A stretch of 64,000 nt of DNA from Isoetes taiwanensis (taxonomy: Eukaryota; Streptophyta; Lycopodiopsida; Isoetales; Isoetaceae). Position numbers and translations under genes: made by a program. The stretch covers positions 19,301,382-19,365,381 of the forward strand of contig JAJEKV010000001.1 in assembly GCA_021234155.1 (NCBI GenBank), given 5' to 3'. The notes below the pieces were generated by a model. The model worked only from the letters and a program-made list of their open reading frames with translations. It did not search any database and had not been told where the DNA came from. Of this stretch, positions 1 to 64,000 are shown in pieces (position 1 is the first letter of the stretch; every line of letters begins with the position of its first letter).

Positions 1-1308
1 AGTAATGTTAGTAAAATAGAAAATTTATTCATTATGTAGTGGTTTGAAAAAACAAATGGCCTTAAAGCTTGTAGGCATAACTAGAGCTCAAAAGTTTCAA
101 TGCGAGAACGTCACCCACTAGGCATACATGTAATTCAACTTAGTAACGCCAAAATTTGTCTGCAACAACTTTCATAGTATATAAAATATCAACATATCTA
201 TAATAGGCCAGCAAAGTTGACAAAAAAAATGCTGATGGTTTGAAATTCAAACCACCAAAACAAATATCTTAGGTCAAAACTTCATAGTGGAGCTGGCATA
301 ATTTAACCACCAATGAATAAATCGGGTCAATTTTGTAGTGTTACATAAGGAAAAGTTTATCTACGACAACTGGACATGAGCAAAAAATAATTATTGCATG
401 GTTGCTTGGTCTAATTAAATGGATACAAGGAAGATATGCCTACAACAGCCATAAGGAAATGACTGTGGGAAACTATATGGCCATAGACAAATGACTATAG
501 GGATATGATTGTAAGGAAAATCCTCAAATATACTTGGACGTAATCTCAAACTATATTTCTTATAGAATAAGACAGAAGTGCTCTGGGATGATCAAGTTTG
601 AAAATAAGGATGACGTGAATCGTGATCTATCTAATTTAATATGTGCATGGCATATAAGATTAATGGGCTTAAGGCCTGATATAAAGGTGGAAATCGTATG
701 TCCATAAATGATACAATCACAGAATTCAGCCTTGCATAAGGCTCACAAACTTCATATCTTGAATGCGACACCAATTGTCGACATCAAATATATCCAAAAA
801 GATGTGACATGATTAACTGCACTACGAGGCAATTTCTTTTTGCCAAAACTTACCTCCTAAAATTATGGAGACCAAATGCGGTCCTGTTTGCAAGTATATG
901 ACGAGGATATCAGAGAACTGTACTTAGACTAATAGCCAGATGCACAAAGACAAATGATAGTTTGGTAAATGTCAGGGGAGTGTCAGGTATCAGATATGGA
1001 TAAGAGCTGGTTTCCATGCAGCCAAAGAACACCTCGATTTTCAAGTGAAGAAGGTGTTAAAAAGGTAAAAGTATCTTGCACCTATATATCTACCATAATC
1101 TTAAGATAAGATGTCTCATTCAATTCGTGATAGTAGTGTCTAATAGAACGTGCATTGATTCGAAAAAACAAATGCTCTTGAAGCTTGTACACATAACTAA
1201 GGCCCAAAGGTTTCGATGTGAGGATAGCACCCACTAGGATAGCACCCACTAGGCATAAATCTAACTGTCTACACGTTAATAATGCTAGGAACAACTTTCA
1301 TGGTATTA

Positions 1309-1703
1309 GGGCCTTTTCACACGACTGTCTTATTTAGAAGTGTTCAATAAGAGGATGCCACTTAAGGGGAAGTGGTTGAAGTTGTTTTCACACTATTAGA
1401 AATAAGACATGTCTTATTTAGGTACGGGTAGGTTTGGATAGATTTGGTAAGTGAAATGGAGTCTTATTTTATACTGGTGGACTTCTCCCGCCATAAAATA
1501 AGACACCATTTATTGACCAATCATATTCAAAATAAGAGGTGGTCTTACGATGGTTTTCACACTAGTGTTTGTTAGTGTCCGATTTGTATAAGACACCCTG
1601 TAGTGTGAAAACAACTTATATTCGTGTGTCTTATTTTTTGCTTTGGAGTCATAAATGATGGCTTATATGAAATGGGACAGCAAAGCATCATGTGAAAAGG
1701 CCC
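1309..1703. mobile_element. Harbinger/Tourist-like MITE
   Basis: The 395-bp segment has terminal inverted repeats GGGCCTTTTCACAC at both ends and is flanked by the 3-bp direct repeat TTA (1306-1308 and 1704-1706). That target-site size and a GGGCC-type terminus are usual for PIF/Harbinger MITEs. The paralogous stretch near 170-185 of the neighbouring duplicate lacks the insertion and acts as an empty site. Inside, motifs of the type ATAAGACA occur in both orientations, so the interior is also partly self-complementary. No ORF for a transposase is present, so it is non-autonomous. Confidence 0.8.
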
Positions 1704-1985
1704 TTATTATATTCAACATATCCACAATGAGCCACAAAATTGACAAACAATGTTGATGGTTTGAAATTCAAACCACCAACAAATATCTTAGGCCAAAACT
1801 TCAATGGAATGGCATGTATTTTCAACCACCAATGAACAACTCAGGTCAGACTTTGTAATGTTATACGAAAAATGATTATTGCATGGTTGGTTGGTCAAGT
1901 TGAATTGGATGCAAGGAAGTTGCGCCGACAACACTTTCTAAACTTGCCATAAAGAAATGACTATGGGAAATTATATGAGTTATAA

Positions 1986-2011
1986 GAATAGAATAGAATA
2001 GAATAGAATAG
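1986..2011. repeat. (GAATA)n microsatellite
   Basis: Five tandem copies of a GAATA unit lie inside the second copy of the duplication. It is a simple repeat with no evident function. Confidence 0.8.
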
Positions 2012-2674
2012 ATATTTTAACATCCATGAAGACAAAGAGGTCATGGGGCCATACAATCCTCAAATATACTTCAGAAAAATGGCTGCAAGGATATGAAAAT
2101 CCTCAAATATACTCCAGGAATCTCTAGCTAGGTAAGATTGGATAGATAGATCCATAGATAGCATCCTATAGGGGACGGAAGTGCTGGAGTGCTCAATTTT
2201 GAAGATAAGGATGAGGTGATCATCCATTTGTGAAAATGACACTAAAGCGTGCATGGCACATAAAAGGGCGAAAATCAATGGGCTTAAGGCCTGACATAAA
2301 GGTGAAAACAATGGTTTCAAAAATGATAAATCACAAAATTTTGCATAGCATGAAGCACAAAACTCCGTATCTTGAATGTGACAATACATCCAAGAAGATG
2401 TGACATGATTAGCTGGACTACAAGACAACTTTTTGTCAAAGCTTACCTTAGAAGATAGATCTGACGCCAGTAGTAAATGTGGTTACCAATATCCATTCCA
2501 AAAAAGATGTGACATGTTAGTGCAATACTGCATTCATAGCCATAAAAACACAATTTCTCTTGCCAATACATGCATAATGACCCACTTGGAGACAACACCA
2601 TTTAATATTATGATATTTATAACAAGTGGATACACAGGAGCTTCCTTTTGGATTTAGATAAATATTCCTAAGCA

Positions 2675-3586
2675 TTATAATTGCACCAATGAACTATTCA
2701 GCAAATGACCATTAGTCATGGAATTCCTCTTCATAATCCCTGCACATAAATGATGAAGTCTTCCTGAGTGCAATCTACAATTATCCAGAAAACTCTGGCT
2801 GGTCTCTTCACTTATCCAGGATTTTGATCCGTAAGCCAATGTTTGCTTTGAATCTACCAAAAAATGTTCATGGTTAGGGTCTGAATCTCTGCTACACTCC
2901 CTGTTGCACTGGAATGTATATCCTCCTAAGATGCATAAAAGGTTCCCTGTAATTGCACCAATGCAGTTTGAAAGGGGATTGGCCAGGTCTGGCAGAATAT
3001 CCCATCTATCTTTTTTAAAGTCATAAGCCTCTACAGAAGCCAATGCCAGACATTCTTCCCCTTGACCTCCAGCAACATAGATTCTGTCGCCTATCATCAT
3101 GCAAGCAAATCCAATTCGCGCAGTCTTCATACTGGAACATTTATCCCATTTTTTGAAACTTGCAGACAGATCTATCTTATATACATCATTTAAGAATCTG
3201 CCTGACCTAGGATTCAATCCTCCCAAAACATAAACAGTGTTATTATGAAATGCAAAACGGTTACTCTGAGGAAATCCTGAATCTAGACCTGGAACTGGGG
3301 GCAATGGCTCCCAGGAACTCGTTTTAGGGTTAAAAAGTGATAAACTAAAGGTAGATTTTGGGGCTGGAGATACCCTGAGATTGAGATTGAAAGCAGAGTC
3401 TTGTACTTGGCTATGGCGACATGAGAGGTCCCGGAAAGCGGCTCGCCAAGCCTTACTTACCACTGCGGATGATTGAATATCAAACCATGAAATGGAAGGA
3501 AGAATCTCAGTTAGGGCGAGCTCCGGCGGAAGCCCTGGGATAATGGAATCTGAAGAAAGGTCCGAAATTGCAACAGGGTCTTCCAT
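2675..3586 (-). CDS. F-box/kelch-repeat protein
   Basis: An intact ORF of 303 residues. An F-box-like segment lies at about residues 17-57 (LPPELALTEILPSISWFDIQ then VVSKAWRAAFRD), the part that would bind SKP1 in an SCF ubiquitin ligase. Kelch repeats follow, each with the paired-glycine signature: VYVLGG near residue 117, IYVAGG near 167 and LLCILGG near 215. Such proteins choose substrates for ubiquitination through the kelch propeller. It is shorter than many plant family members (about 350-450 residues) and the last 80 residues do not look kelch-like, so the propeller may be incomplete or a further 3' exon may be missed. The start is supported by a pyrimidine-rich leader just upstream (3,590-3,660). 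The substrate cannot be inferred. Confidence 0.85.
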   Translation of the reverse strand: MEDPVAISDLSSDSIIPGLPPELALTEILPSISWFDIQSSAVVSKAWRAAFRDLSCRHSQVQDSAFNLNLRVSPAPKSTFSLSLFNPKTSSWEPLPPVPGLDSGFPQSNRFAFHNNTVYVLGGLNPRSGRFLNDVYKIDLSASFKKWDKCSSMKTARIGFACMMIGDRIYVAGGQGEECLALASVEAYDFKKDRWDILPDLANPLSNCIGAITGNLLCILGGYTFQCNRECSRDSDPNHEHFLVDSKQTLAYGSKSWISEETSQSFLDNCRLHSGRLHHLCAGIMKRNSMTNGHLLNSSLVQL

Positions 3587-3665
3587 ATCTAAGAAGAAGA
3601 AAAGAAGAGAGAGAGAAAAAGAACCTTGAACTCAACTGCGAAAACTGAGAAGAAGAAACCGCTTA
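3587..3665 (-). promoter_or_regulatory. Pyrimidine-rich 5' leader of the F-box/kelch gene
   Basis: On the minus strand the stretch just before the ATG is a run of C and T (TTTTTCTCTCTCTC with TTCTTCTTCT), typical of plant 5' untranslated leaders. No convincing TATA element is placed at a normal distance, so the transcription start is not assigned. Confidence 0.4.
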
Positions 3666-3974
3666 TATGAGCGGATTATCTGTGCCTTTTGTCTGCCGGC
3701 CGAGTTCGATTCGATCCATCTTGGCGGCTGTCAGAAAAACGGAGTAAGAGTATTTTCTTACTACAAATTTTGATCCAATACGACCGTAACATTTGTTGGT
3801 CCACCAAGGGACATAAATAATATCTATCTTATCCGCTAAGTAGAATAGTAGGGAGATGATCTTGTCGGCGCAATTCCAACGGTGGTGATTCCATCCCGTA
3901 GAATAACCACTGGAACAACAAGGCACCAATAATGTTATAATTATTTCGTTTGGTATTTGGGGAGGGTATTTCAC

Positions 3975-6600
3975 GCATGTTGCCTAGATTTGGTGGTGTA
4001 TTGTATGCAAAATCATAGTTGAAGTGATGTGGTTCTATGCATGGTACAAGAATGGAAGGATAAGGATGGACACCTCTTTCTTCTTTCGGCAGGGATCCGG
4101 GTGGGGCGGCCTTCCAGGCAAAGTTTCCAGCTGAAGCTGCTTCACTTCTTGAAATTAGAGGCCGGGCTGAGGAGTATTAGATCAGATAGGGCTGCTTGTT
4201 GGTGATAATACGGGGATGTGATCGCTGTTGGCAAGGCAAGGCAGTCTGGCAAGGCAAGGCCGGCAGCCTGGTTTGTAAAGAGGAGAGGTGGACTGTGAAT
4301 CGGCCTGGGCGGGCAGGCAAGCCGATTCACACTTCAAAAAAAAAAAACTACTGGGAAAGGCCATGAACAACTATGTTACTAACCATAGTGGGAGCCTACT
4401 AGTAGGGCCAACAAACATAAATACCATCACAGAACTCCAAGGGGCACATCTCACTAGGACCAACCAACCAACACAAACGAGAAACAGACTATCAAACTGA
4501 GAATGCAAACTTGAAATGCCACATTAATACCAACCCAAGCAACCTTTAGGCATCATCTAGAATATGCAAAACTGGCAAAATGAATGAAAGAACGAAGCTA
4601 TAATCTCCACAAAAACACAATTCACACCATTTCAAATGAATTGATGACAGTTCTTAAAAAACAAATAGCTAAACACAAGCAAATAACCCAAACCTCCCAA
4701 AATCAAGTGCAAATGCTAAAGGCATTGAGCAACACCAAAAAACCCATACAACTTTCTGTGAGATTATCCAACCTCTATCCTTGCCAATAGAGACAAAGAC
4801 CACAAATGAAAGGCATGAAGGGATGCTACCTGAATTGTAAGATCAAAAGAGACATTTAACCTAATCGGTGCTTATGAAAGGACATGAAAAAGTTTCGACA
4901 AATGGAACGGGGATACTATCGACTACCTAGAGAGCACCAAATGATATAACAGACAACTTCGAGAGCAAGAAACAATGACAATTTTGAAAATGGATGCAAA
5001 GCATAGGAAGGCCAAACTAAAAGATTGCAAAGTCAAATATACAAAATGTCAAACGTCCAATGAAAGTTATCGTCAAGCACATGGCATCTCTTATGATAAC
5101 ATTGACCCAAGAAACTTCCAAAAATAATTCAAAGCCATCCAAGCCAAAAAAACAATAATTCAGGTAACAAGCTTAAGGAATAAGTAGGTAAGATGGAACA
5201 AATACCGTAAAAATACACTAACCGAGCTTGAGATTAAAGCATAGTTGAGAAGCAACAAACCAAACTCAAACCCATGTCCACAACAAGAAGATTAGAACTT
5301 GCTGATATCATTTGCTCAAGTTATTAGATTACTAATCAAAATCAAGGGATAATAAACCAACGAAGAAAGGAACAAATGCAAACGATTTAGAATGTAGGGC
5401 AAAATACAACAAGACACTCATAATAAACAAACTACAGATGGGCTAAAAATTAGAACACTACCTAATCTTTGCAAAAATGATTAGAACCAAGCACTATGTT
5501 GCAAGTACTTGATGGGACCAAAACTGCAAGCTTACATGTCAACAACAAAATTAAAGAGAACTTTAAATCCAATTGAAATGTCAAGGCCTTGAGAACACAA
5601 ACAATGGCAGGTAAGGTTACTATCCAAGGGAAATGCAAGGTTGTGCTTCGATAGTACCATCAGCCAACGCAAATGATACTAGGAAATATTGTGCTGATTC
5701 TTGCAGTAGACACATGAGGGTTAAATGGGAGTATACATGAATGTTAAAATGGGAATAAATAATACAAATGAATCCAAGAATCAAACTGGTCAAGAGGATC
5801 AAGAGGGTTTATCAAGAATGATGAACAAGCTGACGCGGGCTAAAATACTTTGTGCGCTGAAGAGCTGACAAAAATATGCACATGCAACTCAAGTATAAGA
5901 AAGACAAGATAAGATAAGATAAGATAAGAATTTTTACGTCCACGGGAACCCAACGGGTTATGGGACGGCACATGCAAGGGCAATAGCCCATCTAAAACCC
6001 GGGCAAGGCAATGACTGTGTATTTGTTTCAAGTACTAGGTCTGATTTCACAAACTACAACTTTTACTTAAGTGAACATGAGTTGTCCACACAAAGAGAAC
6101 ATTCTGGTACAAATATATGATATATGCAGTGGGGAGCCTTGGTGTTCAATACACTGCATTGAGCAAACTGCTTATACCTAGTTTCATAGAATGGAATGTT
6201 GCCATTTCCGATTCACACCTAAAAAAGCCTCAACACAAGAGCCATGCTGCAAAACCATCTACCTAAACAAGCCTGCAATAGTCTAGATGAAATGCCAAGC
6301 ATATACTACTAGAATAAAGGGGAGTAAAACTCTGAATTTGCGAACATGTGCAATATCAAAGTACTGCATATACAACTTGATTACAATCAAAGGAAAGCTT
6401 AAAAAGATGATTAAGACATTAAGACGATTATCTAAAGAGAAGGACCACGCAGACATAGGAAAATCATGTAGGAAAAACTAGCAACTTTAAAAAACTGGGG
6501 AAGTTAAAATGAAAACTATATAATGCAAATATAAGAACACATGAGCAAAACTTAGAGTCCAGAACAAGTCCAAGGACAATGAAGCAAATCAGGTTGTGCC
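3975..6600. other. Non-coding stretch without recognised genes
   Basis: A-rich and AT-rich DNA. It holds a GGCAAGGCAAGGC-type repeat at about 4,230-4,262 followed by a run of A at about 4,337, an AAGAT microsatellite at about 5,907-5,935 and a TTCC repeat near 6,618. The short ORFs have no recognisable domain. I see no gene here. Confidence 0.5.
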
Positions 6601-6662
6601 GACGTTAAAAATTTTTCCTTCCTTCCTTCCTTGTCAAAAATACATTAAGAAAGATAAGGAAA

Positions 6663-7085
6663 GTGAGGATTTTGAGTCAATTCAAGATTAGTGTGGATTT
6701 TCTAACATTGATCAAAATTGCTCCATCTTGTAGAAAACAAATGTTGAATCTAACCAAGGAGGATGAAGTAGCTCTCACAAATCATATTGAGGAGCATGTT
6801 TTGACCCAAGAGGAGTATGATCCAAGTGCTTTTACATGTGTGGCAAGGATTGGTAAGAAAGTCTTGACCAAAGCGTTGCTTGATGGAGGATCACCACTTA
6901 ATGTGATGCCTCATCACATTATGAGATTATGTGTTTTGGAGATTGACAAGAAAGCTCCAATGGTACTAAAATCCTTCTCTAATACTAAAATCAACCCTAT
7001 AGGCATTGTGAGTAATGTTCCAATTGATATTGAAGGCATTATAGTGGCTGCTAACTTTGTTGTGATGGCAGTTTCATCTTTTTAA
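6663..7085 (+). pseudogene. Ty3-type retrotransposon protease fragment
   Basis: A 140-residue ORF resembles the gag-proximal aspartic protease region of plant Ty3/gypsy elements. The catalytic-type loop reads ALLDGGSPLNVMP, a DGG variant of the usual D-S/T-G, followed by the helix HHIMRLC and a flap-like region. No gag zinc knuckle, reverse transcriptase or LTR is found beside it. Its downstream edge meets the LINE remnant at about 7,085, so it is a truncated relic and not a functional gene. Confidence 0.65.
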
Positions 7086-8430
7086 GGGTCTCAAAGATTT
7101 CAGGAAGGTTAGGAACCTCAGTCCACTCATCTTCTATACTTTCATTAGGGGGGCCAACCAAATCAAATACTTCCTAAATCATACTATCATCTGCATTGGA
7201 ATTCTGGAAAAGCTCAGTATAAAACTTTTGAAAGGTCGAGGCAATGCTCCTCTCATCTGTGCAAATGGAGCCCTGATTTGATTCCAGCTGAGTAATCGAG
7301 TTATTGACCAATATGTTTCTGGCAACTCTAAAGAATAATTTGGAACTCTCGTGGTCCAGCTGGTTATACATTTTAATCTTACTCCTAAATGCCATACCTT
7401 TAATTGGATACTCTTCAAGGGTCTTAATCTGGACTTCGAACTGCTCTTCTTTCAGCTGAAAGATATCATCTCTGGGATTACTTTCAAGAAGAACTTTAAT
7501 GTCCTTAATTTGTTCTAGGAGACTCATTTTAGCAGCTTTCCTATCTTGTGCAAGCTTCTTTTCCCATTGTTTCACCCAGTCCTTAACGTTTTTCATCTTT
7601 TCATTAAAATTCCTCATGGATTGGTGCTGGCCAATTTTGGACAAGGAAATATAGAAGGACGTAAAATCTTGGCAGAAAGCCTTCATCTGGAGGAAAGAGG
7701 TATTAAATTTAAAGGGGTTGTTCTTCCCACTAGGTCCAGACCTCAATTCCTTAGTATCAAGGAAGTGAGGCTGATGGTATGAGATAGTACTGGCAATGTC
7801 ACCAGTAACAATACAATTATCCAACCAACCAGCAGAATTGTGGATATAAAACCTATCCAATACAGAAAGTTCTTTGGTCCCTTTTTTTATTACTCCAAGA
7901 GAATTTAGTGTTTGAAGAAGGAACATAAACCAAATCCAGATTATCCAGCCAGTCCTCCCAAGTGTACCTTTCATTCTTAGACATGTTAATCTTATTGCCC
8001 AATTTCATATCACAATGAGGAGTATTGTTGAAGTCTCCACTAACAATCCAAGTATCAACTAACCCATCCAAGTATCAATTTCAAACCACATAGGCTCCTT
8101 CTCATGGATGTTAGTAGAAGCATAAATTTTGATGAAGGCCACCTGACACCCTTTGATAATCAAAGTAACACACATCCATCTATTGGATGGGCTAATGTAG
8201 GTATTAACCAACTGTTGGTTATACCAGAAGGTGGCAAGACCACCTTTAGTACCATCTGCAGGAATATAGCAGGAAGCCATACTAGGCCTAATCCATTCAC
8301 CCAGATTAGCAGTGTCAAATTTTGGAAGTCTGTGCTCCTGGATCATAATAATGTCGGCCTTCATTCTCTAACTGAGGCAATAAACCTTCTTCTCTTGGTA
8401 GGCCCCTTAATGCCCCTCAAGTACTAGGCC
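7083..8430 (-). pseudogene. LINE endonuclease region, frameshifted
   Basis: Three consecutive minus-strand reading frames together give the start of a LINE ORF2. First comes an apurinic-type endonuclease opening (ADIIMIQEHRLPKFD near 8,360, after an NLRGIKGPTKRR-like lead). Then come GGLATFWYN and WIVSGDFNNTPH, then LDRFYIHNSAGWLD. The linker to reverse transcriptase follows (FQKFYTELFQNSNADD near 7,200). The frames change near 8,060 and 7,860, and a stop occurs near 7,174 although similarity seems to run on to about 7,083. The reverse transcriptase is absent here, so the copy is truncated and dead. Confidence 0.8.
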
Positions 8431-8439
8431 AAAATCCTC

Positions 8440-8640
8440 ATTAAAAAAGGGGGTCTTCGAATATGCTGTCCCGGGGGTTTCACCTAGGCATATGGGGATA
8501 CCTCATGTGCGTGCAAGGGGTCACCAGAAAACCCCTTGTATACGACTTTTGGAGGTCAAAAACCCCTACATACGTAAATAGGAAAACCCAGTTTCCCTCC
8601 TCCCTACCGTAGATATACGCCCGGACTATGTTACGTTTTA
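8440..8640. mobile_element. MITE-like element related to the hAT-type MITE at 23.6 kb
   Basis: This G/C-tract-rich segment contains CCCGGGGGTTTCACC, then an ATGTGCGTGCAAGGGGT stretch and ACCCCTTGTATACG. The same order of motifs appears at 23,625-23,871 and, inverted, around 28,390-28,600. I could not fix its ends or a target duplication here. The family assignment rests on the better-bounded copy. Confidence 0.4.
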
Positions 8641-8782
8641 TATACCCCTACCCGATCTTGTATTTGAGTTTGTCTACTTATCATGTATATTTAGATACCA
8701 TTTTAAATCTATATTTCAGAACCTTTGGTATTTCCAACGGACTCCATTCTTGTCTCAAAATTAACTAAACTCCTTTATATAT

Positions 8783-8812
8783 TACTAGAAAAAGTGCCCA
8801 GCGTTGCTGGGC
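8783..8812 (+). other. ACTAG stem-loop motif, possible left end of a captured-gene element
   Basis: ACTAG is followed after 7 bases by a perfect 7-bp stem with a 3-base loop, GCCCAGCGTTGCTGGGC (8,796-8,812). The same arrangement opens both insertions inside the copia element (33,368 and 46,720), where it coincides with the insertion point. It therefore probably marks the left end of a related element here, whose interior would hold the Lon and processing-peptidase fragments. No matching right end was found. Confidence 0.45.
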
Positions 8813-9006
8813 TTTTTGTCGAGCATAAGCTCAAAAATTAATAAAATGTGAATATATTTTACAAAAACCAAGTTTTGACAATGCCGAGTAAGAGAGGTGT
8901 GTTATTTAGAATGTTGCGCTAGAGTTGAGAAGATGTAGTGACCATTTTTAATGGTGGTGTTTGAGAGCAATGTTGCATGTCCCTTCATAGAAGACTTTTT
9001 TTTTTG

Positions 9007-9054
9007 GTGGGGGCGGGGGGGGAGGGGGTGGGGTTGTGTTGTGTGTGTGTGTTT
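9007..9054 (+). repeat. G-rich tract followed by (TG)n
   Basis: Runs of G separated by single bases (GGTGGGGGCGGGGGGGGAGG) lead into GTGTGTGTGTG. The tract could form a G-quadruplex, but nothing ties it to a gene. Confidence 0.6.
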
Positions 9055-9451
9055 AACATAAGCATTTATGTCAACTCTAATATGTTTGTTACTTGTGGAT
9101 GTATATGAAAGGTTATATGTGGCGCAATAAATACAAAAGCAATTGTCACCACCATACCTTTAAAATGCAAATTGCAAAATTGCTTAAATCATGTTATAGA
9201 AAAAGCCCATATAAGGGGAACATCAAAACTCCACCTTATCAACGAAATAGTAGCAACAATTTTATCAGCAATTGTAGAATAGAATGAGACAAATCTTATA
9301 TTTGGCCAAAGCATAAGTCATTTCTTTTTCAAAACACACCAAGGATTATTGGATTTCACTGTCAATGATGAAAGATAAGGCGCTACTTATACAAAGGCAG
9401 TTTTATACATTGCCCATGTCCTATTGAGCTGCACACAAGCAGGAAAGTTTC

Positions 9452-10076
9452 CTACATGGCTTCGAAAGTTTGACCAATTCTGGTGGGAGCCACCCTATCA
9501 CAAGTTTCTGTCCTGATAGCACCTAAAGTGAACCGTTGCAGATCAAAAACTGGATTAGACTCCCAAATTATTCTATAAATGTGAAAGGAATAAATACTAT
9601 AATGCATAATGACCTCTTGAGTCTTCTCTTTTGAATCAAGTTCTATATTTCCAGAAGATATTGCCTCTTCATTTTTCTCTTGTTTGTTCAAAGATTCAGT
9701 CTCAGGAGTTTCATCAGGCTGTTCAACAGCAACCCAGTCATCAGCCAAACTCCCAGGGCTTTCACCATCCCAAGTTTCTTCTTTTTCACATGTTTGGGTG
9801 ATAGAAGTTGAAGATTCTCCTGATGTTTCTGATCCTCCCTAATGTCCAATTCTTTTACTTTCTCACTATCAGAAGAGTCCATCTCCATGCGAACAAGCTT
9901 TAAGCAACCTAGTATTCATGTATAACAGGCATCAGAATAAAAAACCTTAAGCTTAAAAGAAGCAAATACCTACTTTTCTGTATATCTTCTCTATGTGCTT
10001 TTGAAAACTACGGACGTCTGCTTCACGACAATAGGTCTCAATTAACGTATGGAGGGCTCCATCCGTCAATTCCACC
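9452..10076 (-). pseudogene. LON-type protease pseudogene, downstream exons
   Basis: Read on the minus strand, an exon at 10,076-9,970 encodes [19 protein letters not shown], the alpha-subdomain of the Lon AAA+ module. A GT donor follows. After an acceptor near 9,905 the reading resumes as LKLVRMEMDSSDSEKV and continues in an acidic linker toward the protease domain, ending near NPVFDLQRF. Lon is a mitochondrial or peroxisomal ATP-dependent protease. One-base losses at the second exon start and again near 9,740 break the frame, and the Ser-Lys protease domain is missing. Exon-intron structure is kept, so this is a genomic fragment and not a processed copy. Confidence 0.7.
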
Positions 10077-11101
10077 TAGTTATCATGGGCACGAGGAAGG
10101 TATTCAGGAAATATACACAACAAAAAAAGTGCTCAAATCCCCTAGAAAATCCCCCGTTGAGGAACCGGGGGACTCGAGAGCAATGGGTTGTTTTCTTTGC
10201 AATGGGGAATTTTTAAACAAGAGGGTATATCCCATAGGGGAAGATTAGTAGAAACAAGGGATTCTTGAAGAAAAAGAGTATATCCTAATGGGGGAAATTA
10301 GTAGCTAAGGAGGAAGATTAGTAGAAAGAGGGGATTCTTGAACAAAAAGGGTATACCTTAATGCGGGAAATTACTAGAAACAGGGGATTCCAAATGCACA
10401 TAGGGGTATTTTCAAGAAAAAGGGATTGGGTCAAAAGAGAACTTGCAAATGCATTGAGGTATTTTCAAAAAGAGGAGGACTGGTAAAAAAAAGGGGAATT
10501 ACCAAATAACAGAGGAATTGCAATAGATACCAGGGCATTTTTAAGCAAAATGGGGTTTTTTTTTTTTTTTGGAAAATAGTATTTTCAATTAAAAATAATT
10601 TTATGGTGAGGCGGAAAGAGTATCATCTTGCATACTCTAATTCTATCTAGCTAAGGTGGGGTACCGTCAATGGTGCCGTGTCCTTTTATGGCGTCAAAGA
10701 ATTTTTTCTTTGGTGCTAAGCAGAAAAAGGTTTTAACGGACTCCTGATTGGTGCAGCACGACCTCCACGTTGAAATGCTCTATTCTACCCAACGGCAAAC
10801 CCTAATCAAGAAAATGGCTATAGAAGAGCTGTTAAGGGTTCGGGAAATTCCGAGGAACCATTGTAAGCATCCGTTAAAATATTAAAAAAAACACCTTATT
10901 ATTAAGATAGTCGGATCCCCTTCCTTTTTTATTTTTGGGTTTACGGGGGAGATTTTGTTGGACGGAAAAAGAGCTGGAGCCAGGGGGAAATGACGGAAAT
11001 ATTTATGGTAGGCTAATTTTCGATTTTGCCATTAGGTAAAACGTTTTACGTTTAGGGTTTTTCTTTCTTGATGTTTTGGTGCAACGGCGGCAGCGGCAGA
11101 G

Positions 11102-11329
11102 ATGGAGGAGATCGTCTCTATGATGAAGGGCGGCGCCGGATCTGATGCTGCTGAACTGCTCTTCTTCTATTCTTCCTCTTTTCCTTGTGGCTATGGAGGA
11201 AGAGGCGCGCCCTCCTTCTCTATCTCCATCGGTTTGGCTCAAGCCACGACTCTGCATTGCTCAATCGGACCTATCCAGATCGGCCCCCTTTTCCTGGGAT
11301 GCTGGATCTATCATCCATTTGTGATTTAA
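11102..11329 (+). other. Unrecognised ORF inside the CACTA-like element
   Basis: A 75-residue ORF starts MEEIVSMMKGG and contains a serine- and phenylalanine-rich stretch. I do not recognise a domain and it does not look like the 5' part of pirin. It could be a second captured fragment or chance coding potential in GC-rich DNA. Confidence 0.2.
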
Positions 11330-11849
11330 TCGCCATATCTGGACTTGAGGTTAGGATTTTGGGGAAAATGTCTCGCTTAGGCTGCTGGGTTTCGTGATAT
11401 GACTGATGGAATATTATGCACAGGTATTGGAGCTGCGGTATTGGAGCTGCGGAAAAAGATTAAGTGATCAGTTCTATTTCGATGCAGGGAGATCATTTAC
11501 AGGAGAATGAACTAAGTTGTGTACATTCAATAGGGTTCAAAGTTTAACTTTGTCGTTAGCTGAGCTAACGTTTTAACCGACCATTCAAAAATCTGCTTGG
11601 AGTTCCGAGGGTTCGAGTACATAAACATCTTATCCTTCTGTGGATATCTATGTTTCGTTTTCCTTCTGGACAGCTTTGAGGTATTTGTGTAGCTGTTTTG
11701 CAATTTTCATTATGGCTTATGTCGTTCTTCATTATGGCTTAATCTCTTCTGATCTTTATAGGCCATTTTGTTTGGACACAATAACATGGATTGTCAATTT
11801 AGTTTGGTACTGCTGTGTTGGAGCTGATATTGCATATTTTTTACCACAG

Positions 11850-13023
11850 GATTTGAGACGGTGACTTACATGCTTGAGGTAGACAACGCAACAGAAAAGC
11901 AGAGTGGCACCCATTTTCAACTAGAAACTGACATTCTGTACATGCAGGGCACTTTTACTCATCAAGACTTTGCGGGTCATAAGGGTACAATTTGTGCTGG
12001 TGATTTGCAGGTGCTTTCTTCTGCCTTACAAATGAAGTATTAAAAACCTCAAAATTTATCTGCCTCAGGTCTCCTGTTATTTCCTTTCTTACTCATGTAT
12101 GCAAAGCATAATACACACTGGAAAATGCATGCCGCAGTGTATGTTAAAGGGCAGCTTGGAGCTGCTAAGTGTAAAGGCTTTTCCCAGTCCATAGCTTGGA
12201 GCTGATAAGTATAAAAGCTTAGGTATCACATTTTCACAAACAATCTGGTATTATTCTAATTCTCAACAGAAGACCGCCTGATTATTTTTGGTGATGTATT
12301 TTATAACTTGATAATAAGAACTCCTTTAATTGGTGCCATAGTATACTCAGGTAGTGTCTGAGTATACGGTTAATTTGATGAAACGTCCTTTATTTGCAGT
12401 GGATGACTGCAGGTCGAGGTATTGTGCACTGTGAAATGCCTGCAACAAGTGGAATTCAACGTGGATTACAGTTGTGGGTAAATCTTGCTTCAAAGTATAA
12501 GATGTGAGTATCCTAATTAATAAATTATTGATTGAGTTAAAGATAAAAAGACTCTCATCTCTGAGAACAAAATGTTAACACCAAGGAGCAATGTTTAGGA
12601 TTCTTGATAGTTAACTATCAAGAATTGCAAAAGTCAGATATTTTAGTAGCTGAAAAAGATGGTGTGAAGTTAGCAGTTATTGCAGGGGAGAGTCTTGGTG
12701 TTAAATCTCCTGTATACACTAGGACGCCAACCATGTATCTTGATATAACACTTTCACCAGGAGCCAATTTTCATCAGGCCATTCCAGAGGGATGGAATGC
12801 TTTTATTTACACCTTAGAAGGGGAGGCAGCCTTTGGAACGTCTACCTCACCTGCTGTTGGCTCTCATTATACACTTGTATTGGGAGCAGGAAATGGAGTC
12901 TCTATATGGAATGTTACAAGTAAGTTGAGTCGGTTTGTGCTCATTGCTGGACAGCCCATCAATGGTCCAATATGGACCCTTTGTCATGAATACAAAGGAG
13001 GAGATTTTACAGGCCATGGATGA
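11850..13023 (+). pseudogene. Pirin pseudogene with introns
   Basis: Four exon-like blocks follow GT..AG rules: 11,850-11,878 (FETVTYMLE), 11,948-12,010 (FTHQDFAGHKGTI), 12,400-12,503 (TAGRGIVHCEMPA then RGLQLWVNLASKYK) and about 12,604-13,023 (YQELQKSDI through PINGPIW). Pirins are nuclear two-cupin iron proteins. The first-cupin histidines in HQDFAGH and GIVHCEMPA fit the family. The 5' exons (about 50 residues) are missing, and the last exon begins in the wrong phase behind a 24-bp palindrome, giving an early stop after splicing. It lies wholly within the CACTA-like element, so it is best read as a captured, broken gene. Confidence 0.75.
12601..12624. repeat. Perfect 24-bp palindrome at a pirin exon boundary
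   Basis: TTCTTGATAG, TTAA, CTATCAAGAA reads identically on both strands. Its right half is ordinary pirin coding sequence (TATCAAGAA = YQE). The left half replaces the expected start of the exon, as if copied back from the right half. Confidence 0.8.
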
Positions 13024-13810
13024 CTTTACCAAACATCGTAATGGATTTGAAGGTTCTTAGTTAAACTTTGAACCCTATTGATTTGCCTCTATTGATTTGT
13101 ACTTGCTTATTTGTCAGCTGGGATTTCTACTTCTACATATTGCTATATACCTCGACTGTGAATTTGTGAAATGAAATACTCTGTACTGGAAATGTAATTC
13201 TTTTGCAATGAAGACTTAGCTTTTTATTTGCAAATGAAATTTGATGACGTGAAATTGTGAATCTGGAATTTGAATTCAAAAGCTGGATAAGTTGCTTAGA
13301 ATATAGGTAACCAAATTCACCGGAAAATATAATTACCAGGAATGTTTTACAACTAAATAGTATAACGGGGTATAATATAATGGGGTATTTGTATAACAGG
13401 GTATTACATACAAATGAGGGTATTATATTACAAACAAATGAGGGTATTATATTACAAATGAGGAAATGGGGGATTATAGCCAAACTGGGATTATGACCAA
13501 ACTAAGAAAGGGGGATTATGACCAAACTAAGAAAGGGGGGATTATGCCCAAATGTAATAGGGTATTCTTTTACAAACAAAGAAAGGGGGAATTATGGCAA
13601 AATGTAACAGGGTATTATCGTAGAAATAAGGAAAGGGGGGATTGTGGCCAAATACCCCGATTCTAAAAATCCATTTTATACCCCATTGTTCTACGGAAAA
13701 AGAGGATTCTATAGGCATTTTGGGGGGGTATTTTCTGGGGTATTGGAGCACCCTTTTCGTTGTGATAGACAGCAGTAAACATCAATAATAATCTTTGATA
13801 ATGTATTTAC

Positions 13811-13890
13811 CTATTCAGCTTTGACACGGATGATTCGCGTGCAGTACGTTCAAGGTTATCAGTAATATATCCAACTAACCGGATAACTTG
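13811..13890 (-). pseudogene. LON-type protease pseudogene, upstream exon
   Basis: The minus strand encodes VIRLVGYITD followed by LERTARESSVSKLN and then a GT donor at 13,810. Lon proteins have these two motifs separated by about eight residues that are missing here. In gene order this exon precedes the Lon exon at 10,076-9,970; the CACTA-like element occupies the intron between them. It therefore belongs to the same fragment as the 9,452-10,076 entry. Further upstream Lon exons were not recognised. Confidence 0.6.
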
Positions 13891-14300
13891 CTATGCATTG
13901 AATCAAACCACGGATCCTCTGTTAAATAAGCTCTTTAGAAACAAACGCAAAATCCTTAAACTCTAATGCAAAGTCGTTAATCGCAATGAGTCCTACAAAA
14001 TTAACAATAAAAAAGGAACAAACCTTCAAAGAAAATGTGGAGCCAGGTCCAAGATACAATCAGCCTCCACTTTTTAGTTTTCGATCCCTGCATATGCATA
14101 AATTGGAAGAATCTTCAATATCTATGTCAATGTTCATGCAGAGTTCAACTTCAGCCAAATTCAAAGTCAACTCTAAGCCTCCTCACTGCATTGTCTGAAT
14201 TGTTCTAGCGAACCGCTACACCAACATCCTATCTAGGAGAACAAAGATAGTCTACTTTTGTGGACACTAATTTGTAACAACGATCGATACTGTCAAAATG

Positions 14301-14390
14301 CATGACTCATAAAACTTGTTTGGGACCATTTGATGGAAAAAGTCACATGACTCATATAACTTGTTTGAGACCATTTGATGGAAAAAGGTC
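14301..14390. repeat. 45-bp tandem duplication
   Basis: Two adjacent copies begin CATGACTCAT at 14,301 and 14,346 and continue through ACCATTTGATGGAAAAAG. The repeat lies just downstream of a minus-strand ORF. Confidence 0.8.
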
Positions 14391-14597
14391 AAACAAAGTC
14401 ACATTTTCAATGCAATAACCTACCTCTCCTCCAAGTTGCCTGGCCCAGATTCTATCTCCTTCTACAATCTTCTGGTGAAGGGCAGCAACAGCCTGGCATG
14501 CAGATTTCACAGACGTGTACATAATTGCTGTTGCAGGCAGCATGCATCCATCTTTGGCAAGACCTGCCATATTGAAAGAAAAAACTGAAACCTGCAT
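14352..14597 (-). other. Unrecognised exon-like ORF
   Basis: An 81-residue ORF contains AKDGCMLPATAIMYTSVKSA and QKIVEGDRIWARQLGGEVG, which reads like real protein with conserved-looking glycine and tryptophan positions. I cannot name the family. It lies on the same strand as the Lon and processing-peptidase fragments, so it may be another captured exon. Confidence 0.3.
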
Positions 14598-14681
14598 ACA
14601 CGTATATTGTAATAACTTAACACAAATTATCTAAAATACACCGATATAGCTTTTATATAAAAGAAGCATAAAGAAACCAAC

Positions 14682-14865
14682 TCAGAACTTTACCTCAATC
14701 ATCTCTATTGTGCGGCCTACACTTCCAATATCTCCCACTATATATAATGTCGCATCTGTAGGAAAGTACCAACGTTCATAGAAGGCCTTTATCATGTCAA
14801 GATCTCGCTGTTTGATTTGTTCCTCGTGGCCTTCAACTCTGGTTAGTCTTAGCAATAATGAATTG
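14682..14865 (-). pseudogene. M16 metallopeptidase (stromal processing peptidase-like) exon fragment
   Basis: The translated segment EGHEEQIKQRDLDMI then ERWYFPTDATLYIVGDI matches the pattern of M16 (insulinase-type) peptidases just downstream of the zinc site. It most resembles the chloroplast stromal processing peptidase, which removes transit peptides. The HXXEH zinc motif is not included and only about 55 residues are recognisable. A GTAAAG sequence at the 3' edge could be a donor. A one-exon genomic fragment that cannot be functional. Confidence 0.6.
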
Positions 14866-15113
14866 AATCTGTCTATTATGGAAAACATAATAATAAACAC
14901 TGTACTCTTTCAGATTTAATGAACCTTTCAGATCTAATGAACCTTTCAGATATTTGAACTGCTTACCACAGCCCATACTACACTTACTTTAGCATTCCAC
15001 TTATCTGCACATGGTGTGTCCTGGGTGTAAATAGTTAGCATCAATCTGTATACCAGCTTTTGTAAAACAATGAACATAGTTTCCACAGTATGGTCACTTA
15101 ACAGTTTAAATCC

Positions 15114-15145
15114 CATTAGGGCGGATTTGGGGTCTGAAAATGGCC
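15114..15145 (+). repeat. Left terminal inverted repeat of the 12.65-kb element
   Basis: Starts CATTAGGGCGGATTTGGGG and ends AAAATGGCC; it pairs with 27,735-27,766 with one mismatch over 32 bases. The flank to its left is the end of the processing-peptidase fragment region. Confidence 0.75.
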
Positions 15146-15397
15146 CTTATCTTGGGTTAAAGATTTCCACGTCAGATTCGCCAGGACCAATCAGGTTTGC
15201 GCCTTTTTTACGAAAGTCAGTATTACTTGGCAGGTAGAAGGATGAGCAGGCTTACTTGGCATCCACATGGCGTATTTTCATAGGGGATGCCTGCGCTTTT
15301 ATTGCAACCATTTTAATGGCCCGTATTTTTCGGGAGTCGCTTCGCCGCCCAAAATAATGGTGACTTTGACCGCCTACTGTCAGCGTCACCAACTCCC

Positions 15398-15841
15398 TTG
15401 TCAAATTTTGGCGCCAAACTTACTGTCTTGTCACTCAGCCTCTACGTGCATCCTCGCCTTCACTCCTCATCGCAATCCATGTCTTACGTAATTTACGTGT
15501 TCTTGCCCCATTTACAGAACTCCCAAGGTCAAGAAGTGGGAGGTTTTGTCTCAATAGGTTCGTGGGTGAGTATCTTTGCCATCAACGAGGGCGAGCATAG
15601 AGTTAAGCGACAAAGGCGATCGGACATGCGGACACATTGGATAGGTAGGATAAAAGAGTTCAAGTTGAATTCTAGCGGTAGGAAAGTGGAAAGTATAACA
15701 ATACGACATGCATATACCCCTTTCGATATGGCCAAAGAGCTAATCTCCACCAAAAACGACTTCCCAAAATTGCCCATAAATGGTAACCACCTTAATCGGA
15801 TCGCCGACGACGCCTTGAAGCTAGGCTGTCCTACTACTTAG
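15398..15841 (+). CDS. Uncharacterised ORF, weakly BAH-like
   Basis: A 147-residue frame whose C-terminal two thirds look protein-like: SWVSIFAINEGEHRVKRQ, then THWIGRIKEFKLNSSG, then VESITIRHAYTPFDMAKEL. The pattern of an opening strand, W-IGRI-E and a later V-I-R-Y-P-D resembles a BAH or related SH3-like chromatin-reading fold, but the match is weak. An acceptor-like TTTACAG at about 15,511-15,517 suggests that the real start may lie in an upstream exon. The gene ends inside the left arm of a hairpin (15,799-15,872). It is the first gene of the 12.65-kb element. Confidence 0.35.
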   Translation: MSNFGAKLTVLSLSLYVHPRLHSSSQSMSYVIYVFLPHLQNSQGQEVGGFVSIGSWVSIFAINEGEHRVKRQRRSDMRTHWIGRIKEFKLNSSGRKVESITIRHAYTPFDMAKELISTKNDFPKLPINGNHLNRIADDALKLGCPTT

Positions 15842-15872
15842 CTGCGTAGAGATAGTTTGGCGTCGTGTGATC
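15799..15872. repeat. Hairpin motif 1 of the 12.65-kb element
   Basis: Left arm GATCGCCGACGACGCC lies inside the 3' end of the preceding ORF; right arm GGCGTCGTGTGATC follows 18 bases after its stop. Imperfect arms, same core as the other copies. Confidence 0.5.
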
Positions 15873-16158
15873 TCCTTATCTTTCATTTCTTTTCGTTGAC
15901 GCGTGTTTACAAACAAATTTATTGTGCGGGTTTATGTTTATCGGGCGTCGTGGATGTCATTCCGGCCGAAAGTATTAGTAGTGTACTTGTGGGTGTATCA
16001 CATAGACATCGGAATTGTCCTTTTCAAGGTATGGATGCCGTGACCTTGCTTGGGGTATAGGCATCCGGTTTTACGGACATGATTATAATGTAAAGGTCGT
16101 GAAACCGAGCTTGAGGCGGTTGAATTGCCCCTTTAAGTGAACTTTGTAAGCCCACGGA

Positions 16159-16371
16159 CTAATGAGAACAATGTAATTGCAATGAAGAAATGCATGGTCG
16201 GCGAGGTGCAAGCGGGAATGTCTGAAAACAGAGGTGAGGATGAGTTTCAAAATCTTCTGCTTGTTTGAGGTATTTGCTAACATATTCGGATGGCGCGGGG
16301 AAGTTGAAAAGCTCCGAAGACATATACGTGCTTTCTCCCCCCTGCCGATTTTGTTCGATTCCACGAATCAT
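16159..16371 (-). other. Unrecognised minus-strand ORF
   Basis: 70 residues starting MIRGIEQNRQGG with ELFNFPAPSEYVSKYLKQAE further in. I do not recognise it. It would be divergent from the next plus-strand ORF at 16,591. It could equally be the shadow of something decayed. Confidence 0.2.
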
Positions 16372-16590
16372 CCGGTCAACTAACAGAGGTCCACGTAGTT
16401 AAGTCCTCCTTTAAGTTCAGATACTTTCTTCCAAAACAATATTTATACGTTAATTGTCAACTAGAGCGAAGGAAACGAGAAAAGAGAGGTCGCACAACTT
16501 TTTGGGAGCGTTTGTGGACCATAACGCATAACACTCGATGCGGTGGATATTCGAGTATGGAGAGGGGAGAAAGTCATTTATACAGCCACC

Positions 16591-16764
16591 ATGGAAAGCG
16601 AATGGCCATTATCAGAGCTAAGAGTGCTAATGGAGACATAAGAGATTGCTGACGACTTCCATTATTTTATTGATGGCATTAGGGTTGGTTACAGGCAAGA
16701 GGGAAATGTAAAGTTTAGTGAGTTCGCGATCAACAAGAAATTGTCTATCGCCCTGGCGCTTTGA
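16591..16764 (+). pseudogene. Small ORF with good start context, internal stop
   Basis: The sequence GCCACCATGG gives an unusually good initiation context. The frame reads MESEWPLSELRVLMET, a TAA stop at 16,639, then EIADDFHYFIDGIRVGYRQE and NVKFSEFAINKKLSIALAL before a final TGA. Read through, it would be about 57 residues. The family is unknown. Confidence 0.3.
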
Positions 16765-16939
16765 ATCTTGGTTTTTATTTGTGTTTTTGTCCAGATGTTT
16801 TTAGGGTTCCGTATTTTGTCCGATATTTTTTTAGGGTTCCGTACAATTATTTAAAAACGTTACCATCATATTTTACTTTAACTTCTGTTTTTTACTATTT
16901 ATCTCTTGCCAGTTGTCTATTTTTGTCGGTGTTAAGTAG

Positions 16940-16947
16940 TATAAAAG
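16940..16947 (+). promoter_or_regulatory. TATA box before the histone H3-like sequence
   Basis: TATAAAAG lies 28 bases before the ATG of the H3-like tail. This is closer than in the coiled-coil genes downstream, so either the leader is very short or translation begins at a later ATG such as 17,084. Confidence 0.4.
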
Positions 16948-16967
16948 CGCCATCCATTTGAGAAGCC

Positions 16968-17791
16968 ATGGCAAGAACTAAGCAAGCCGCAAGGATCCAT
17001 CCGGTGGTGTAAGGCGGTGATTACATTAGTCCGCCTCCTTCATCTCGAATCTGAAGTCTCGATAGAGATTCTCCTCCTCCGACCATGCCTAACGAAGACC
17101 GGAAAAGAGATCCGCATGATGACGGCGGGAGAAGCGGCCTCCGGGAGTAAGTAGGGAGGTGCACTCCGGTTCGGAGACGGGGGATGGAAATGTGAGAGAC
17201 CGGCGAGCAGAATATGACGCCCGGATTAATTATTGGGCAGCGGCTCTTCTTGCTCTTACGCGCTCCTCTGCTCCTCCTGTGGATGCGCCGGAACCTTCAA
17301 ATCAAAGGAGGAGGCCTAGCGCCCGAAAGGGAAACGCGACCAGAGAAATGTGAGGAGGCTGACCAGGAAGAGTCGGCCGAGGAACGACACCGCAAATCTT
17401 TGGGGTGAGGAGATGGCGGAAGAGTCGGCCGAGCAACGAGCTCAAATCTTTGGGGTGGATGAGGGTGGCGGAGCGAAGGCGAAGCGGCATTAAAAGCGCC
17501 AGCGAGATTAAGAAGTATCGAAGAAACGAGATGGTCATTCGCGTCTCCCATTTGCGGGCTCGTGAAAGAGATTCTCGCAAGAGTGTGGTGCGATACATCA
17601 TACCGATTCTGAGGAATTCAAGCAAGCGCCTTAAATGCTCTTCAAATGGCCGGGCGGTTGGTGTCGGTGCATTCGAGGACTTCGCGGCTTGCGGCAATAC
17701 ATGCCAAGCGGGTGGTATCATGCCCAAGGACATGCGCCTCGTCTTACGCATAAGGGATCCGAAAGTACTATGGTCAAAATTTTATGGCTGA
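16968..17791 (+). pseudogene. Histone H3-like pseudogene
   Basis: The ATG at 16,968 opens MARTKQAAR, the H3 tail. The next bases match the codons of the K-S-T-G-G-K segment but are frameshifted. About 430 bp later an H3 core can be followed across frames: ASEIKKYRRNEMVIRV (alpha-N), LVKEI (alpha-1 start), the alpha-2 region, AIHAKRVV (loop 2) and IMPKDMRLVLRIRD (alpha-3). Single-base indels move the frame at about 17,542, 17,560, near 17,650 and near 17,710. The tail-to-core distance is far beyond that of a normal H3, so there is an insertion, a long-tailed variant or two fused copies. Histones package DNA in nucleosomes; this copy is broken. It is embedded in the 12.65-kb element. Confidence 0.65.
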
Positions 17792-17960
17792 ATACAACAA
17801 GAAGAAAGACCCCCGAAAAAAGGCCGTGAAGTGCCTTTGTGTTTTTTTCATATGTATAATATTTCTTAATGTAATGGCTTTATAAGCTTAATCTCTTAGT
17901 CCATTTATTTCTTAGAAGCCTAGCCGCACTTTGTATTTTTTTTTTTTAATGTTATCGTGA

Positions 17961-18030
17961 GGATCACCACGGCCAGCGACAAGCATTGTGCTTTTTTGTT
18001 GCACATAGTAGTCTTGGCGTCGTGTGATCC
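17961..18030. repeat. Hairpin motif 2 of the 12.65-kb element
   Basis: Left GGATCACCACGGCCAGCGAC and right TGGCGTCGTGTGATCC are imperfect inverted copies. It follows the H3-like pseudogene by about 170 bp and precedes the next ORF by about 16 bp. Confidence 0.55.
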
Positions 18031-18045
18031 AACCCTAACCCTAAA

Positions 18046-19110
18046 ATGTGCGGACAAATCTCCCACAGCGGCTGTGTCCCCTTTCATAATCGACAGCGGC
18101 TACTTGAGTTGAAGTGGCGCGCCTTACCGGCTCCTAAACATCTTCTTGCTTTTAAATTAGATTACGCCGCTATGGATTGTTATGTGAAGTTCTTGGAATG
18201 GTATGCATCCGCCCCTCATGACAACGAGGAAGTTCGCGCCGATTGCGATTTATCCGTTCTATTGCAAGGAGTTGGACATCATGATCATGGCAAGCGATGG
18301 CGAGCTTGGATGCTATCGCGAGGTTGCCTTAGCTTTCACCGGACAGCTTGATCTCGGCGCCGACGTCCTTTCTGCGGATGTCCACGGCTCGTGAATTCCA
18401 AAACCAGCTCTAGGAGGCGGCTTCCCATTTGCAAGCGAGGGAAGATGTTTTTCAAGAATCTTTGCGAATAGCGGGCTCCTCCCGGCTGCGTCCTTGTGCT
18501 TAAGAAGGTATCTTATTTCTCTTTGCCGTTTGCATTTGCTAGTTATTGCATTACCTTTCGGCCAAACCGAAGATACACTTGGAAACAATGAAATCTTTAA
18601 GCCAAGGGGTCGAGTTATGTGTGATGATCTTTGACTATGGCGTAGAAATGGAGATAGATCTACAAGAAGAAGAGCAAGAATGTAGGAGTTTTAGCCGGCC
18701 TTGGCCTTGGGTGAACGGAGGAGGGATGATGATACGAAGGTGATGAGGATGGGGATGAGGATGAAAAGAAGTTGTCGACATAGCGCCAATTTTAGTGGAA
18801 GGCAAAGAATACCTATTGCTAAGTGATATCTTGAGGAACCCGTCTTTGTTCTGAATGTGTGCTAGGGAAGACGAGCTTATCAATTACCTTGGCGAATGGG
18901 TAAACTTAGGCCTAGATTTTGAAGAGGATTTGGACAAAGAGATGTTTGAAGTGTCTAATTATACGGCAATGCTATAAAGCTTAAAGAAGCCTATGAGAGG
19001 CTGGAGTCTCGATTTGCTCAAGATGAGGCGAATCTACCAGCGGAAGAAGAATTCCAGTGTCTCAGGTGCAAAGTTGCCAGCGGGGATCTGAGGTTTGGCG
19101 GCCCCCTTGA
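18046..19110 (+). pseudogene. Possible PCNA-like remnant
   Basis: At 18,108 the frame gives LELK and later YAAMD, then 20 residues on RADCDLSV. This matches the spacing in eukaryotic PCNA between AMD and the R-x-D-x-N/D-L-S segment without a gap. A shifted frame then gives LDIMIMASDGEL, like the D-I-I strand with A-D-D-G. Near 19,050 EEFQCLRCKVASGD resembles the start of the second PCNA half (EF-R-C-DLSS-GD). PCNA is the DNA-polymerase sliding clamp. Each piece is short and the frames are broken, so this is a suggestion only. If it is wrong, the region is simply unassigned degenerate coding sequence. Confidence 0.3.
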
Positions 19111-19580
19111 TCAATCGCGGCAAAAGCATAAGCCTCGTAGATGAGGATAAATGTGAAGAAGATAAGCTTGAGGGTTCTTATTTGTGGGAAGTAGATGATT
19201 TTTCTTGCCGACATGCACGGGGACAGGAAAGATTGAAGGACTCTACATTGTTACGATATATCTCAAGATTAGTTAATGGGGAGATAATCGTCTTCGGGAG
19301 AACTTTCAGTCCAAAAGGTGCGAGTTTGTCTATTACATCCGTGCATTATGCATGTTAGGGGAACCATTCCCAATTGGCATCAAACGAAAGGGTGATAGCA
19401 ATTCGGGCGGGATGTTGTGCTACAATATTTTGGCGACCAAGCCGGTCTCTTGAGGCGAGCAATATGTTAAATTTTTTAGGCTGGCGGCTTGACTCACCCA
19501 AGGTTGGAAAAGCTGGGGTCGATAACATGGAAGTCATTGCCTTGTTAGATCGGTCTGTGCCGGGGATTGAAAGAGCATGA
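19095..19580 (+). other. Unassigned ORFs downstream of the PCNA-like remnant
   Basis: Two short plus-strand ORFs (19,095-19,358 and 19,374-19,580) contain LVDEDKCEEDKLEGSYLWEV and RPSRSLEASNMLNFLGWRL. I do not recognise them. They may be the tail of the preceding decayed gene in other frames. A single hairpin half-site, GGCGTCGTGTGAT, follows at 19,751. Confidence 0.2.
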
Positions 19581-19818
19581 AATTGGCAATGAAGCTTGAA
19601 AAATTGGAAGTTATATATTTTCCAACTTGTATCGGTAAAATTATTTATGTCTGATTGTCCTTCCGAAATTCCTAATAAAAATTATTTTATTTGTATTTAT
19701 TCACATCACTTGAAATACATCGGTCGATTTTTACGTCATATCTAGGTTTTGGCGTCGTGTGATATTTATCTCGAAGAAATGAAATATTATTGGAAAAAAC
19801 AATTAATTTATTTATTCC

Positions 19819-19850
19819 TCACACGGCCGCGAGAAGCAACTTCGTGTGAC
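19819..19850. repeat. Hairpin motif 4 of the 12.65-kb element
   Basis: A tight hairpin, TCACACGGCCGCGAGAAG against CTTCGTGTGA. It ends 7 bases before the TATA box of coiled-coil copy 1. An unpaired half-site of the same motif is at 19,751-19,763. Confidence 0.6.
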
Positions 19851-19856
19851 TCATGT

Positions 19857-19865
19857 TATAAATAG
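19857..19865 (+). promoter_or_regulatory. TATA box of coiled-coil copy 1
   Basis: TATAAATAGAAGACC, identical to the element before copy 2, lies 93 bases upstream of the ATG at 19,950. Confidence 0.6.
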
Positions 19866-19949
19866 AAGACCGATGTTCACTCGACCTCCGTCGCCTTCCA
19901 CCTTCTACTCATCTTCTACTTCCGGCTTCCGCCTTCCACCTTACGCTCG

Positions 19950-20349
19950 ATGGCATCATCATCTTCCTCTAGCAAGTGACCACGCCAAGATAGCACTCCC
20001 GGTAGCCCAGAGCTGCCGTGGACATCACCCTTGCGGTGGTGATGAAGCGATTCAAGGAGATCCATGATGAAAACAACCGTCGTCGTCGCCGAGAGAATAT
20101 GGAGGGGTCGACCAGATTAGCCTTCACGAGGGAGGCTGGACGCGGCGACATTGAGCTCATGGAAACATTAGCCATGTACCAAGAGGCGGCGAGCCGCAGG
20201 GGCGAGGCGGTTGAAACTGCTCCACGGTATTTCGCGAGGCCTTAGAAGATATGGAGAAGAAGCTCCGAGCTGCGGAGGAGGATGAGAACATGACCTACGG
20301 CTTCGGTGCGGGACATGAAAATCAGCTAGAGGATCATGAAGATCCCTAG
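19950..20349 (+). pseudogene. Coiled-coil gene copy 1, decayed
   Basis: The ATG opens MASSSSSSK and is stopped at once by TGA. After a frame change the family core appears: ITLAVVMKRFKEIHDENN, then EAASRRGEAVETAPRYFARP, with a further frameshift near 20,230. Leader, core, 3' end (CCCTAGCCRTTGTAT) and following hairpin all match copy 2, so copies 1 and 2 arose by duplication of a unit of roughly 0.8 kb. Copy 1 has since lost its frame. Confidence 0.65.
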
Positions 20350-20448
20350 CCGTTGTATCTATCTATTTTTTGCTTCAAAGAAAAGTTTTCTCTATTTTTT
20401 GCTTCTATCTATCCTCTTGTTCCAATGTATGTTCTGTTTTATTAAAAT

Positions 20449-20513
20449 ATCACACGACGCGAAATGCTTTGCTTGCAATTAGGTAGCAATCAATGGATTT
20501 CGCGTCGTGTGAT
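20449..20513. repeat. Hairpin motif 5 of the 12.65-kb element
   Basis: Perfect 17-bp arms, ATCACACGACGCGAAAT and its reverse complement, with a 31-base loop. It starts 100 bases after the stop of copy 1. The loop is nearly identical to that of the hairpin after copy 2. Confidence 0.85.
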
Positions 20514-20625
20514 CTCCATGCTGTTCTATTTTGCTTCAATGAGAAGTTCTATCTTTAGTTATGTATCAGTAAAATTACTTATGTATAGAAGAAAAGACGT
20601 TAGAAGAAGTAACAGTCCTTTTTCC

Positions 20626-20687
20626 TCACACGACGCGAGAAGTAACGGTCCATTTTCCTGACCAACGGCATCCTTCGCGTCGTGTGA
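20626..20687. repeat. Hairpin motif 6 of the 12.65-kb element
   Basis: Arms TCACACGACGCGA and TTCGCGTCGTGTGA around a loop of about 35 bases. It lies 25 bases upstream of the copy 2 TATA box, so two hairpins stand between copies 1 and 2. Confidence 0.8.
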
Positions 20688-20711
20688 CTCAAGCTACTAC
20701 GAAATCCCTGT

Positions 20712-20720
20712 TATAAATAG
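20712..20720 (+). promoter_or_regulatory. TATA box of coiled-coil copy 2
   Basis: TATAAATAG, 88 bases upstream of the ATG; identical in sequence and nearly identical in position to that of copy 1. Confidence 0.65.
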
Positions 20721-20799
20721 AAGACCTTCTATCTTGCCTTCGACCTCCGATCCTCTTCCGCCTTCTGCTCATCTTCTCCGCCTTCCGCCTTCTCCTCCG

Positions 20800-21141
20800 A
20801 TGGCATCTTCATCCTCCTCCAGCAAGCGACCGCGCCCAGAGCTGCCCGCGAACATCACCCTTGCTGTGGTGATGAAGAGATTTAAGGAAGTTCACGACGA
20901 AAACAGCCGTCTCGTCGCCGAGAAGATGGAGGCGGTGGACAGGTTAGAATTCACGAGGGGGTTGCTGCATGAGGCGGCAACATTAACCAGGTACCGAGAG
21001 GCCAATAGCCGTAGGGTCGAGGCAGTTTTAACTGCACACAATATTTCGCAGGCGCTAGAAGATATGGAGAAGAAGCTTCGAGCTGCGGAGGATGAGAACG
21101 CAGCTTTACGGCTTCAACTACAGGATCATGAAGGTCCCTAG
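20800..21141 (+). CDS. Small coiled-coil protein, family copy 2 (intact)
   Basis: 113 residues. The N-terminus is MASSSSSSKRPRPELP, a serine run followed by a basic KRPRP patch that could act as a nuclear signal. The family signature ITLAVVMKRFKEVHDENSRL follows. The remainder has heptad-like leucine, alanine and glutamate spacing through LEDMEKKLRAAEDENAALRL, so it is likely an extended helix or coiled coil. No enzymatic motif is visible and I do not recognise the family outside this element. The start was chosen because it matches the ATGGCAT context of copy 1 and sits at the same distance from the TATA box as in all four copies. A hairpin follows 86 bases after the stop. Confidence 0.6.
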   Translation: MASSSSSSKRPRPELPANITLAVVMKRFKEVHDENSRLVAEKMEAVDRLEFTRGLLHEAATLTRYREANSRRVEAVLTAHNISQALEDMEKKLRAAEDENAALRLQLQDHEGP

Positions 21142-21226
21142 CCATTGTATATATATTTTTTGTTTCAAAGAAAAATTTGCTCTATTTCTTGCTTCTATCT
21201 GCTCTCTTGTTTTGTTTTATTAAAAG

Positions 21227-21291
21227 ATCACACGACGCGAAATGCCATGTTTGCAATTAGGTAGCAATCAATGGATTTCGCGTCGTATGAT
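21227..21291. repeat. Hairpin motif 7 of the 12.65-kb element
   Basis: Arms ATCACACGACGCGAAAT and ATTTCGCGTCGTATGAT (one mismatch) with a loop almost the same as hairpin 5. It follows coiled-coil copy 2. Confidence 0.85.
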
Positions 21292-21660
21292 CTCCACAAC
21301 GTACACCTCGTTGTATGTATAAATTCCTAATTTATTAATGGAAAAGTATATGTAACACAAATATCTAGCTAGATTATGTGATAACTTGCAGGTAAATGCG
21401 AATTTGCATGTGGATGACAACGTCTATTCACATACGTGGCATGTGGATGACAACGTCATGCCAAGGATGTGGCATGCGCTGCCACAATAACTGCTTGTCT
21501 TTTATGCGGCACGCATACGATGCGGCTGGGATATGGCCGGATCCCATGATGCGAACATAGGCTACCGTTGCCTAATTGCATGCTATAATTTCGCCTCGTA
21601 GGATTATTACACAACTTTATCGGTACTCGCAACCGTAGATTCCAACATATCTCTAGTTTC

Positions 21661-21668
21661 TATATAAA
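21661..21668 (+). promoter_or_regulatory. TATA box of coiled-coil copy 3
   Basis: TATATAAA, 98 bases upstream of the ATG at 21,759. Confidence 0.5.
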
Positions 21669-21758
21669 ACGTCGGAGGCCTTTGTCTTCTCCTATCTGCC
21701 ATCTCCTGTTCTACCACATCCGCCCTCAGCCATCTCTCCTGTTCTCCCATCACTTTCA

Positions 21759-22312
21759 ATGGCCTCCGGCTCAGTTCCATCCCTGCCGAGATCTTGTCTC
21801 AAGTTACGGTCAAGGAAATTGAGAACATTCGTCTTTGAGGCGGAGGAACGGATCCGCCTTCTAAAAAAAAAAAATGATGAAGACGTCGCTTAAAAGCTGG
21901 TTGTTAAGAGGACAAGGCCGCCTTCTATAGGAAGGTGATTTTAGTGCGCGACAATCAGCGGGCTGCCTTAGACCGCGAATGTGCGGCGCCACGAGATATA
22001 ACCTCAAAGAGGCTTAGGGCGCAATCGAAGCGGGAGAAACTGCCCGAGCTCAACTTCGATGGCGGGAAGATAAGGTTCGCGGAATATGAGAAGCGTGGTT
22101 GCGGGGGGGGCAATCATGTTGGAGGAGCGAAAAAAATTATCACCGCCCTCGGGAAGAGCTTGCTGGCGATCATAGGCATCGGGCTCCTCCTAGAGGGGCC
22201 CGTTTTTTTAATGTTTGTAATGGTTTTATTTCTCAATGGGAAAAGTTTTTGACAAATGTGAGCCGAATATTACGTTTCCTATTTTTAATTTTCAATATCC
22301 GTGGTAGAGAAT
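21759..22312 (+). pseudogene. Coiled-coil gene copy 3, diverged and frameshifted
   Basis: Opens MASGSVPSLPRSC; in the next frame the family core can be seen as LPAEILSQVTVKEIENIRL, aligning with LPANITLAVVMKRFK of copy 2. Beyond this an A-run at about 21,861-21,871 and further stops break the frame. A basic ORF at 21,935-22,252 (RDNQRAALDRECAAPRD and KRLRAQSKREKLPEL) and an overlapping one ending at 22,314 continue helix-like sequence. The promoter spacing and the hairpin after it mark it as a family member despite low identity. Confidence 0.45.
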
Positions 22313-22320
22313 GACAAGGC

Positions 22321-22385
22321 AGATCACACGGCGAAACCCTTCATAGGGTTTTAAAGCTCATGTGCGATTCAGCGTGGTGTGATCT
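22321..22385. repeat. Hairpin motif 8 of the 12.65-kb element
   Basis: AGATCACACGGCGAA against TTCAGCGTGGTGTGATCT, imperfect arms, about 9 bases after the end of copy 3. A second small inverted pair, AACCCTTCATAGGGTT, sits inside the loop. Confidence 0.65.
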
Positions 22386-22528
22386 GATGTAGTTAGAATA
22401 GTTATTAATGTGTTCCAAAGGACGGTACCATTAATGTGTTCTAGCGGACAACCGAGCGAGAATCCGCTTCGACACGTCACGGCAATGACCACCGAATCGT
22501 GTGTTTAATATGTTCAAGCGCTAATATG

Positions 22529-22535
22529 TATAAAT
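22529..22535 (+). promoter_or_regulatory. TATA box of coiled-coil copy 4
   Basis: TATAAAT, 93 bases upstream of the ATG at 22,622. Confidence 0.5.
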
Positions 22536-22621
22536 TGAGGTCCTTGCATTGTGCTCCTTCCGCCGGTTAGAGTCTTTGCTCCTCACTTCCATAATCTTAA
22601 CGTCCCTCCCATTTGTCATCT

Positions 22622-23147
22622 ATGGCCTCCACATCCTCAACCGCTGATAAGGGAAAATGCAAGAGGATAGAACTCCCTTCTGACATAGTGTTGGGTGTTC
22701 TAATGAAGAGGTTGAAGGAGCAAGATGATCTTCTAAAGGAAAACGCCGTTACAATTCAGCAGAAAGAAGAAGAGAATGAATTCAACCTTCTCATGCCGTA
22801 GCGGGGAGAGGCAAATCAGACGGTTGAATAGAAGGTCGGGGATGACAAGCCCCAACAAGCCGCGACCGAGGTGGTTATGGCGGCAACGCAGGTTGCTAAT
22901 TGAGGCAGAAGAACACGTTGTGCTATTGGGACAGGAGCGGGACATGTACAAAGAGATGGTGGACAGATTGGAGGAACGTTTGGATAGGGTGATTGCTCGC
23001 TTGAGGAGAAGAGATGAAGACGAAGACGAGGACGGAGCTGATGATGATGATAAAGATAATGAAGAAGAGCTTCGCCTTTGGAGCAACAATGAGTCGTTGT
23101 ATTTTGTTTTTCAATGTAACATCTTTCACAACTTTAATCAAAAGTAA
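22622..23147 (+). pseudogene. Coiled-coil gene copy 4, one frameshift
   Basis: The frame from 22,622 reads MASTSSTADKGKCKRIELP, then the signature IVLGVLMKRLKEQDDLLKEN, and ends at a TAG at 22,799. The overlapping frame 22,776-23,147 continues with EAEEHVVLLGQERDMYKEM and VDRLEERLDRVIARLRRRDE, strongly coiled-coil, then an acidic Asp/Glu tail. A single frame change near 22,790 would join them into a protein of about 170 residues, so this copy either lost its frame recently or uses a small intron I did not detect. It ends 28 bases before a hairpin. Confidence 0.5.
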
Positions 23148-23174
23148 CCTTTTTTTATTATTATCTTGTAAAGC

Positions 23175-23238
23175 TTCACACGACGCGAAGCCACATAAAT
23201 GCAAGCAATAGCGAACTCCACTGTTCGCCCCGTATGAT
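23175..23238. repeat. Hairpin motif 9 of the 12.65-kb element
   Basis: TTCACACGACGCGAAG against TTCGCCCCGTATGAT, imperfect. It follows copy 4. Confidence 0.6.
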
Positions 23239-23247
23239 ACAAATAAG

Positions 23248-23312
23248 ATCATACGACGCGAAGCTACAGTTGTGCAAACAAGGTTGGAGGCAAGTACTTC
23301 GCATCGTGTGAA
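23248..23312. repeat. Hairpin motif 10 of the 12.65-kb element
   Basis: ATCATACGACGCGAAG against CTTCGCATCGTGTGAA. It begins 14 bases beyond the stop of the minus-strand gene, so each of two converging genes has its own hairpin. Confidence 0.65.
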
Positions 23313-23323
23313 CATGCTACACA

Positions 23324-26301
23324 TTACAAGTATACTTTACCGATTCTTTGTCTCTTAGATCTCCACTGTTGCGATGCTAGTGGGGCCCTAGAATTTTGCC
23401 AAGCAACTTTCCGTTTTCTCTTCAGCATTATGCCAATGGTGTTTACGACTTCTGGGTTGCTCCTTAAAGCGACCTTCTTGTCGTATTTAGCCATCACCCT
23501 TCTATAAAACCACTCTGTCATCTGTCTTAGAGGGTTGGTTCCCACATTTCCACCCCCTCTTTGAGTGTTACGATGAAAGGCTATTTTAGCTTGTTTATGC
23601 GATTTCTCCATGCCTTGTGCACTCCAAGGGGGATTCACTCATTTATAAGGGGGATATGCCATCTGCGTGCATGGGGTGGCAAAAAACCCCCCTGTATACG
23701 GATCTTTAAAAGCAAATTTTGACCCCTTTCGAATAAAAATTACCTAGGATAGTGCAAAAAATACCAGAAAAAGGATCCCCTGCCGACCGTATATGTACGA
23801 AAATGGGTCCAAAAAAACCCCTTCCCGTGCATGCAGATGGGTTATACGCCCAAAACTGTGAACCCCCCTTGGTGCACTCCACACTGCTAGGCTTCCATAC
23901 TTCCTAAAAAACCAAGGTGCATGAGCCCAAAAGATGTGCAAGTAGTGCGTGACTTCACTCTCTCCCCATGCGTCTATGAAAGCTTTAATAAATTTGTTAT
24001 TCGCTTGCACGAACATTTCTGCATCTTCTCTTGTGAGGTCCATTCTCTGAATGTATAGGAACAATTCAGACAATGCATCCCATGCTTTTTTTTTCCTCAA
24101 TGCCGAACGAACGCCATCTGTGCGGTCCTGCTCCGCATCAACCAGCAATTTTCCAAATTCATAGACCTTTTCTCCCATCTGGTTTCCGTTCAGAGCCTCT
24201 CTATGATTCTTTATGAAGCGTCGAGCTTTCACCCCTCCAATTGACACCTTACGAGGCACACTTGTTCTTCCTGCCCGTTTCTCATCGAGCTCTAATCTTA
24301 CATTGCCACCATGCAAACCTGCTTCTGATAGAACATGTTCAACTCTACGAATTCCTTCCTCTCTTCTCTTCTTGTCTGAAATGTTCCACACGAATCTGCA
24401 GCTCAAAAATATCATCTTGTCGATGATTCTCAAGCCGTGCAAAGTGCAGATATGAACCCTCTCTAATGGAATGGGGAAAATGCCATGGAACTTGGGATCT
24501 TCTTCTCCTCTATTAGGAGCATTTGCTTGGTTAAGGGACAAGGTTGAAACAGTCTTCCCGATTGCTTGACTTCCTTGCATAATTGCGATGGACAATTTTT
24601 GCATGTTCCTTGTCCTCCTCCACTTATGTTGTACATTGCTTTCGGTTTTTTAAATCGGGGCGCCAAGTGAAAAATTACTTTGTAAGATCCATAGTGATCT
24701 ACTTGCAATTTTCCCCTCCCTCGAATCTAGATATTGGGACTTCGGGATGTGGGTTTGATTGAACACCCATTTCAATACCTCGTGGGTTTCTTTCTCGAAC
24801 TTTAAAGAGACCTAACCACCGGTGTCATCTTGATTGACATGAGAACCATTTTTCGGCACGCTTCTTGTCCTCGTCCGTCACCTCTATATCTTTTTTATTA
24901 TTCTTGTTGCTCTTTGATTTAGTATGTGCAATTGCATTCTCAATTGCTCTATTCATGATGACAACGGATACCCTCTCATACTTCTCAAACTTGGTCAGGT
25001 CCATTTCATCCAATTTTATGCAAATTTCAATCTCACCATTAGTTTCGCAATTTGTTAAGTCATAATATTTGACAAGGAATTGTAAGAGAGTAACCGGGTC
25101 AACCCAAAGATTATTGCGTTCATTCATTCCAACTATATCACAACAATCCTTGCCATTCTTATCTTTTTTATGGCTATGGGCGGGACCAAAGCACATTCAA
25201 CGTGGTGCATCTCTCCTAATATGTCATACACCATCTTTGTCCTAGTAACCCTTGTATTCTCGACAATTTGTGGACGTGGAGCGAATACTTTTTTTGTGCC
25301 CATTCTTTTCAACGCTTCATGGAATGGCTTGAATAGAGAACGGTAACCAAGCCTCACGATGCCTACATCATCACAAGCGGTCGTACATCTGTCGCTTCTA
25401 ACTTCTTGTAGATCTCTCCTAGTACCATTTCCAATACCATCTTCTTGAGAGGAGAGTTGTAGGGCTGACAAATCATGTCCACTATCTCCCTGTTTGTCGC
25501 TAGGTTCTTCACTACGTAACCAAGATTGCTTCTAGTTTCCCCAGATCTTAATTGGCCTTTGCTAGTGTTGTAAACGGACCTTGTGGCCGTGACCCTGCGT
25601 CTGAATGCACCTGATCCAAACTTCAGTTCCTCTATCGGTCGATAGTGCTTCTTCCTTTCTCGCAAGCCAAGGGGTGTTTTCTTCAAATTCTTTAACCTAC
25701 ATTGAAGCCCAAAGTTTGCTCTTTCGAGCTCTTGGATCTTTTCTTGCAGCTGCCCTATCACCAATTTGGACTTGTCCACTTCATTATCTCAAAGGCGTTT
25801 CCCTCCCCAAGCCGTCATTCCTTTCCTTCATCACGGTGGAGTAATGAAGCGAGAGAAAAAAGAGCTCTTTGGTTTAAGTTATAATTCTCTTGTGACAATC
25901 GGGGGCGGCTCATCTCAAGGAGGCGTATTCGATTCGAATGCCTTCATCCTCTCTCAATCTCTCACAATATCCCAAGAGGCCGAGTTACCATCACCACAAA
26001 ATCGGATTTGAACTTGAAACGTCCGAAATGACGGTTTCTTGCCACTCAACGGATCCAATGGATATAAACTGCCATCCGCCCAGATGTCGACACTTTTTGA
26101 GCCTGCAAGACGCAACATGTCGAGGTCTAAGTTCTTATTTTTTAGACCTCCTTTTTTGCGATTGAAGACTGGAGCATATTCGTGAGTCAGTTGGATCCTT
26201 ATCCACACATCATTTGGAGCTTCCATACCGCTGGATTGCACGGCGCGAAATGAAGGTGTACAATTTGTATGCCCTTGCACAATTCGCTTCGTTAAGAACA
26301 A
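23324..26301 (-). pseudogene. Long degenerate gene of unknown family, candidate transposition or replication gene
   Basis: A series of overlapping minus-strand frames reads like one decayed protein. In order: 26,301-25,954 (TPSFRAVQSSGMEAPNDVW, LDLDMLRLAGSKSVDIW); 25,779-25,363 (coiled coil IGQLQEKIQELERANFGL, then ICQPYNSPLKKMVLEMVLG); 25,471-25,133 (LFKPFHEALKRMGTKK, KMVYDILGEMHHVECAL); 25,196-24,825 (CIKLDEMDLTKFEKYERVSV); 24,604-23,324 (TLHGLRIIDKMIFL, WGESEVTHYLHIFWAHAPWF, then after a MITE QGMEKSHKQAKIAFHRNTQR). At least four frameshifts are present. It is the only large gene in the element and runs opposite to the rest, as a transposase might. I do not recognise a DDE or other catalytic motif, so function is open. 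Confidence 0.45.
23625..23871. mobile_element. hAT-like MITE in the long minus-strand gene
   Basis: 247 bp with terminal inverted repeats CAAGGGGGATTCAC and CAAGGGGGGTTCAC and a perfect 8-bp duplication GTGCACTC on both sides (23,617-23,624 and 23,872-23,879). Eight-base duplications and CA-G-starting ends are usual for hAT elements. The host reading frame resumes exactly across it (SLAVWSA then QGMEKS), so the insertion came after the gene was in place. Relatives lie near 8,440-8,640 and 28,390-28,600. Confidence 0.85.
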
Positions 26302-26329
26302 GGAAAAAAAATAAGATCCTTAACAAATT

Positions 26330-26661
26330 TCATTCATCTGCTTCACCATCTGCAAAAAAAAAATAAGAAATAACTGTTAGTTAAATGCTTAAGAAAAGAA
26401 AGAAAACATGCATGTACCATGAACTAACGCCATGAGCTCCTCGAAGTCAGCGGATTCGTCTTCAACTGTGATGAACTCCTGCTCCGAAATTTCCTCTGAT
26501 TCCTCATTCTCTGATTCCTCGTCAAAGGAATCAGAGGAATCAGAGGCATTCAGAGCAAGAACCGTGGGCAGCGAAGGGAACTGCGGAGGGAACACCTCTT
26601 CCAGCCGTAATAGGCGCCTCTTGGAGGACACCTCTGGCTCTTCCGTAGCTGATCTCTTCAT
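26330..26661 (-). CDS. Small two-exon acidic protein
   Basis: Exon 1 (26,661-26,418) encodes MKRSATEEPEVSSKRRLLRL, a basic start with KR clusters, then an acidic and serine-rich stretch (SDSSDSFDEESENEESEEIS) and FEELMALVH. A GTACATG donor follows; a pyrimidine tract and TGCAG acceptor lead to exon 2 (26,349-26,330), which adds DGEADE and a TGA. Total about 87 residues. I do not recognise it; composition suggests a nuclear acidic protein. It directly precedes the long minus-strand gene and could be its first exons if the splice differs. The intron (26,417-26,350) is 68 bp. Confidence 0.45.
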
Positions 26662-26851
26662 GGCGATGGACTAGAGAAATTGGGCGGAGGATCTAGCAAA
26701 GATTGGGCGGAGATTGGGGGGAGAATGGGCGCCAATCTAGGCTGGAATAGATATAGGCTGGATTAGACGTGAAAATCGTAGGAATGATTCGTATTCCAGT
26801 CCTATCAACCATCATTACAGGCCATTATGTGCATATCTCGAAATTTGAGCC

Positions 26852-26960
26852 ATATCCAATATCTTCCTTTTTTAACCTTATTCCTAAATATCCAATATCT
26901 TCATTTTTTAACCTTATTCCTAAATATCCAATATCTTCTTTTTTTAACCTTATTCCTAAA
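26852..26960. repeat. Three tandem copies of a 36-bp unit
   Basis: The unit ATATCCAATATCTTC plus TTTTTTAACCTTATTCCTAA is repeated three times with few changes, upstream of the acidic gene on the minus strand. It may lie in that gene's promoter region; no function is visible. Confidence 0.85.
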
Positions 26961-27129
26961 CCTATATGATTTGAGTTTAACCTGAAAATGAACAACGATA
27001 TAATTCGAATTTAACATACTATTTAATACCAAGATGCTACGTCACACTATGTCGATAATTGGGATTTAAAAAAAAAACACTCCAAACCCTCCTCGAGAAA
27101 ACCACGTAAGTGCCGACCTCACTTTGTGT

Positions 27130-27318
27130 TTAATTTGACAACAAGCAACTTCCATCTTGTGTAGATCGACGGCCTTGAAATGAAGGTGTGGTATTTTTTA
27201 TGCCCCAACACAATTCGGCCATGATGAGCCGAACGTCAGTACTAACCGTTTTTGAAATTTGCAACGTGCATATGGAAATCGAAAAGTCCATTCTCCTACA
27301 ATCCATGCTTTTATACAT
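27130..27318 (-). pseudogene. Second copy of the start of the long minus-strand gene
   Basis: The frame contains AELCWGIKNTTPSFQGR, which parallels IVQGHTNCTPSFRAVQS at about 26,260, and the DNA around GAAATGAAGGTGT is shared. It therefore looks like a duplicated, truncated 5' piece of the long gene. Too short to be functional. Confidence 0.35.
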
Positions 27319-27734
27319 TAAGCAAATTCAAATTTCGAATTGTAGGGCGGAAGCCTGTATTAGGATGAAGTGAAGATCGGTTAAAGCGCGAAATGGCCCC
27401 TCGAAATGAAAGTCTGATCTGATACAAAGCTTCAACCTACACATTCAAATTTTGAAATGTAGAAGGCGGTGACGCGCACGCTTGGTATCTGACAAACCAA
27501 GAGACACCGTCATGAGTTGCCGGTATGCTATAATGCAAGTGGCATTTTAGAAGCGCCACGTGTTGCATCAGTCCGTCTGACAACCAACAGAATTAAATAC
27601 ATATGGCGCCATGAATGTGCAATCCCCCTTATTCCGGAAGAATATTCCAAGCAAATCTGTAATTATGAGAGTTTGGTATCCTAGGTGGCATGGGAAAAAA
27701 GGAGCGGAAATATGACGTGGAATGGCTGATAGGA

Positions 27735-27766
27735 GGCCATTTTGAGACCCCAAATCCGCCCTAATG
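27735..27766 (-). repeat. Right terminal inverted repeat of the 12.65-kb element
   Basis: Reverse complement starts CATTAGGGCGGATTTGGGG and matches 15,114-15,145 with one mismatch. Confidence 0.75.
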
Positions 27767-28385
27767 TGAACTCATTTAACTAGTGGCAGATGTGCCACTA
27801 GCAACCTTTAGCCTCTGTCAGTCTGCAACTAAATTTAGCCTATGAGCTACAGCTAGATGCATATTCATCCTCATGTCTAAAGCTCAGACCAATTCATGAT
27901 CATTATACTAATGCCTATCGAATCAGAAGACCATATTCAATAGGTTGAAAATAGTCATAACTTAGGCCATCTATCTATTCAACCTATATTTGCATGAGCA
28001 TATAGAGCCAGTATCAGGCACGTTTTTGTAGCAAATGATTCTATGAACCTGAGATAACTAAAGCCAACAGTCAGACTTAGAATAATACAAAAAGAAAGCA
28101 TGAAGACACAAAGATCAAAATGATAAAGACGATGACTATGAGGAATGGTTAATATTTGAAAGCAGTAAAACAAAATGCATATGTGATCTTTTCTAAACCT
28201 TGAGCAGAGTCTCGGGCAGAGTCTTGAACAGATATAGGCGATGTCAATGTAATGGCGATGCTCCTGAAGATCATTTTGGATGTCAAAGTAATGGCGATGC
28301 TCCTGATGACCTAAAACTTAAAAAATCAAATGAAGAAATGAAGAAACAGGAAGCCTTTGGAAAACTAGGAGCTGGGATGAAGCTG
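27767..28385. other. Spacer with a short direct repeat
   Basis: Mostly AT-rich. A direct repeat at about 28,242-28,311 (ATGTCAAWGTAATGGCGATG then CTCCTGAWGA) lies in a short ORF ending FGKLGAGMKLGDGS. That ORF reads like a gene-fragment tail but I cannot name it. Confidence 0.3.
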
Positions 28386-28389
28386 GGAG

Positions 28390-28600
28390 ACGGATCTTGA
28401 AGGATGCCTAAAGTATCATACGGGTGGAGAGATCCCGCCCAGCCTTCCCTTTCTCGACCCCCTGCGGAAAAATGGCGGTGCAGACGTATTGTGCTTCGAC
28501 CGTATACGGACGTGTTCAAAAAAATAAAACCCCTAACCAGTCACGCACATGTATCATACGGTTTTTAATTGGTGAAACCCCCGGGTATGCTGTATGGTTT
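28390..28600 (-). mobile_element. MITE-like relative of the hAT-type MITE
   Basis: On the minus strand it shows CCCGGGGGTTTCACC, CATGTGCGTGACTGG and a GTATACGGTCG stretch, the same motif order as at 8,440-8,640. Ends are not resolved. Confidence 0.35.
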
Positions 28601-29039
28601 CAGGAATTGTCATTTTTACATCTATATCGAATCCCCCCTGAAAACCCATGTTATTGTGCTACCTGAAAACCCATGTTATTGTGCTACATATTCTAAATAG
28701 ATGCACGTGGACTACCACAGTCGTCAAATCCGTCGATCCTACGGCCCAGACCATATGTTGGAGCCTCTGGGCACCTCCGATTTCGCTTATAGTCATTTAT
28801 GATTGGGGGCGGCTATGATTTGAAATATTCGCTTATGGTTTTGATGGAATATTAAGCCTCTATACAGCTTCGCCTAAGGTTTTAGAATATAAAATACAGG
28901 GGTTCGAAACTCTACCAAAATAATTGAAAGTCCTAATAACACTACTTTGACCGATATAACCAATGAGCAAACATGATTATTTTCTATCTTGAATCTATGT
29001 TTGTTTTTTTTTAACACAATAGCCAGAACGAGGGGACAG

Positions 29040-31125
29040 GCCAGGAAATCAGGAGGGGAAGTACAGCGACAGCAAAAGGGACGGGAGATGCAAAAGGGCA
29101 AGAAAAGATAACCATATGGTACTGGAATTGCACAGGGTATCCGTGGGATGACAGGGAATGGTTGGAGGAAGCAAGCCCTAGTGGAATCATAGTCCTAGTG
29201 GAAACTTGGGAACATAATGCAAAAAGGCTACCAGAAGAAGAAGGGTACCAGCTCTTCACCTGCTGGAAAGATAAGAATTTTAAAATTGGGAGGGGAAGTG
29301 GGGGCTTAGCCTGCTACATAAGAAACAGAATAGTCGATAAGGCATGTATTATAAACATGGATACTAATAAAAGATATATGCTACTCAATATCATGTGGTC
29401 AAACAGACAAGAACTATCAATGCTAAGCTGCTATTACCCACCCAATGGTGATAAGCTAGAGCTATTCGGCCTAGGGGAGGTAATCATTAAATGGAAGGAC
29501 AAAGGCCCAGGAGACTTCAATGCAAGGACAAAACAGAAATAGGCTGAAATGCCATTCTATGACGAAGTAGATGGGCAATAGACGCAGATGGATAGACCAG
29601 AAGAATGGACGAGGAACATAGAGGACAAGGAGCTCAATGCAAGAGGTGAAATGTTGATCGCAATCTGCACGATGACAGACATGATAATTTGCAATGGACT
29701 AGGGCGATGGAAGCGATGGAGGAATTCACAAGTCAGAACGTGCATGGGAAGAGCGTAGTAGATTACATGATAGCGAACGAAAGGACAGTGCCAGAAATAG
29801 GAGACATCGAGCTGATGGAATAGCCGACCAAAAAGAGGGAAAGCCACAGGCCTATATGGATAGAGATGACTCGGCCAAGACCAGGAAAGACCAAGATAGG
29901 AGGAAAAGCAGGCAGATCAGAACTCAAAAAAGAGGTCAGGGCAATTCTGAAACAGGGTCCGAGAGGAGCTCAATAAACAGGAATGGAAAAATAGTGAGTC
30001 GGAGGAGAAGGGGAACATCCTTAACGATATACTGGTGAAGGTGGCAAGGATGGAATTTGGATTCAAGAAAAGGGCAGGGAAAACTAGGGTGTTCACCCCT
30101 TCAAACTGGTATGATGAGTGCAGACAACAAAAGAGGAGAACAAAAATGGCAAAGGGAATAACAGAATACCAAGAGGAGAGATCTAGGTTCCTGAAGTTGT
30201 TAAAAGCAAAAGGAATACGAACCTACTACACCGGCAATGGGATCTTTCCAGGATTATGAAAAAACAACCAAAGAGATTCTGGTCACAAATGAAAGGAAAG
30301 AAAGGGATAGTGCCGAAAAAAGGGACGAGAAAGGAAAGGATAGACTGGGAACAATACTTAGACAGATTATACGAAACAGGGACAACGACATTAAGAATGC
30401 CAAGGAAAGATACGACTCATGTTTTACGTCTCAAGAAGTGGGGGCAGCACTACAGAAAATGGCCAACAATAAGGCAACAGACCTGTATGGACTCACGACA
30501 GAGATGCTAAAATGTGTAGGGATAGAGATCATAGATCGGATAACAGGAATTTTTAACATGATAGTACATACAAGGATGCCGGAGAGATGGAAGTACAACA
30601 GGGTAATACCATTGCACAAAGGGGGTAGCACCGAGGAGCTGGAGAATTATAGAACGATTATGGTGGGTTAGTTCCATATTTGCAAAATGGTTTGGCAAAG
30701 TCCTGGACCACAAGCTGAAGGACACGAAGAAACAGGCCAACTAAAAGCACAAGGGCAAGCGGGATTCAGGCTGGATCATTCCACCACAGACCACTTACTG
30801 ACGTTCAAAATATTAATCGAACAAGCTAGGATTCGAAAAATGAAGATGATATGCTGCTTTGTAGATTTCAAAAAGGGATTTGATACAGTACCGAGAGAAA
30901 AGCTGATACAAAAATTGATAGGCTAAGAGGTACCAGAAGGACTGATTGGATCTATATAGCCTATTTATATCAGAGGGTATATGCAAAAATGGAAGAGGAA
31001 GGCAACGCTATTGATGTGATACAGGAGTAAAACAGGGCTGCTTCCTCTCATTCACATTATTCGGAATGTATATAGATGCATTGCAGGAATTTATTGTGGA
31101 AAAGCAAGGACATGTGGATGCGCCA
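29040..31125 (+). pseudogene. LINE of a second clade, degraded
   Basis: The plus strand carries an endonuclease region (IIVLVETWEHNAKRLPEEEG, GGLACYIRNRI, GDFNART near 29,510). A spacer with many stops follows. The reverse transcriptase comes next: FTSQEVGAALQKMANNKATD, ERWKYNRVIPLHKGG, AGFRLDHSTTDHLLTFKIL and CCFVDFKKGFDTVPREKL, the last holding motif A. It then runs to LFGMYIDALQEF near 31,090. Multiple stops and frameshifts make it inactive. It differs in sequence from the LINE at 7-8 kb and from the one that begins at 31,126. Confidence 0.75.
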
Positions 31126-31698
31126 AGCTTCTGATTTTTCCTAAACACCTTCAACAAGAGCCCTGGTATTGACGGGTTTCAACCAGAGTTCTTTGTGGAA
31201 TTTTGGCCCATAATGAAAGATGATATTGTTCGTTTTGTTCATGGGGTTTGGCAGGCTCAGTTTTTTTATCCTACCTTTAATGTTGGAGTTATTTCTTTAA
31301 TTCCTAAAACTGAAGCCCCAATTAAGACTAATGAGTGGCACCCTATTTTGTTGACCACAACCATGTATAAACTAATGGCCAAAATTATAGCTGGCAGACT
31401 TGTGGTCCACCTTCAAGACAAAGTTAATGCTTGTCAATCTGCCTTTTTGCCAAATAGGTCCATTCTTGACAACTATATTGCTGCAAATGAGGCTTTATAT
31501 TGGAATAGGTTGACCAAACGGAATTGCATTCTCCTTAAAACTTAATTTTAAGCGTGTTTATGACTGTATTTCGTGGCCTTTTTTAGAGAACTCCTTAGTT
31601 CATATTGGCATTCACCCTCGCCTTATCAAGCTCATCATGGTTCTCAACCAAAATGCCACCTCTTGTGTCCTCATTAATGGCTCTCCAAGTGAATTCTT
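31126..31698 (+). pseudogene. LINE reverse transcriptase, part before the copia insertion
   Basis: Reads FNKSPGIDGFQPEFFVEFW, GVISLIPKTEAP, then ACQSAFLPNRSILDNYIAAN and, after a one-base shift near 31,540, FKRVYDCISWPFLENSL and SCVLINGSPSEFF. These are the finger and palm segments of a plant L1-type LINE up to the strand before the MRQGCP motif. The reading stops exactly at the copia target site and resumes at 58,514. Confidence 0.8.
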
Positions 31699-32358
31699 TG
31701 TTAGGATCTTATAAGAAATGTCTAGTCTATTTTATTCAATGGTCTATGCTTGCAAACTATCAAACTTTAAATAAGAACACAATAATGCAAGTAGACAATG
31801 AACTTATTGCCTAATAACCATATAGGCAAAGAACTTATTTACACTCGAGAGCTCAGGCATTCATTTTGAATGAATCCTTTTGCACAGAACAACCTACGCA
31901 CATTTTTGATCTGATATTTCTCATTATATTTATAATCCGGCACCAATTCTCATGGAATCGGCACCGATCTTAGCGTCGGTTTAGCACAGTGCTATATTTG
32001 AATTGAAACTTGGCTCGATCTTATTTGACCGCCATTTATAACTGTATCTAACCATTGAAAACCTAAGGTCCTTATTAAGATGCATATCGAACCATTACCT
32101 TAGGTTTTCTTCAAACCATTGAACTTTTACCATAAGATAACCTTCACCATTGAACTTCATATATCAACCTTAACTTCATAGCCAGGCTTAGTTCTAACTT
32201 TGCATTCATGCACATGCACCCAATGCAACCTGTTAGATTTTCATCATACGATCCCAAACATTCTTATAATGTTTTTCCTTCTAGATCTTTAGTTTACCAG
32301 AACAATTCTGGCTAATAGAACTGCATCATAATATTATAATATGAACCCATTCTCTTCA
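31699..32358 (-). repeat. 3' LTR of the copia element
   Basis: 660 bp, about 99 percent identical to 57,845-58,508; TG..CA ends. Preceded by TTCTT at 31,694-31,698. Confidence 0.9.
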
Positions 32359-33367
32359 CTCTCCCTTCATATTATAATCTTTGCAACTGATCAAACTTCT
32401 CAGATATTTAAACTTTGGCTCTGCTAATGCCTTGGTAAGTATGTCTGCTAGTTGCTTATCTGTTTGTACATATTCAACCTGTATAATATTCTTACTCACC
32501 AGATCTCTGATAAAATGTGCCTCCAGTTCAATATGCTTTGTCTTTTCATGTAAAATGGGATTTTTGGTCATAGCAATACAACTTGTGCTGTCAGAGAATA
32601 GTATTAATGGATCTTCTTGCTGCATTCCAATCTCATTCAATAGTCTTCTGCTCCAGACCATTTCTTTAGCTGCAAGTGTTGTAGCAGAATATTCTGCTTC
32701 TGCAGATGAAAGTGCTATGGCACTTTGTTTCTTGCATTTCCATGAAATAGGGCCACCTCCTAACATTAAAACAAATCCAGATGTAGACTTTTTTTCATCT
32801 GGATCCCCTCCCCAGTCTGAATCACAATAAGATTCAAGTCTAAGATTATTGGAATTAAACATGATTCCATGATTTACTGTCCCCTTCAAATACCTAATCA
32901 CTCTTTTTGCAGCTTGCCAATGCAATATACCAAAATTGTTGCAATATCTGCTCAATATATTGACAACATATGAAATATCAGGCCTGGTACTATTTGCCAA
33001 ATAAAGGAGACATCCTATTAATTCCCTGTAAGGCAAATGTTGAACTTCATTCTTCTCTTTATCAGTTTGAGGGCATTGATCCATTGATATCTTGTTCCCT
33101 GGCACCATTGGGGTTTTTACCTCTTTGCAACTTTCCATGTTGAATCTTTTGAGTATTCCCATAATATTCTGTCCTTGTGACAGAGTCATAATCTTATTGC
33201 TCCTGTCCCTATATACTTCTATCCCTAAAAACCTTTTAAGTTCCCCCAGATCACTCATTTTGAATCTGCTTTTCAGTATGTCTTTGCATTTTTGTAATAT
33301 TCTGAGGTTACTGCTGATCATCACATTAGGCTATATAACAGAATTCTGCACCTTCTTTAAATAAATA
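32356..33367 (-). pseudogene. Copia reverse transcriptase C-terminal part and RNase H
   Basis: Begins with YLFKEGAEFCYIA, continuing the reverse transcriptase across the insertion. The expected YVDD catalytic box is then replaced by a small deletion and a stop. Afterwards the frame is open for 322 residues: SDLGELKRFLGIEVYR, TRPDISYVVNILSRY, WQAAKRVIRYLKGT, the RNase H motif SYCDSDWGGD, SSAEAEYSATTLAAKE and KHIELEAHFIRDLV. All are standard copia features. The stop lies at the edge of the 3' LTR. Confidence 0.88.
32359..32369 (-). promoter_or_regulatory. Polypurine tract
   Basis: GAAGGGAGAG on the minus strand abuts the 3' LTR and would prime plus-strand DNA synthesis. Confidence 0.75.
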
Positions 33368-33378
33368 CTAGTTATGGT

Positions 33379-33395
33379 GCCCGGCGTTGCCGGGC
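33379..33395 (+). other. Stem-loop at the left end of insertion A
   Basis: GCCCGGC, GTT, GCCGGGC: a perfect 7-bp stem 11 bases inside the junction. Confidence 0.7.
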
Positions 33396-33399
33396 TTTA

Positions 33400-36300
33400 G
33401 TAGCAATTTGAAGAGGTGGTTTTTCATTGTTTTATTTATGGCAACTTTTACGAAGATGATTTTATGGTCGGGTGTTGTTGGGCTTCAGGAACCTTTTGCA
33501 AATTTATGGTGTAATGTTAAAGCAACAAAGCAGAACTGTCTTTGTGATCTAAATCTTAAACCAAATTGTCATTATAGAAATATATAGTTGCACATTGATG
33601 CGCATAACAACAATTTTTACGCATGTAGCCATATGTACAATGCCTAGCTATATGTGAGAGGAATGGACGGAGCAATCCACAAAGATGATCCACATTGGGC
33701 TGGCAAATTCCAACTCTTCAGCATATGGAAAAAGAAGCATTTAGATATCTTGAAGCATTTATTTAGGTGTTTTTTTGTTGATAGGAGGTGAGGTAGGGGA
33801 GGTTTACATTTGTACTAACAATTACGAAGGGCATAAAATTGTGAGCATAAAATACGAAGGGCATAAAATTGTGAGCATAAAATCGAGTTGTGGACTTATA
33901 ACCATATAAATCCATAACATGGAAAATGCAATAATGTAGTGTCTATAAAGCATTTTTATTGTATTGAGTTTTCCTAATGGCCTGAGGTGTATATCTACAA
34001 AGTGCAATCCTCCAATTGACCATAGCATTGGACTCTAATCCTCAAGGCAACATGCAATGGGCAAAGGCATAACTCATGATCAACGTTACTGTAGTTGAAG
34101 TGGAGCGTGCCCTTGTACTATACTACATTTTTTGTAAACGTAAGACCCCACTATACTACATTTTTTATTGTTTATAGTTTGTGTTCATCTAGACATTATA
34201 ATTGTTAAACTCAATTTTCATTTAAATGAAACCACTTTAGTGTAAGGTGTACCGCAGAAGTATTAAGTTGTATTCATGGGGCAACCACACCAAAATAATA
34301 CACAGGCAAGACATGATGAAATTGCAAATAAGGAATAAATAAGGCTAAATCATGTGATACTCGTTATTGTTGCATATGCATATAGCACAATGTGATGTTA
34401 ATCTATCATCCATTGTTCAAATTTGGTTTTATTAAAGCCCAATGTTTGCAATGCAAGGGATCTTTGTCATGTCAACCCCCATCTATATAACCATTTAAGT
34501 CAACAATTATGAACCAATGACTCGATGGCTTTTTGAATTTTTTGTAAAACCATTAGAGTTGAAGAACGATTATGTTTGTCAAATGTCCCTATGATGCATG
34601 CCCCTATAAACAGCTAAACTATTGTTTTGCTGCAAGTAGCATCTTATGGACATGCCAAGCTTAAGCCTTCAAACCCAAGGTAGGATCTGGAATGAGCCGT
34701 AGATATAGAAAATGTTCCTTCAAATGCTCAGAATAATAATTTGTCTTTGTGTTCATTTTTGGGCTTACAAAAAGGGTCCCAATTTGAGACAGAATGCCAA
34801 AAGCAATCTGTTATAAAAGCATTCAACGTTGCTTCATATGCAAATATCTTAGATTTTACAGATAGAATACATGTTCTAAGGTTGTTGCCGCATTTACCAT
34901 GTGTTACTGGCTTGTGATATCAGATTCTTCTAATAACTGGGTAGATCAATTTTCCATGGAGGGCTGAGAACTGATGCACCAAAGAGGATCTACCAACAAA
35001 ATGCCTGAATGTAGCTGAGCCTCGGCTTCAATAGATGCATCAAATCCAATTTGTGATGCTGGTATATCTGATTGTCAAAGCAAAGGCAAAAGTGTGAAAC
35101 AGGTTCTTCAATGTTGCAACAGGAACTTCAAAACCATACTTGAAATACCAAACTTTTCGTTTCCATGGCCTTGACTGCCTGTTTTGGCCAATGAATCATT
35201 CCAACTCCCCAAAAGAGAATCAAACAATTTCAAAGACATTCTACAATTCTTAGATAAAGCCATTCATCCTCACATGGTTTAAGTATTTTATTCTCACATG
35301 ATAAAGTATTTCACATTTGCATTTACATACAGTCAGTTAATGCATGGAAATTTGCAAAGAACACAACTATGTAAAGCTACAGAGATCATCGTCGTCCAAC
35401 ACTATATGCCTCCATCAATTACTACGATGAGAAAGAATCACTTTTTAGCAGAAGTTCAAGGCAGAGGCTGGACAAATTCCCAGCTATGCTAGTTAAGTAC
35501 TTAGCATTGGCAGAAGCCTTACAGTGATGGGAAGGAACCTTCAAGAAAGGGAACTTCGTAAAGCTATAGAATCTATCGTCATCATTGCTAAGTGAAGCTC
35601 CATCTTAACATGATTTTATTGCTTTTTGAAGAGAGTTATTTCAACACTAAGTACTACACCGTACATGCCTCCACCAGTGACCACGATGATAAATAATCAC
35701 TACTTTAGCCAAATGTCAAATTTTAGCCAAATGTCAAGGCAGAGGCTGGCTAAATTTCACAGAAAAGCTTCAGAAAAGACATGGCTAACTGGTTCAAACA
35801 GAAAATACGCAGATTCTATAGAAAGAAGACTCCTATGCGTAATATACTCATTGGATAGCTGTAATCCTAAGCTGGAGGCTGTGCAATTATGTATACCACC
35901 TTAATTAGTACATAATTAGAAATATGCTTGATACAGACATATACATGATTTGTAGTGGAAAATATTGCATAATAATATGGGTATATGCACATGACTTGTA
36001 ACAAAAAATATTGCATTAGAGAGAAATCCATACATACCTCTTTCTTAGAAAACTTTGTTGCAATTCTATACCCTCATAGCTTCTCCTGCAGTTAAATAGA
36101 AATATAGTCTTGGTGGAGATATTAATCCGAACAGCTCATCCATATGTAAAAGCAGTACACCATTAGACCTGCAACAATATCAACAGCCAGGCAGCACTGA
36201 GTTTACATATAAAGAGAATGACATGACATGATCCCAGAAAAATTAAGTCACCTAATTGCTTTGAAGGTATATGAAAATGCAAAGCAAAAGAAGACAACAC

Positions 36301-37380
36301 AAATGATAGGTCAGAATCCTGTTAGACATGACCAGAAATGGAATGTAATGGATACAAATACACCCAGGCATTGGATGGATAAGGAAGTACAGCTAATATT
36401 ATGTCTTTTAGTCCAGAACTGGCCAGGCTAAGAAGGAGCGCACAAAATAGTATGCATCTAACACCATAGCCAGACCACCATAATAGCAAATCTTCTACGT
36501 TTCAGTTTAGGCACAATCACTCCCATGGGCTATGGTGCCATAATGCATAATGCATTGTAATGTAACTTGAACTTCTATTCTATTTATTTTTAGTGCAAGG
36601 CCATGGTATATGGTTGCATGCTATGTATGGTTGCAACTGTGCACATGTCTGCAAAAAATACATCTTACCCAGTTTGTTTGATGGCAGCATCTCAAGCAAG
36701 CTACCATCAAATTGGGAAGTTAAGCTTTGTACCTATGTCATCTTCCTTTAAAATTCTCCCTCCTGGAGTATCTACTAAAAGCACTTTTCAAGTTACAGAT
36801 TACAAATATTGTGCATACTGAATTACCTGTTTCTTTCTCAGCGTCCTATTTTCTTCTTTGATGTTTTCAAATCAACTATATAAGCCTGCAAACTTCACGG
36901 AAATGTTTCTACTGGATTATTCCTCGACCAATATATACATATACATAGGACAATTTATGCATACGCATGAGCTCATAATACTCACCCCACCAAATCAAAT
37001 AGGAATTACTGTGTCGTATTTAATTAAAGTGGGACTCATTCCATTCCCATTTTTTTTCGGAACCCTGTCAATTTACATAAAAAGAAGCACCCCGACCCCA
37101 AAACTGGCCATAATTGGAATTTTTGTCTATTAGTGTGCATCCAAGCTTTCTTCCAGTTTCATTGGATAGCGAGTCGAGAACAAGAACAATGCAACTCAAA
37201 CATAGGAATTTCATTACAGATTGAAACCAAAGTTCTAGTCGAAAAAGATTCTTAGTTGGATATTTTGGCTCTATTTTCTTGGGTGGGTAGACTCTTGATC
37301 TTTAATTCCAACAAAAATTAAGCAAATTGTTAACTTAATCACCAAAAAATACTAGTTTTGAGATACGTTATATTTATAAA
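33400..37380. other. AT-rich part of insertion A without recognised genes
   Basis: Short ORFs only. A direct repeat of about 80 bp occurs twice around 35,405-35,485 and 35,660-35,760 (shared ATGCCTCCA and CAAGGCAGAGGCTGG). I see no coding features I can name. Confidence 0.4.
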
Positions 37381-37764
37381 TGGGCTCATTACAATATATA
37401 TTATAGTGGGTGAAGAGACCATAGTGGTCGAATGGGCACAATGATTACACGCTCTTCACACATGAACCACCTAGTGCAAAGGGCGCGTGGAGCTCTCTCC
37501 AAGTCACGGAGCAACTTACAGACGATAGAAATTTGTATGAGGAGTTCCTTCATGGGCCACGTGCTTGTATGTCCAACTGATGTCACCACCCTCTTCTCGG
37601 CACCTTTCTTCAATGAACTAGTCTTTTCATTGCTCCCAAGCATGTACTATCCGGGTTGAGATAAGGGCGCAAAAGACAAAATCAAGTTAGTCAAGTGATG
37701 CTACAGCAAAAAAAAAAATAAAATAAAACACAATTCTTAGGGCCATTTTTGGAAAATACAGGCC

Positions 37765-38360
37765 TGAGAGCCTTTCTCGACTCGCGAGTCGAGAAAGGTA
37801 GCTCAGAGGGAAAAACACAGGTCAGAAGGCCTTTCTCGAGACGAGAAAGGCAGTTCAAAGCGAAAAACGCAGGTTTTAGGGGTTAGAAGGCCTTTCTCGA
37901 CTCGCGAGTCGAGAAAAGGCAGCTCAAAGCAAAAACGCGAGGTTTTAGGGGTCAAAAGGCCTTTTCGACTCATGAAGATCGAGAAAGGCAGCTCAAAGCA
38001 AAAACCAGCGAGGTTTTAGGGGTGAAGGCCTTTTCGAAGCGAAATGAAAAAGCAAACTCAAAAAAAACGCAGTTTTTAGAGTCGAGAAAGGCAGTTCAAA
38101 GCGAAAAACACAGGTTTTAGGGGTCAGAAGGCCTTTCTCGACTCGCCGCGAGTCGAAAAGGCGACTCAAAGCCAAAAAACGGGTTTGAGGGCCTTTCTCG
38201 ACTCGTGAGTCGGGAAAGGCAGCTCAGACTAAAAAAAGGCAATTACAAGGGCCAGAGATTATTTTTTGGGTCTGAGGCCCTTTCTCGACTCGCGAGTCGA
38301 GAAAGAGCCTCTCAGGGCCCCTTTCTCGACTCGTGAGTCGAGAAAGGCAGCTCAAAGTGC
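37765..38360. repeat. Tandem array of palindromic units
   Basis: About nine units of 55-75 bp share a palindromic core, CTCGACTCGCGAGTCGAG, extended by TTT and AAA so that one intact arm pair is CCTTTCTCGACTCG / CGAGTCGAGAAAGG. Between cores lies a G-rich spacer (GCAGGTTTTAGGGG) with GGCAGCTCAAAGC. Some cores are perfect (37,772, 37,892, 38,280), others decayed. An isolated core occurs at 40,252-40,274. Each core could extrude as a cruciform. Confidence 0.85.
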
Positions 38361-39019
38361 AAAATGCAGTTCTAAGCCCTTCAAACATCATATTACTATA
38401 CGTTTATTCACATGTGATCAAACATACAACAAATGTGGCGAACCTACTTGTCTACAAACATAGTTTCTACCTCCAATATCATAAAGTGCAAATCATTATT
38501 AGTTGCACCATATCCTATGTATTTTCCAAGTGCACACTATACCTATGCATTTTTTTTTTCTATGTATCACGTGACCCAAAAATAGAATCCCCATTCCCCC
38601 CCCCCCCTTTTTTTTTAGTATATCAATGTTTTCTAATAAACACAATATCTTATCCTATATATTTCCTAATAAATACAATATCTTATGTATTTCCTAAATG
38701 CACACCATAGCTATGCATTTCCTATGTATAACGTAGATAAAAAATAGTCACCCATTATATCAATGTTTTGACTTAAACATTGAAAATGTGCCTTGAAAAT
38801 GTGCCCCTATAATGGCAACATAATGTGCACAATGTGTGAAATTGGGGCATTATAAATAGGCGTCAATTTATTTAATAATATTTTAATCCTTCATACCCAC
38901 GCTATGTCAGTAGTTTTTTTTCTTATGTACACCCTATTATTCCACTTTTTTCCTCCCACCCATGTTTAAGTTTGAAATTTGAAATTGAAAAAGAGGGGGA
39001 GATTTGGTACATACCTTTG

Positions 39020-39655
39020 AATTGAAGAGATTTGGTACACATGAAATTGTGGCTATGGCGAACTCCCAAGATCGTGGCTATGGCGAACTCCCAAGAACGT
39101 GGCTATGGCACGGAGCTTTCGGCTTCCTATGGAGCTTTCGGCTTCCTATCAGGTTCGGCTTCCTTCCAAGCTCTCATCGGCTTCCTTCCAGCTTTCATCG
39201 GCTTCCAAGCTTTCCATCTGCTGTGCCGGATTTCCATTTCTTCATCTGGCATAGTATCCGAAGAAGTACAACCACAAAGCTTGGAAAGAACCATTTCTCA
39301 GAAAGCTTGGAAACGCCCCTGATCAGGTCGGATCAGAGCATAAAGTGGAGAAAGTTATCTGGATATGGCAGACTTGCCGGAGCAGAGGTCCGTCATGCGA
39401 GCTTTAAGACCCTTCCATTCCTTCACGGTAAGCCAGCTTTAAGACCCTTCCATTCCATTCCTTCACGGATTTCATGCAATGCAGGCGCTTCATTCCTTCA
39501 CGGATTTCATGCAATCCGGCAATGCAGCGCTTCAATCTGGCATACAGACCTTCAACGCAAAGCAAGAAATGTTGACGGATCTCAAGTGTCCGTGTGGATC
39601 TCAAGTGCCCTGTTTGTGCCCTTTTATCTGCCTCTCCCTTTGTTGTAAGTATTAG
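39020..39655. repeat. Patchwork of short tandem duplications
   Basis: Units such as AACTCCCAAGAWCGTGGCTA, CTTTCATCGGCTTCC and CATTCCTTCACGGATTTCA are repeated two to three times each. The 214-residue ORF across this region is built from them and is not taken as a gene. The segment ATCTCAAGTGCC through GTAAGTATTAGTC (about 39,598-39,658) recurs at 40,168-40,228. Confidence 0.6.
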
Positions 39656-39659
39656 TCCG

Positions 39660-40195
39660 TAAGGATCAGCCCTTACAGTATACAACAATCTGAAACAGAT
39701 AGGCATAGCACTGGGCTACTCGGATCTCCACACAAACACGTTCGTGGCACTGCTGAGCATATGGGATTTCCTGGGAGGGGTAGGGTGCGGCTACTTGGCA
39801 GATCATCTGCTTAAAAAAGGAGTGCAGAGGCCGCTCTTGTTGGCGGTGGTCTTTGGGAATCGTGGCGGTGGGAAACACAGTCTTTGGGCTCGTTCCTTGG
39901 CTCCGTGTTGGTGGGTCTTCCTTACGGGGCTCTGTGGGCCGTCGTTTACACCACCATAGCTGAAATCTTTGGCCTCAAAAACCACGCTACCCTCCAGAAC
40001 ATTACTGCGTTGCGCGCTCAGGGGCACTTCCTCCTCTGTTGGACTCATTTGGGTTCTGTATGACCGCCCGCGTGCGGTTCGCGCCCACAAGCTTGACCAC
40101 TGCTTTGGGTCGCATTGTTATCGGACTACCTTCTTCGTCATGGCCTCGGTTTTGCTGCCCGTGTGGATCTCAAGTGCCACTGTTTGTGCCCTTTT
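39660..40195 (+). pseudogene. Nodulin-like/MFS transporter fragment captured in insertion A
   Basis: In three successive frames: NLKQIGIALGYSDLHTN, FVALLSIWDFLGGVGCGYLA and DHLLKKGVQRPLLLAVV; then LVGLPYGALWAVVYTTIAEI and FGLKNHATLQNITAL. These belong to the C-terminal half of plant nodulin-like major facilitator proteins (the NFD4-like group), membrane transporters of poorly known substrate. GC content and CpG are higher than nearby. Frameshifts near 39,850 and 40,020 and the absence of the N-terminal half rule out function. It keeps no full exon set, so its exact source boundaries are uncertain. Confidence 0.7.
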
Positions 40196-40384
40196 ATACG
40201 CCTCTCCCTTTGTTGTAAGTATTAGTCAGGTGTCTTTGGAATTAAATTGCTTTCTCGACTAGTGGGTCGAGAAAGGTTTTAAATGGAGTATTGATTTAAT
40301 TTAATTTATATTTGATTAATTAATTAGCTTAATTAATCTAATTATCTTAATTAATTATTGATTATATATTAATAATTAATACTT

Positions 40385-40745
40385 TTTGGAGGGGGAGGGC
40401 TTGTCCCCTTTGCCCCTCCCGTTCCTCCTTGCTCCTCCCCTTTGCCCCTTTTGCCCCTTTGCTCTCCCTCCCTCCCCTCCCCTCCCTCCCCTCCCTCCTT
40501 CCTTTGCCCCTCCCCTTTGCCCCTCAGTCCCTCCTTTGCTCCTCCCCCTTTGCCCCTCCCCTCCTCTTTTTGCCCTCTTTGCCCCTCCCCTCCTCCTTTG
40601 CCCTTTTGCTCTCCTCTCCTCTCCCTGCCCTTGCCCCTTCTTCCAACTTATCCTCTTCCCCTCTTCAACGTGTGGCTCCTCCCTCTTTCTCCTCCTACCC
40701 TTCTCCTTATCAAGGTGTGCCCCCTCTCCCTCCCCTCTTTTTTTT
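40385..40745 (+). repeat. C/T-only tract with CCCCTTTG units
   Basis: Nearly pure pyrimidine on the plus strand, with repeated CTCCCCTTTGCCCCTCCC. The three overlapping ORFs of 100-140 residues are leucine-, proline- and serine-rich artefacts of the repeat. Confidence 0.85.
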
Positions 40746-41249
40746 TTTCTGTATGAGTCCCATTTTCAGCCCGAGTCCCAAATTGCGAGATTTGACCCAC
40801 TTTAATTAAATGCGACTTTACACCGATGTTTTCCTGGAAGATTTGGAGTTGAAAGACACTTCTGAGCTGCCAAAAGCAATGGTGACAGTACATATTCTAT
40901 GTCTTAGATCTATTAAAAATACTGTAAACACAAACATATCAAATTTAGCTCTATAAAACTGTAACAACCATTTTAAGCAAGGCAAATATGTAGCATAATA
41001 ACAGGGGGTTTTCTTTGTGTTTTTGTACGCTTTTCACAAAGGTTTTCCTAAGATTTCATGGCGTATTCGAATGGATGTACTAATGCGTACATCTAGAGTG
41101 CACCATTTCTTAGTCGTCGATTTAGTTTTTTTTTTTCAATGGTCCAACATCCAAGGGCTCACAACAAAAGCCCTCTTTTTATTTTAGGGGCTGAACATGC
41201 AAGCCTCTCGTTGATAGCATTTTAGGGCATTTTGTGGCTTCTTTCTGAA

Positions 41250-42830
41250 AATTGGTGCATTTAGGGCTAGGCCTTCTAGAGCCGAGGTTGATTGCGATGC
41301 TTCAGATTTCTTGGAAGCCTGCAAGCAAAAGGGAAAAACTGCGGGAAATAATCCCAAATTTTATGCTCTCTTGCTCCAGCGATTATGGTTCTGCAGCATA
41401 TCGTAGCAAGAGGCAGCTAATGCTCCGTGTATTTGTTTAAGATCAAAGGAACAGATGGCAGAACAAGCGGGTTGCATAAGGAATGAGGGGTTCACGGAAA
41501 GAAGCAGTTCAGAAATTTCGTCAATAAGCTTTCAAGTCGAGCAATTCCACCATAGAATCTCTGACATGGGCACTCTAACATCAACTAACGAGGGCAAGCC
41601 ACACCAAGAGGGGTTCGATGAGTGCGCTTTTTTGCGGTATTGTGGACCACTTTCATTCCGTCGTCAAGTGCTCCCCACAATTTGAAACTTGTCTGAGCTT
41701 TTTAAAATACTAGATAAACTAGAAGCGGGATCTCCCTCCTTTTCCTTCTTATCTTTGATTCGTCAAAGATGGATGGCAAGCGAGCGGAAGCACGAGCTTT
41801 TTTGAGCTTTTTTTGCAGATGGATGAGGACGGAATGAAGCATGCAGAAGAATGGCATCCTTCCTTTTTGTTTTTTACAGAAAGCGTAGGCGAGGGCCGGT
41901 TCAATCAGTAACGATAAAACAACATGGCGAGGGCACAAGATTGGCATATATTTTATAGCAATGGAGGCTGGCTTCTTGCGGCTCTTTCGAAATATTCAAG
42001 AAGCATTATACGCAACATCTTGAGACATTCTTTACGTAGCAAGCGGGCAATGAGCGAGAGGAGGTGGCAAAAAGCGGATGGTGATTGATTCCTCTATAGA
42101 TCCGATAGCGAGGGTATGGTGAAGAAACAACTGAATGTTTTTCTGTGCTCCATCCTTTTTTCTGTACATTCAGCAGCAGGAAAAAGAAATAATCATGGCA
42201 TGTTCAAGTATAGCATGTTCAAGTACGATGTTAGATACGCCATGTTCTTGGCTGCAATGTTCGCCAATCCATTGGCGTTAACCTTGCTTTGTAGCAATAC
42301 GTCCGGACAATATCTTGGACAGATTGGGCTATACACCGGACAATATCTTGGACAGATTGGAACATTCTTTGCCTTTGTTCGAGTTTTATTTCCCTCTTGG
42401 TGATACCTCGGCTATTGTATATTGTCTATCCTCATTGGTGAATATGTAAAAGCGATCCGGATGCTTCAAACTTAGCAAGGGAAAAGCGGATCAGATCCGA
42501 GTGCTCGCCTTGCCACGGGGATAACCTGTGAAAGGAATATGGAGGCATGGCTTATGCTCACTTGTTTTCGGACATCCGTTATTTCCTCGCCATGTTCTTG
42601 ACTATGCCATTCTATTACGTGGCGAAGCTAATGTTTACTTGTCGGCTTGTATTGCCTCAATTTCGGCGCGACTTATGTATATGAAGTATATGTCGAGAAA
42701 CTATCTCTGTGCAAGCCACGGCGCGACTTCGGATCCTCACAGTTCTCACGAACATTTGTTAAGGGTTTGTAAGCCCGAAGCTAGGTCTGCTATAGTGCAA
42801 TTATATATCGGACAATAGTTCTCACTCCTT
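41250..42830 (+). other. CpG-rich stretch with unassigned ORFs
   Basis: Contains ORFs at 41,455-41,685, 42,116-42,403 and 42,528-42,818. The second repeats the peptide GQYLGQIG because a 25-bp unit at 42,303 is repeated at 42,338. Base composition resembles the 12.65-kb element, but its hairpin motif is absent. I do not recognise any product. Confidence 0.25.
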
Positions 42831-43221
42831 TACTAAAACAATTGGGGCAAGTTGTTTTTCAAGTGCCAATTCTTGTTGACTTTCATGTGTGACAGGGTTT
42901 ATACTTGTTGCAGGCATCAAAGTGGATGTACAAAATGAAGTCAAGGAGATCCCATTAAGGACATGTCTATTGGTGGCATTTTGTGTATCATATTTAGAAC
43001 AGTGCGGTAAAGGGGTTCTTTGTAAAAGGTTTGCAAGTTGCAACTTGGATTTAAAACTCCATTTGAGCTATTTGGTAATTGAGCTCAAACATTAGCGAAG
43101 AGGATGTTGTCACCAATAAAAACCCCATATTTGCATCATTTTGCTCAATTTGTTTTTTTTATTCCAAGTGTGAAGTCACGTTGCTTGTTTTAGCCAGAAG
43201 GGCAAAAATTTTTTAACCTAT

Positions 43222-43609
43222 AACAAAAACCATTACATTACACGCCTTTATATTAAATCCCCCTTCAAACCCCCTTTGGTTTGGGTGCATATTCACACGG
43301 GGGGTGACGTAGGGCAGCGAGAGCCCTTATAATTATGTTTTGCATGTACAAAATCAACATCATATAGTATATTATTTCAAATCTTATAGTATTTTGCGAA
43401 TCTTGCTATACAGTATAGCAAATTCTGTACATCTATACCCCACAAATGAGGAACTTTGTGTACGGTGTAGATTAAGGAATAAGGGGTGAATATGCCTATC
43501 CAACAGCTCTCGTTGCCCGGAGTCACCCCCCGTGTGAATATGCACCCAAACCAAAGGGGGTTTGAAGGGGGATTTAATATAAAGGCGTGTAATGTAATGG
43601 TTTTTGTTA
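43222..43609. repeat. Fold-back element with about 90-100-bp arms
   Basis: The stretch from 43,222 to about 43,327 is the near-perfect inverse of 43,504-43,609, both carrying CCTTTGGTTTGGGTGCATAT and CACACGGGGGGTGAC. The spacer is about 175 bp. A MITE or the product of an inverted duplication. Confidence 0.8.
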
Positions 43610-43739
43610 CTTCTTGTTGAACTTGAGCCCATGCCATATAATAGATGGGCATCATCCACGTTCGTCCAAAATTTTGTAATGCTCCAACATATGTACAGTC
43701 ACGGCTCACACTGAATAATAAGGTAGAAACCACAAATAT

Positions 43740-44510
43740 TATAAGCTTATAAGCTTACATGCAGAGAATATTTCACTTGTAGATGAGCAGAAGAGCTTGA
43801 TCTTAGCTAATATGTGCTCCAATCACGCAAAGTAATCCTCGACCTGAAAGAAATAGGGCAGTAAACTCCGTTACCTAATTAGGCTTAAGCTGGAAGCATA
43901 ACAAATACAATATCATCTCATAGTTATCATGTTTTCTAAAATAGGTACAACTACTGCTGTAATGTGGACTGAAAGAAACCTCTAAAAAACGTGAAGCGTA
44001 TCCTGGCCATACCATGCCGAATCTACAAAAGCAAAGCACCGGGCCTTTAAATCATGAATTGCTGATAGCATATCCAGAGTACAGGTTTGAAACCAAAACG
44101 TAGACCCATATTTGTTGCAAAATTTAGCTCTTGAAACCATTTTATGAGTCAGATATCCATCTCGACCTGTCTGAATCCATGAAAAAACCTCCTACGGATC
44201 TTGTATCAACAAAGACAAAGATCAATCATCCGAAAAAGAGATAGAATCATACCTTATGGATGGTTTTCCTGCTCTGAATCTGACCCACTAACGGTTTGCA
44301 CAGAAAAAGAGGGCAAATCATGGCATAATGCATGCCGATCTGGCCGAGATTAGAAAGGGAAGAATAAAAATCTAAATCATAGCAGAGGAAAATTTTGCAA
44401 TTTTTGGCAAATCGGAAAGATTTCCGGCAGCCAAAATATCCCAAAACCTTAGGAAATTAATTTAAGGGAAAATTCCAAAAAGTTTTCGGAACCTCAGAAA
44501 AACCGAATTT
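43740..44510. other. Right end of insertion A, no recognised gene
   Basis: AT-rich, short ORFs only. The last bases before the copia sequence resumes are CAGAAAAACCGAATTTAAAC. Confidence 0.4.
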
Positions 44511-44514
44511 AAAC

Positions 44515-46719
44515 AATAGGATATATTTCCATCATCTTTGAGTTTAGTGAAACCCTGCTCCCTCAAATCTGTATCCATGCACAAATACCATTTCCTAGGT
44601 GATTGTTTCAGCCCATAAACAACTCTTTTTAATTTCCACACTTTGTTTTTCCCTTGTTCAAACCCTGGAGGTTGCTTCATATAAATATCCTCTTCTAGTT
44701 TTGCATTAAGGAAAGCAGTGGTAACATCCATGTGATGTACCTCTAAGTTTTGAGCATTCGCCATAGCTAACAGCATTCTTATGCTTGTCATCTTCACTAT
44801 AGGAGAAAAGGTATCATCATAATCAATCCCTTGTTTTTGGGAAAAACCTTGGGCCACTAGCCTTGCTTTGTGCTTTATCTTATCTCCTTCAGTACTCTGC
44901 CTAATTTTGTATATCCATTTGCATCCTACAACATTTTTACCATTAGGTAAGTCTACTAATTCAAAAGTTTTAGTTCTCTTGAAAGCATCAAGTTCTTCTT
45001 CCATTGCATTAGTCCAATGATTTGCATCTGAACTCTCCATAGCTTCTTTGAATGATTTGGGAACTTCAAAGTCTATCATTGCTAATATCTCAATGATATT
45101 TATCTCTGCTGCATTATGTTTCAATCTCCTGCTTCTACCTGAGGGATCTCTACCAAGTAAATCAGTACTTACCTCTTTGGCCTCGTCTTGTAGTATTTGA
45201 GCATTAGTTCTTCTCCCAATCCGAGCCTTGGCTTCTGTTGTTTGCTCCTCTTGTGCAATGATTTGTCCTTCCTCTAGTGATTGTTCTATTTGTATATTTG
45301 CAACTTTATTGTCCTGCAAAACTGTTGCATTAGTTTCAAGGTCATCATCATAGATGCTGGTTACTTTGTCAAATGATTGTGCCTTTTGAGGTGAATCCCC
45401 TTGCTTGACTGTCACATCTCCTGATTTATAATCTTTATAATATTGACTTTCATCAAAGACAACGTCCCTGCTGACTACTACTTTTCTCCTTGCAGGATCA
45501 AACAGCCTATAGGCTTTAGAGTGCTCATCATATCCAACAAGATAGGCTATTAAAGCTCTATCATCAAGTTTCTTCCTTTGCTCTTTAGGAATATGCACAA
45601 ATCCTAGACATCCATAACTTTTTAGCTTGTCATAATTTGGCTTATTGCCAGACCAAAGTATCTCAGGTAAAGATCCATTAATACTTGCTGATGGAAGTAT
45701 GTTTTGTACCTCAACTGCAGTTCTAACTGCCTCTTCCCATAAGAAGTTTGGCAACCCTGTGTGTTTAATCATTGCTCTCACTGCATTTAATATTGTTCTG
45801 TTCTTCCTCTCTGCCACACCATTTTGTTGTGGAGAATGAGAGCATGTTAATTGCCTTTTTATTCCCTTTGCTTTGCAATAAGCTTTAAATCTGGTTGACA
45901 AGTATTCTCCTCCCCTATCCGATCTTATACACTTCACTTTGTCTCCTGTTTCAAGCTCTACTTCTGCAACATAATTTTTGAAAGCCTCAAAGGCTTCATC
46001 TTTTGTTCTCAAGCACTTCACCTTGGCTTTTCGACTATAATCATCTATGAATGTAATAAAGTATTTTTTACCTGTAATGCCTCTTACATTAAGAGGTCCA
46101 CATAAGTCTGTATGTACCACTTTCAAGATTCTCTTAGCTCTCTTATTTGATTTTTTGAATGGTAATCTGGTATGCTTCCCAACCATACAACCATAGCACA
46201 ATTTGTTTTCATTCTCAATTTGGCAATGCTCGATTAATCCCTGTTTTGCCATGGCCAGAATGTTTTTGTTACTTGTATGACATAATCTTTGATGCCAAAT
46301 GTTGATATCTGAACCTATAATTGCATTTACACATGGCACTTGATTATTTTTCAAACCAAAAAGGTTTCCTACTCTTTTTCCCAGAAATTTGACTTCATTA
46401 TGCATCATAATAGTACATTTCTTTCTGTCAAATATGACAGTATATCCCATGTCCACAAACTGGCTGATTGAAATCAAATTTCTTACTAATGTAGGTACAA
46501 ACAAAACATCCTTTAAGACAACTGCATTTCCTTGAAGATCAAATAATTCTAAAGTTCCAGAAAGTTGAATCTTTTGCAAGCCTCCATTCCCCAATCTGAT
46601 ATAGCCTCCTCTCTCATGTTTCTCATCCTTAGAAGTTTAGCAGACTCTGTTACTGTTTTCTCTGCTCCACTATCTAATATCAACATATCATTTGCATCAT
46701 TAGATTGCTTCCTAGAATT
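44515..46719 (-). pseudogene. Copia protease, integrase and first part of reverse transcriptase
   Basis: Starts with the protease motif MLILDSGAEKTVTESAKLL, then shifts frame by one base near 46,635 into an ORF of 710 residues (46,594-44,462; its last 20 or so residues are read from insertion A). Integrase follows: the H-H-C-C zinc site (WHQRLCHTSNKN with LCYGCMVGK), the D-D-E residues in HTDLCGP, RSDRGGEY and NGVAERKN, then a linker. Reverse transcriptase opens with VVGCKWIYKIR, RLVAQGFSQKQGIDYDDTF, HHMDVTTAFLNAKLEEDIYM (motif A) and VVYGLKQSPRKWY. It stops at the insertion A junction after DDGNISY. Family lengths are normal. Confidence 0.9.
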
Positions 46720-46732
46720 ACTAGTAATGGTA

Positions 46733-46747
46733 CCCAGCGTTGCTGGG
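46733..46747 (+). other. Stem-loop at the left end of insertion B
   Basis: CCCAGC, GTT, GCTGGG, the same position relative to ACTAG as in insertion A. Confidence 0.7.
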
Positions 46748-46799
46748 CGTAAGTTGAGAGTTTGTAAATGTTTTGGGCTGCAGTGAGAAAAGCCCTATA

Positions 46800-47010
46800 C
46801 GTTTCCCTTTCTGTTTCCCTTTCCCTTTTGCTCTATCCCGTTTTTCTTACTTTCTATACACTTTGCTTTTTCTTTTCAGTCCCGTTTTTCGCATATGTTT
46901 CCTTGTTTCCCCACCTCTTTCCTTCCTTTCCCTCTTCCCTTTTTCCAATAACCTTTTTCCCTTTCCTTTTCCTCCTTTCCCCACCCTTTCCTTCTTCTAC
47001 TTTTTCACAC
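46800..47010 (+). repeat. Pyrimidine-rich tract
   Basis: Repeated TTTCCCTTTCCCTTTT-type sequence; the ORFs here are not genes. Confidence 0.75.
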
Positions 47011-47423
47011 TAACCCCAACATTTGGTCCACGGCTGAAAACAACAGTAAAAACAAAATACGAGTTGTTTTTTTGAAGATTTGGAAAAAACCTACGCGTAG
47101 TTATATGGGGGTGTGGTTTTCCAAGGATATACTGTAGTTTTTCTTAAGAATATGTAGTTTTTTTTTTTAAGAATGGGTGGTTTCTTAAGGAGGTGTACTG
47201 TCTTTTTTAAGGATGTGTTGTTTTCTCAAGCAGTATGGTTTTTTGAAGGGATGTTTTTTTTAAAGGTGTTGTTTTTAAGGTAGTGTTTTTTTTTTTGAGA
47301 TGTGGTTTTTTAAGGTTTTCTAAAATCCATGTATGACCAAGTTGTCCACATGCCATTATTGCCACAAAATGGCAAGCATACAAAGTTATATATGCTTGAC
47401 ACACTTCACTAGCATTTGACTTC

Positions 47424-48075
47424 AAACATGCTACCTAGGCTCCAACATGCCAAGGTAGCTCAAACATGCAAAGGTGGCTCCAACATGGCAACTAGGCTTC
47501 AACATGCCAAGGTGGCTCAAACATGCCAAGTTGGCTCCAACATGGCAACTAGGCTTCAACATGCCAAGGTGGCTCAAACATGCCACATAGACTCCAACAT
47601 GCCAAGGTGACTCAAACATGCCAAGGTGGCTCAAACATGACACCTAGGCTCCGACATGCCAAGGTGGCTCAAACATGCCAAGGTGGATCAAACATGCCAT
47701 GCGGGATCCAACTTGTCAAGGTGGCTCAAACATGCCACCTAGGCTCCAACATGCCAAGGTGGCTCAAGCATGCCAAGGTGGCTCCAACATGCCACCTAGG
47801 CTCCAACATGCCAAGGTGGCTCCAACATGCCACCTAGGCACAAACATGGCAAGGTGGCTCAAAGATGCCACCTAGGCTCCAACATATGCCACGTGGGCTC
47901 CAACATGCCACCTAGACTCCAACATGCCACTTAGGCCCAGCGTGCCAAATATGCCACTTAGGCTCAAACATGCCAAGGTGGTTGAAACATGCCATGTGGG
48001 CTCCAACATGCCACCTAGGCTCCAACATGCCAAGGTGGCTCAGGCATGCCACCTAGGCATTCCAAGCGGTGACAT
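47424..48075. repeat. 19-bp minisatellite, left array
   Basis: Two alternating 19-mers, CTCAAACATGCCAAGGTGG and CTCCAACATGCCACCTAGG, about 34 units. ORFs reading HAKVAQTC and NMPPRLQ on either strand are products of the repeat. Confidence 0.9.
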
Positions 48076-48335
48076 GGCATGCCAACTAAGCAAGGCCAAG
48101 TTTTGACTAGGCCAAAAATGAAAAGATGTCCATCTTTGGTCTTTTCATTGGGTGATGTTGGCAAATTCGGTTGACATGGCTAGATGGTGGTGATGTGGAC
48201 ATGATGACTAGAACTTTATGCAAGAAATATGATAACCTTTAGAATTTTTGGTAGAGGAGTTTGGCAAGGGATAGAATAGAGGATCTTGAACAACTTAAAC
48301 GCATGCGCCTTTCCCCAAATCGAACCAGGCGGGAC

Positions 48336-50144
48336 TTTGCACGGCTTCCTCACCGGAGGGAGAGCCCGGACCCGGAGGCGAACCTCAAAAGGTTGCGGGA
48401 GGTAGCCTTTCACGCCAGCGATCCGGGAGGGCAAATGCCAATGCCCCTCTTCCCCCCCACGGAGCTCGGTTTTCCCTATCATTTGTTGAATCCACCGATT
48501 CAAGTAACCTGCTTCAAGTAAATTCAAAAAATCCAAGATGCATGCGAAAGAACTTATCAAACCCTTGAAGCGTCCTATGGTCGGCCAGTGTAGAAACCCA
48601 AGTGTTTTGTCGTTCGAGCAAGTACAAAACTCGAATGGAGATTTGACTTCGCCATGTCATCGAAATAGCAAATTTACCCTAGGAATCAAGTTATCGTTCA
48701 TTTTTGGCAACAAAAGAAACACGAACCTCTACATGGCGGTATTCGCGACCACCTCTTAGGCCAATTGACTCTGAGCGTATTGGACATGAGCTACCTTGGT
48801 GCTTCTTGGAGAAAGAGTGGTCTTCGCCCACAAAACTTGGTCTCGAGGGTAATGTCGATGTTTTGAGTCCATTGGCGAGTCGGTTTATAGTTCGGAGTGG
48901 GAGAGTTGCCCATCCAGGTGGCCAAGGGCCTTGGGAGAGGACCTTTGGGGCGAACTGCTTCGGAAGGTTTAAGGGTCCATCTTCGGCATCAACACCCTCC
49001 CTCACGTGATCACATTGTGAAAGATCTGGTCAAATCGACTAGGATATGGCCTCAGCGTAAACCACGTGGTTTGCTAGGTTATTGAGGGTTTACGTTATGG
49101 AGGTCGCGATTTAGTCGGTTGCACTTGGGACATGGTCAAGAAAGCTGCGATTAAAAAAACATGAAGCAATAGGGCGGAAGGAATGGGGTTTGGATCTATT
49201 GGCCATCTCGAATGATCCCAAACAATTTTTTTCGCAAAAAGCTCTTGGCTTCTATCTGTCATTATGGGAGGAGGATAAATCCAAACCCCATTTAGTCAAT
49301 TCCTATTGCTTGGCGTTTTCAATTGCAGCTTCTTGGCCATATCCCAAGTGCAACCGAGGCAAAACTTCGGCCTCCAAAACATAAACCCTTCAATACCCTA
49401 GCAACACACGGGGTTTACGTTTGAGGAGGCCATATCCTAATCGATTCGACCGAGGATCTTGCACAATGTCACGTAGAGGGAGGGTGTTGGCGGAAGATGG
49501 ACCCTTAAAACCTTCGGGCGTTCACTCCAAAGATCCTCTCCCAAAGACCCTTGGCCCGCGGGACGGGCAACTCTCCCACTCCAAAATTGTAAACTAACTT
49601 CGCCAATGGACTCAAAACGTCAAGATTACCCTCGGGACCAAGTTTCGTGAGAAGAAGACCACTCTTTTCTCCAAGAAGTGCCAAAGTAGCTCATCTCAAT
49701 GCGTTCCTAGTCAATTACGAAGAGATGGCTGCGTAATATTGTCATGTAGAGGGGTTCATGTTTCTTTTCGTTGCCAAAATGACCGTGATAACTTGGTCCC
49801 TAGGGTAATGTCACCATTAGGACGATATGGCTAAGTCAATCTCCATTCCGGAGCCTTTTGTAATGCTTTGAACGACAAAACACTTGGGTTTCTACATGGT
49901 CGGCGGGGGACGCTTCACGGTTTGATAAGTTTCCGGGACAGATCTTGGATTTTTTTTTGAACATGCTCAAGCGTGTTACTTGAACGGTGGATTCAGCGAT
50001 GGGATAGAGAAATTGAGCTCAGGGAAGGGGGCATTGGCATTTGCCCGGGCCAAAGGAGCGGCGCGGGAAAGGTCGCCTCGGCAACCTTTCTCTCGATCCC
50101 TCGGGTCCGGCCTCTTCCTCCGGGTGAGGAAGCGGCAAGAAAGT
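48336..50144. repeat. Large imperfect palindrome, arms about 865 bp
   Basis: 48,336-49,199 is the inverted counterpart of 49,275-50,144, centred near 49,237. Checked landmarks pair in reverse order: GGCAAATGCCAATGCCC (48,430 with about 50,035), AGAAACCCAAGTGTTTTGTC (48,592 with 49,873), GTCCATTGGCGA (48,867 with 49,613), AGGATATGGCCTC (49,041 with 49,430), TGGGGTTTGGAT (49,182 with 49,280). The arms differ at many positions, so it is not freshly made. Short ORFs in either arm have no recognised domain. Confidence 0.85.
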
Positions 50145-50149
50145 CCTGG

Positions 50150-51440
50150 CCACGTGGGCTCCAACATGCCACCTAGACTCCAACACACCAAGGTGGCTCA
50201 AACATGCCACCTAGGCTCCAACATGCCAAGGTGGCGCGAAATGCGTGGGCTCCAACATGCCATCTAGACTCAAACATGCCAAGGTGGCTCAAACATGCTC
50301 TACTTGAGCCCCAAACATGCCACCTAGGCTCCAACATGCCAAGGTAGCTCAAACATGCCACGTGGGCTCTAACATGCCACCTAGGCTCCAACATGCCACC
50401 TAGGCTCAAACATGCCAAGGTGGCTCAAACAAGCCACCTAGGCTCCAACATGCCAAGGTGGCTCAAACATGCCACCTAAGCTCCAACATGCCACCTAGGC
50501 TCCAACATGCCAAGGTGGCTCAAACATCACCAAGGTGGCTCAAACATGGCGCGTGGGCTCTAACATATCATCTAGGCTCCAACATGCCAAGGTGGCTCAA
50601 ACATGCCACCTAGGCTTCGATATGCCACCTAGGCTCAAACATGCCACATGTGCTCCAACATGCCACCTAGGTTCCAACATGCCAAAGTGGTTCAAACATG
50701 CCAAGGTGCTAAAACATGCAACCTAGGCTCCAACATGCCACCTAGGCTAAAACATGTGAAGGTGGCTCAAACATGCCACGTGGTTTCCAACATGCCACCT
50801 AGGCTCCAACATACCACCAAGGCTCCAACATGCCACCTAGGCTCAAACATGCCACGTGGGCTGCAACATGCCACCTAGGCTCCAACATGCCGGAGTTGGT
50901 TCAAACATGCCACCTAACCTCCAACATGCTATCAGGGCTCAAACATGCCAAGGTGGCTCAAACATGCCACGTGGGCTCAAACATGCCACCTAGGCTCAAA
51001 CATGCCACCTAGGCTCAAACATGCCACCCAAGCTCCAACATGCCAAGGTGGCTAAAACATGCCACGCGGGCTCCAACATGCCACCTAGGCTCCAACGTGA
51101 CACCTAGACTCAAACATGCCAAGGTGGCTCAAACATGCCACGCGGGCTCCAACATGCCACTTATGCTCAAGCATGCCACCTAGGCTTCAACATGCCACCT
51201 AGGCTCCAACATGCGACATAGGCTCAAACATGCCATGTGTGCTCCAACATACCACCTAGGTTCCAACATGCCAAAGTGGCTCAAACATGCCACCTAGGCT
51301 CCAACATGCCAACTAGGCTCAAACATGCCATGTGGGCTCCAACATGTCACCTAGGCTCCAACATGCCAAGGTGCTCAAACATGCCCTTTGGCTCCAACAT
51401 GCCACCTAGGCTCCAATATGCCAAGGTGGCTCAAACATGC
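50150..51440. repeat. 19-bp minisatellite, right array
   Basis: The same two 19-mers in the same orientation as the left array, about 65 units, with variants such as CACGTGGGCTCC. Together with the left array it flanks the palindrome as direct, not inverted, copies. Confidence 0.9.
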
Positions 51441-51675
51441 CAGGGTGGCATGTTGGAGGCTAGGTGGCTCACCTTGGCATGTTTGAGCCACCTTGGCATG
51501 TTGGAACCTAGGTGGCATGTTTGAAGCCACCTTTGGCATGTTGGCCCTAAGGTGGCATGTTTGAGCCATATTGGCATGTTGGAGCCATGTGGCATGGTTG
51601 AGCCACCTTGGCATGTTGGGCCTATGTGGCATATTTGGGCCTAGGTGGCATGTTTGAGCCTAGGTGCCATGTCAC
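51441..51675. repeat. Inverted tail of the minisatellite
   Basis: From about 51,441 the units turn over (CCACCTTGGCATGTTTGAG and CCTAGGTGGCATGTTGG), making a second, smaller palindrome with the end of the right array. Confidence 0.85.
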
Positions 51676-51699
51676 CCAAAATTGCCAATGTCACCTTGG

Positions 51700-53900
51700 C
51701 AAGATCCCCTCTTGTAATTTTTTGTGATATCTCACTCCACGCCGGGGAACTTCCACCCGGGCTTGATTTGCGATTGAATCCCAACAATGATATTCATTAG
51801 ACACTTTCGTGGCTCCCCATTAGATCCCTGTAGCAATGGATGGTAGTAGTAGAATCTGGGCCTTAATTGGTGTCATTGCGAACAAATACTTTCATAAAGT
51901 TTATTGGACATTTTAAATTTTGAATATTGTCTAATAAATATCACTTATATAGAAACCCATGTATTCAGCGGCCGAGATTAATGCCAAAATGAATGGCCTG
52001 GATTTTTGATCAGTCCTATCATTCTATTGGTCGTTCAAATTAGCGGAACTGTTCCCTTGCCCCGCCTCCTTTGCTTATTTGCCTATTCCTTTCGAATGCT
52101 CTAGCTATGGCAATTGCACCCAATTTGCTTCATCGGCCAGCTTTGCTTCATTCCACCATCGTCGGATCTATCGAAGCTTTGTTTATTACATTTCTTCATA
52201 TTGCGGATCTTTGAAGTTGAACTCAACTCAATCATTTTAAAAATGCTGGCGGATTTGTGGTGAAGTTCTTCAATCCGATCTTTCGAAGTTTTTAGAGCAT
52301 GCTTTTCTTGATTCTTTGGGTTTGTGGATGCAATTTAGGTTGTTGCTATTGCAAAAGAAAGTTTGGAGCCAGTTTAAGCGGCCCTAAAAGCTGCTTCTTG
52401 AACAACTTCTGAGGAGTTATTGTGCGGTTGGAGGCAAAAAGCTGAGGAAGCCCGGAGGTTTTGGAGCATGCCGTTTTGCTCGATACAAAGGGTGAGGGGG
52501 TATTTCACCTCTGAAAAAAGGAAGGATCAGATATATTTGTAGATTTCAGAGGTGGATTTATGCCCGGTCTATGTTTTAATTTTATTGCTCTGTCAAGGGG
52601 TTTTTATCAGATGGAACCAGTGAAAATCCTGCTATGTACTTTTTACAGGCAAGCTTGGCCTTGGCTTCTTTCGAGCAAATATAACCAGGCTTGCAAAAAC
52701 TGGAGTTATTGCACCTAATAGAGTTGGCAATGTCATGTAATTTGGCCGAGTCAACAAATGTTCTACTTCAATGTCCATACATTTTAATGAAGTAAGGTTG
52801 CTTGGTGATGCGCGCCTCCGTTCCCACCTTGCCAACATTTGCAACGAAGAATCATGCCACTAGATAAACGAGGCATATTCCGTTCCCACCTCCACTAGAC
52901 CTAGGGTTGGCCATTCGGGCAACGGCAAAACAAAAACCTTAATTCTAGCTTGGCAAAATCATAGCAAGCGGATGTTATAATTCAGCGGGCGAGATGGTCC
53001 TAGATGAGCGGCACGGATTTCGATCGAGGCCCTCTCATCCTATTGGTTTTGCTTAAGCGGTTTCATTTCCCCCGGCCCTGTATCCCGCCTTGGCGCTTTT
53101 GGTATGTCTATGGCTATGGCGGTGGCGATGGCTCGGCTTTGGCTATGGCAATGGCGATGGCGATGGCGCATGTAGCATCTTGAACTTAGCGATAAACAGC
53201 GGCGAGAAAATAGTGTTTGCAAATTTGGTGGAGGATGAAGTATTTGGATTAATACCTTGCTCACGAAATCAGGTGAAGCTTACGAAGCTTAGCGATTACC
53301 ACGAGGCGAGGGAAATGGTCTTAGCAAATCCGGATGCGGAATCGGTTCACATCTATCTCACGGAATCCGGTGAAGCATGAAGGCCGATCTCCTTTCCTCT
53401 TCCCTTTTATTTTTCCTTGAGATTAATCAGCATTTGTTTTATTTAAGCGGGGACATCCATGGAGTGAAGCATTGTGATTCATTGTGGCAAAGGCATTACG
53501 CTTTGCGAAGCTCATGAAAATGATCATCTACGGTAAGCCTACCATCTTTGCTACCATTTCAGCGATCTCTATTCCTTAACATTTTTCATCTTTCTTTGCG
53601 AGGAGAAGCATAAGGCCATAGATCTATGGCTGCTTGTTGGAAATCTTCCTCGTAAGGCATTACGGCCCGAAATGATCATCGGTGGTTGGAAATCTTCCTA
53701 ACATCTAAAAGGCATAGCTATATTTGGAGGAAATGGATCATGAAATGCTGATCCGGGGCTACCACATTGCTTGATTCACAAATCTTTACATTAACATCTA
53801 AAGGTAATACTTCTTTGGTCGAATATTGAGTTCTTATGTTTATTATATTTGGAGGATAAAGTTGTGGCGCTTTTTGGTCGATTGTATTTTATTCGGTATT
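51700..53900. other. Partly CpG-rich stretch, unassigned ORF at 53,090-53,380
   Basis: The 96-residue ORF has a repetitive Trp/Arg/Gly start derived from a GGCTATGGC repeat, then LVEDEVFGLIPCSRNQVKLT and EAREMVLANPDAESVHIYLT, which looks like genuine protein. I cannot name it. Repeats such as GGAAATCTTCC occur at 53,639 and 53,689. Nothing else is recognised. Confidence 0.3.
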
Positions 53901-54769
53901 ATGCGAGGTTAGAATCGATCCTTGAACATATTTGTGCCTCCTCGACCTAAGATTAAAGTGCAATTAAAGAAGGTACTTTAACAACAACATCATTTATCAC
54001 TTGTTAGTATTTGACAAAGACTCATGTTCAATACTTCTTTGTATCAAATGTCACGAATATTGAGTTCTTATGTTAAAATCCCTCTATCTTTATGCTTAGT
54101 TTGAGCTTGCTTGTAAATTACAAGGTTATTTTTTTCTTTTTCTCTGTAGCTTGCAAATGCTTGCTTCTTTCTACATTTCATTAACTTTGTCTTATCTATC
54201 TTTTCTCTGCGGGTTCTTTGATAAATTAGTGTTGAAATCTTGGACATTCCCCATAATGTTGTCAAAGAAAGGATTAACAGAAAGGAGCCAGGCATCGACC
54301 AGAGGAAGAAAAGGATGGTTCAGAAAATTTGTTCTTTATAAAGTAAGGATATATAGTGCCTATTTTTATTAACTAGGTTTACCATAACATTCTGTTTAGG
54401 TGGAAATACTCTAGAGTTGGATTAATAGGAATACCCGATAAACATAAACATTTGAGAGTGCTGGAGATGAATGAGCATCTTTTTAACTGTAGGCCATAAG
54501 ATTGTATTCTTTAAAAATTCGCTAACATTGGCTTGTATTGCATACTATCTAAGATTGTTATATCATTGCTTGAATGGATTTATTTGGGTTCAACTCCCAA
54601 ACGACTTTATTAAAGCATAGTTCTAAGTGAAAAAAAGAATTGTGAGTAGAACAAGCGAAAAAACAATGACCATGTGGAATTTTTTTATCTATGGTTATTT
54701 GCTGCTGTTTTTTGTTTTTTTATTAGTATAGTTTTTTAACATGGTTTTCTTTATAATCAAGTATCTTTA

Positions 54770-55020
54770 TTTGAGAAAGACCACATTTGAAAACAACTAT
54801 TTTAAAAAATCACACGTGGATGTTATGTTAAGCCACATGTTATTTTTTAGTAAAAACAACACTTGAAAACTATTATCCACGTGTATATTATGTTAAACCA
54901 CATGTTTTCTTTAGTAAAAACAACACTTAAAAACAACTACTATTTTAAAAATGACATGTGGACGTTACATTTAAACCACATGTTGTTTTTCTAGTAAAAT
55001 AACACTTGAAAACAATACAT
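54770..55020. repeat. Three imperfect copies of an about 85-bp unit
   Basis: Units share AACAACACTTGAAAAC, CACGTGGATGTTAT and TTAAACCACATG. AT-rich, non-coding. Confidence 0.75.
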
Positions 55021-55179
55021 GAATTTTTTAAAGACTATGTCAATTTCCTATGCATAGATTTTTTGGAGAAAAAACCGTTATTTCTAGCATTTTGGAACAA
55101 AACAATGGGTAATTTTTAAGTGTTGTTTTTTGCAAAAAGATACTAAAAAACTACCACGTTGAGCAAATTTTGGGGTTAT

Positions 55180-56650
55180 AGTGTTTCCATGCCCTTCTCT
55201 TTTCCCTTCACCCTTTTCCATGCCTTCTCTTTTCCCCACCCTTTTTCCATGCCTTCCCTTTTCCTCAATTTTTAGTCTTTAAGCTTTTTCCATGCCTATT
55301 TTCCATATCTTTTCCTCCATTTCATTGCCTTTCACTCTTCCTTTTTTTGGATGCCCTTTTCAAACTCCCTTTTTTTTTTTCCCTCCCGTTTTAATGCCCT
55401 TTGACCTTCCCTTTTCCCATCTCCTAGCCTTTCTCCCTTCCTTTTCCTTTTCCTATTTTTGATGTTCCCTTTTTCTCTTATTTTCCTTTTTTCCTCTTTT
55501 TTTTTTTTTCTCCTCCTTTTCCCCTTTTTTCCTCATTTTTTTCTTTTCCATTTCTCTTCTCTTATGCCCTTTTTCCCTTCCTTTTTTTGAAACCCCTTTC
55601 TTCTTTCCATTTTTCATGTGCTTTCCTTTTCCTCCTTTTCCTCCTTTTCCCACCCTTTTCAAGCTTCTTTTTTCCCAACATTTTTTCTTCTTTTCCCCTT
55701 CCTTTTCTTTTCTCTTTTTTCTTTTCCCATGTTTTCTTCCCCTTTTTCCTCTTTAAACGCTTCCCTTCCCTTTCCCTTTCCTAATGGATTTTTTTTTTTT
55801 TTTTTTTTTCTACTTTCCCGATCCTTTCCTCGTGCCCTTTTTCCTTCCTTTCCTTTTCCTTTTCCCTTTTCCCATGCCTTTTCACATTTGTTTTCTTTTC
55901 TTATTTTCCTATACTCATTTTCCTCTTTTCTCCACCCTTTCTCTCTTCCCCCTTTTTTTTTGCCTTTTTTTTTTTTTTCTATTTCTCGCCATTTTCCTCT
56001 TCCCTTTTTATCTCATGCCCTTTCCCCCCTTCCTTTTCTTGTTTCCCTTTTTTCTCATGCCTTTTTTTTCAGGTTCCTTCCCCCTTTTCTCTTTCCTTTT
56101 TCTTCTCACTTTCCCTTATTTCTTCCTTTCTCCCCATCCTTTTCTTGTTCTCCCTTTTCCCCTCTTCCTCATTTTCCCAATCTTTTACCTCTCCCCTTTT
56201 CTCGATGCACTTTTTTCCTTCCATTTCCCTCTCTCTTTTTCCTTTTCCTTTTCCTTTTCCTTTTCCTATGCCATTTTTTCTCTTCCTTTTTCCTCTTTCT
56301 TCAACGCTTCTCTTTTTCTCCCTTTTCCCATGCCCTTTTTTCTTCCATTTTCCCATGCTTTTTTTCTCCTCCCTTTTCCCCTTTCTTCAATCTTTCCTTT
56401 TTCCTTTTTTTTCCCGTGCCCTTTCCTCTTCCTTTTATCACTTTATCTCTTCCCTTTTCCCTCGTGCCCTTTCCCCAGGTACCTTTTCCCCCTTCCCTTT
56501 TCTCTTCTTTCCCTTTTCATTTTTTCATGCCTTTTTCTCTTCTCTTATCCCCACCCTTTTCCCTTTGCTTTTCTCCCTTTTCCCGTGCCTTTTTGCCCTT
56601 CACATTCTCTCTTGTCTCTTCCCTTTTCCCTTTACCCTTTCCCCTTAAGA
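55180..56650 (+). repeat. 1.47-kb polypyrimidine tract
   Basis: Almost only C and T on the plus strand, with recurrent CCTTTTCCCATGCCC and CTTTTTCCTCTT and interspersed TGCCCT. All three frames stay open for long distances and give Phe/Ser/Pro/Leu-rich ORFs of up to 353 residues; these are composition artefacts. The tract may adopt a triplex (H-DNA) structure. Confidence 0.9.
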
Positions 56651-56798
56651 GATCAAAGTACGACCAATCATGGTGGTGATAAGTCGTGCAATAAATCTCG
56701 GCCTCCGGATGCACTCAGATGATCTCGACCATTCAAATTAGGGCTTGATCCAATCCAAGAATTACGGTATAACATTATAATATAAGATCAACAGAAAT

Positions 56799-57827
56799 AT
56801 TACTTACCTCAGCGTCCTCATCATCTTCACTACTTCCTTCTTCAGCTTCTTGGGTCAGATTTACCCCTGGTTCCTGCCTTCCACCACCTTTTGCTTGTTT
56901 TCCTTTATTTAGCTTGCCTCTCCTTCCTTTGCTGCTAGAGCACCTGTTTGCAAAATGGCCTTTGCCACCACAGTTATAGCATTCAACCTCTTTGAGTTTA
57001 GGGCAGTCAGCCTTTAAGTGACCATGTGCTTTGCAGTGATAGCAAGGACCGACATTCCCCTTTTGTTTTGCTAATTTTGTGCTGCTCCCTTTATACTTAG
57101 ATCTACCTGCATAAAGAACTTCAACATTTTCATCAACTTCATCTGTTAGGATTTTGTTTTGTTCAAATTTAGTCCTTATCATCTCCTCAGCAACTTCTCT
57201 ACTCCTGGCTACATTCCTGATTAGTGTGGCTAACTGCTTGTTTTCTCCAACTACCCTGGCCACATGCAAAAGTTTTTGCTGATCTGTCATGATCACACCT
57301 GCACCTTCTAGGTCTGCCACTATATTATCAAACTTTGAGAAGAAAACAATCAGGTCATCCTCTTCTCTAAGTCTAAGCTTCCTTAACTCTTTATCTTAAA
57401 TATCAATTTGAGATGAACTCTTTTCTTCATAATGCTTGAGAAGATATTTCCAAATTTCTGCAGGAGTTTTACCTCTAACCTTCAGTAGAATGGAAGCTCC
57501 TACTTTGCTAGTTAAAATTGCATAGGCTTCTTTCAACTTTGCTTTGTCCACACCAACAAAACCACCACCAATACTGCTTGTTGCAGTAGCATTTAAGCCT
57601 TCTGCTGCAGATTCTTCATCAGAAGCATTACTCTCCCTTCTTCCTGCAACCAAACTCACTGTTCCATTAGTATTATTAGAGCTAGTTTCATCTAGTAATT
57701 CCCACAGATTTTCATTTTCAAGAACATTTTTCATTTGTCCTTTCCAGATTTGAAATCCAGGGCCCCCTTCATAAACCTTAATTCCATTTAGAAGTGCAGC
57801 TCCAAACCTACTAGACATTTCAAACAA
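56799..57827 (-). pseudogene. Copia gag
   Basis: The frame opens at 57,827 with MFEMSSRFGAALLNGIKVYE and WKGQMKNVLENENLWELLDE, the usual copia gag start. It continues through AEIWKYLLKHYEE to an in-frame TAA at 57,396, then remains open: LREEDDLIVFFSKFDNIVAD and two CCHC zinc knuckles, CYHCKAHGHLKADC and CYNCGGKGHFANRC, followed by a basic and acidic tail. The protein would form the virus-like particle and bind the RNA. The single premature stop and the insertion B junction just after EDAEVSN end it. Confidence 0.88.
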
Positions 57828-57831
57828 CCTC

Positions 57832-57843
57832 GCTCTGATACCA
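57832..57843 (-). promoter_or_regulatory. Primer binding site
   Basis: TGGTATCAGAGC on the minus strand, one base inside the 5' LTR, complementary to the 3' end of initiator Met tRNA, as in most plant copia elements. Confidence 0.88.
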
Positions 57844-57844
57844 C

Positions 57845-58508
57845 TGTTAGGATCTTATAAGAAATGTCTAGTCTATTTTATTCAATGGTCTATGCTTGCA
57901 AACTATCAAACTTTAAATAAGAACACAATAGTGCAAGTAGACAATGAACTTATTGCCTAATAACCATATAGGCAAAGAACATATTTACACTCGAGAGCTC
58001 AGGCATTCATTTTGAATGAATCCTTTTGCACAGAACAACCTACGCACATTTTTGATCTGATACTTCTCATTATATTTATAATCCGGCACCAATTCTCATG
58101 GAATCGGCACCGATCTCAGCGTCGGTTTAGCACAGTGCTATATTTGAATTGGAACTTGGCTCGATCTTATTTGACCGCCATTTATAACTGTATCTAACCA
58201 TTGAAAACCTAAGGTTCTTATTAAGATGCATATCGAACCATTACCTTAGGTTTTCTTCGAACCATTGAACTTTTACCATAAGATAACCTTCACCATTGAA
58301 CTTCATATATCAACCTTAACTTCATAGCCAGGCTTAGTTCTAACTTTGCATTCATGCACATGCATGCACCCAATGCAACCTGTTAGATTTTCATCATACG
58401 ATCCCAAACATTCTTATAATGTTTTTCCTTCTAGATCTTTAGTTTACCAGAACAATTCTGGCTAATAGAACTGCATCATAATATTATAATATGAACCCAT
58501 TCTCTTCA
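57845..58508 (-). repeat. 5' LTR of the copia element
   Basis: 664 bp; differs from the other LTR by about seven substitutions and a 4-bp TGCA duplication. Followed by TTCTT (58,509-58,513), the target duplication. Confidence 0.9.
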
Positions 58509-59010
58509 TTCTTTCCCATTAAAAGGGGGATGAGACAAGGTTGCCCTAGATGGTGCTTTCCGATCAAAATAAAGGGCTTCTCCAAGGTCTTCAAATGCCT
58601 AATTCCAATAAACAGCTTTCTATCCTCCAATATGCTGATACCTTTGTCATGATCAAGGCTGATAATAGCAACTTCTCTAACTTTATGGATTGTATTCTCA
58701 AGTTTGGGGTGGCCTCTGGGGTTCAACTCAACTTTGCTAAGTGCTCTATCCTTACTGATGGTTCATACCCTGAGCTTGACACGTATGGAATTAAGTATGT
58801 TCCTGATGGTCTCTTCTTGACTTTGCTTGGGCTCCCTCTTGCAGTTCACATGTCTCTTAAAGTTGCTTAGCAAACCTTGATTAATAGGATCAGGAAAAAG
58901 CTTCTCCTTCTTAAAGGCTCGTTGTCTCTTGCTGGTAGAATCCTTATTGCTAATTCTGTCTTAGCAAGTAGTCATATCTACTTTTCTTCTGCCTTTAATA
59001 TATTCTTTTT
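58509..59010 (+). pseudogene. LINE reverse transcriptase, part after the copia insertion
   Basis: Continues the frame from 31,698: FPIKRGMRQGCP, then after shifts LSILQYADTFVMIKAD, where the catalytic YADD has lost one Asp, FMDCILKFGVASGVQLNFAK, LGLPLAVH and KKLLLLKGSLSLAGRILIAN. These are motifs B to E of an L1-type reverse transcriptase. Similarity ends near FSSAFN at about 59,005; the C-terminal end of the LINE is missing. Confidence 0.8.
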
Positions 59011-59320
59011 GACACTCTTTTGTCATATTTTAGGTCATATTTTTTACTTTTTTGGCAAATTTTTGTCATATACTTGGTCATGAAGCTATTTTTTGACATT
59101 TTTTTTGTCATCATTTTACTACATTTATGTCATTTTTGTTAACAATGCTTAGTCACGTTTTGGTTGTAATTAATTCAAATTTTTGACAGATTGTTGTCAA
59201 TCTCTTTTGTCAATTCACCATGTTTGATTCAAAACATTTAAAATGAACAGTGTACATAAACCTAGTAAAATGAACAGTGTACATAAATATAGTTTTCTCA
59301 CAAAACAAATAAGGGAGACG
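59011..59320. other. T-rich spacer
   Basis: Repeated TTTTTGTCAT/TTTTTGACA motifs and a 20-bp direct repeat (AAAATGAACAGTGTACATAA, twice near 59,238 and 59,267). No gene seen. Confidence 0.5.
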
Positions 59321-59322
59321 TG

Positions 59323-60752
59323 TTAATCAATTTCAACGTCTTCATTTTCATTAATAGATGTACTTTCCGTGCTGTCACTGCTGGATTCATCTTCGTTTCC
59401 ACTGCTGCTTGATGATCCGTCTATATCCAGCTACAAAAAGAAAGAAAAAAAGGGTTATATGTCTACAATTTTAAAAGTCAGAAGCATGTACTGTACATCT
59501 AGCTAGAACACTTACATGCACAATCTCTTCAGTGTTTTCATTCTCCTCATCTGCTGCTTGCGCAATGGCTTTTCCTTTGACATCTATTGGCGGGACAATG
59601 CCCTTGCCTACGTAATCTTGTGCCATGTGCTACAACATATATAATTGAATAAAAGAGTTAATGCCAAGTAATGCCTTACATGTATATTTTCAAATTATGA
59701 TTCTTAAAATTGCAATTGTACCTTCGTTTCTGGAAATACACGTCCTTCATCACTTTCACGTTTGATCCATTTCTTTCATCCTCCAATTTCCTTAATCTCA
59801 GAAGTGACCTTCTCACTAGGATAGCCCCTAAAGTGGGCATACTAAATATTGAAAATATGAGATAGTTATAAGTATCATATACTAACTTGATTTCAAACAA
59901 ATAAGAAGTGATACTCACATAATTGGAGATGATCGATCTATCCCCATCTGAACCAGTACATGGTTTTTTCTTCCTTTGAGATGCTGCTAATTTCTTCACG
60001 TGGTGCTCCACCTTCGCCAATTCTAGAAACTTTTTCTAGTTTGCTTTTTTAACAGATGAAGGCTTGGATGTAAAACCTTTTCATGCCTTCGTCTTAGGTA
60101 ATCCCTACCAATATATGAAGAAAATTAAAACTCTAGACAAAGCAAATAGAAAAGATTTGGATAGGGTTTAGATCTAACTTGTGATGATTCCATCGGCATC
60201 CAAGTTGTTTCAACACGTCCTTCTCATTAAAACCAGCACCAAATTGATCCTTCAAGTGAATGATCACTTCTTGCTTATGGCGCAACTTAACTTGTCGCAA
60301 GTTTAGATGTATCTCGTGGCAGTGATCCATCATTGAAATGGTGGCAACATCCATGAACTCTTTTCCATGCGCATCAGGATGAATCTTTCCACCCGTGGAA
60401 ACACACACCTATAATATATTTTGGATAACACTTTATACTCATCAACAAGATAAGACAACACTCAAAATAAATATGCACAAAGTTATACCTCAGTGTCGCC
60501 CAACTTCCTAAAGCTCATACCACGAGAATTTCCCGATGCCATCGATTCACTGCCTTCTCTCGATGTCTTGGAAGTGCGACTACTAATGGAAGACCTTCTC
60601 TTGGATTTCTTCGATGACGATGGGCCTCCATTTAATAATTCATGTGCCACTGTGTCCTTTTGTTCCTCTGTTAACATTGACAAGATCTCTGATACAATCT
60701 TAGCTGAGATACCTTTCTCCTTTCCCTTTTCATTTTCCTTGCCGTTAGCCAT
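59323..60752 (-). pseudogene. Multi-exon degenerate gene, possibly plant transposase-associated
   Basis: Exon 1 (60,752-60,489): MANGKENEKGKEKG, IVSEILSMLTEEQKDTVAHE and a Ser/Lys-rich stretch ending GDTE. Exon 2 (60,408 to about 60,178): VCVSTGGKIHPDAHGKEFMD, QFGAGFNEKDVLKQLGCRWN. Exon 3 (about 60,106-59,920): contains two stops, then LAKVEHHVKKLAASQRKKK and SIISNY. Later exons: about 59,840-59,720, then AQDYVGKGIVPPIDVKGKAI (about 59,635-59,517) and a final acidic exon LDIDGSSSSSGNEDESSSDS (to 59,323). Splice sites are plausible throughout. The DVLKQLGCRW block vaguely recalls the plant Ptta/En/Spm transposase-associated domain, but I am not sure. Stops in exon 3 mark it as decayed. Confidence 0.4.
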
Positions 60753-60859
60753 GTTGAACTGCAGATACAATAACAAGAACAATATTAAAAGTCAACAATC
60801 TACAATAGCATTAAAACTCAATAACTTAAACTCAATGACAAGTCAATATAAATAACAAA

Positions 60860-61205
60860 TAATTAAAAAATAAGCAATGGTCTACTAGATCAGAATAGAG
60901 CTTTTTATTGGTTCAGATCACGGAAAACAGTGAGAAAACTGTGTGATCACGAAAAACGGTGAGAAAACTAAGGCAAGAACTTTTCCTTAAAAATAAAATA
61001 GTACTAAATTGATATGATCTATACACAAGTCTTTTTGACTAATAAAGAGCTTCCAGTGCGAAATTCAGGTGTTTTTAAAGTATCTAAATAGTAATCAAAA
61101 CCTGTTTGAAGGCATCTTCACATTAGAGTAGCATAGAAGACAAACAAATAACAGACATATATAAAATAACAGACTTCCAACAAACAAAGGAAAATTATAT
61201 ATGCT
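60860..61205. other. Spacer with a short tandem repeat
   Basis: Two copies of GATCACGRAAAACRGTGAGA at about 60,917 and 60,947. Otherwise AT-rich and empty. Confidence 0.5.
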
Positions 61206-61213
61206 GAAACATA

Positions 61214-61850
61214 TTATTGAGAACGACTTTGGCTCTCTATCTTTAAGCGTTGTTCTATGGCACTGATTTCTGACTTGAGATCAAACATTCTTTCCAGCGC
61301 ATGCATGTTTTCAAGTGTTTCTGCCACCGTGCGAGAATTGTTTCCATCACTTTGCAGGTGTTGCATAGGTCCATGCAACAACTTATTAACAATTGCGCGA
61401 GTCAAATCTTCAATTTGTTTGCGATCCTTCTTTGACATATCACTACTCATTTTAGATAAGGATTTTTCAAGTTCTGATGCCTTATCCTTTCTGTATATTC
61501 TCTTAGTTTTTTAATGGTAGGGACTGTTTGAAGTGAATCCCTCCAATCTTTAAAACCCCCCATTTCTTGCTTGATTATGACTTGTGCTTCCATGGCCTTC
61601 TTTTTCCTCTCCCCTTTGTTTGCAGCAACAACGTCTTTCAAATCATCTACATTGTAAACTCTTGTAGATGGTAATTCTGCTTCACAAGATGACACATTTC
61701 TGGGTACTGAGATATCGATAAAATGTTTGGTATATCCCACACTTTCTGATGCAGGAGGGAGGCCATCAGCATGCTCCTTTAGAAACAAAGGATGGTGCAA
61801 GTCAGATCGGTGAAAATAATATTAGCCTCACTGCTAAATTGAGGGATATT
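61214..61850 (-). pseudogene. HEMA: Glutamyl-tRNA reductase fragment
   Basis: Encodes the C-terminal third of plant glutamyl-tRNA reductase, the first committed enzyme of tetrapyrrole synthesis in plastids. Blocks in order: [76 protein letters not shown] and, after a one-base loss near 61,478, [25 protein letters not shown] and ENMHALERMFDL. The first two belong to the NADPH-binding domain, the rest to the linker and dimerisation helix bundle. The catalytic Cys domain is missing. Frame breaks near 61,478 and 61,810 show it is dead. The gene symbol is for the source family. Confidence 0.85.
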
Positions 61851-61899
61851 AATGCATATATATTGGTTCAAATAACAGACATATATTTTTGTACAGATA

Positions 61900-62690
61900 G
61901 GTTCCATTGGTTGCCATTATGGAGGATTTGGAGGTGGGCCTAACCGAAAATGTATTTCTGTACGCAAGAAACATGTAATAAGAGTGCACATGGTATTCAC
62001 TAAGCATAGGTCAAAAGCTATCCATCTAATAATAATGCAAGCTGTCTCTAGGTCCCCCCTGGTTCTTTCCTTTTATATTCTTCATGACCAAACATTGTTT
62101 CGCCAAAGACCTATACCACTGCCATTTGTCACATTCCGTATAACCAAAGACAACACCAAATTATAACCAAGACAAAGACCAAATTTCATTATAATAATTT
62201 GCCACATTCAGTATAACCAAAGATAGCACCAAATGTATGCCGATAACTCCAAAGATGTGGAAATCCGGTTTATTGTGCCACAATCCTTGCATTATAACAT
62301 TAGTTTATTGTGCCACAATCCTTGCATTATAACATTAGGAGCATGACTTTCTCCTCTATCTCATATTTATTTTCTTGCCACTATGTAGCATATACTAGGT
62401 AATGTTAATTGATTTGTACGAAATCTCACATGTTCAAAGGTGATGTTTAATGTTTAGCATCATTGTTAGCTATGGCATTTTATTCGTATATTATGCAAAT
62501 ATTGTTTATATTATTAATATTCTTTGATGTAATACATACAATTTTTTGTCTTTCAGGACGAAATCTCATCTTGATATGAAGCTAAGGGGCAAGCACTTCA
62601 TTGAACTAATAGTGCAACTTGTACAATGCTAATTGACTTAAAACCACGTTGCTATGGCTTGAATTGCATTTAAATACACATTTTGACGTA
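61900..62690. repeat. Non-coding stretch with short duplications
   Basis: A 34-bp tandem duplicate (GTTTATTGTGCCACAATCC..) at about 62,269-62,338, and a dispersed pair around ATTCMGTATAACCAAAGA (62,133 and 62,207). No gene recognised. Confidence 0.55.
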
Positions 62691-62692
62691 TT

Positions 62693-62917
62693 TTGAATTG
62701 CTTCTACAATCAAGCTCAGGCCCTAAATCCACCATTTTATGCTCCAAACAACTTTGCGACAGATGATTTCCTGGGCCGTTTTATGCCTATTATGAATAAT
62801 CTGGCTATGGGGATGACAATGCATGAGGTGTTAGAATCACATCTAGAACTGGACATAAGAATTGACAGGGAACCACACCTTGTCTATTATGTGGAAAAAC
62901 ATGGATTGGTGCCATAA
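62693..62917 (+). other. Unrecognised ORF
   Basis: 74 residues, with NPPFYAPNNFATDDFLGRFM, PIMNNLAMGMTMHEVLESHL and YYVEKHGLVP. The composition looks like real protein, perhaps a repeat-element remnant, but I cannot identify it. Confidence 0.25.
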
Positions 62918-63574
62918 TATTTTATTTGAATACATCATTGTTTTTATTGATATTTATTTCATATATTCATAATTTCTAAGGTTGTTCCTGCCCAAAAAAC
63001 TTGTAATATGTTATCAAAATTATATCTTTTTTGTCCCAATGTTCTAAGTTTATGATGTCATAAGTTTGAACAATTTGCCCTTGTGTTTTACATATTTCGA
63101 GTCACATATAAAAGATCAAAGAGAAATGCAATGTTTATATGATTTAGCAAGTCCAAAAAAAAATTAAAAAAAAAAGACAAAAGTCCCTAGAAAGCAACCA
63201 TAGGTTGGCGTGATTTTGGAGTTGACATAATTCCAATTTAATTGGATGATGGTTAATTGATTCTATCAGGTTCTTCTCATTTGGTCATTTGGCAGCGCAT
63301 CAATGAGGAGGAGGAGGCCTTCGGATCTCAAGGTGGGATGCATTCTTTTCCTGAAGGTTTTTACGCGTATTCGTATGAAAATAAGTAGAGTGATGATGCT
63401 GGCATCTGGGTTTTGGCAAGAAGCTGTATTGGCATTTTCCAGTGATGCTCGGATAGGAAGTTCCGTGCCCCCAGGTCGATTTAGAAAGAACAACACCACG
63501 AAATTAGAAGGCCACGATTTAGAAAGCACGGCAACAGCACCTGGGCAATTGCTTTCTGGCATGAAGTCCACTTC

Positions 63575-63895
63575 CAGAGCTGCTTGCGAATTGCTGGCTC
63601 AGAGGCGATGCCAGCGACAGGGGTCGAAGATGGAGTCCACTCACTGTTTTTTGCGGAGATTGCACTCCTTTTCTGGAACCAGGCTGTGCGGGAAGGGTTT
63701 CTAGTTTTAGTTATTCGTGTGTTTGTAGGGTTTGTAGTTTTAGTTATTTGTGTGTTTGTAGCTGCTTGCGGATTGCTGGCTCAAAGGCGATGGCAGTGAC
63801 AGGGTCGAAGATGGAGTCCACTCACCGTTTTTTTGCAGAGATTGCACTCCTTTTCCGAAGCTAGGCTGTGCAGCGAGGGTTTGTAGTTTTATTTA
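63575..63895. repeat. Two tandem copies of an about 180-bp unit
   Basis: GCTGCTTGCGRATTGCTGGC at 63,580 and 63,761, each followed by GTCGAAGATGGAGTCCACTC and GAGATTGCACTCCTTTTC. The overlapping ORFs follow the repeat and are not taken as genes. Confidence 0.8.
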
Positions 63896-64000
63896 TTTGT
63901 GTGTGAGAATGTTCTCGTTCTTTTTCTTAAGGCATTCATTCTTAGGCCTCTCTGATGCTGCCTGATTTGGCGGGGGTTCAATTCCCCAGGTGTAAATGAT

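Follow-up and report, generated by a model that had tools for sequence, protein, structure and literature searches.

Positions 15114–27766 of a 64,000-nucleotide stretch of the Isoetes taiwanensis genome (the window) form a block that is enclosed by inverted ends and packed with small genes. An earlier note on this DNA took the block for either a new class of cargo-carrying transposon or the remains of a large DNA virus. What kind of element is it, and how was it joined to its surroundings? We find that it most likely belongs to an abundant family of large Isoetes DNA transposons, and that this copy entered its site without a target-site duplication.

Ends, copies, and insertion sites

The left terminal inverted repeat (15114–15145, plus strand, 32 bp, beginning CATTAGGGCGG) and the right one (27735–27766, minus strand, 32 bp) match at 31 of 32 positions in the window and at all 32 in copies L017, L020, L025, and L027. 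Alignment of both ends extends the inverted repeat to 35 nt (15111–15145 and 27735–27769, 94% identity), and the termini of the element read CATTAG. All 20 other copies fetched begin at the same base as the window copy; alignments to other copies mostly end at 15114 on the left, and the boundary lies at 27766 in most of the 40 right-end rows scored. The matching 32-bp ends proposed in the earlier note are therefore correct to the base, with boundaries shared by other copies. The note had also ascribed a composition of its own to the block, and its GC content is indeed 0.447, as compared with 0.385 and 0.401 in the 5-kb flanks and 0.397 in the remaining window. Other parts of the window reach a GC content of 0.5 as well. 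Scans of the window against Rfam (gathering threshold) and for tRNAs gave no matches.

The source genome (1.658 Gb) yielded 1434 left-end and 1596 right-end candidates at first look. The 40 ends scored on each side are 98–100% identical (99–100% for the left ends), which overstates the youth of the family because they are the best of these candidates. From the 39 other left ends scored, 20 copies were fetched, 18 of which follow the window sequence beyond its 21-kb position, and five were read through both ends. These five are 11.7–13.6 kb in length and make up, with the window copy, the six complete copies. Longer reads of two more copies, L014 and L015, contained no complete right end, although L015 could be paired by position with a right end 17.6 kb away. 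The search for paired ends that the earlier note had called for, carried out in part, shows that the ends do occur as pairs with a common interior, and the order of the interior genes is identical among the copies read. The family has probably been active recently.

The note had also called for occupied and empty sites to be compared. Three empty sites exist, and each runs as unbroken sequence straight across the window junction (15113/15114 joined to 27766/27767), so that the insertion neither duplicated target sequence nor removed a base. The insertion lies between a C and a T. These sites cover one insertion only, that of the window copy, and a fourth place matching its left flank was left out. 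The junction overlap is 0–1 nt in all six fully read copies, the window copy included, and in seven copies paired by position. The pairing in these 7 of the 13 junction pairs was set by position and orientation only, and they could mix the ends of different copies because their middles are partly or wholly unread. A word of 5–6 nt is common to the 15 nt around both ends in 4 of the 13 copies (window, L022, C1088, and C1035), and never at both junctions. A TA target duplication is not borne out by the complete copies or by the empty sites. The family thus appears to insert without target duplication, as seen directly at the window site and as suggested by junction overlaps of 0–1 nt in the others.

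Genes carried by the element

The one long opposing gene reported earlier is present on the minus strand, from 26226 to 23324, and probably codes for a DDE transposase of an unnamed family. It aligns end to end with P0009 and with a family of uncharacterized proteins in which D, D, and E residues are conserved. Both aspartates are conserved in all nine family proteins and the motif GME(K/R)SH in seven; the E motif is unmatched in two of the nine, and the second D position reads differently in the window copy. The D-D-E spacing in P0009 is 97 and 277. Apart from coiled-coil matches, Pfam and PDB hold no relative of this family (the PDB search with the transposase profile returned a coiled-coil protein alone, E 0.036), and Pfam scans of its homologues and of 10 + 10 window pieces detected no family of transposases or viruses that passed its cut-off. 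The Pfam RAG1 match (E 0.079) is weak and not significant, and spans the last E. Copies that extend far enough contain the gene. Thus, the absence of a recognizable transposase implied by the note does not hold, as the long opposing gene is transposase-like and belongs to a D/D/E family.

The frame of this gene is broken in the window in about 11 places and by a nested 246-bp insertion with inverted ends (23626–23871). This insertion is flanked by a 9-bp direct repeat (23617–23625 and 23872–23880) and is missing from all 13 copies that reach its site, and so is foreign to the family. Every long frame is broken in the window copy. Most of these breaks look like long-read assembly errors, and so the window copy need not be dead; its reading as a mutated and dead copy is not favored.

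The sequence at 16969–17800 (plus strand) consists of a MARTKQ(T/A)AR start, a long linker, and an H3 core, its frame being broken in the window and the core open in L022. The match to histone H3 in the window has an E of 1.3e-5 and a frameshift-tolerant score of 124, where the controls reached at most 39 and 41. The open frame in L022 matches Pfam Histone (9.7e-29) and an H3.2 chain (2.9e-27) and has the H3 histone fold. The H3-like sequence of the earlier note is, as judged from these matches, a genuine H3 variant. It has a four-residue insertion in the first loop along with the long linker, yet retains a canonical MARTKQTAR start. Variants of the CENH3 type, which are deposited at centromeres, have a divergent tail and a longer loop 1. 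The published Isoetes repeat library had repeats with homology to plant proteins taken out (PMC8566536), and histone-bearing repeats could have been hidden by this removal.

The remaining genes are on the plus strand except for the last. Gene 1 (15479–15841) is a 120-amino acid open frame of no known family that is also seen in other copies, and gene 2 (16031–16760) has open frames of 143–188 amino acids in other copies; when gene 2 of three copies was compared with Pfam, no family of transposases or viruses passed its cut-off. One or more open frames at 18046–18600 (101 amino acids in the window, 150–185 in other copies) may be part of the next gene, which codes for an acidic protein (18617–19600) and is broken in the window but open over 317 amino acids in L022 and 300 in L020. 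Four coiled-coil genes follow: cc1 (19951–20350, frame broken in the window), cc2 (20800–21141, open, 113 amino acids), cc3 (21760–22175, broken in the window, 138–139 amino acids in L013 and L017), and cc4 (22623–23147, broken in the window, 156–158 amino acids in L012 and L025). That these form a family, as proposed before, is borne out by alignment for three members and by eye for the fourth. None of the 328 candidates from a search of 5.8 billion proteins matched the coiled-coil family at E ≤ 1. A small acidic protein gene with one probable intron, identified by eye, occupies 26335–26661 on the minus strand. The element has TATA boxes of plant type, and no relative was confirmed in prokaryote genomes.

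Bipartite palindromes

The punctuation motif noticed earlier, a 14-mer, has 18 matches in the window (≤3 mismatches; 1.39 expected), 17 of which are inside the element. Counted as bipartite palindromes (≤10 of 32 mismatches, spacings 40–59), the motif occurs 11 times in the element and is absent from the remaining window; 100 Markov controls scanned over the same spacings had a mean of 0.02 and a maximum of 1. The motif is thus nearly confined to the element. The palindromes, with near-identical arms and nearly fixed spacing, occur in all six complete copies, at 9–12 each, and adjoin most genes. Palindrome 1 (15801–15872) has arms GATCACACGACGCGAA and its inverse; it is followed by palindromes 2 (17965–18029) and 3 (19699–19764), the latter with a short partial one after it at about 19819–19850. 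Palindrome 4 (20448–20514) precedes palindrome 5 (20624–20689), which is immediately upstream of the cc2 TATA box, and palindrome 6 (21226–21292) precedes palindrome 7 (21540–21605), which is upstream of the cc3 TATA box. Palindrome 8 (22322–22384) is followed by palindromes 9 (23174–23239, behind cc4) and 10 (23247–23313, behind the transposase gene). The weakest, palindrome 11 (26234–26298, 10 of 32 mismatches), separates the small acidic gene from the beginning of the transposase gene.

The palindromes are most likely binding sites for a regulator or architectural protein that the element itself would encode. That they are copies of a MITE is disfavored because the arms alone are alike (68%, with centers at 35% and flanks at 30%) and the remaining window has none at ≤10 of 32 mismatches. 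A lesser but real possibility is that they act as transcript-ending RNA hairpins or as sites of cassette exchange. Nine of the 10 listed genes have a palindrome shortly after them or overlapping their end, two palindromes stand side by side between the convergent cc4 and transposase genes, and of eight that were folded the two best have z-scores of -9.1 and -7.8 (the weakest, the partial one, -1.7). However, others lie just upstream of the cc2 and cc3 TATA boxes, and no covariation was found between the arms. This latter test is weak because some copies show perfect arms where the window has mismatches, and assembly error seems to account for much of the variation. Cassette exchange is not seen, since gene order is constant among the copies read.

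Relationship to other elements

Inverted ends common to dispersed copies, and empty sites for the window insertion, are features of class II elements with terminal inverted repeats. CACTA elements have ends CACTA/CACTG and a 3-bp duplication, and MULE elements have duplications of 8–11 bp. Like these and Pack-type elements, the Isoetes element is a plant DNA element with inverted ends and gene cargo, but it ends in CATTAG, lacks both duplications, and has its gene set in fixed order across the copies read. The 8-bp duplication of hAT and the TA duplication of Tc1/mariner are likewise absent. Helitrons share the lack of a target duplication, but have no inverted ends and use A|T sites, whereas the Isoetes element has 32-bp inverted ends and, in the window, a C|T site. 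The D-D-E spacing in P0009 is similar to that of RAG1 (about 108 and 254), to which there is also the weak Pfam match, but the 5-bp duplications of Transib and RAG are missing. No PIF/Harbinger-type family matched the transposase in the homologue scans, and the TWA target duplication of that group is absent. Spy transposons (PHIS superfamily) have inverted ends, a DDE-type transposase, and no target duplication, and insert within AAATTT (PMC4482050). The Isoetes element resembles them in the first three features, its transposase being a probable one, but AAATTT occurs at none of its 13 sites. The element thus fits none of the transposon families compared here.

We consider it likely that this is a large DNA transposon with its own probable DDE transposase, ends joined without target duplication, about nine further genes, and palindromes that would serve as regulator sites. 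The transposase would recognize the 32-bp inverted ends and join them to target DNA through unstaggered cuts, such that no duplication would form. The genes for the H3 variant, four coiled-coil paralogs, acidic proteins, and orphans are carried along in fixed order.

An improbable alternative is a Pack-type or otherwise nonautonomous element with captured host genes, mobilized by a transposase coded elsewhere and carrying the resident gene as mere cargo. All long frames in the window are broken, the longest unbroken transposase stretch among the copies read is 513 amino acids, and related genes elsewhere in the genome have open frames of 860–931 amino acids; an intact relative in L047 has an open frame of 877. 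On the other hand, copies extending into the region do have the transposase-like gene, the frame breaks look like assembly errors, and the loci of eight relatives showed neither these ends nor palindrome arms at distances of up to about 1.5 kb from the gene (≤3 mismatches). Far less probable still is an origin as a Polinton-like element or as what is left of a large DNA virus. The size, the compact set of several genes, the histone gene, the many copies, and the palindromes near gene ends, which are also known in Mimivirus, would suit such an origin. However, no viral family exceeded the curated cut-off and no capsid, packaging ATPase, or PolB was found in the translated pieces scanned, a scan of limited reach because the frames are broken. 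Pattern scans of viral contigs, also of limited reach, turned up nothing related to the transposase or to two of the cargo genes. The transposase-like gene, the plant-type TATA boxes, and the lack of a target duplication (6 bp in Polintons) argue against this origin as well. The viral reading of the earlier note is thus unsupported, and the note's other reading, a new class of cargo-carrying transposon, fits the fixed ends, the common ordered interior, and the clean insertion.

Having taken the element as a large DNA transposon, we regard a bolder version as doubtful, namely that it founds a new giant superfamily of duplication-free plant transposons, in which the palindromes form a private regulon or permit cassette exchange and the element uses its H3 variant to mark or package its DNA, thereby escaping silencing or steering integration. 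Elements with inverted ends rarely insert without a target duplication, and a family that has both numerous, nearly identical ends and unambiguous empty sites makes the mechanism testable. A mobile element that retains an H3 variant in its common gene set would directly exemplify how transposons engage host chromatin.

Copies, ends and insertion sites

The 32-bp inverted ends claimed for the element (15114–27766) in the earlier note hold up. Most genomic matches stop at 15114 and 27766. We searched 1,658,258,908 bases in 1110 contigs; the excerpted text of PMC8566536 gives the assembly as 1658.30 Mb in 204 scaffolds and 909 contigs. The best 40 of 1434 first-look candidates for the left end in this genome had 99–100% identity, and the best 40 of 1596 for the right end 98–100%, where 1434 and 1596 count unverified candidates and the scored matches are the best ones. 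In 20 other copies, ranking next below the window's own and each compared over its leftmost 10 kb, the element always starts with CATTAGGGCGG, and the flanks are unrelated. The match to the window extends beyond 21 kb in 18 of these 20, with gaps in some; L021 and L023 diverge early, at 18.7 and 18.0 kb. In one copy (L028), another stretch of the element (window 16352–19472) begins 6.85 kb in, behind the first; the two may be arranged in tandem or nested.

The search for other pairs of ends, also proposed in the earlier note, yielded five further copies having both ends and a common interior: L012 (11,669 bp), L017 (13,581 bp), L020 (13,538 bp), L025 (13,522 bp), and L027 (13,556 bp). Both ends were likewise read in the 12,653-bp window copy. 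As compared with the latter, the four long copies (L017, L020, L025, and L027) have ~1 kb extra toward the right end; part of it, at ~11.2–12.4 kb into the copy, is 75–76% like 27149–27743. This second right-end-like version, missing from the window copy and L012, is perhaps the trace of an older end or of a fusion. A 36-bp unit is present three times in tandem at 26852–26960 near the right end, and matches in other copies suggest that its number varies.

Insertion shows no target-site duplication. Of 13 junctions, 10 share 0 nt and three share 1 nt. These junctions comprise all six complete copies and seven with ends matched by position, the latter counting less because the pairs could join different copies. 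The decisive evidence comes from empty sites of the window insertion, a comparison that the earlier note had suggested. The window's left flank was found at four other genomic places, and all three examined run uninterrupted through ...AGTTTAAATCC/TGAACTCATTT..., with no base gained or lost. Families defined by a fixed-length duplication do not match in this respect. Spy elements likewise insert without duplication, within AAATTT, according to the excerpted text of PMC4482050; however, AAATTT occurs at none of the 13 Isoetes sites.

The window copy carries a nested insertion of 246 bp with a 9-bp direct repeat (23617–23880 including repeats) and inverted ends AAGGGGG..., which is missing from all 13 sister copies reaching the site and is of the MULE-like MITE type. 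Elsewhere in the window, unbroken frames resemble, as judged by eye, an F-box/kelch gene (2675–3631) and a copia polyprotein (44462–46636, 724 amino acids), and long low-complexity frames run through an extended pyrimidine-rich tract that is strongly strand-skewed (55400–57000).

A probable DDE transposase

The minus-strand gene (23324–26226) has four protein relatives (E 9.8e-81 to 1.6e-53), and a profile of these retrieved 21 proteins, 20 of them new, including one from the fern Adiantum nelumboides. Alignment of the window gene with the database homologue P0009 spans residues 5 to 889, with 296 of 799 aligned residues identical and 11 frame breaks. The host genome contains 3595 first-look candidates of the family; 51 were scored, giving 88 matching stretches, several of them in open frames of 860–931 amino acids.

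Nine family proteins, including partial sequences (L043, L046, and L017), were compared for motifs. All nine have the D of K(L/M)DE as well as that of (W/F)HLxxDLK, and seven have GME(K/R)SH, the exact motif being missing in P0011 and L041. The D-D-E spacings in P0009 are 97 and 277. The second D position has another reading in the window copy; L017 has the D. No Pfam family scored above cut-off for the gene or its homologues; RAG1 appeared near the last E below cut-off (E 0.079), and a PDB search with the profile matched a coiled coil only. Some animal proteins presumably have the same D/D/E pattern.

Other lineages of the family in this genome (among them L041, L043, L046, and L047) have open frames 47–54% identical to that of L017, and within ~1.5 kb on either side of these genes no copy of the element's ends or palindrome arms was found. 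No relatives were confirmed in prokaryote genomes or viral contigs. The alternative raised in the earlier note, remains of a large DNA virus, found no support in the pieces scanned.

Histone H3, coiled-coil genes and palindromes

The histone H3-like sequence proposed earlier is confirmed by copy L022, in which an open 132-amino acid frame has the H3 fold (Pfam Histone, E 9.7e-29; H3.2 chain, E 2.9e-27, with a four-residue insertion). In the window, H3 matches at E 1.3e-5 in one frame and 0.027 in another, and was not listed in a Pfam scan of window pieces. A frameshift-tolerant alignment there scored 124, versus maxima of 39 in 40 Markov controls and 41 with 40 shuffled H3 sequences. L014 and L017 have MARTKQTAR followed by a long linker.

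The proposed coiled-coil family is also substantiated, in that cc1, cc2, and cc4 have a common segment of the type LPxxIxLxVxMKRxKE; cc3 was added by eye. Genes cc1 and cc2 lie inside tandem-duplicated units. A search for relatives of the family found none, and Pfam gave no match above cut-off for orphan genes 1 and 2, the 317-amino acid acidic protein, or the small acidic protein. Gene 1 (15479–15841) has by eye a slight BAH-domain look, with no Pfam or PDB match. TATA boxes occur upstream of the H3 gene and of all four coiled-coil genes.

What had been called a punctuation motif corresponds to 11 palindromes confined to the element (≤10/32 mismatches), with 16-nt arms spaced 47–56 nt apart, mostly 49–51. 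The rest of the window has none at this threshold and one at 11 mismatches, and 100 Markov controls had a mean of 0.02. At ≤11 mismatches, there are 9 in L012, 12 in L017, 10 in L020, 11 in L025, and 12 in L027; positions mostly correspond across these copies, and two palindromes are perfect. Likeness among the window palindromes is 68% in arms, a value favored by selection of arms through the motif, 35% in centers, and 30% in flanks. A palindrome lies behind the gene or at its end for nine of ten listed genes, and others lie upstream of two of the TATA boxes, those for cc2 and cc3. No covariation between arms was detected. We prefer to regard the palindromes as candidate protein-binding sites, although they may instead be hairpins or recombination sites.

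Frame breaks and identity of the element

Differences among the four long copies are clustered: the probability that the column after a difference also differs is 0.48–0.56, a figure partly raised by multi-base gaps, versus an overall rate of 0.09–0.13, and identical runs of at least 40 hold 34–42% of columns versus 3–10% expected. The difference rate is 3.6-fold higher near CG or CHG sites. Gaps are of one or two bases in 1545 of 1803 cases. Over their first 300 bp, five copies are 99.1% identical, but they had been chosen by that end. Scrambled clusters near CG/CHG in the window element, L012, L017, L020, L025, and L027 resemble nanopore consensus errors. The assembly was built from nanopore reads polished by racon and pilon (PMC8566536, excerpted text). 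From these sequence patterns, we take most frame breaks in the element to be probable consensus errors in repeats; genes predicted within the repeats of the assembly should be treated with caution.

Literature searches, at the level of titles and abstract beginnings, turned up no account of an element of this kind. The element belongs to a DNA transposon family that is real, abundant, and probably young. Its members insert without duplication, code for an unnamed, probable DDE transposase, and share a set of genes in fixed order, among them an H3 variant.
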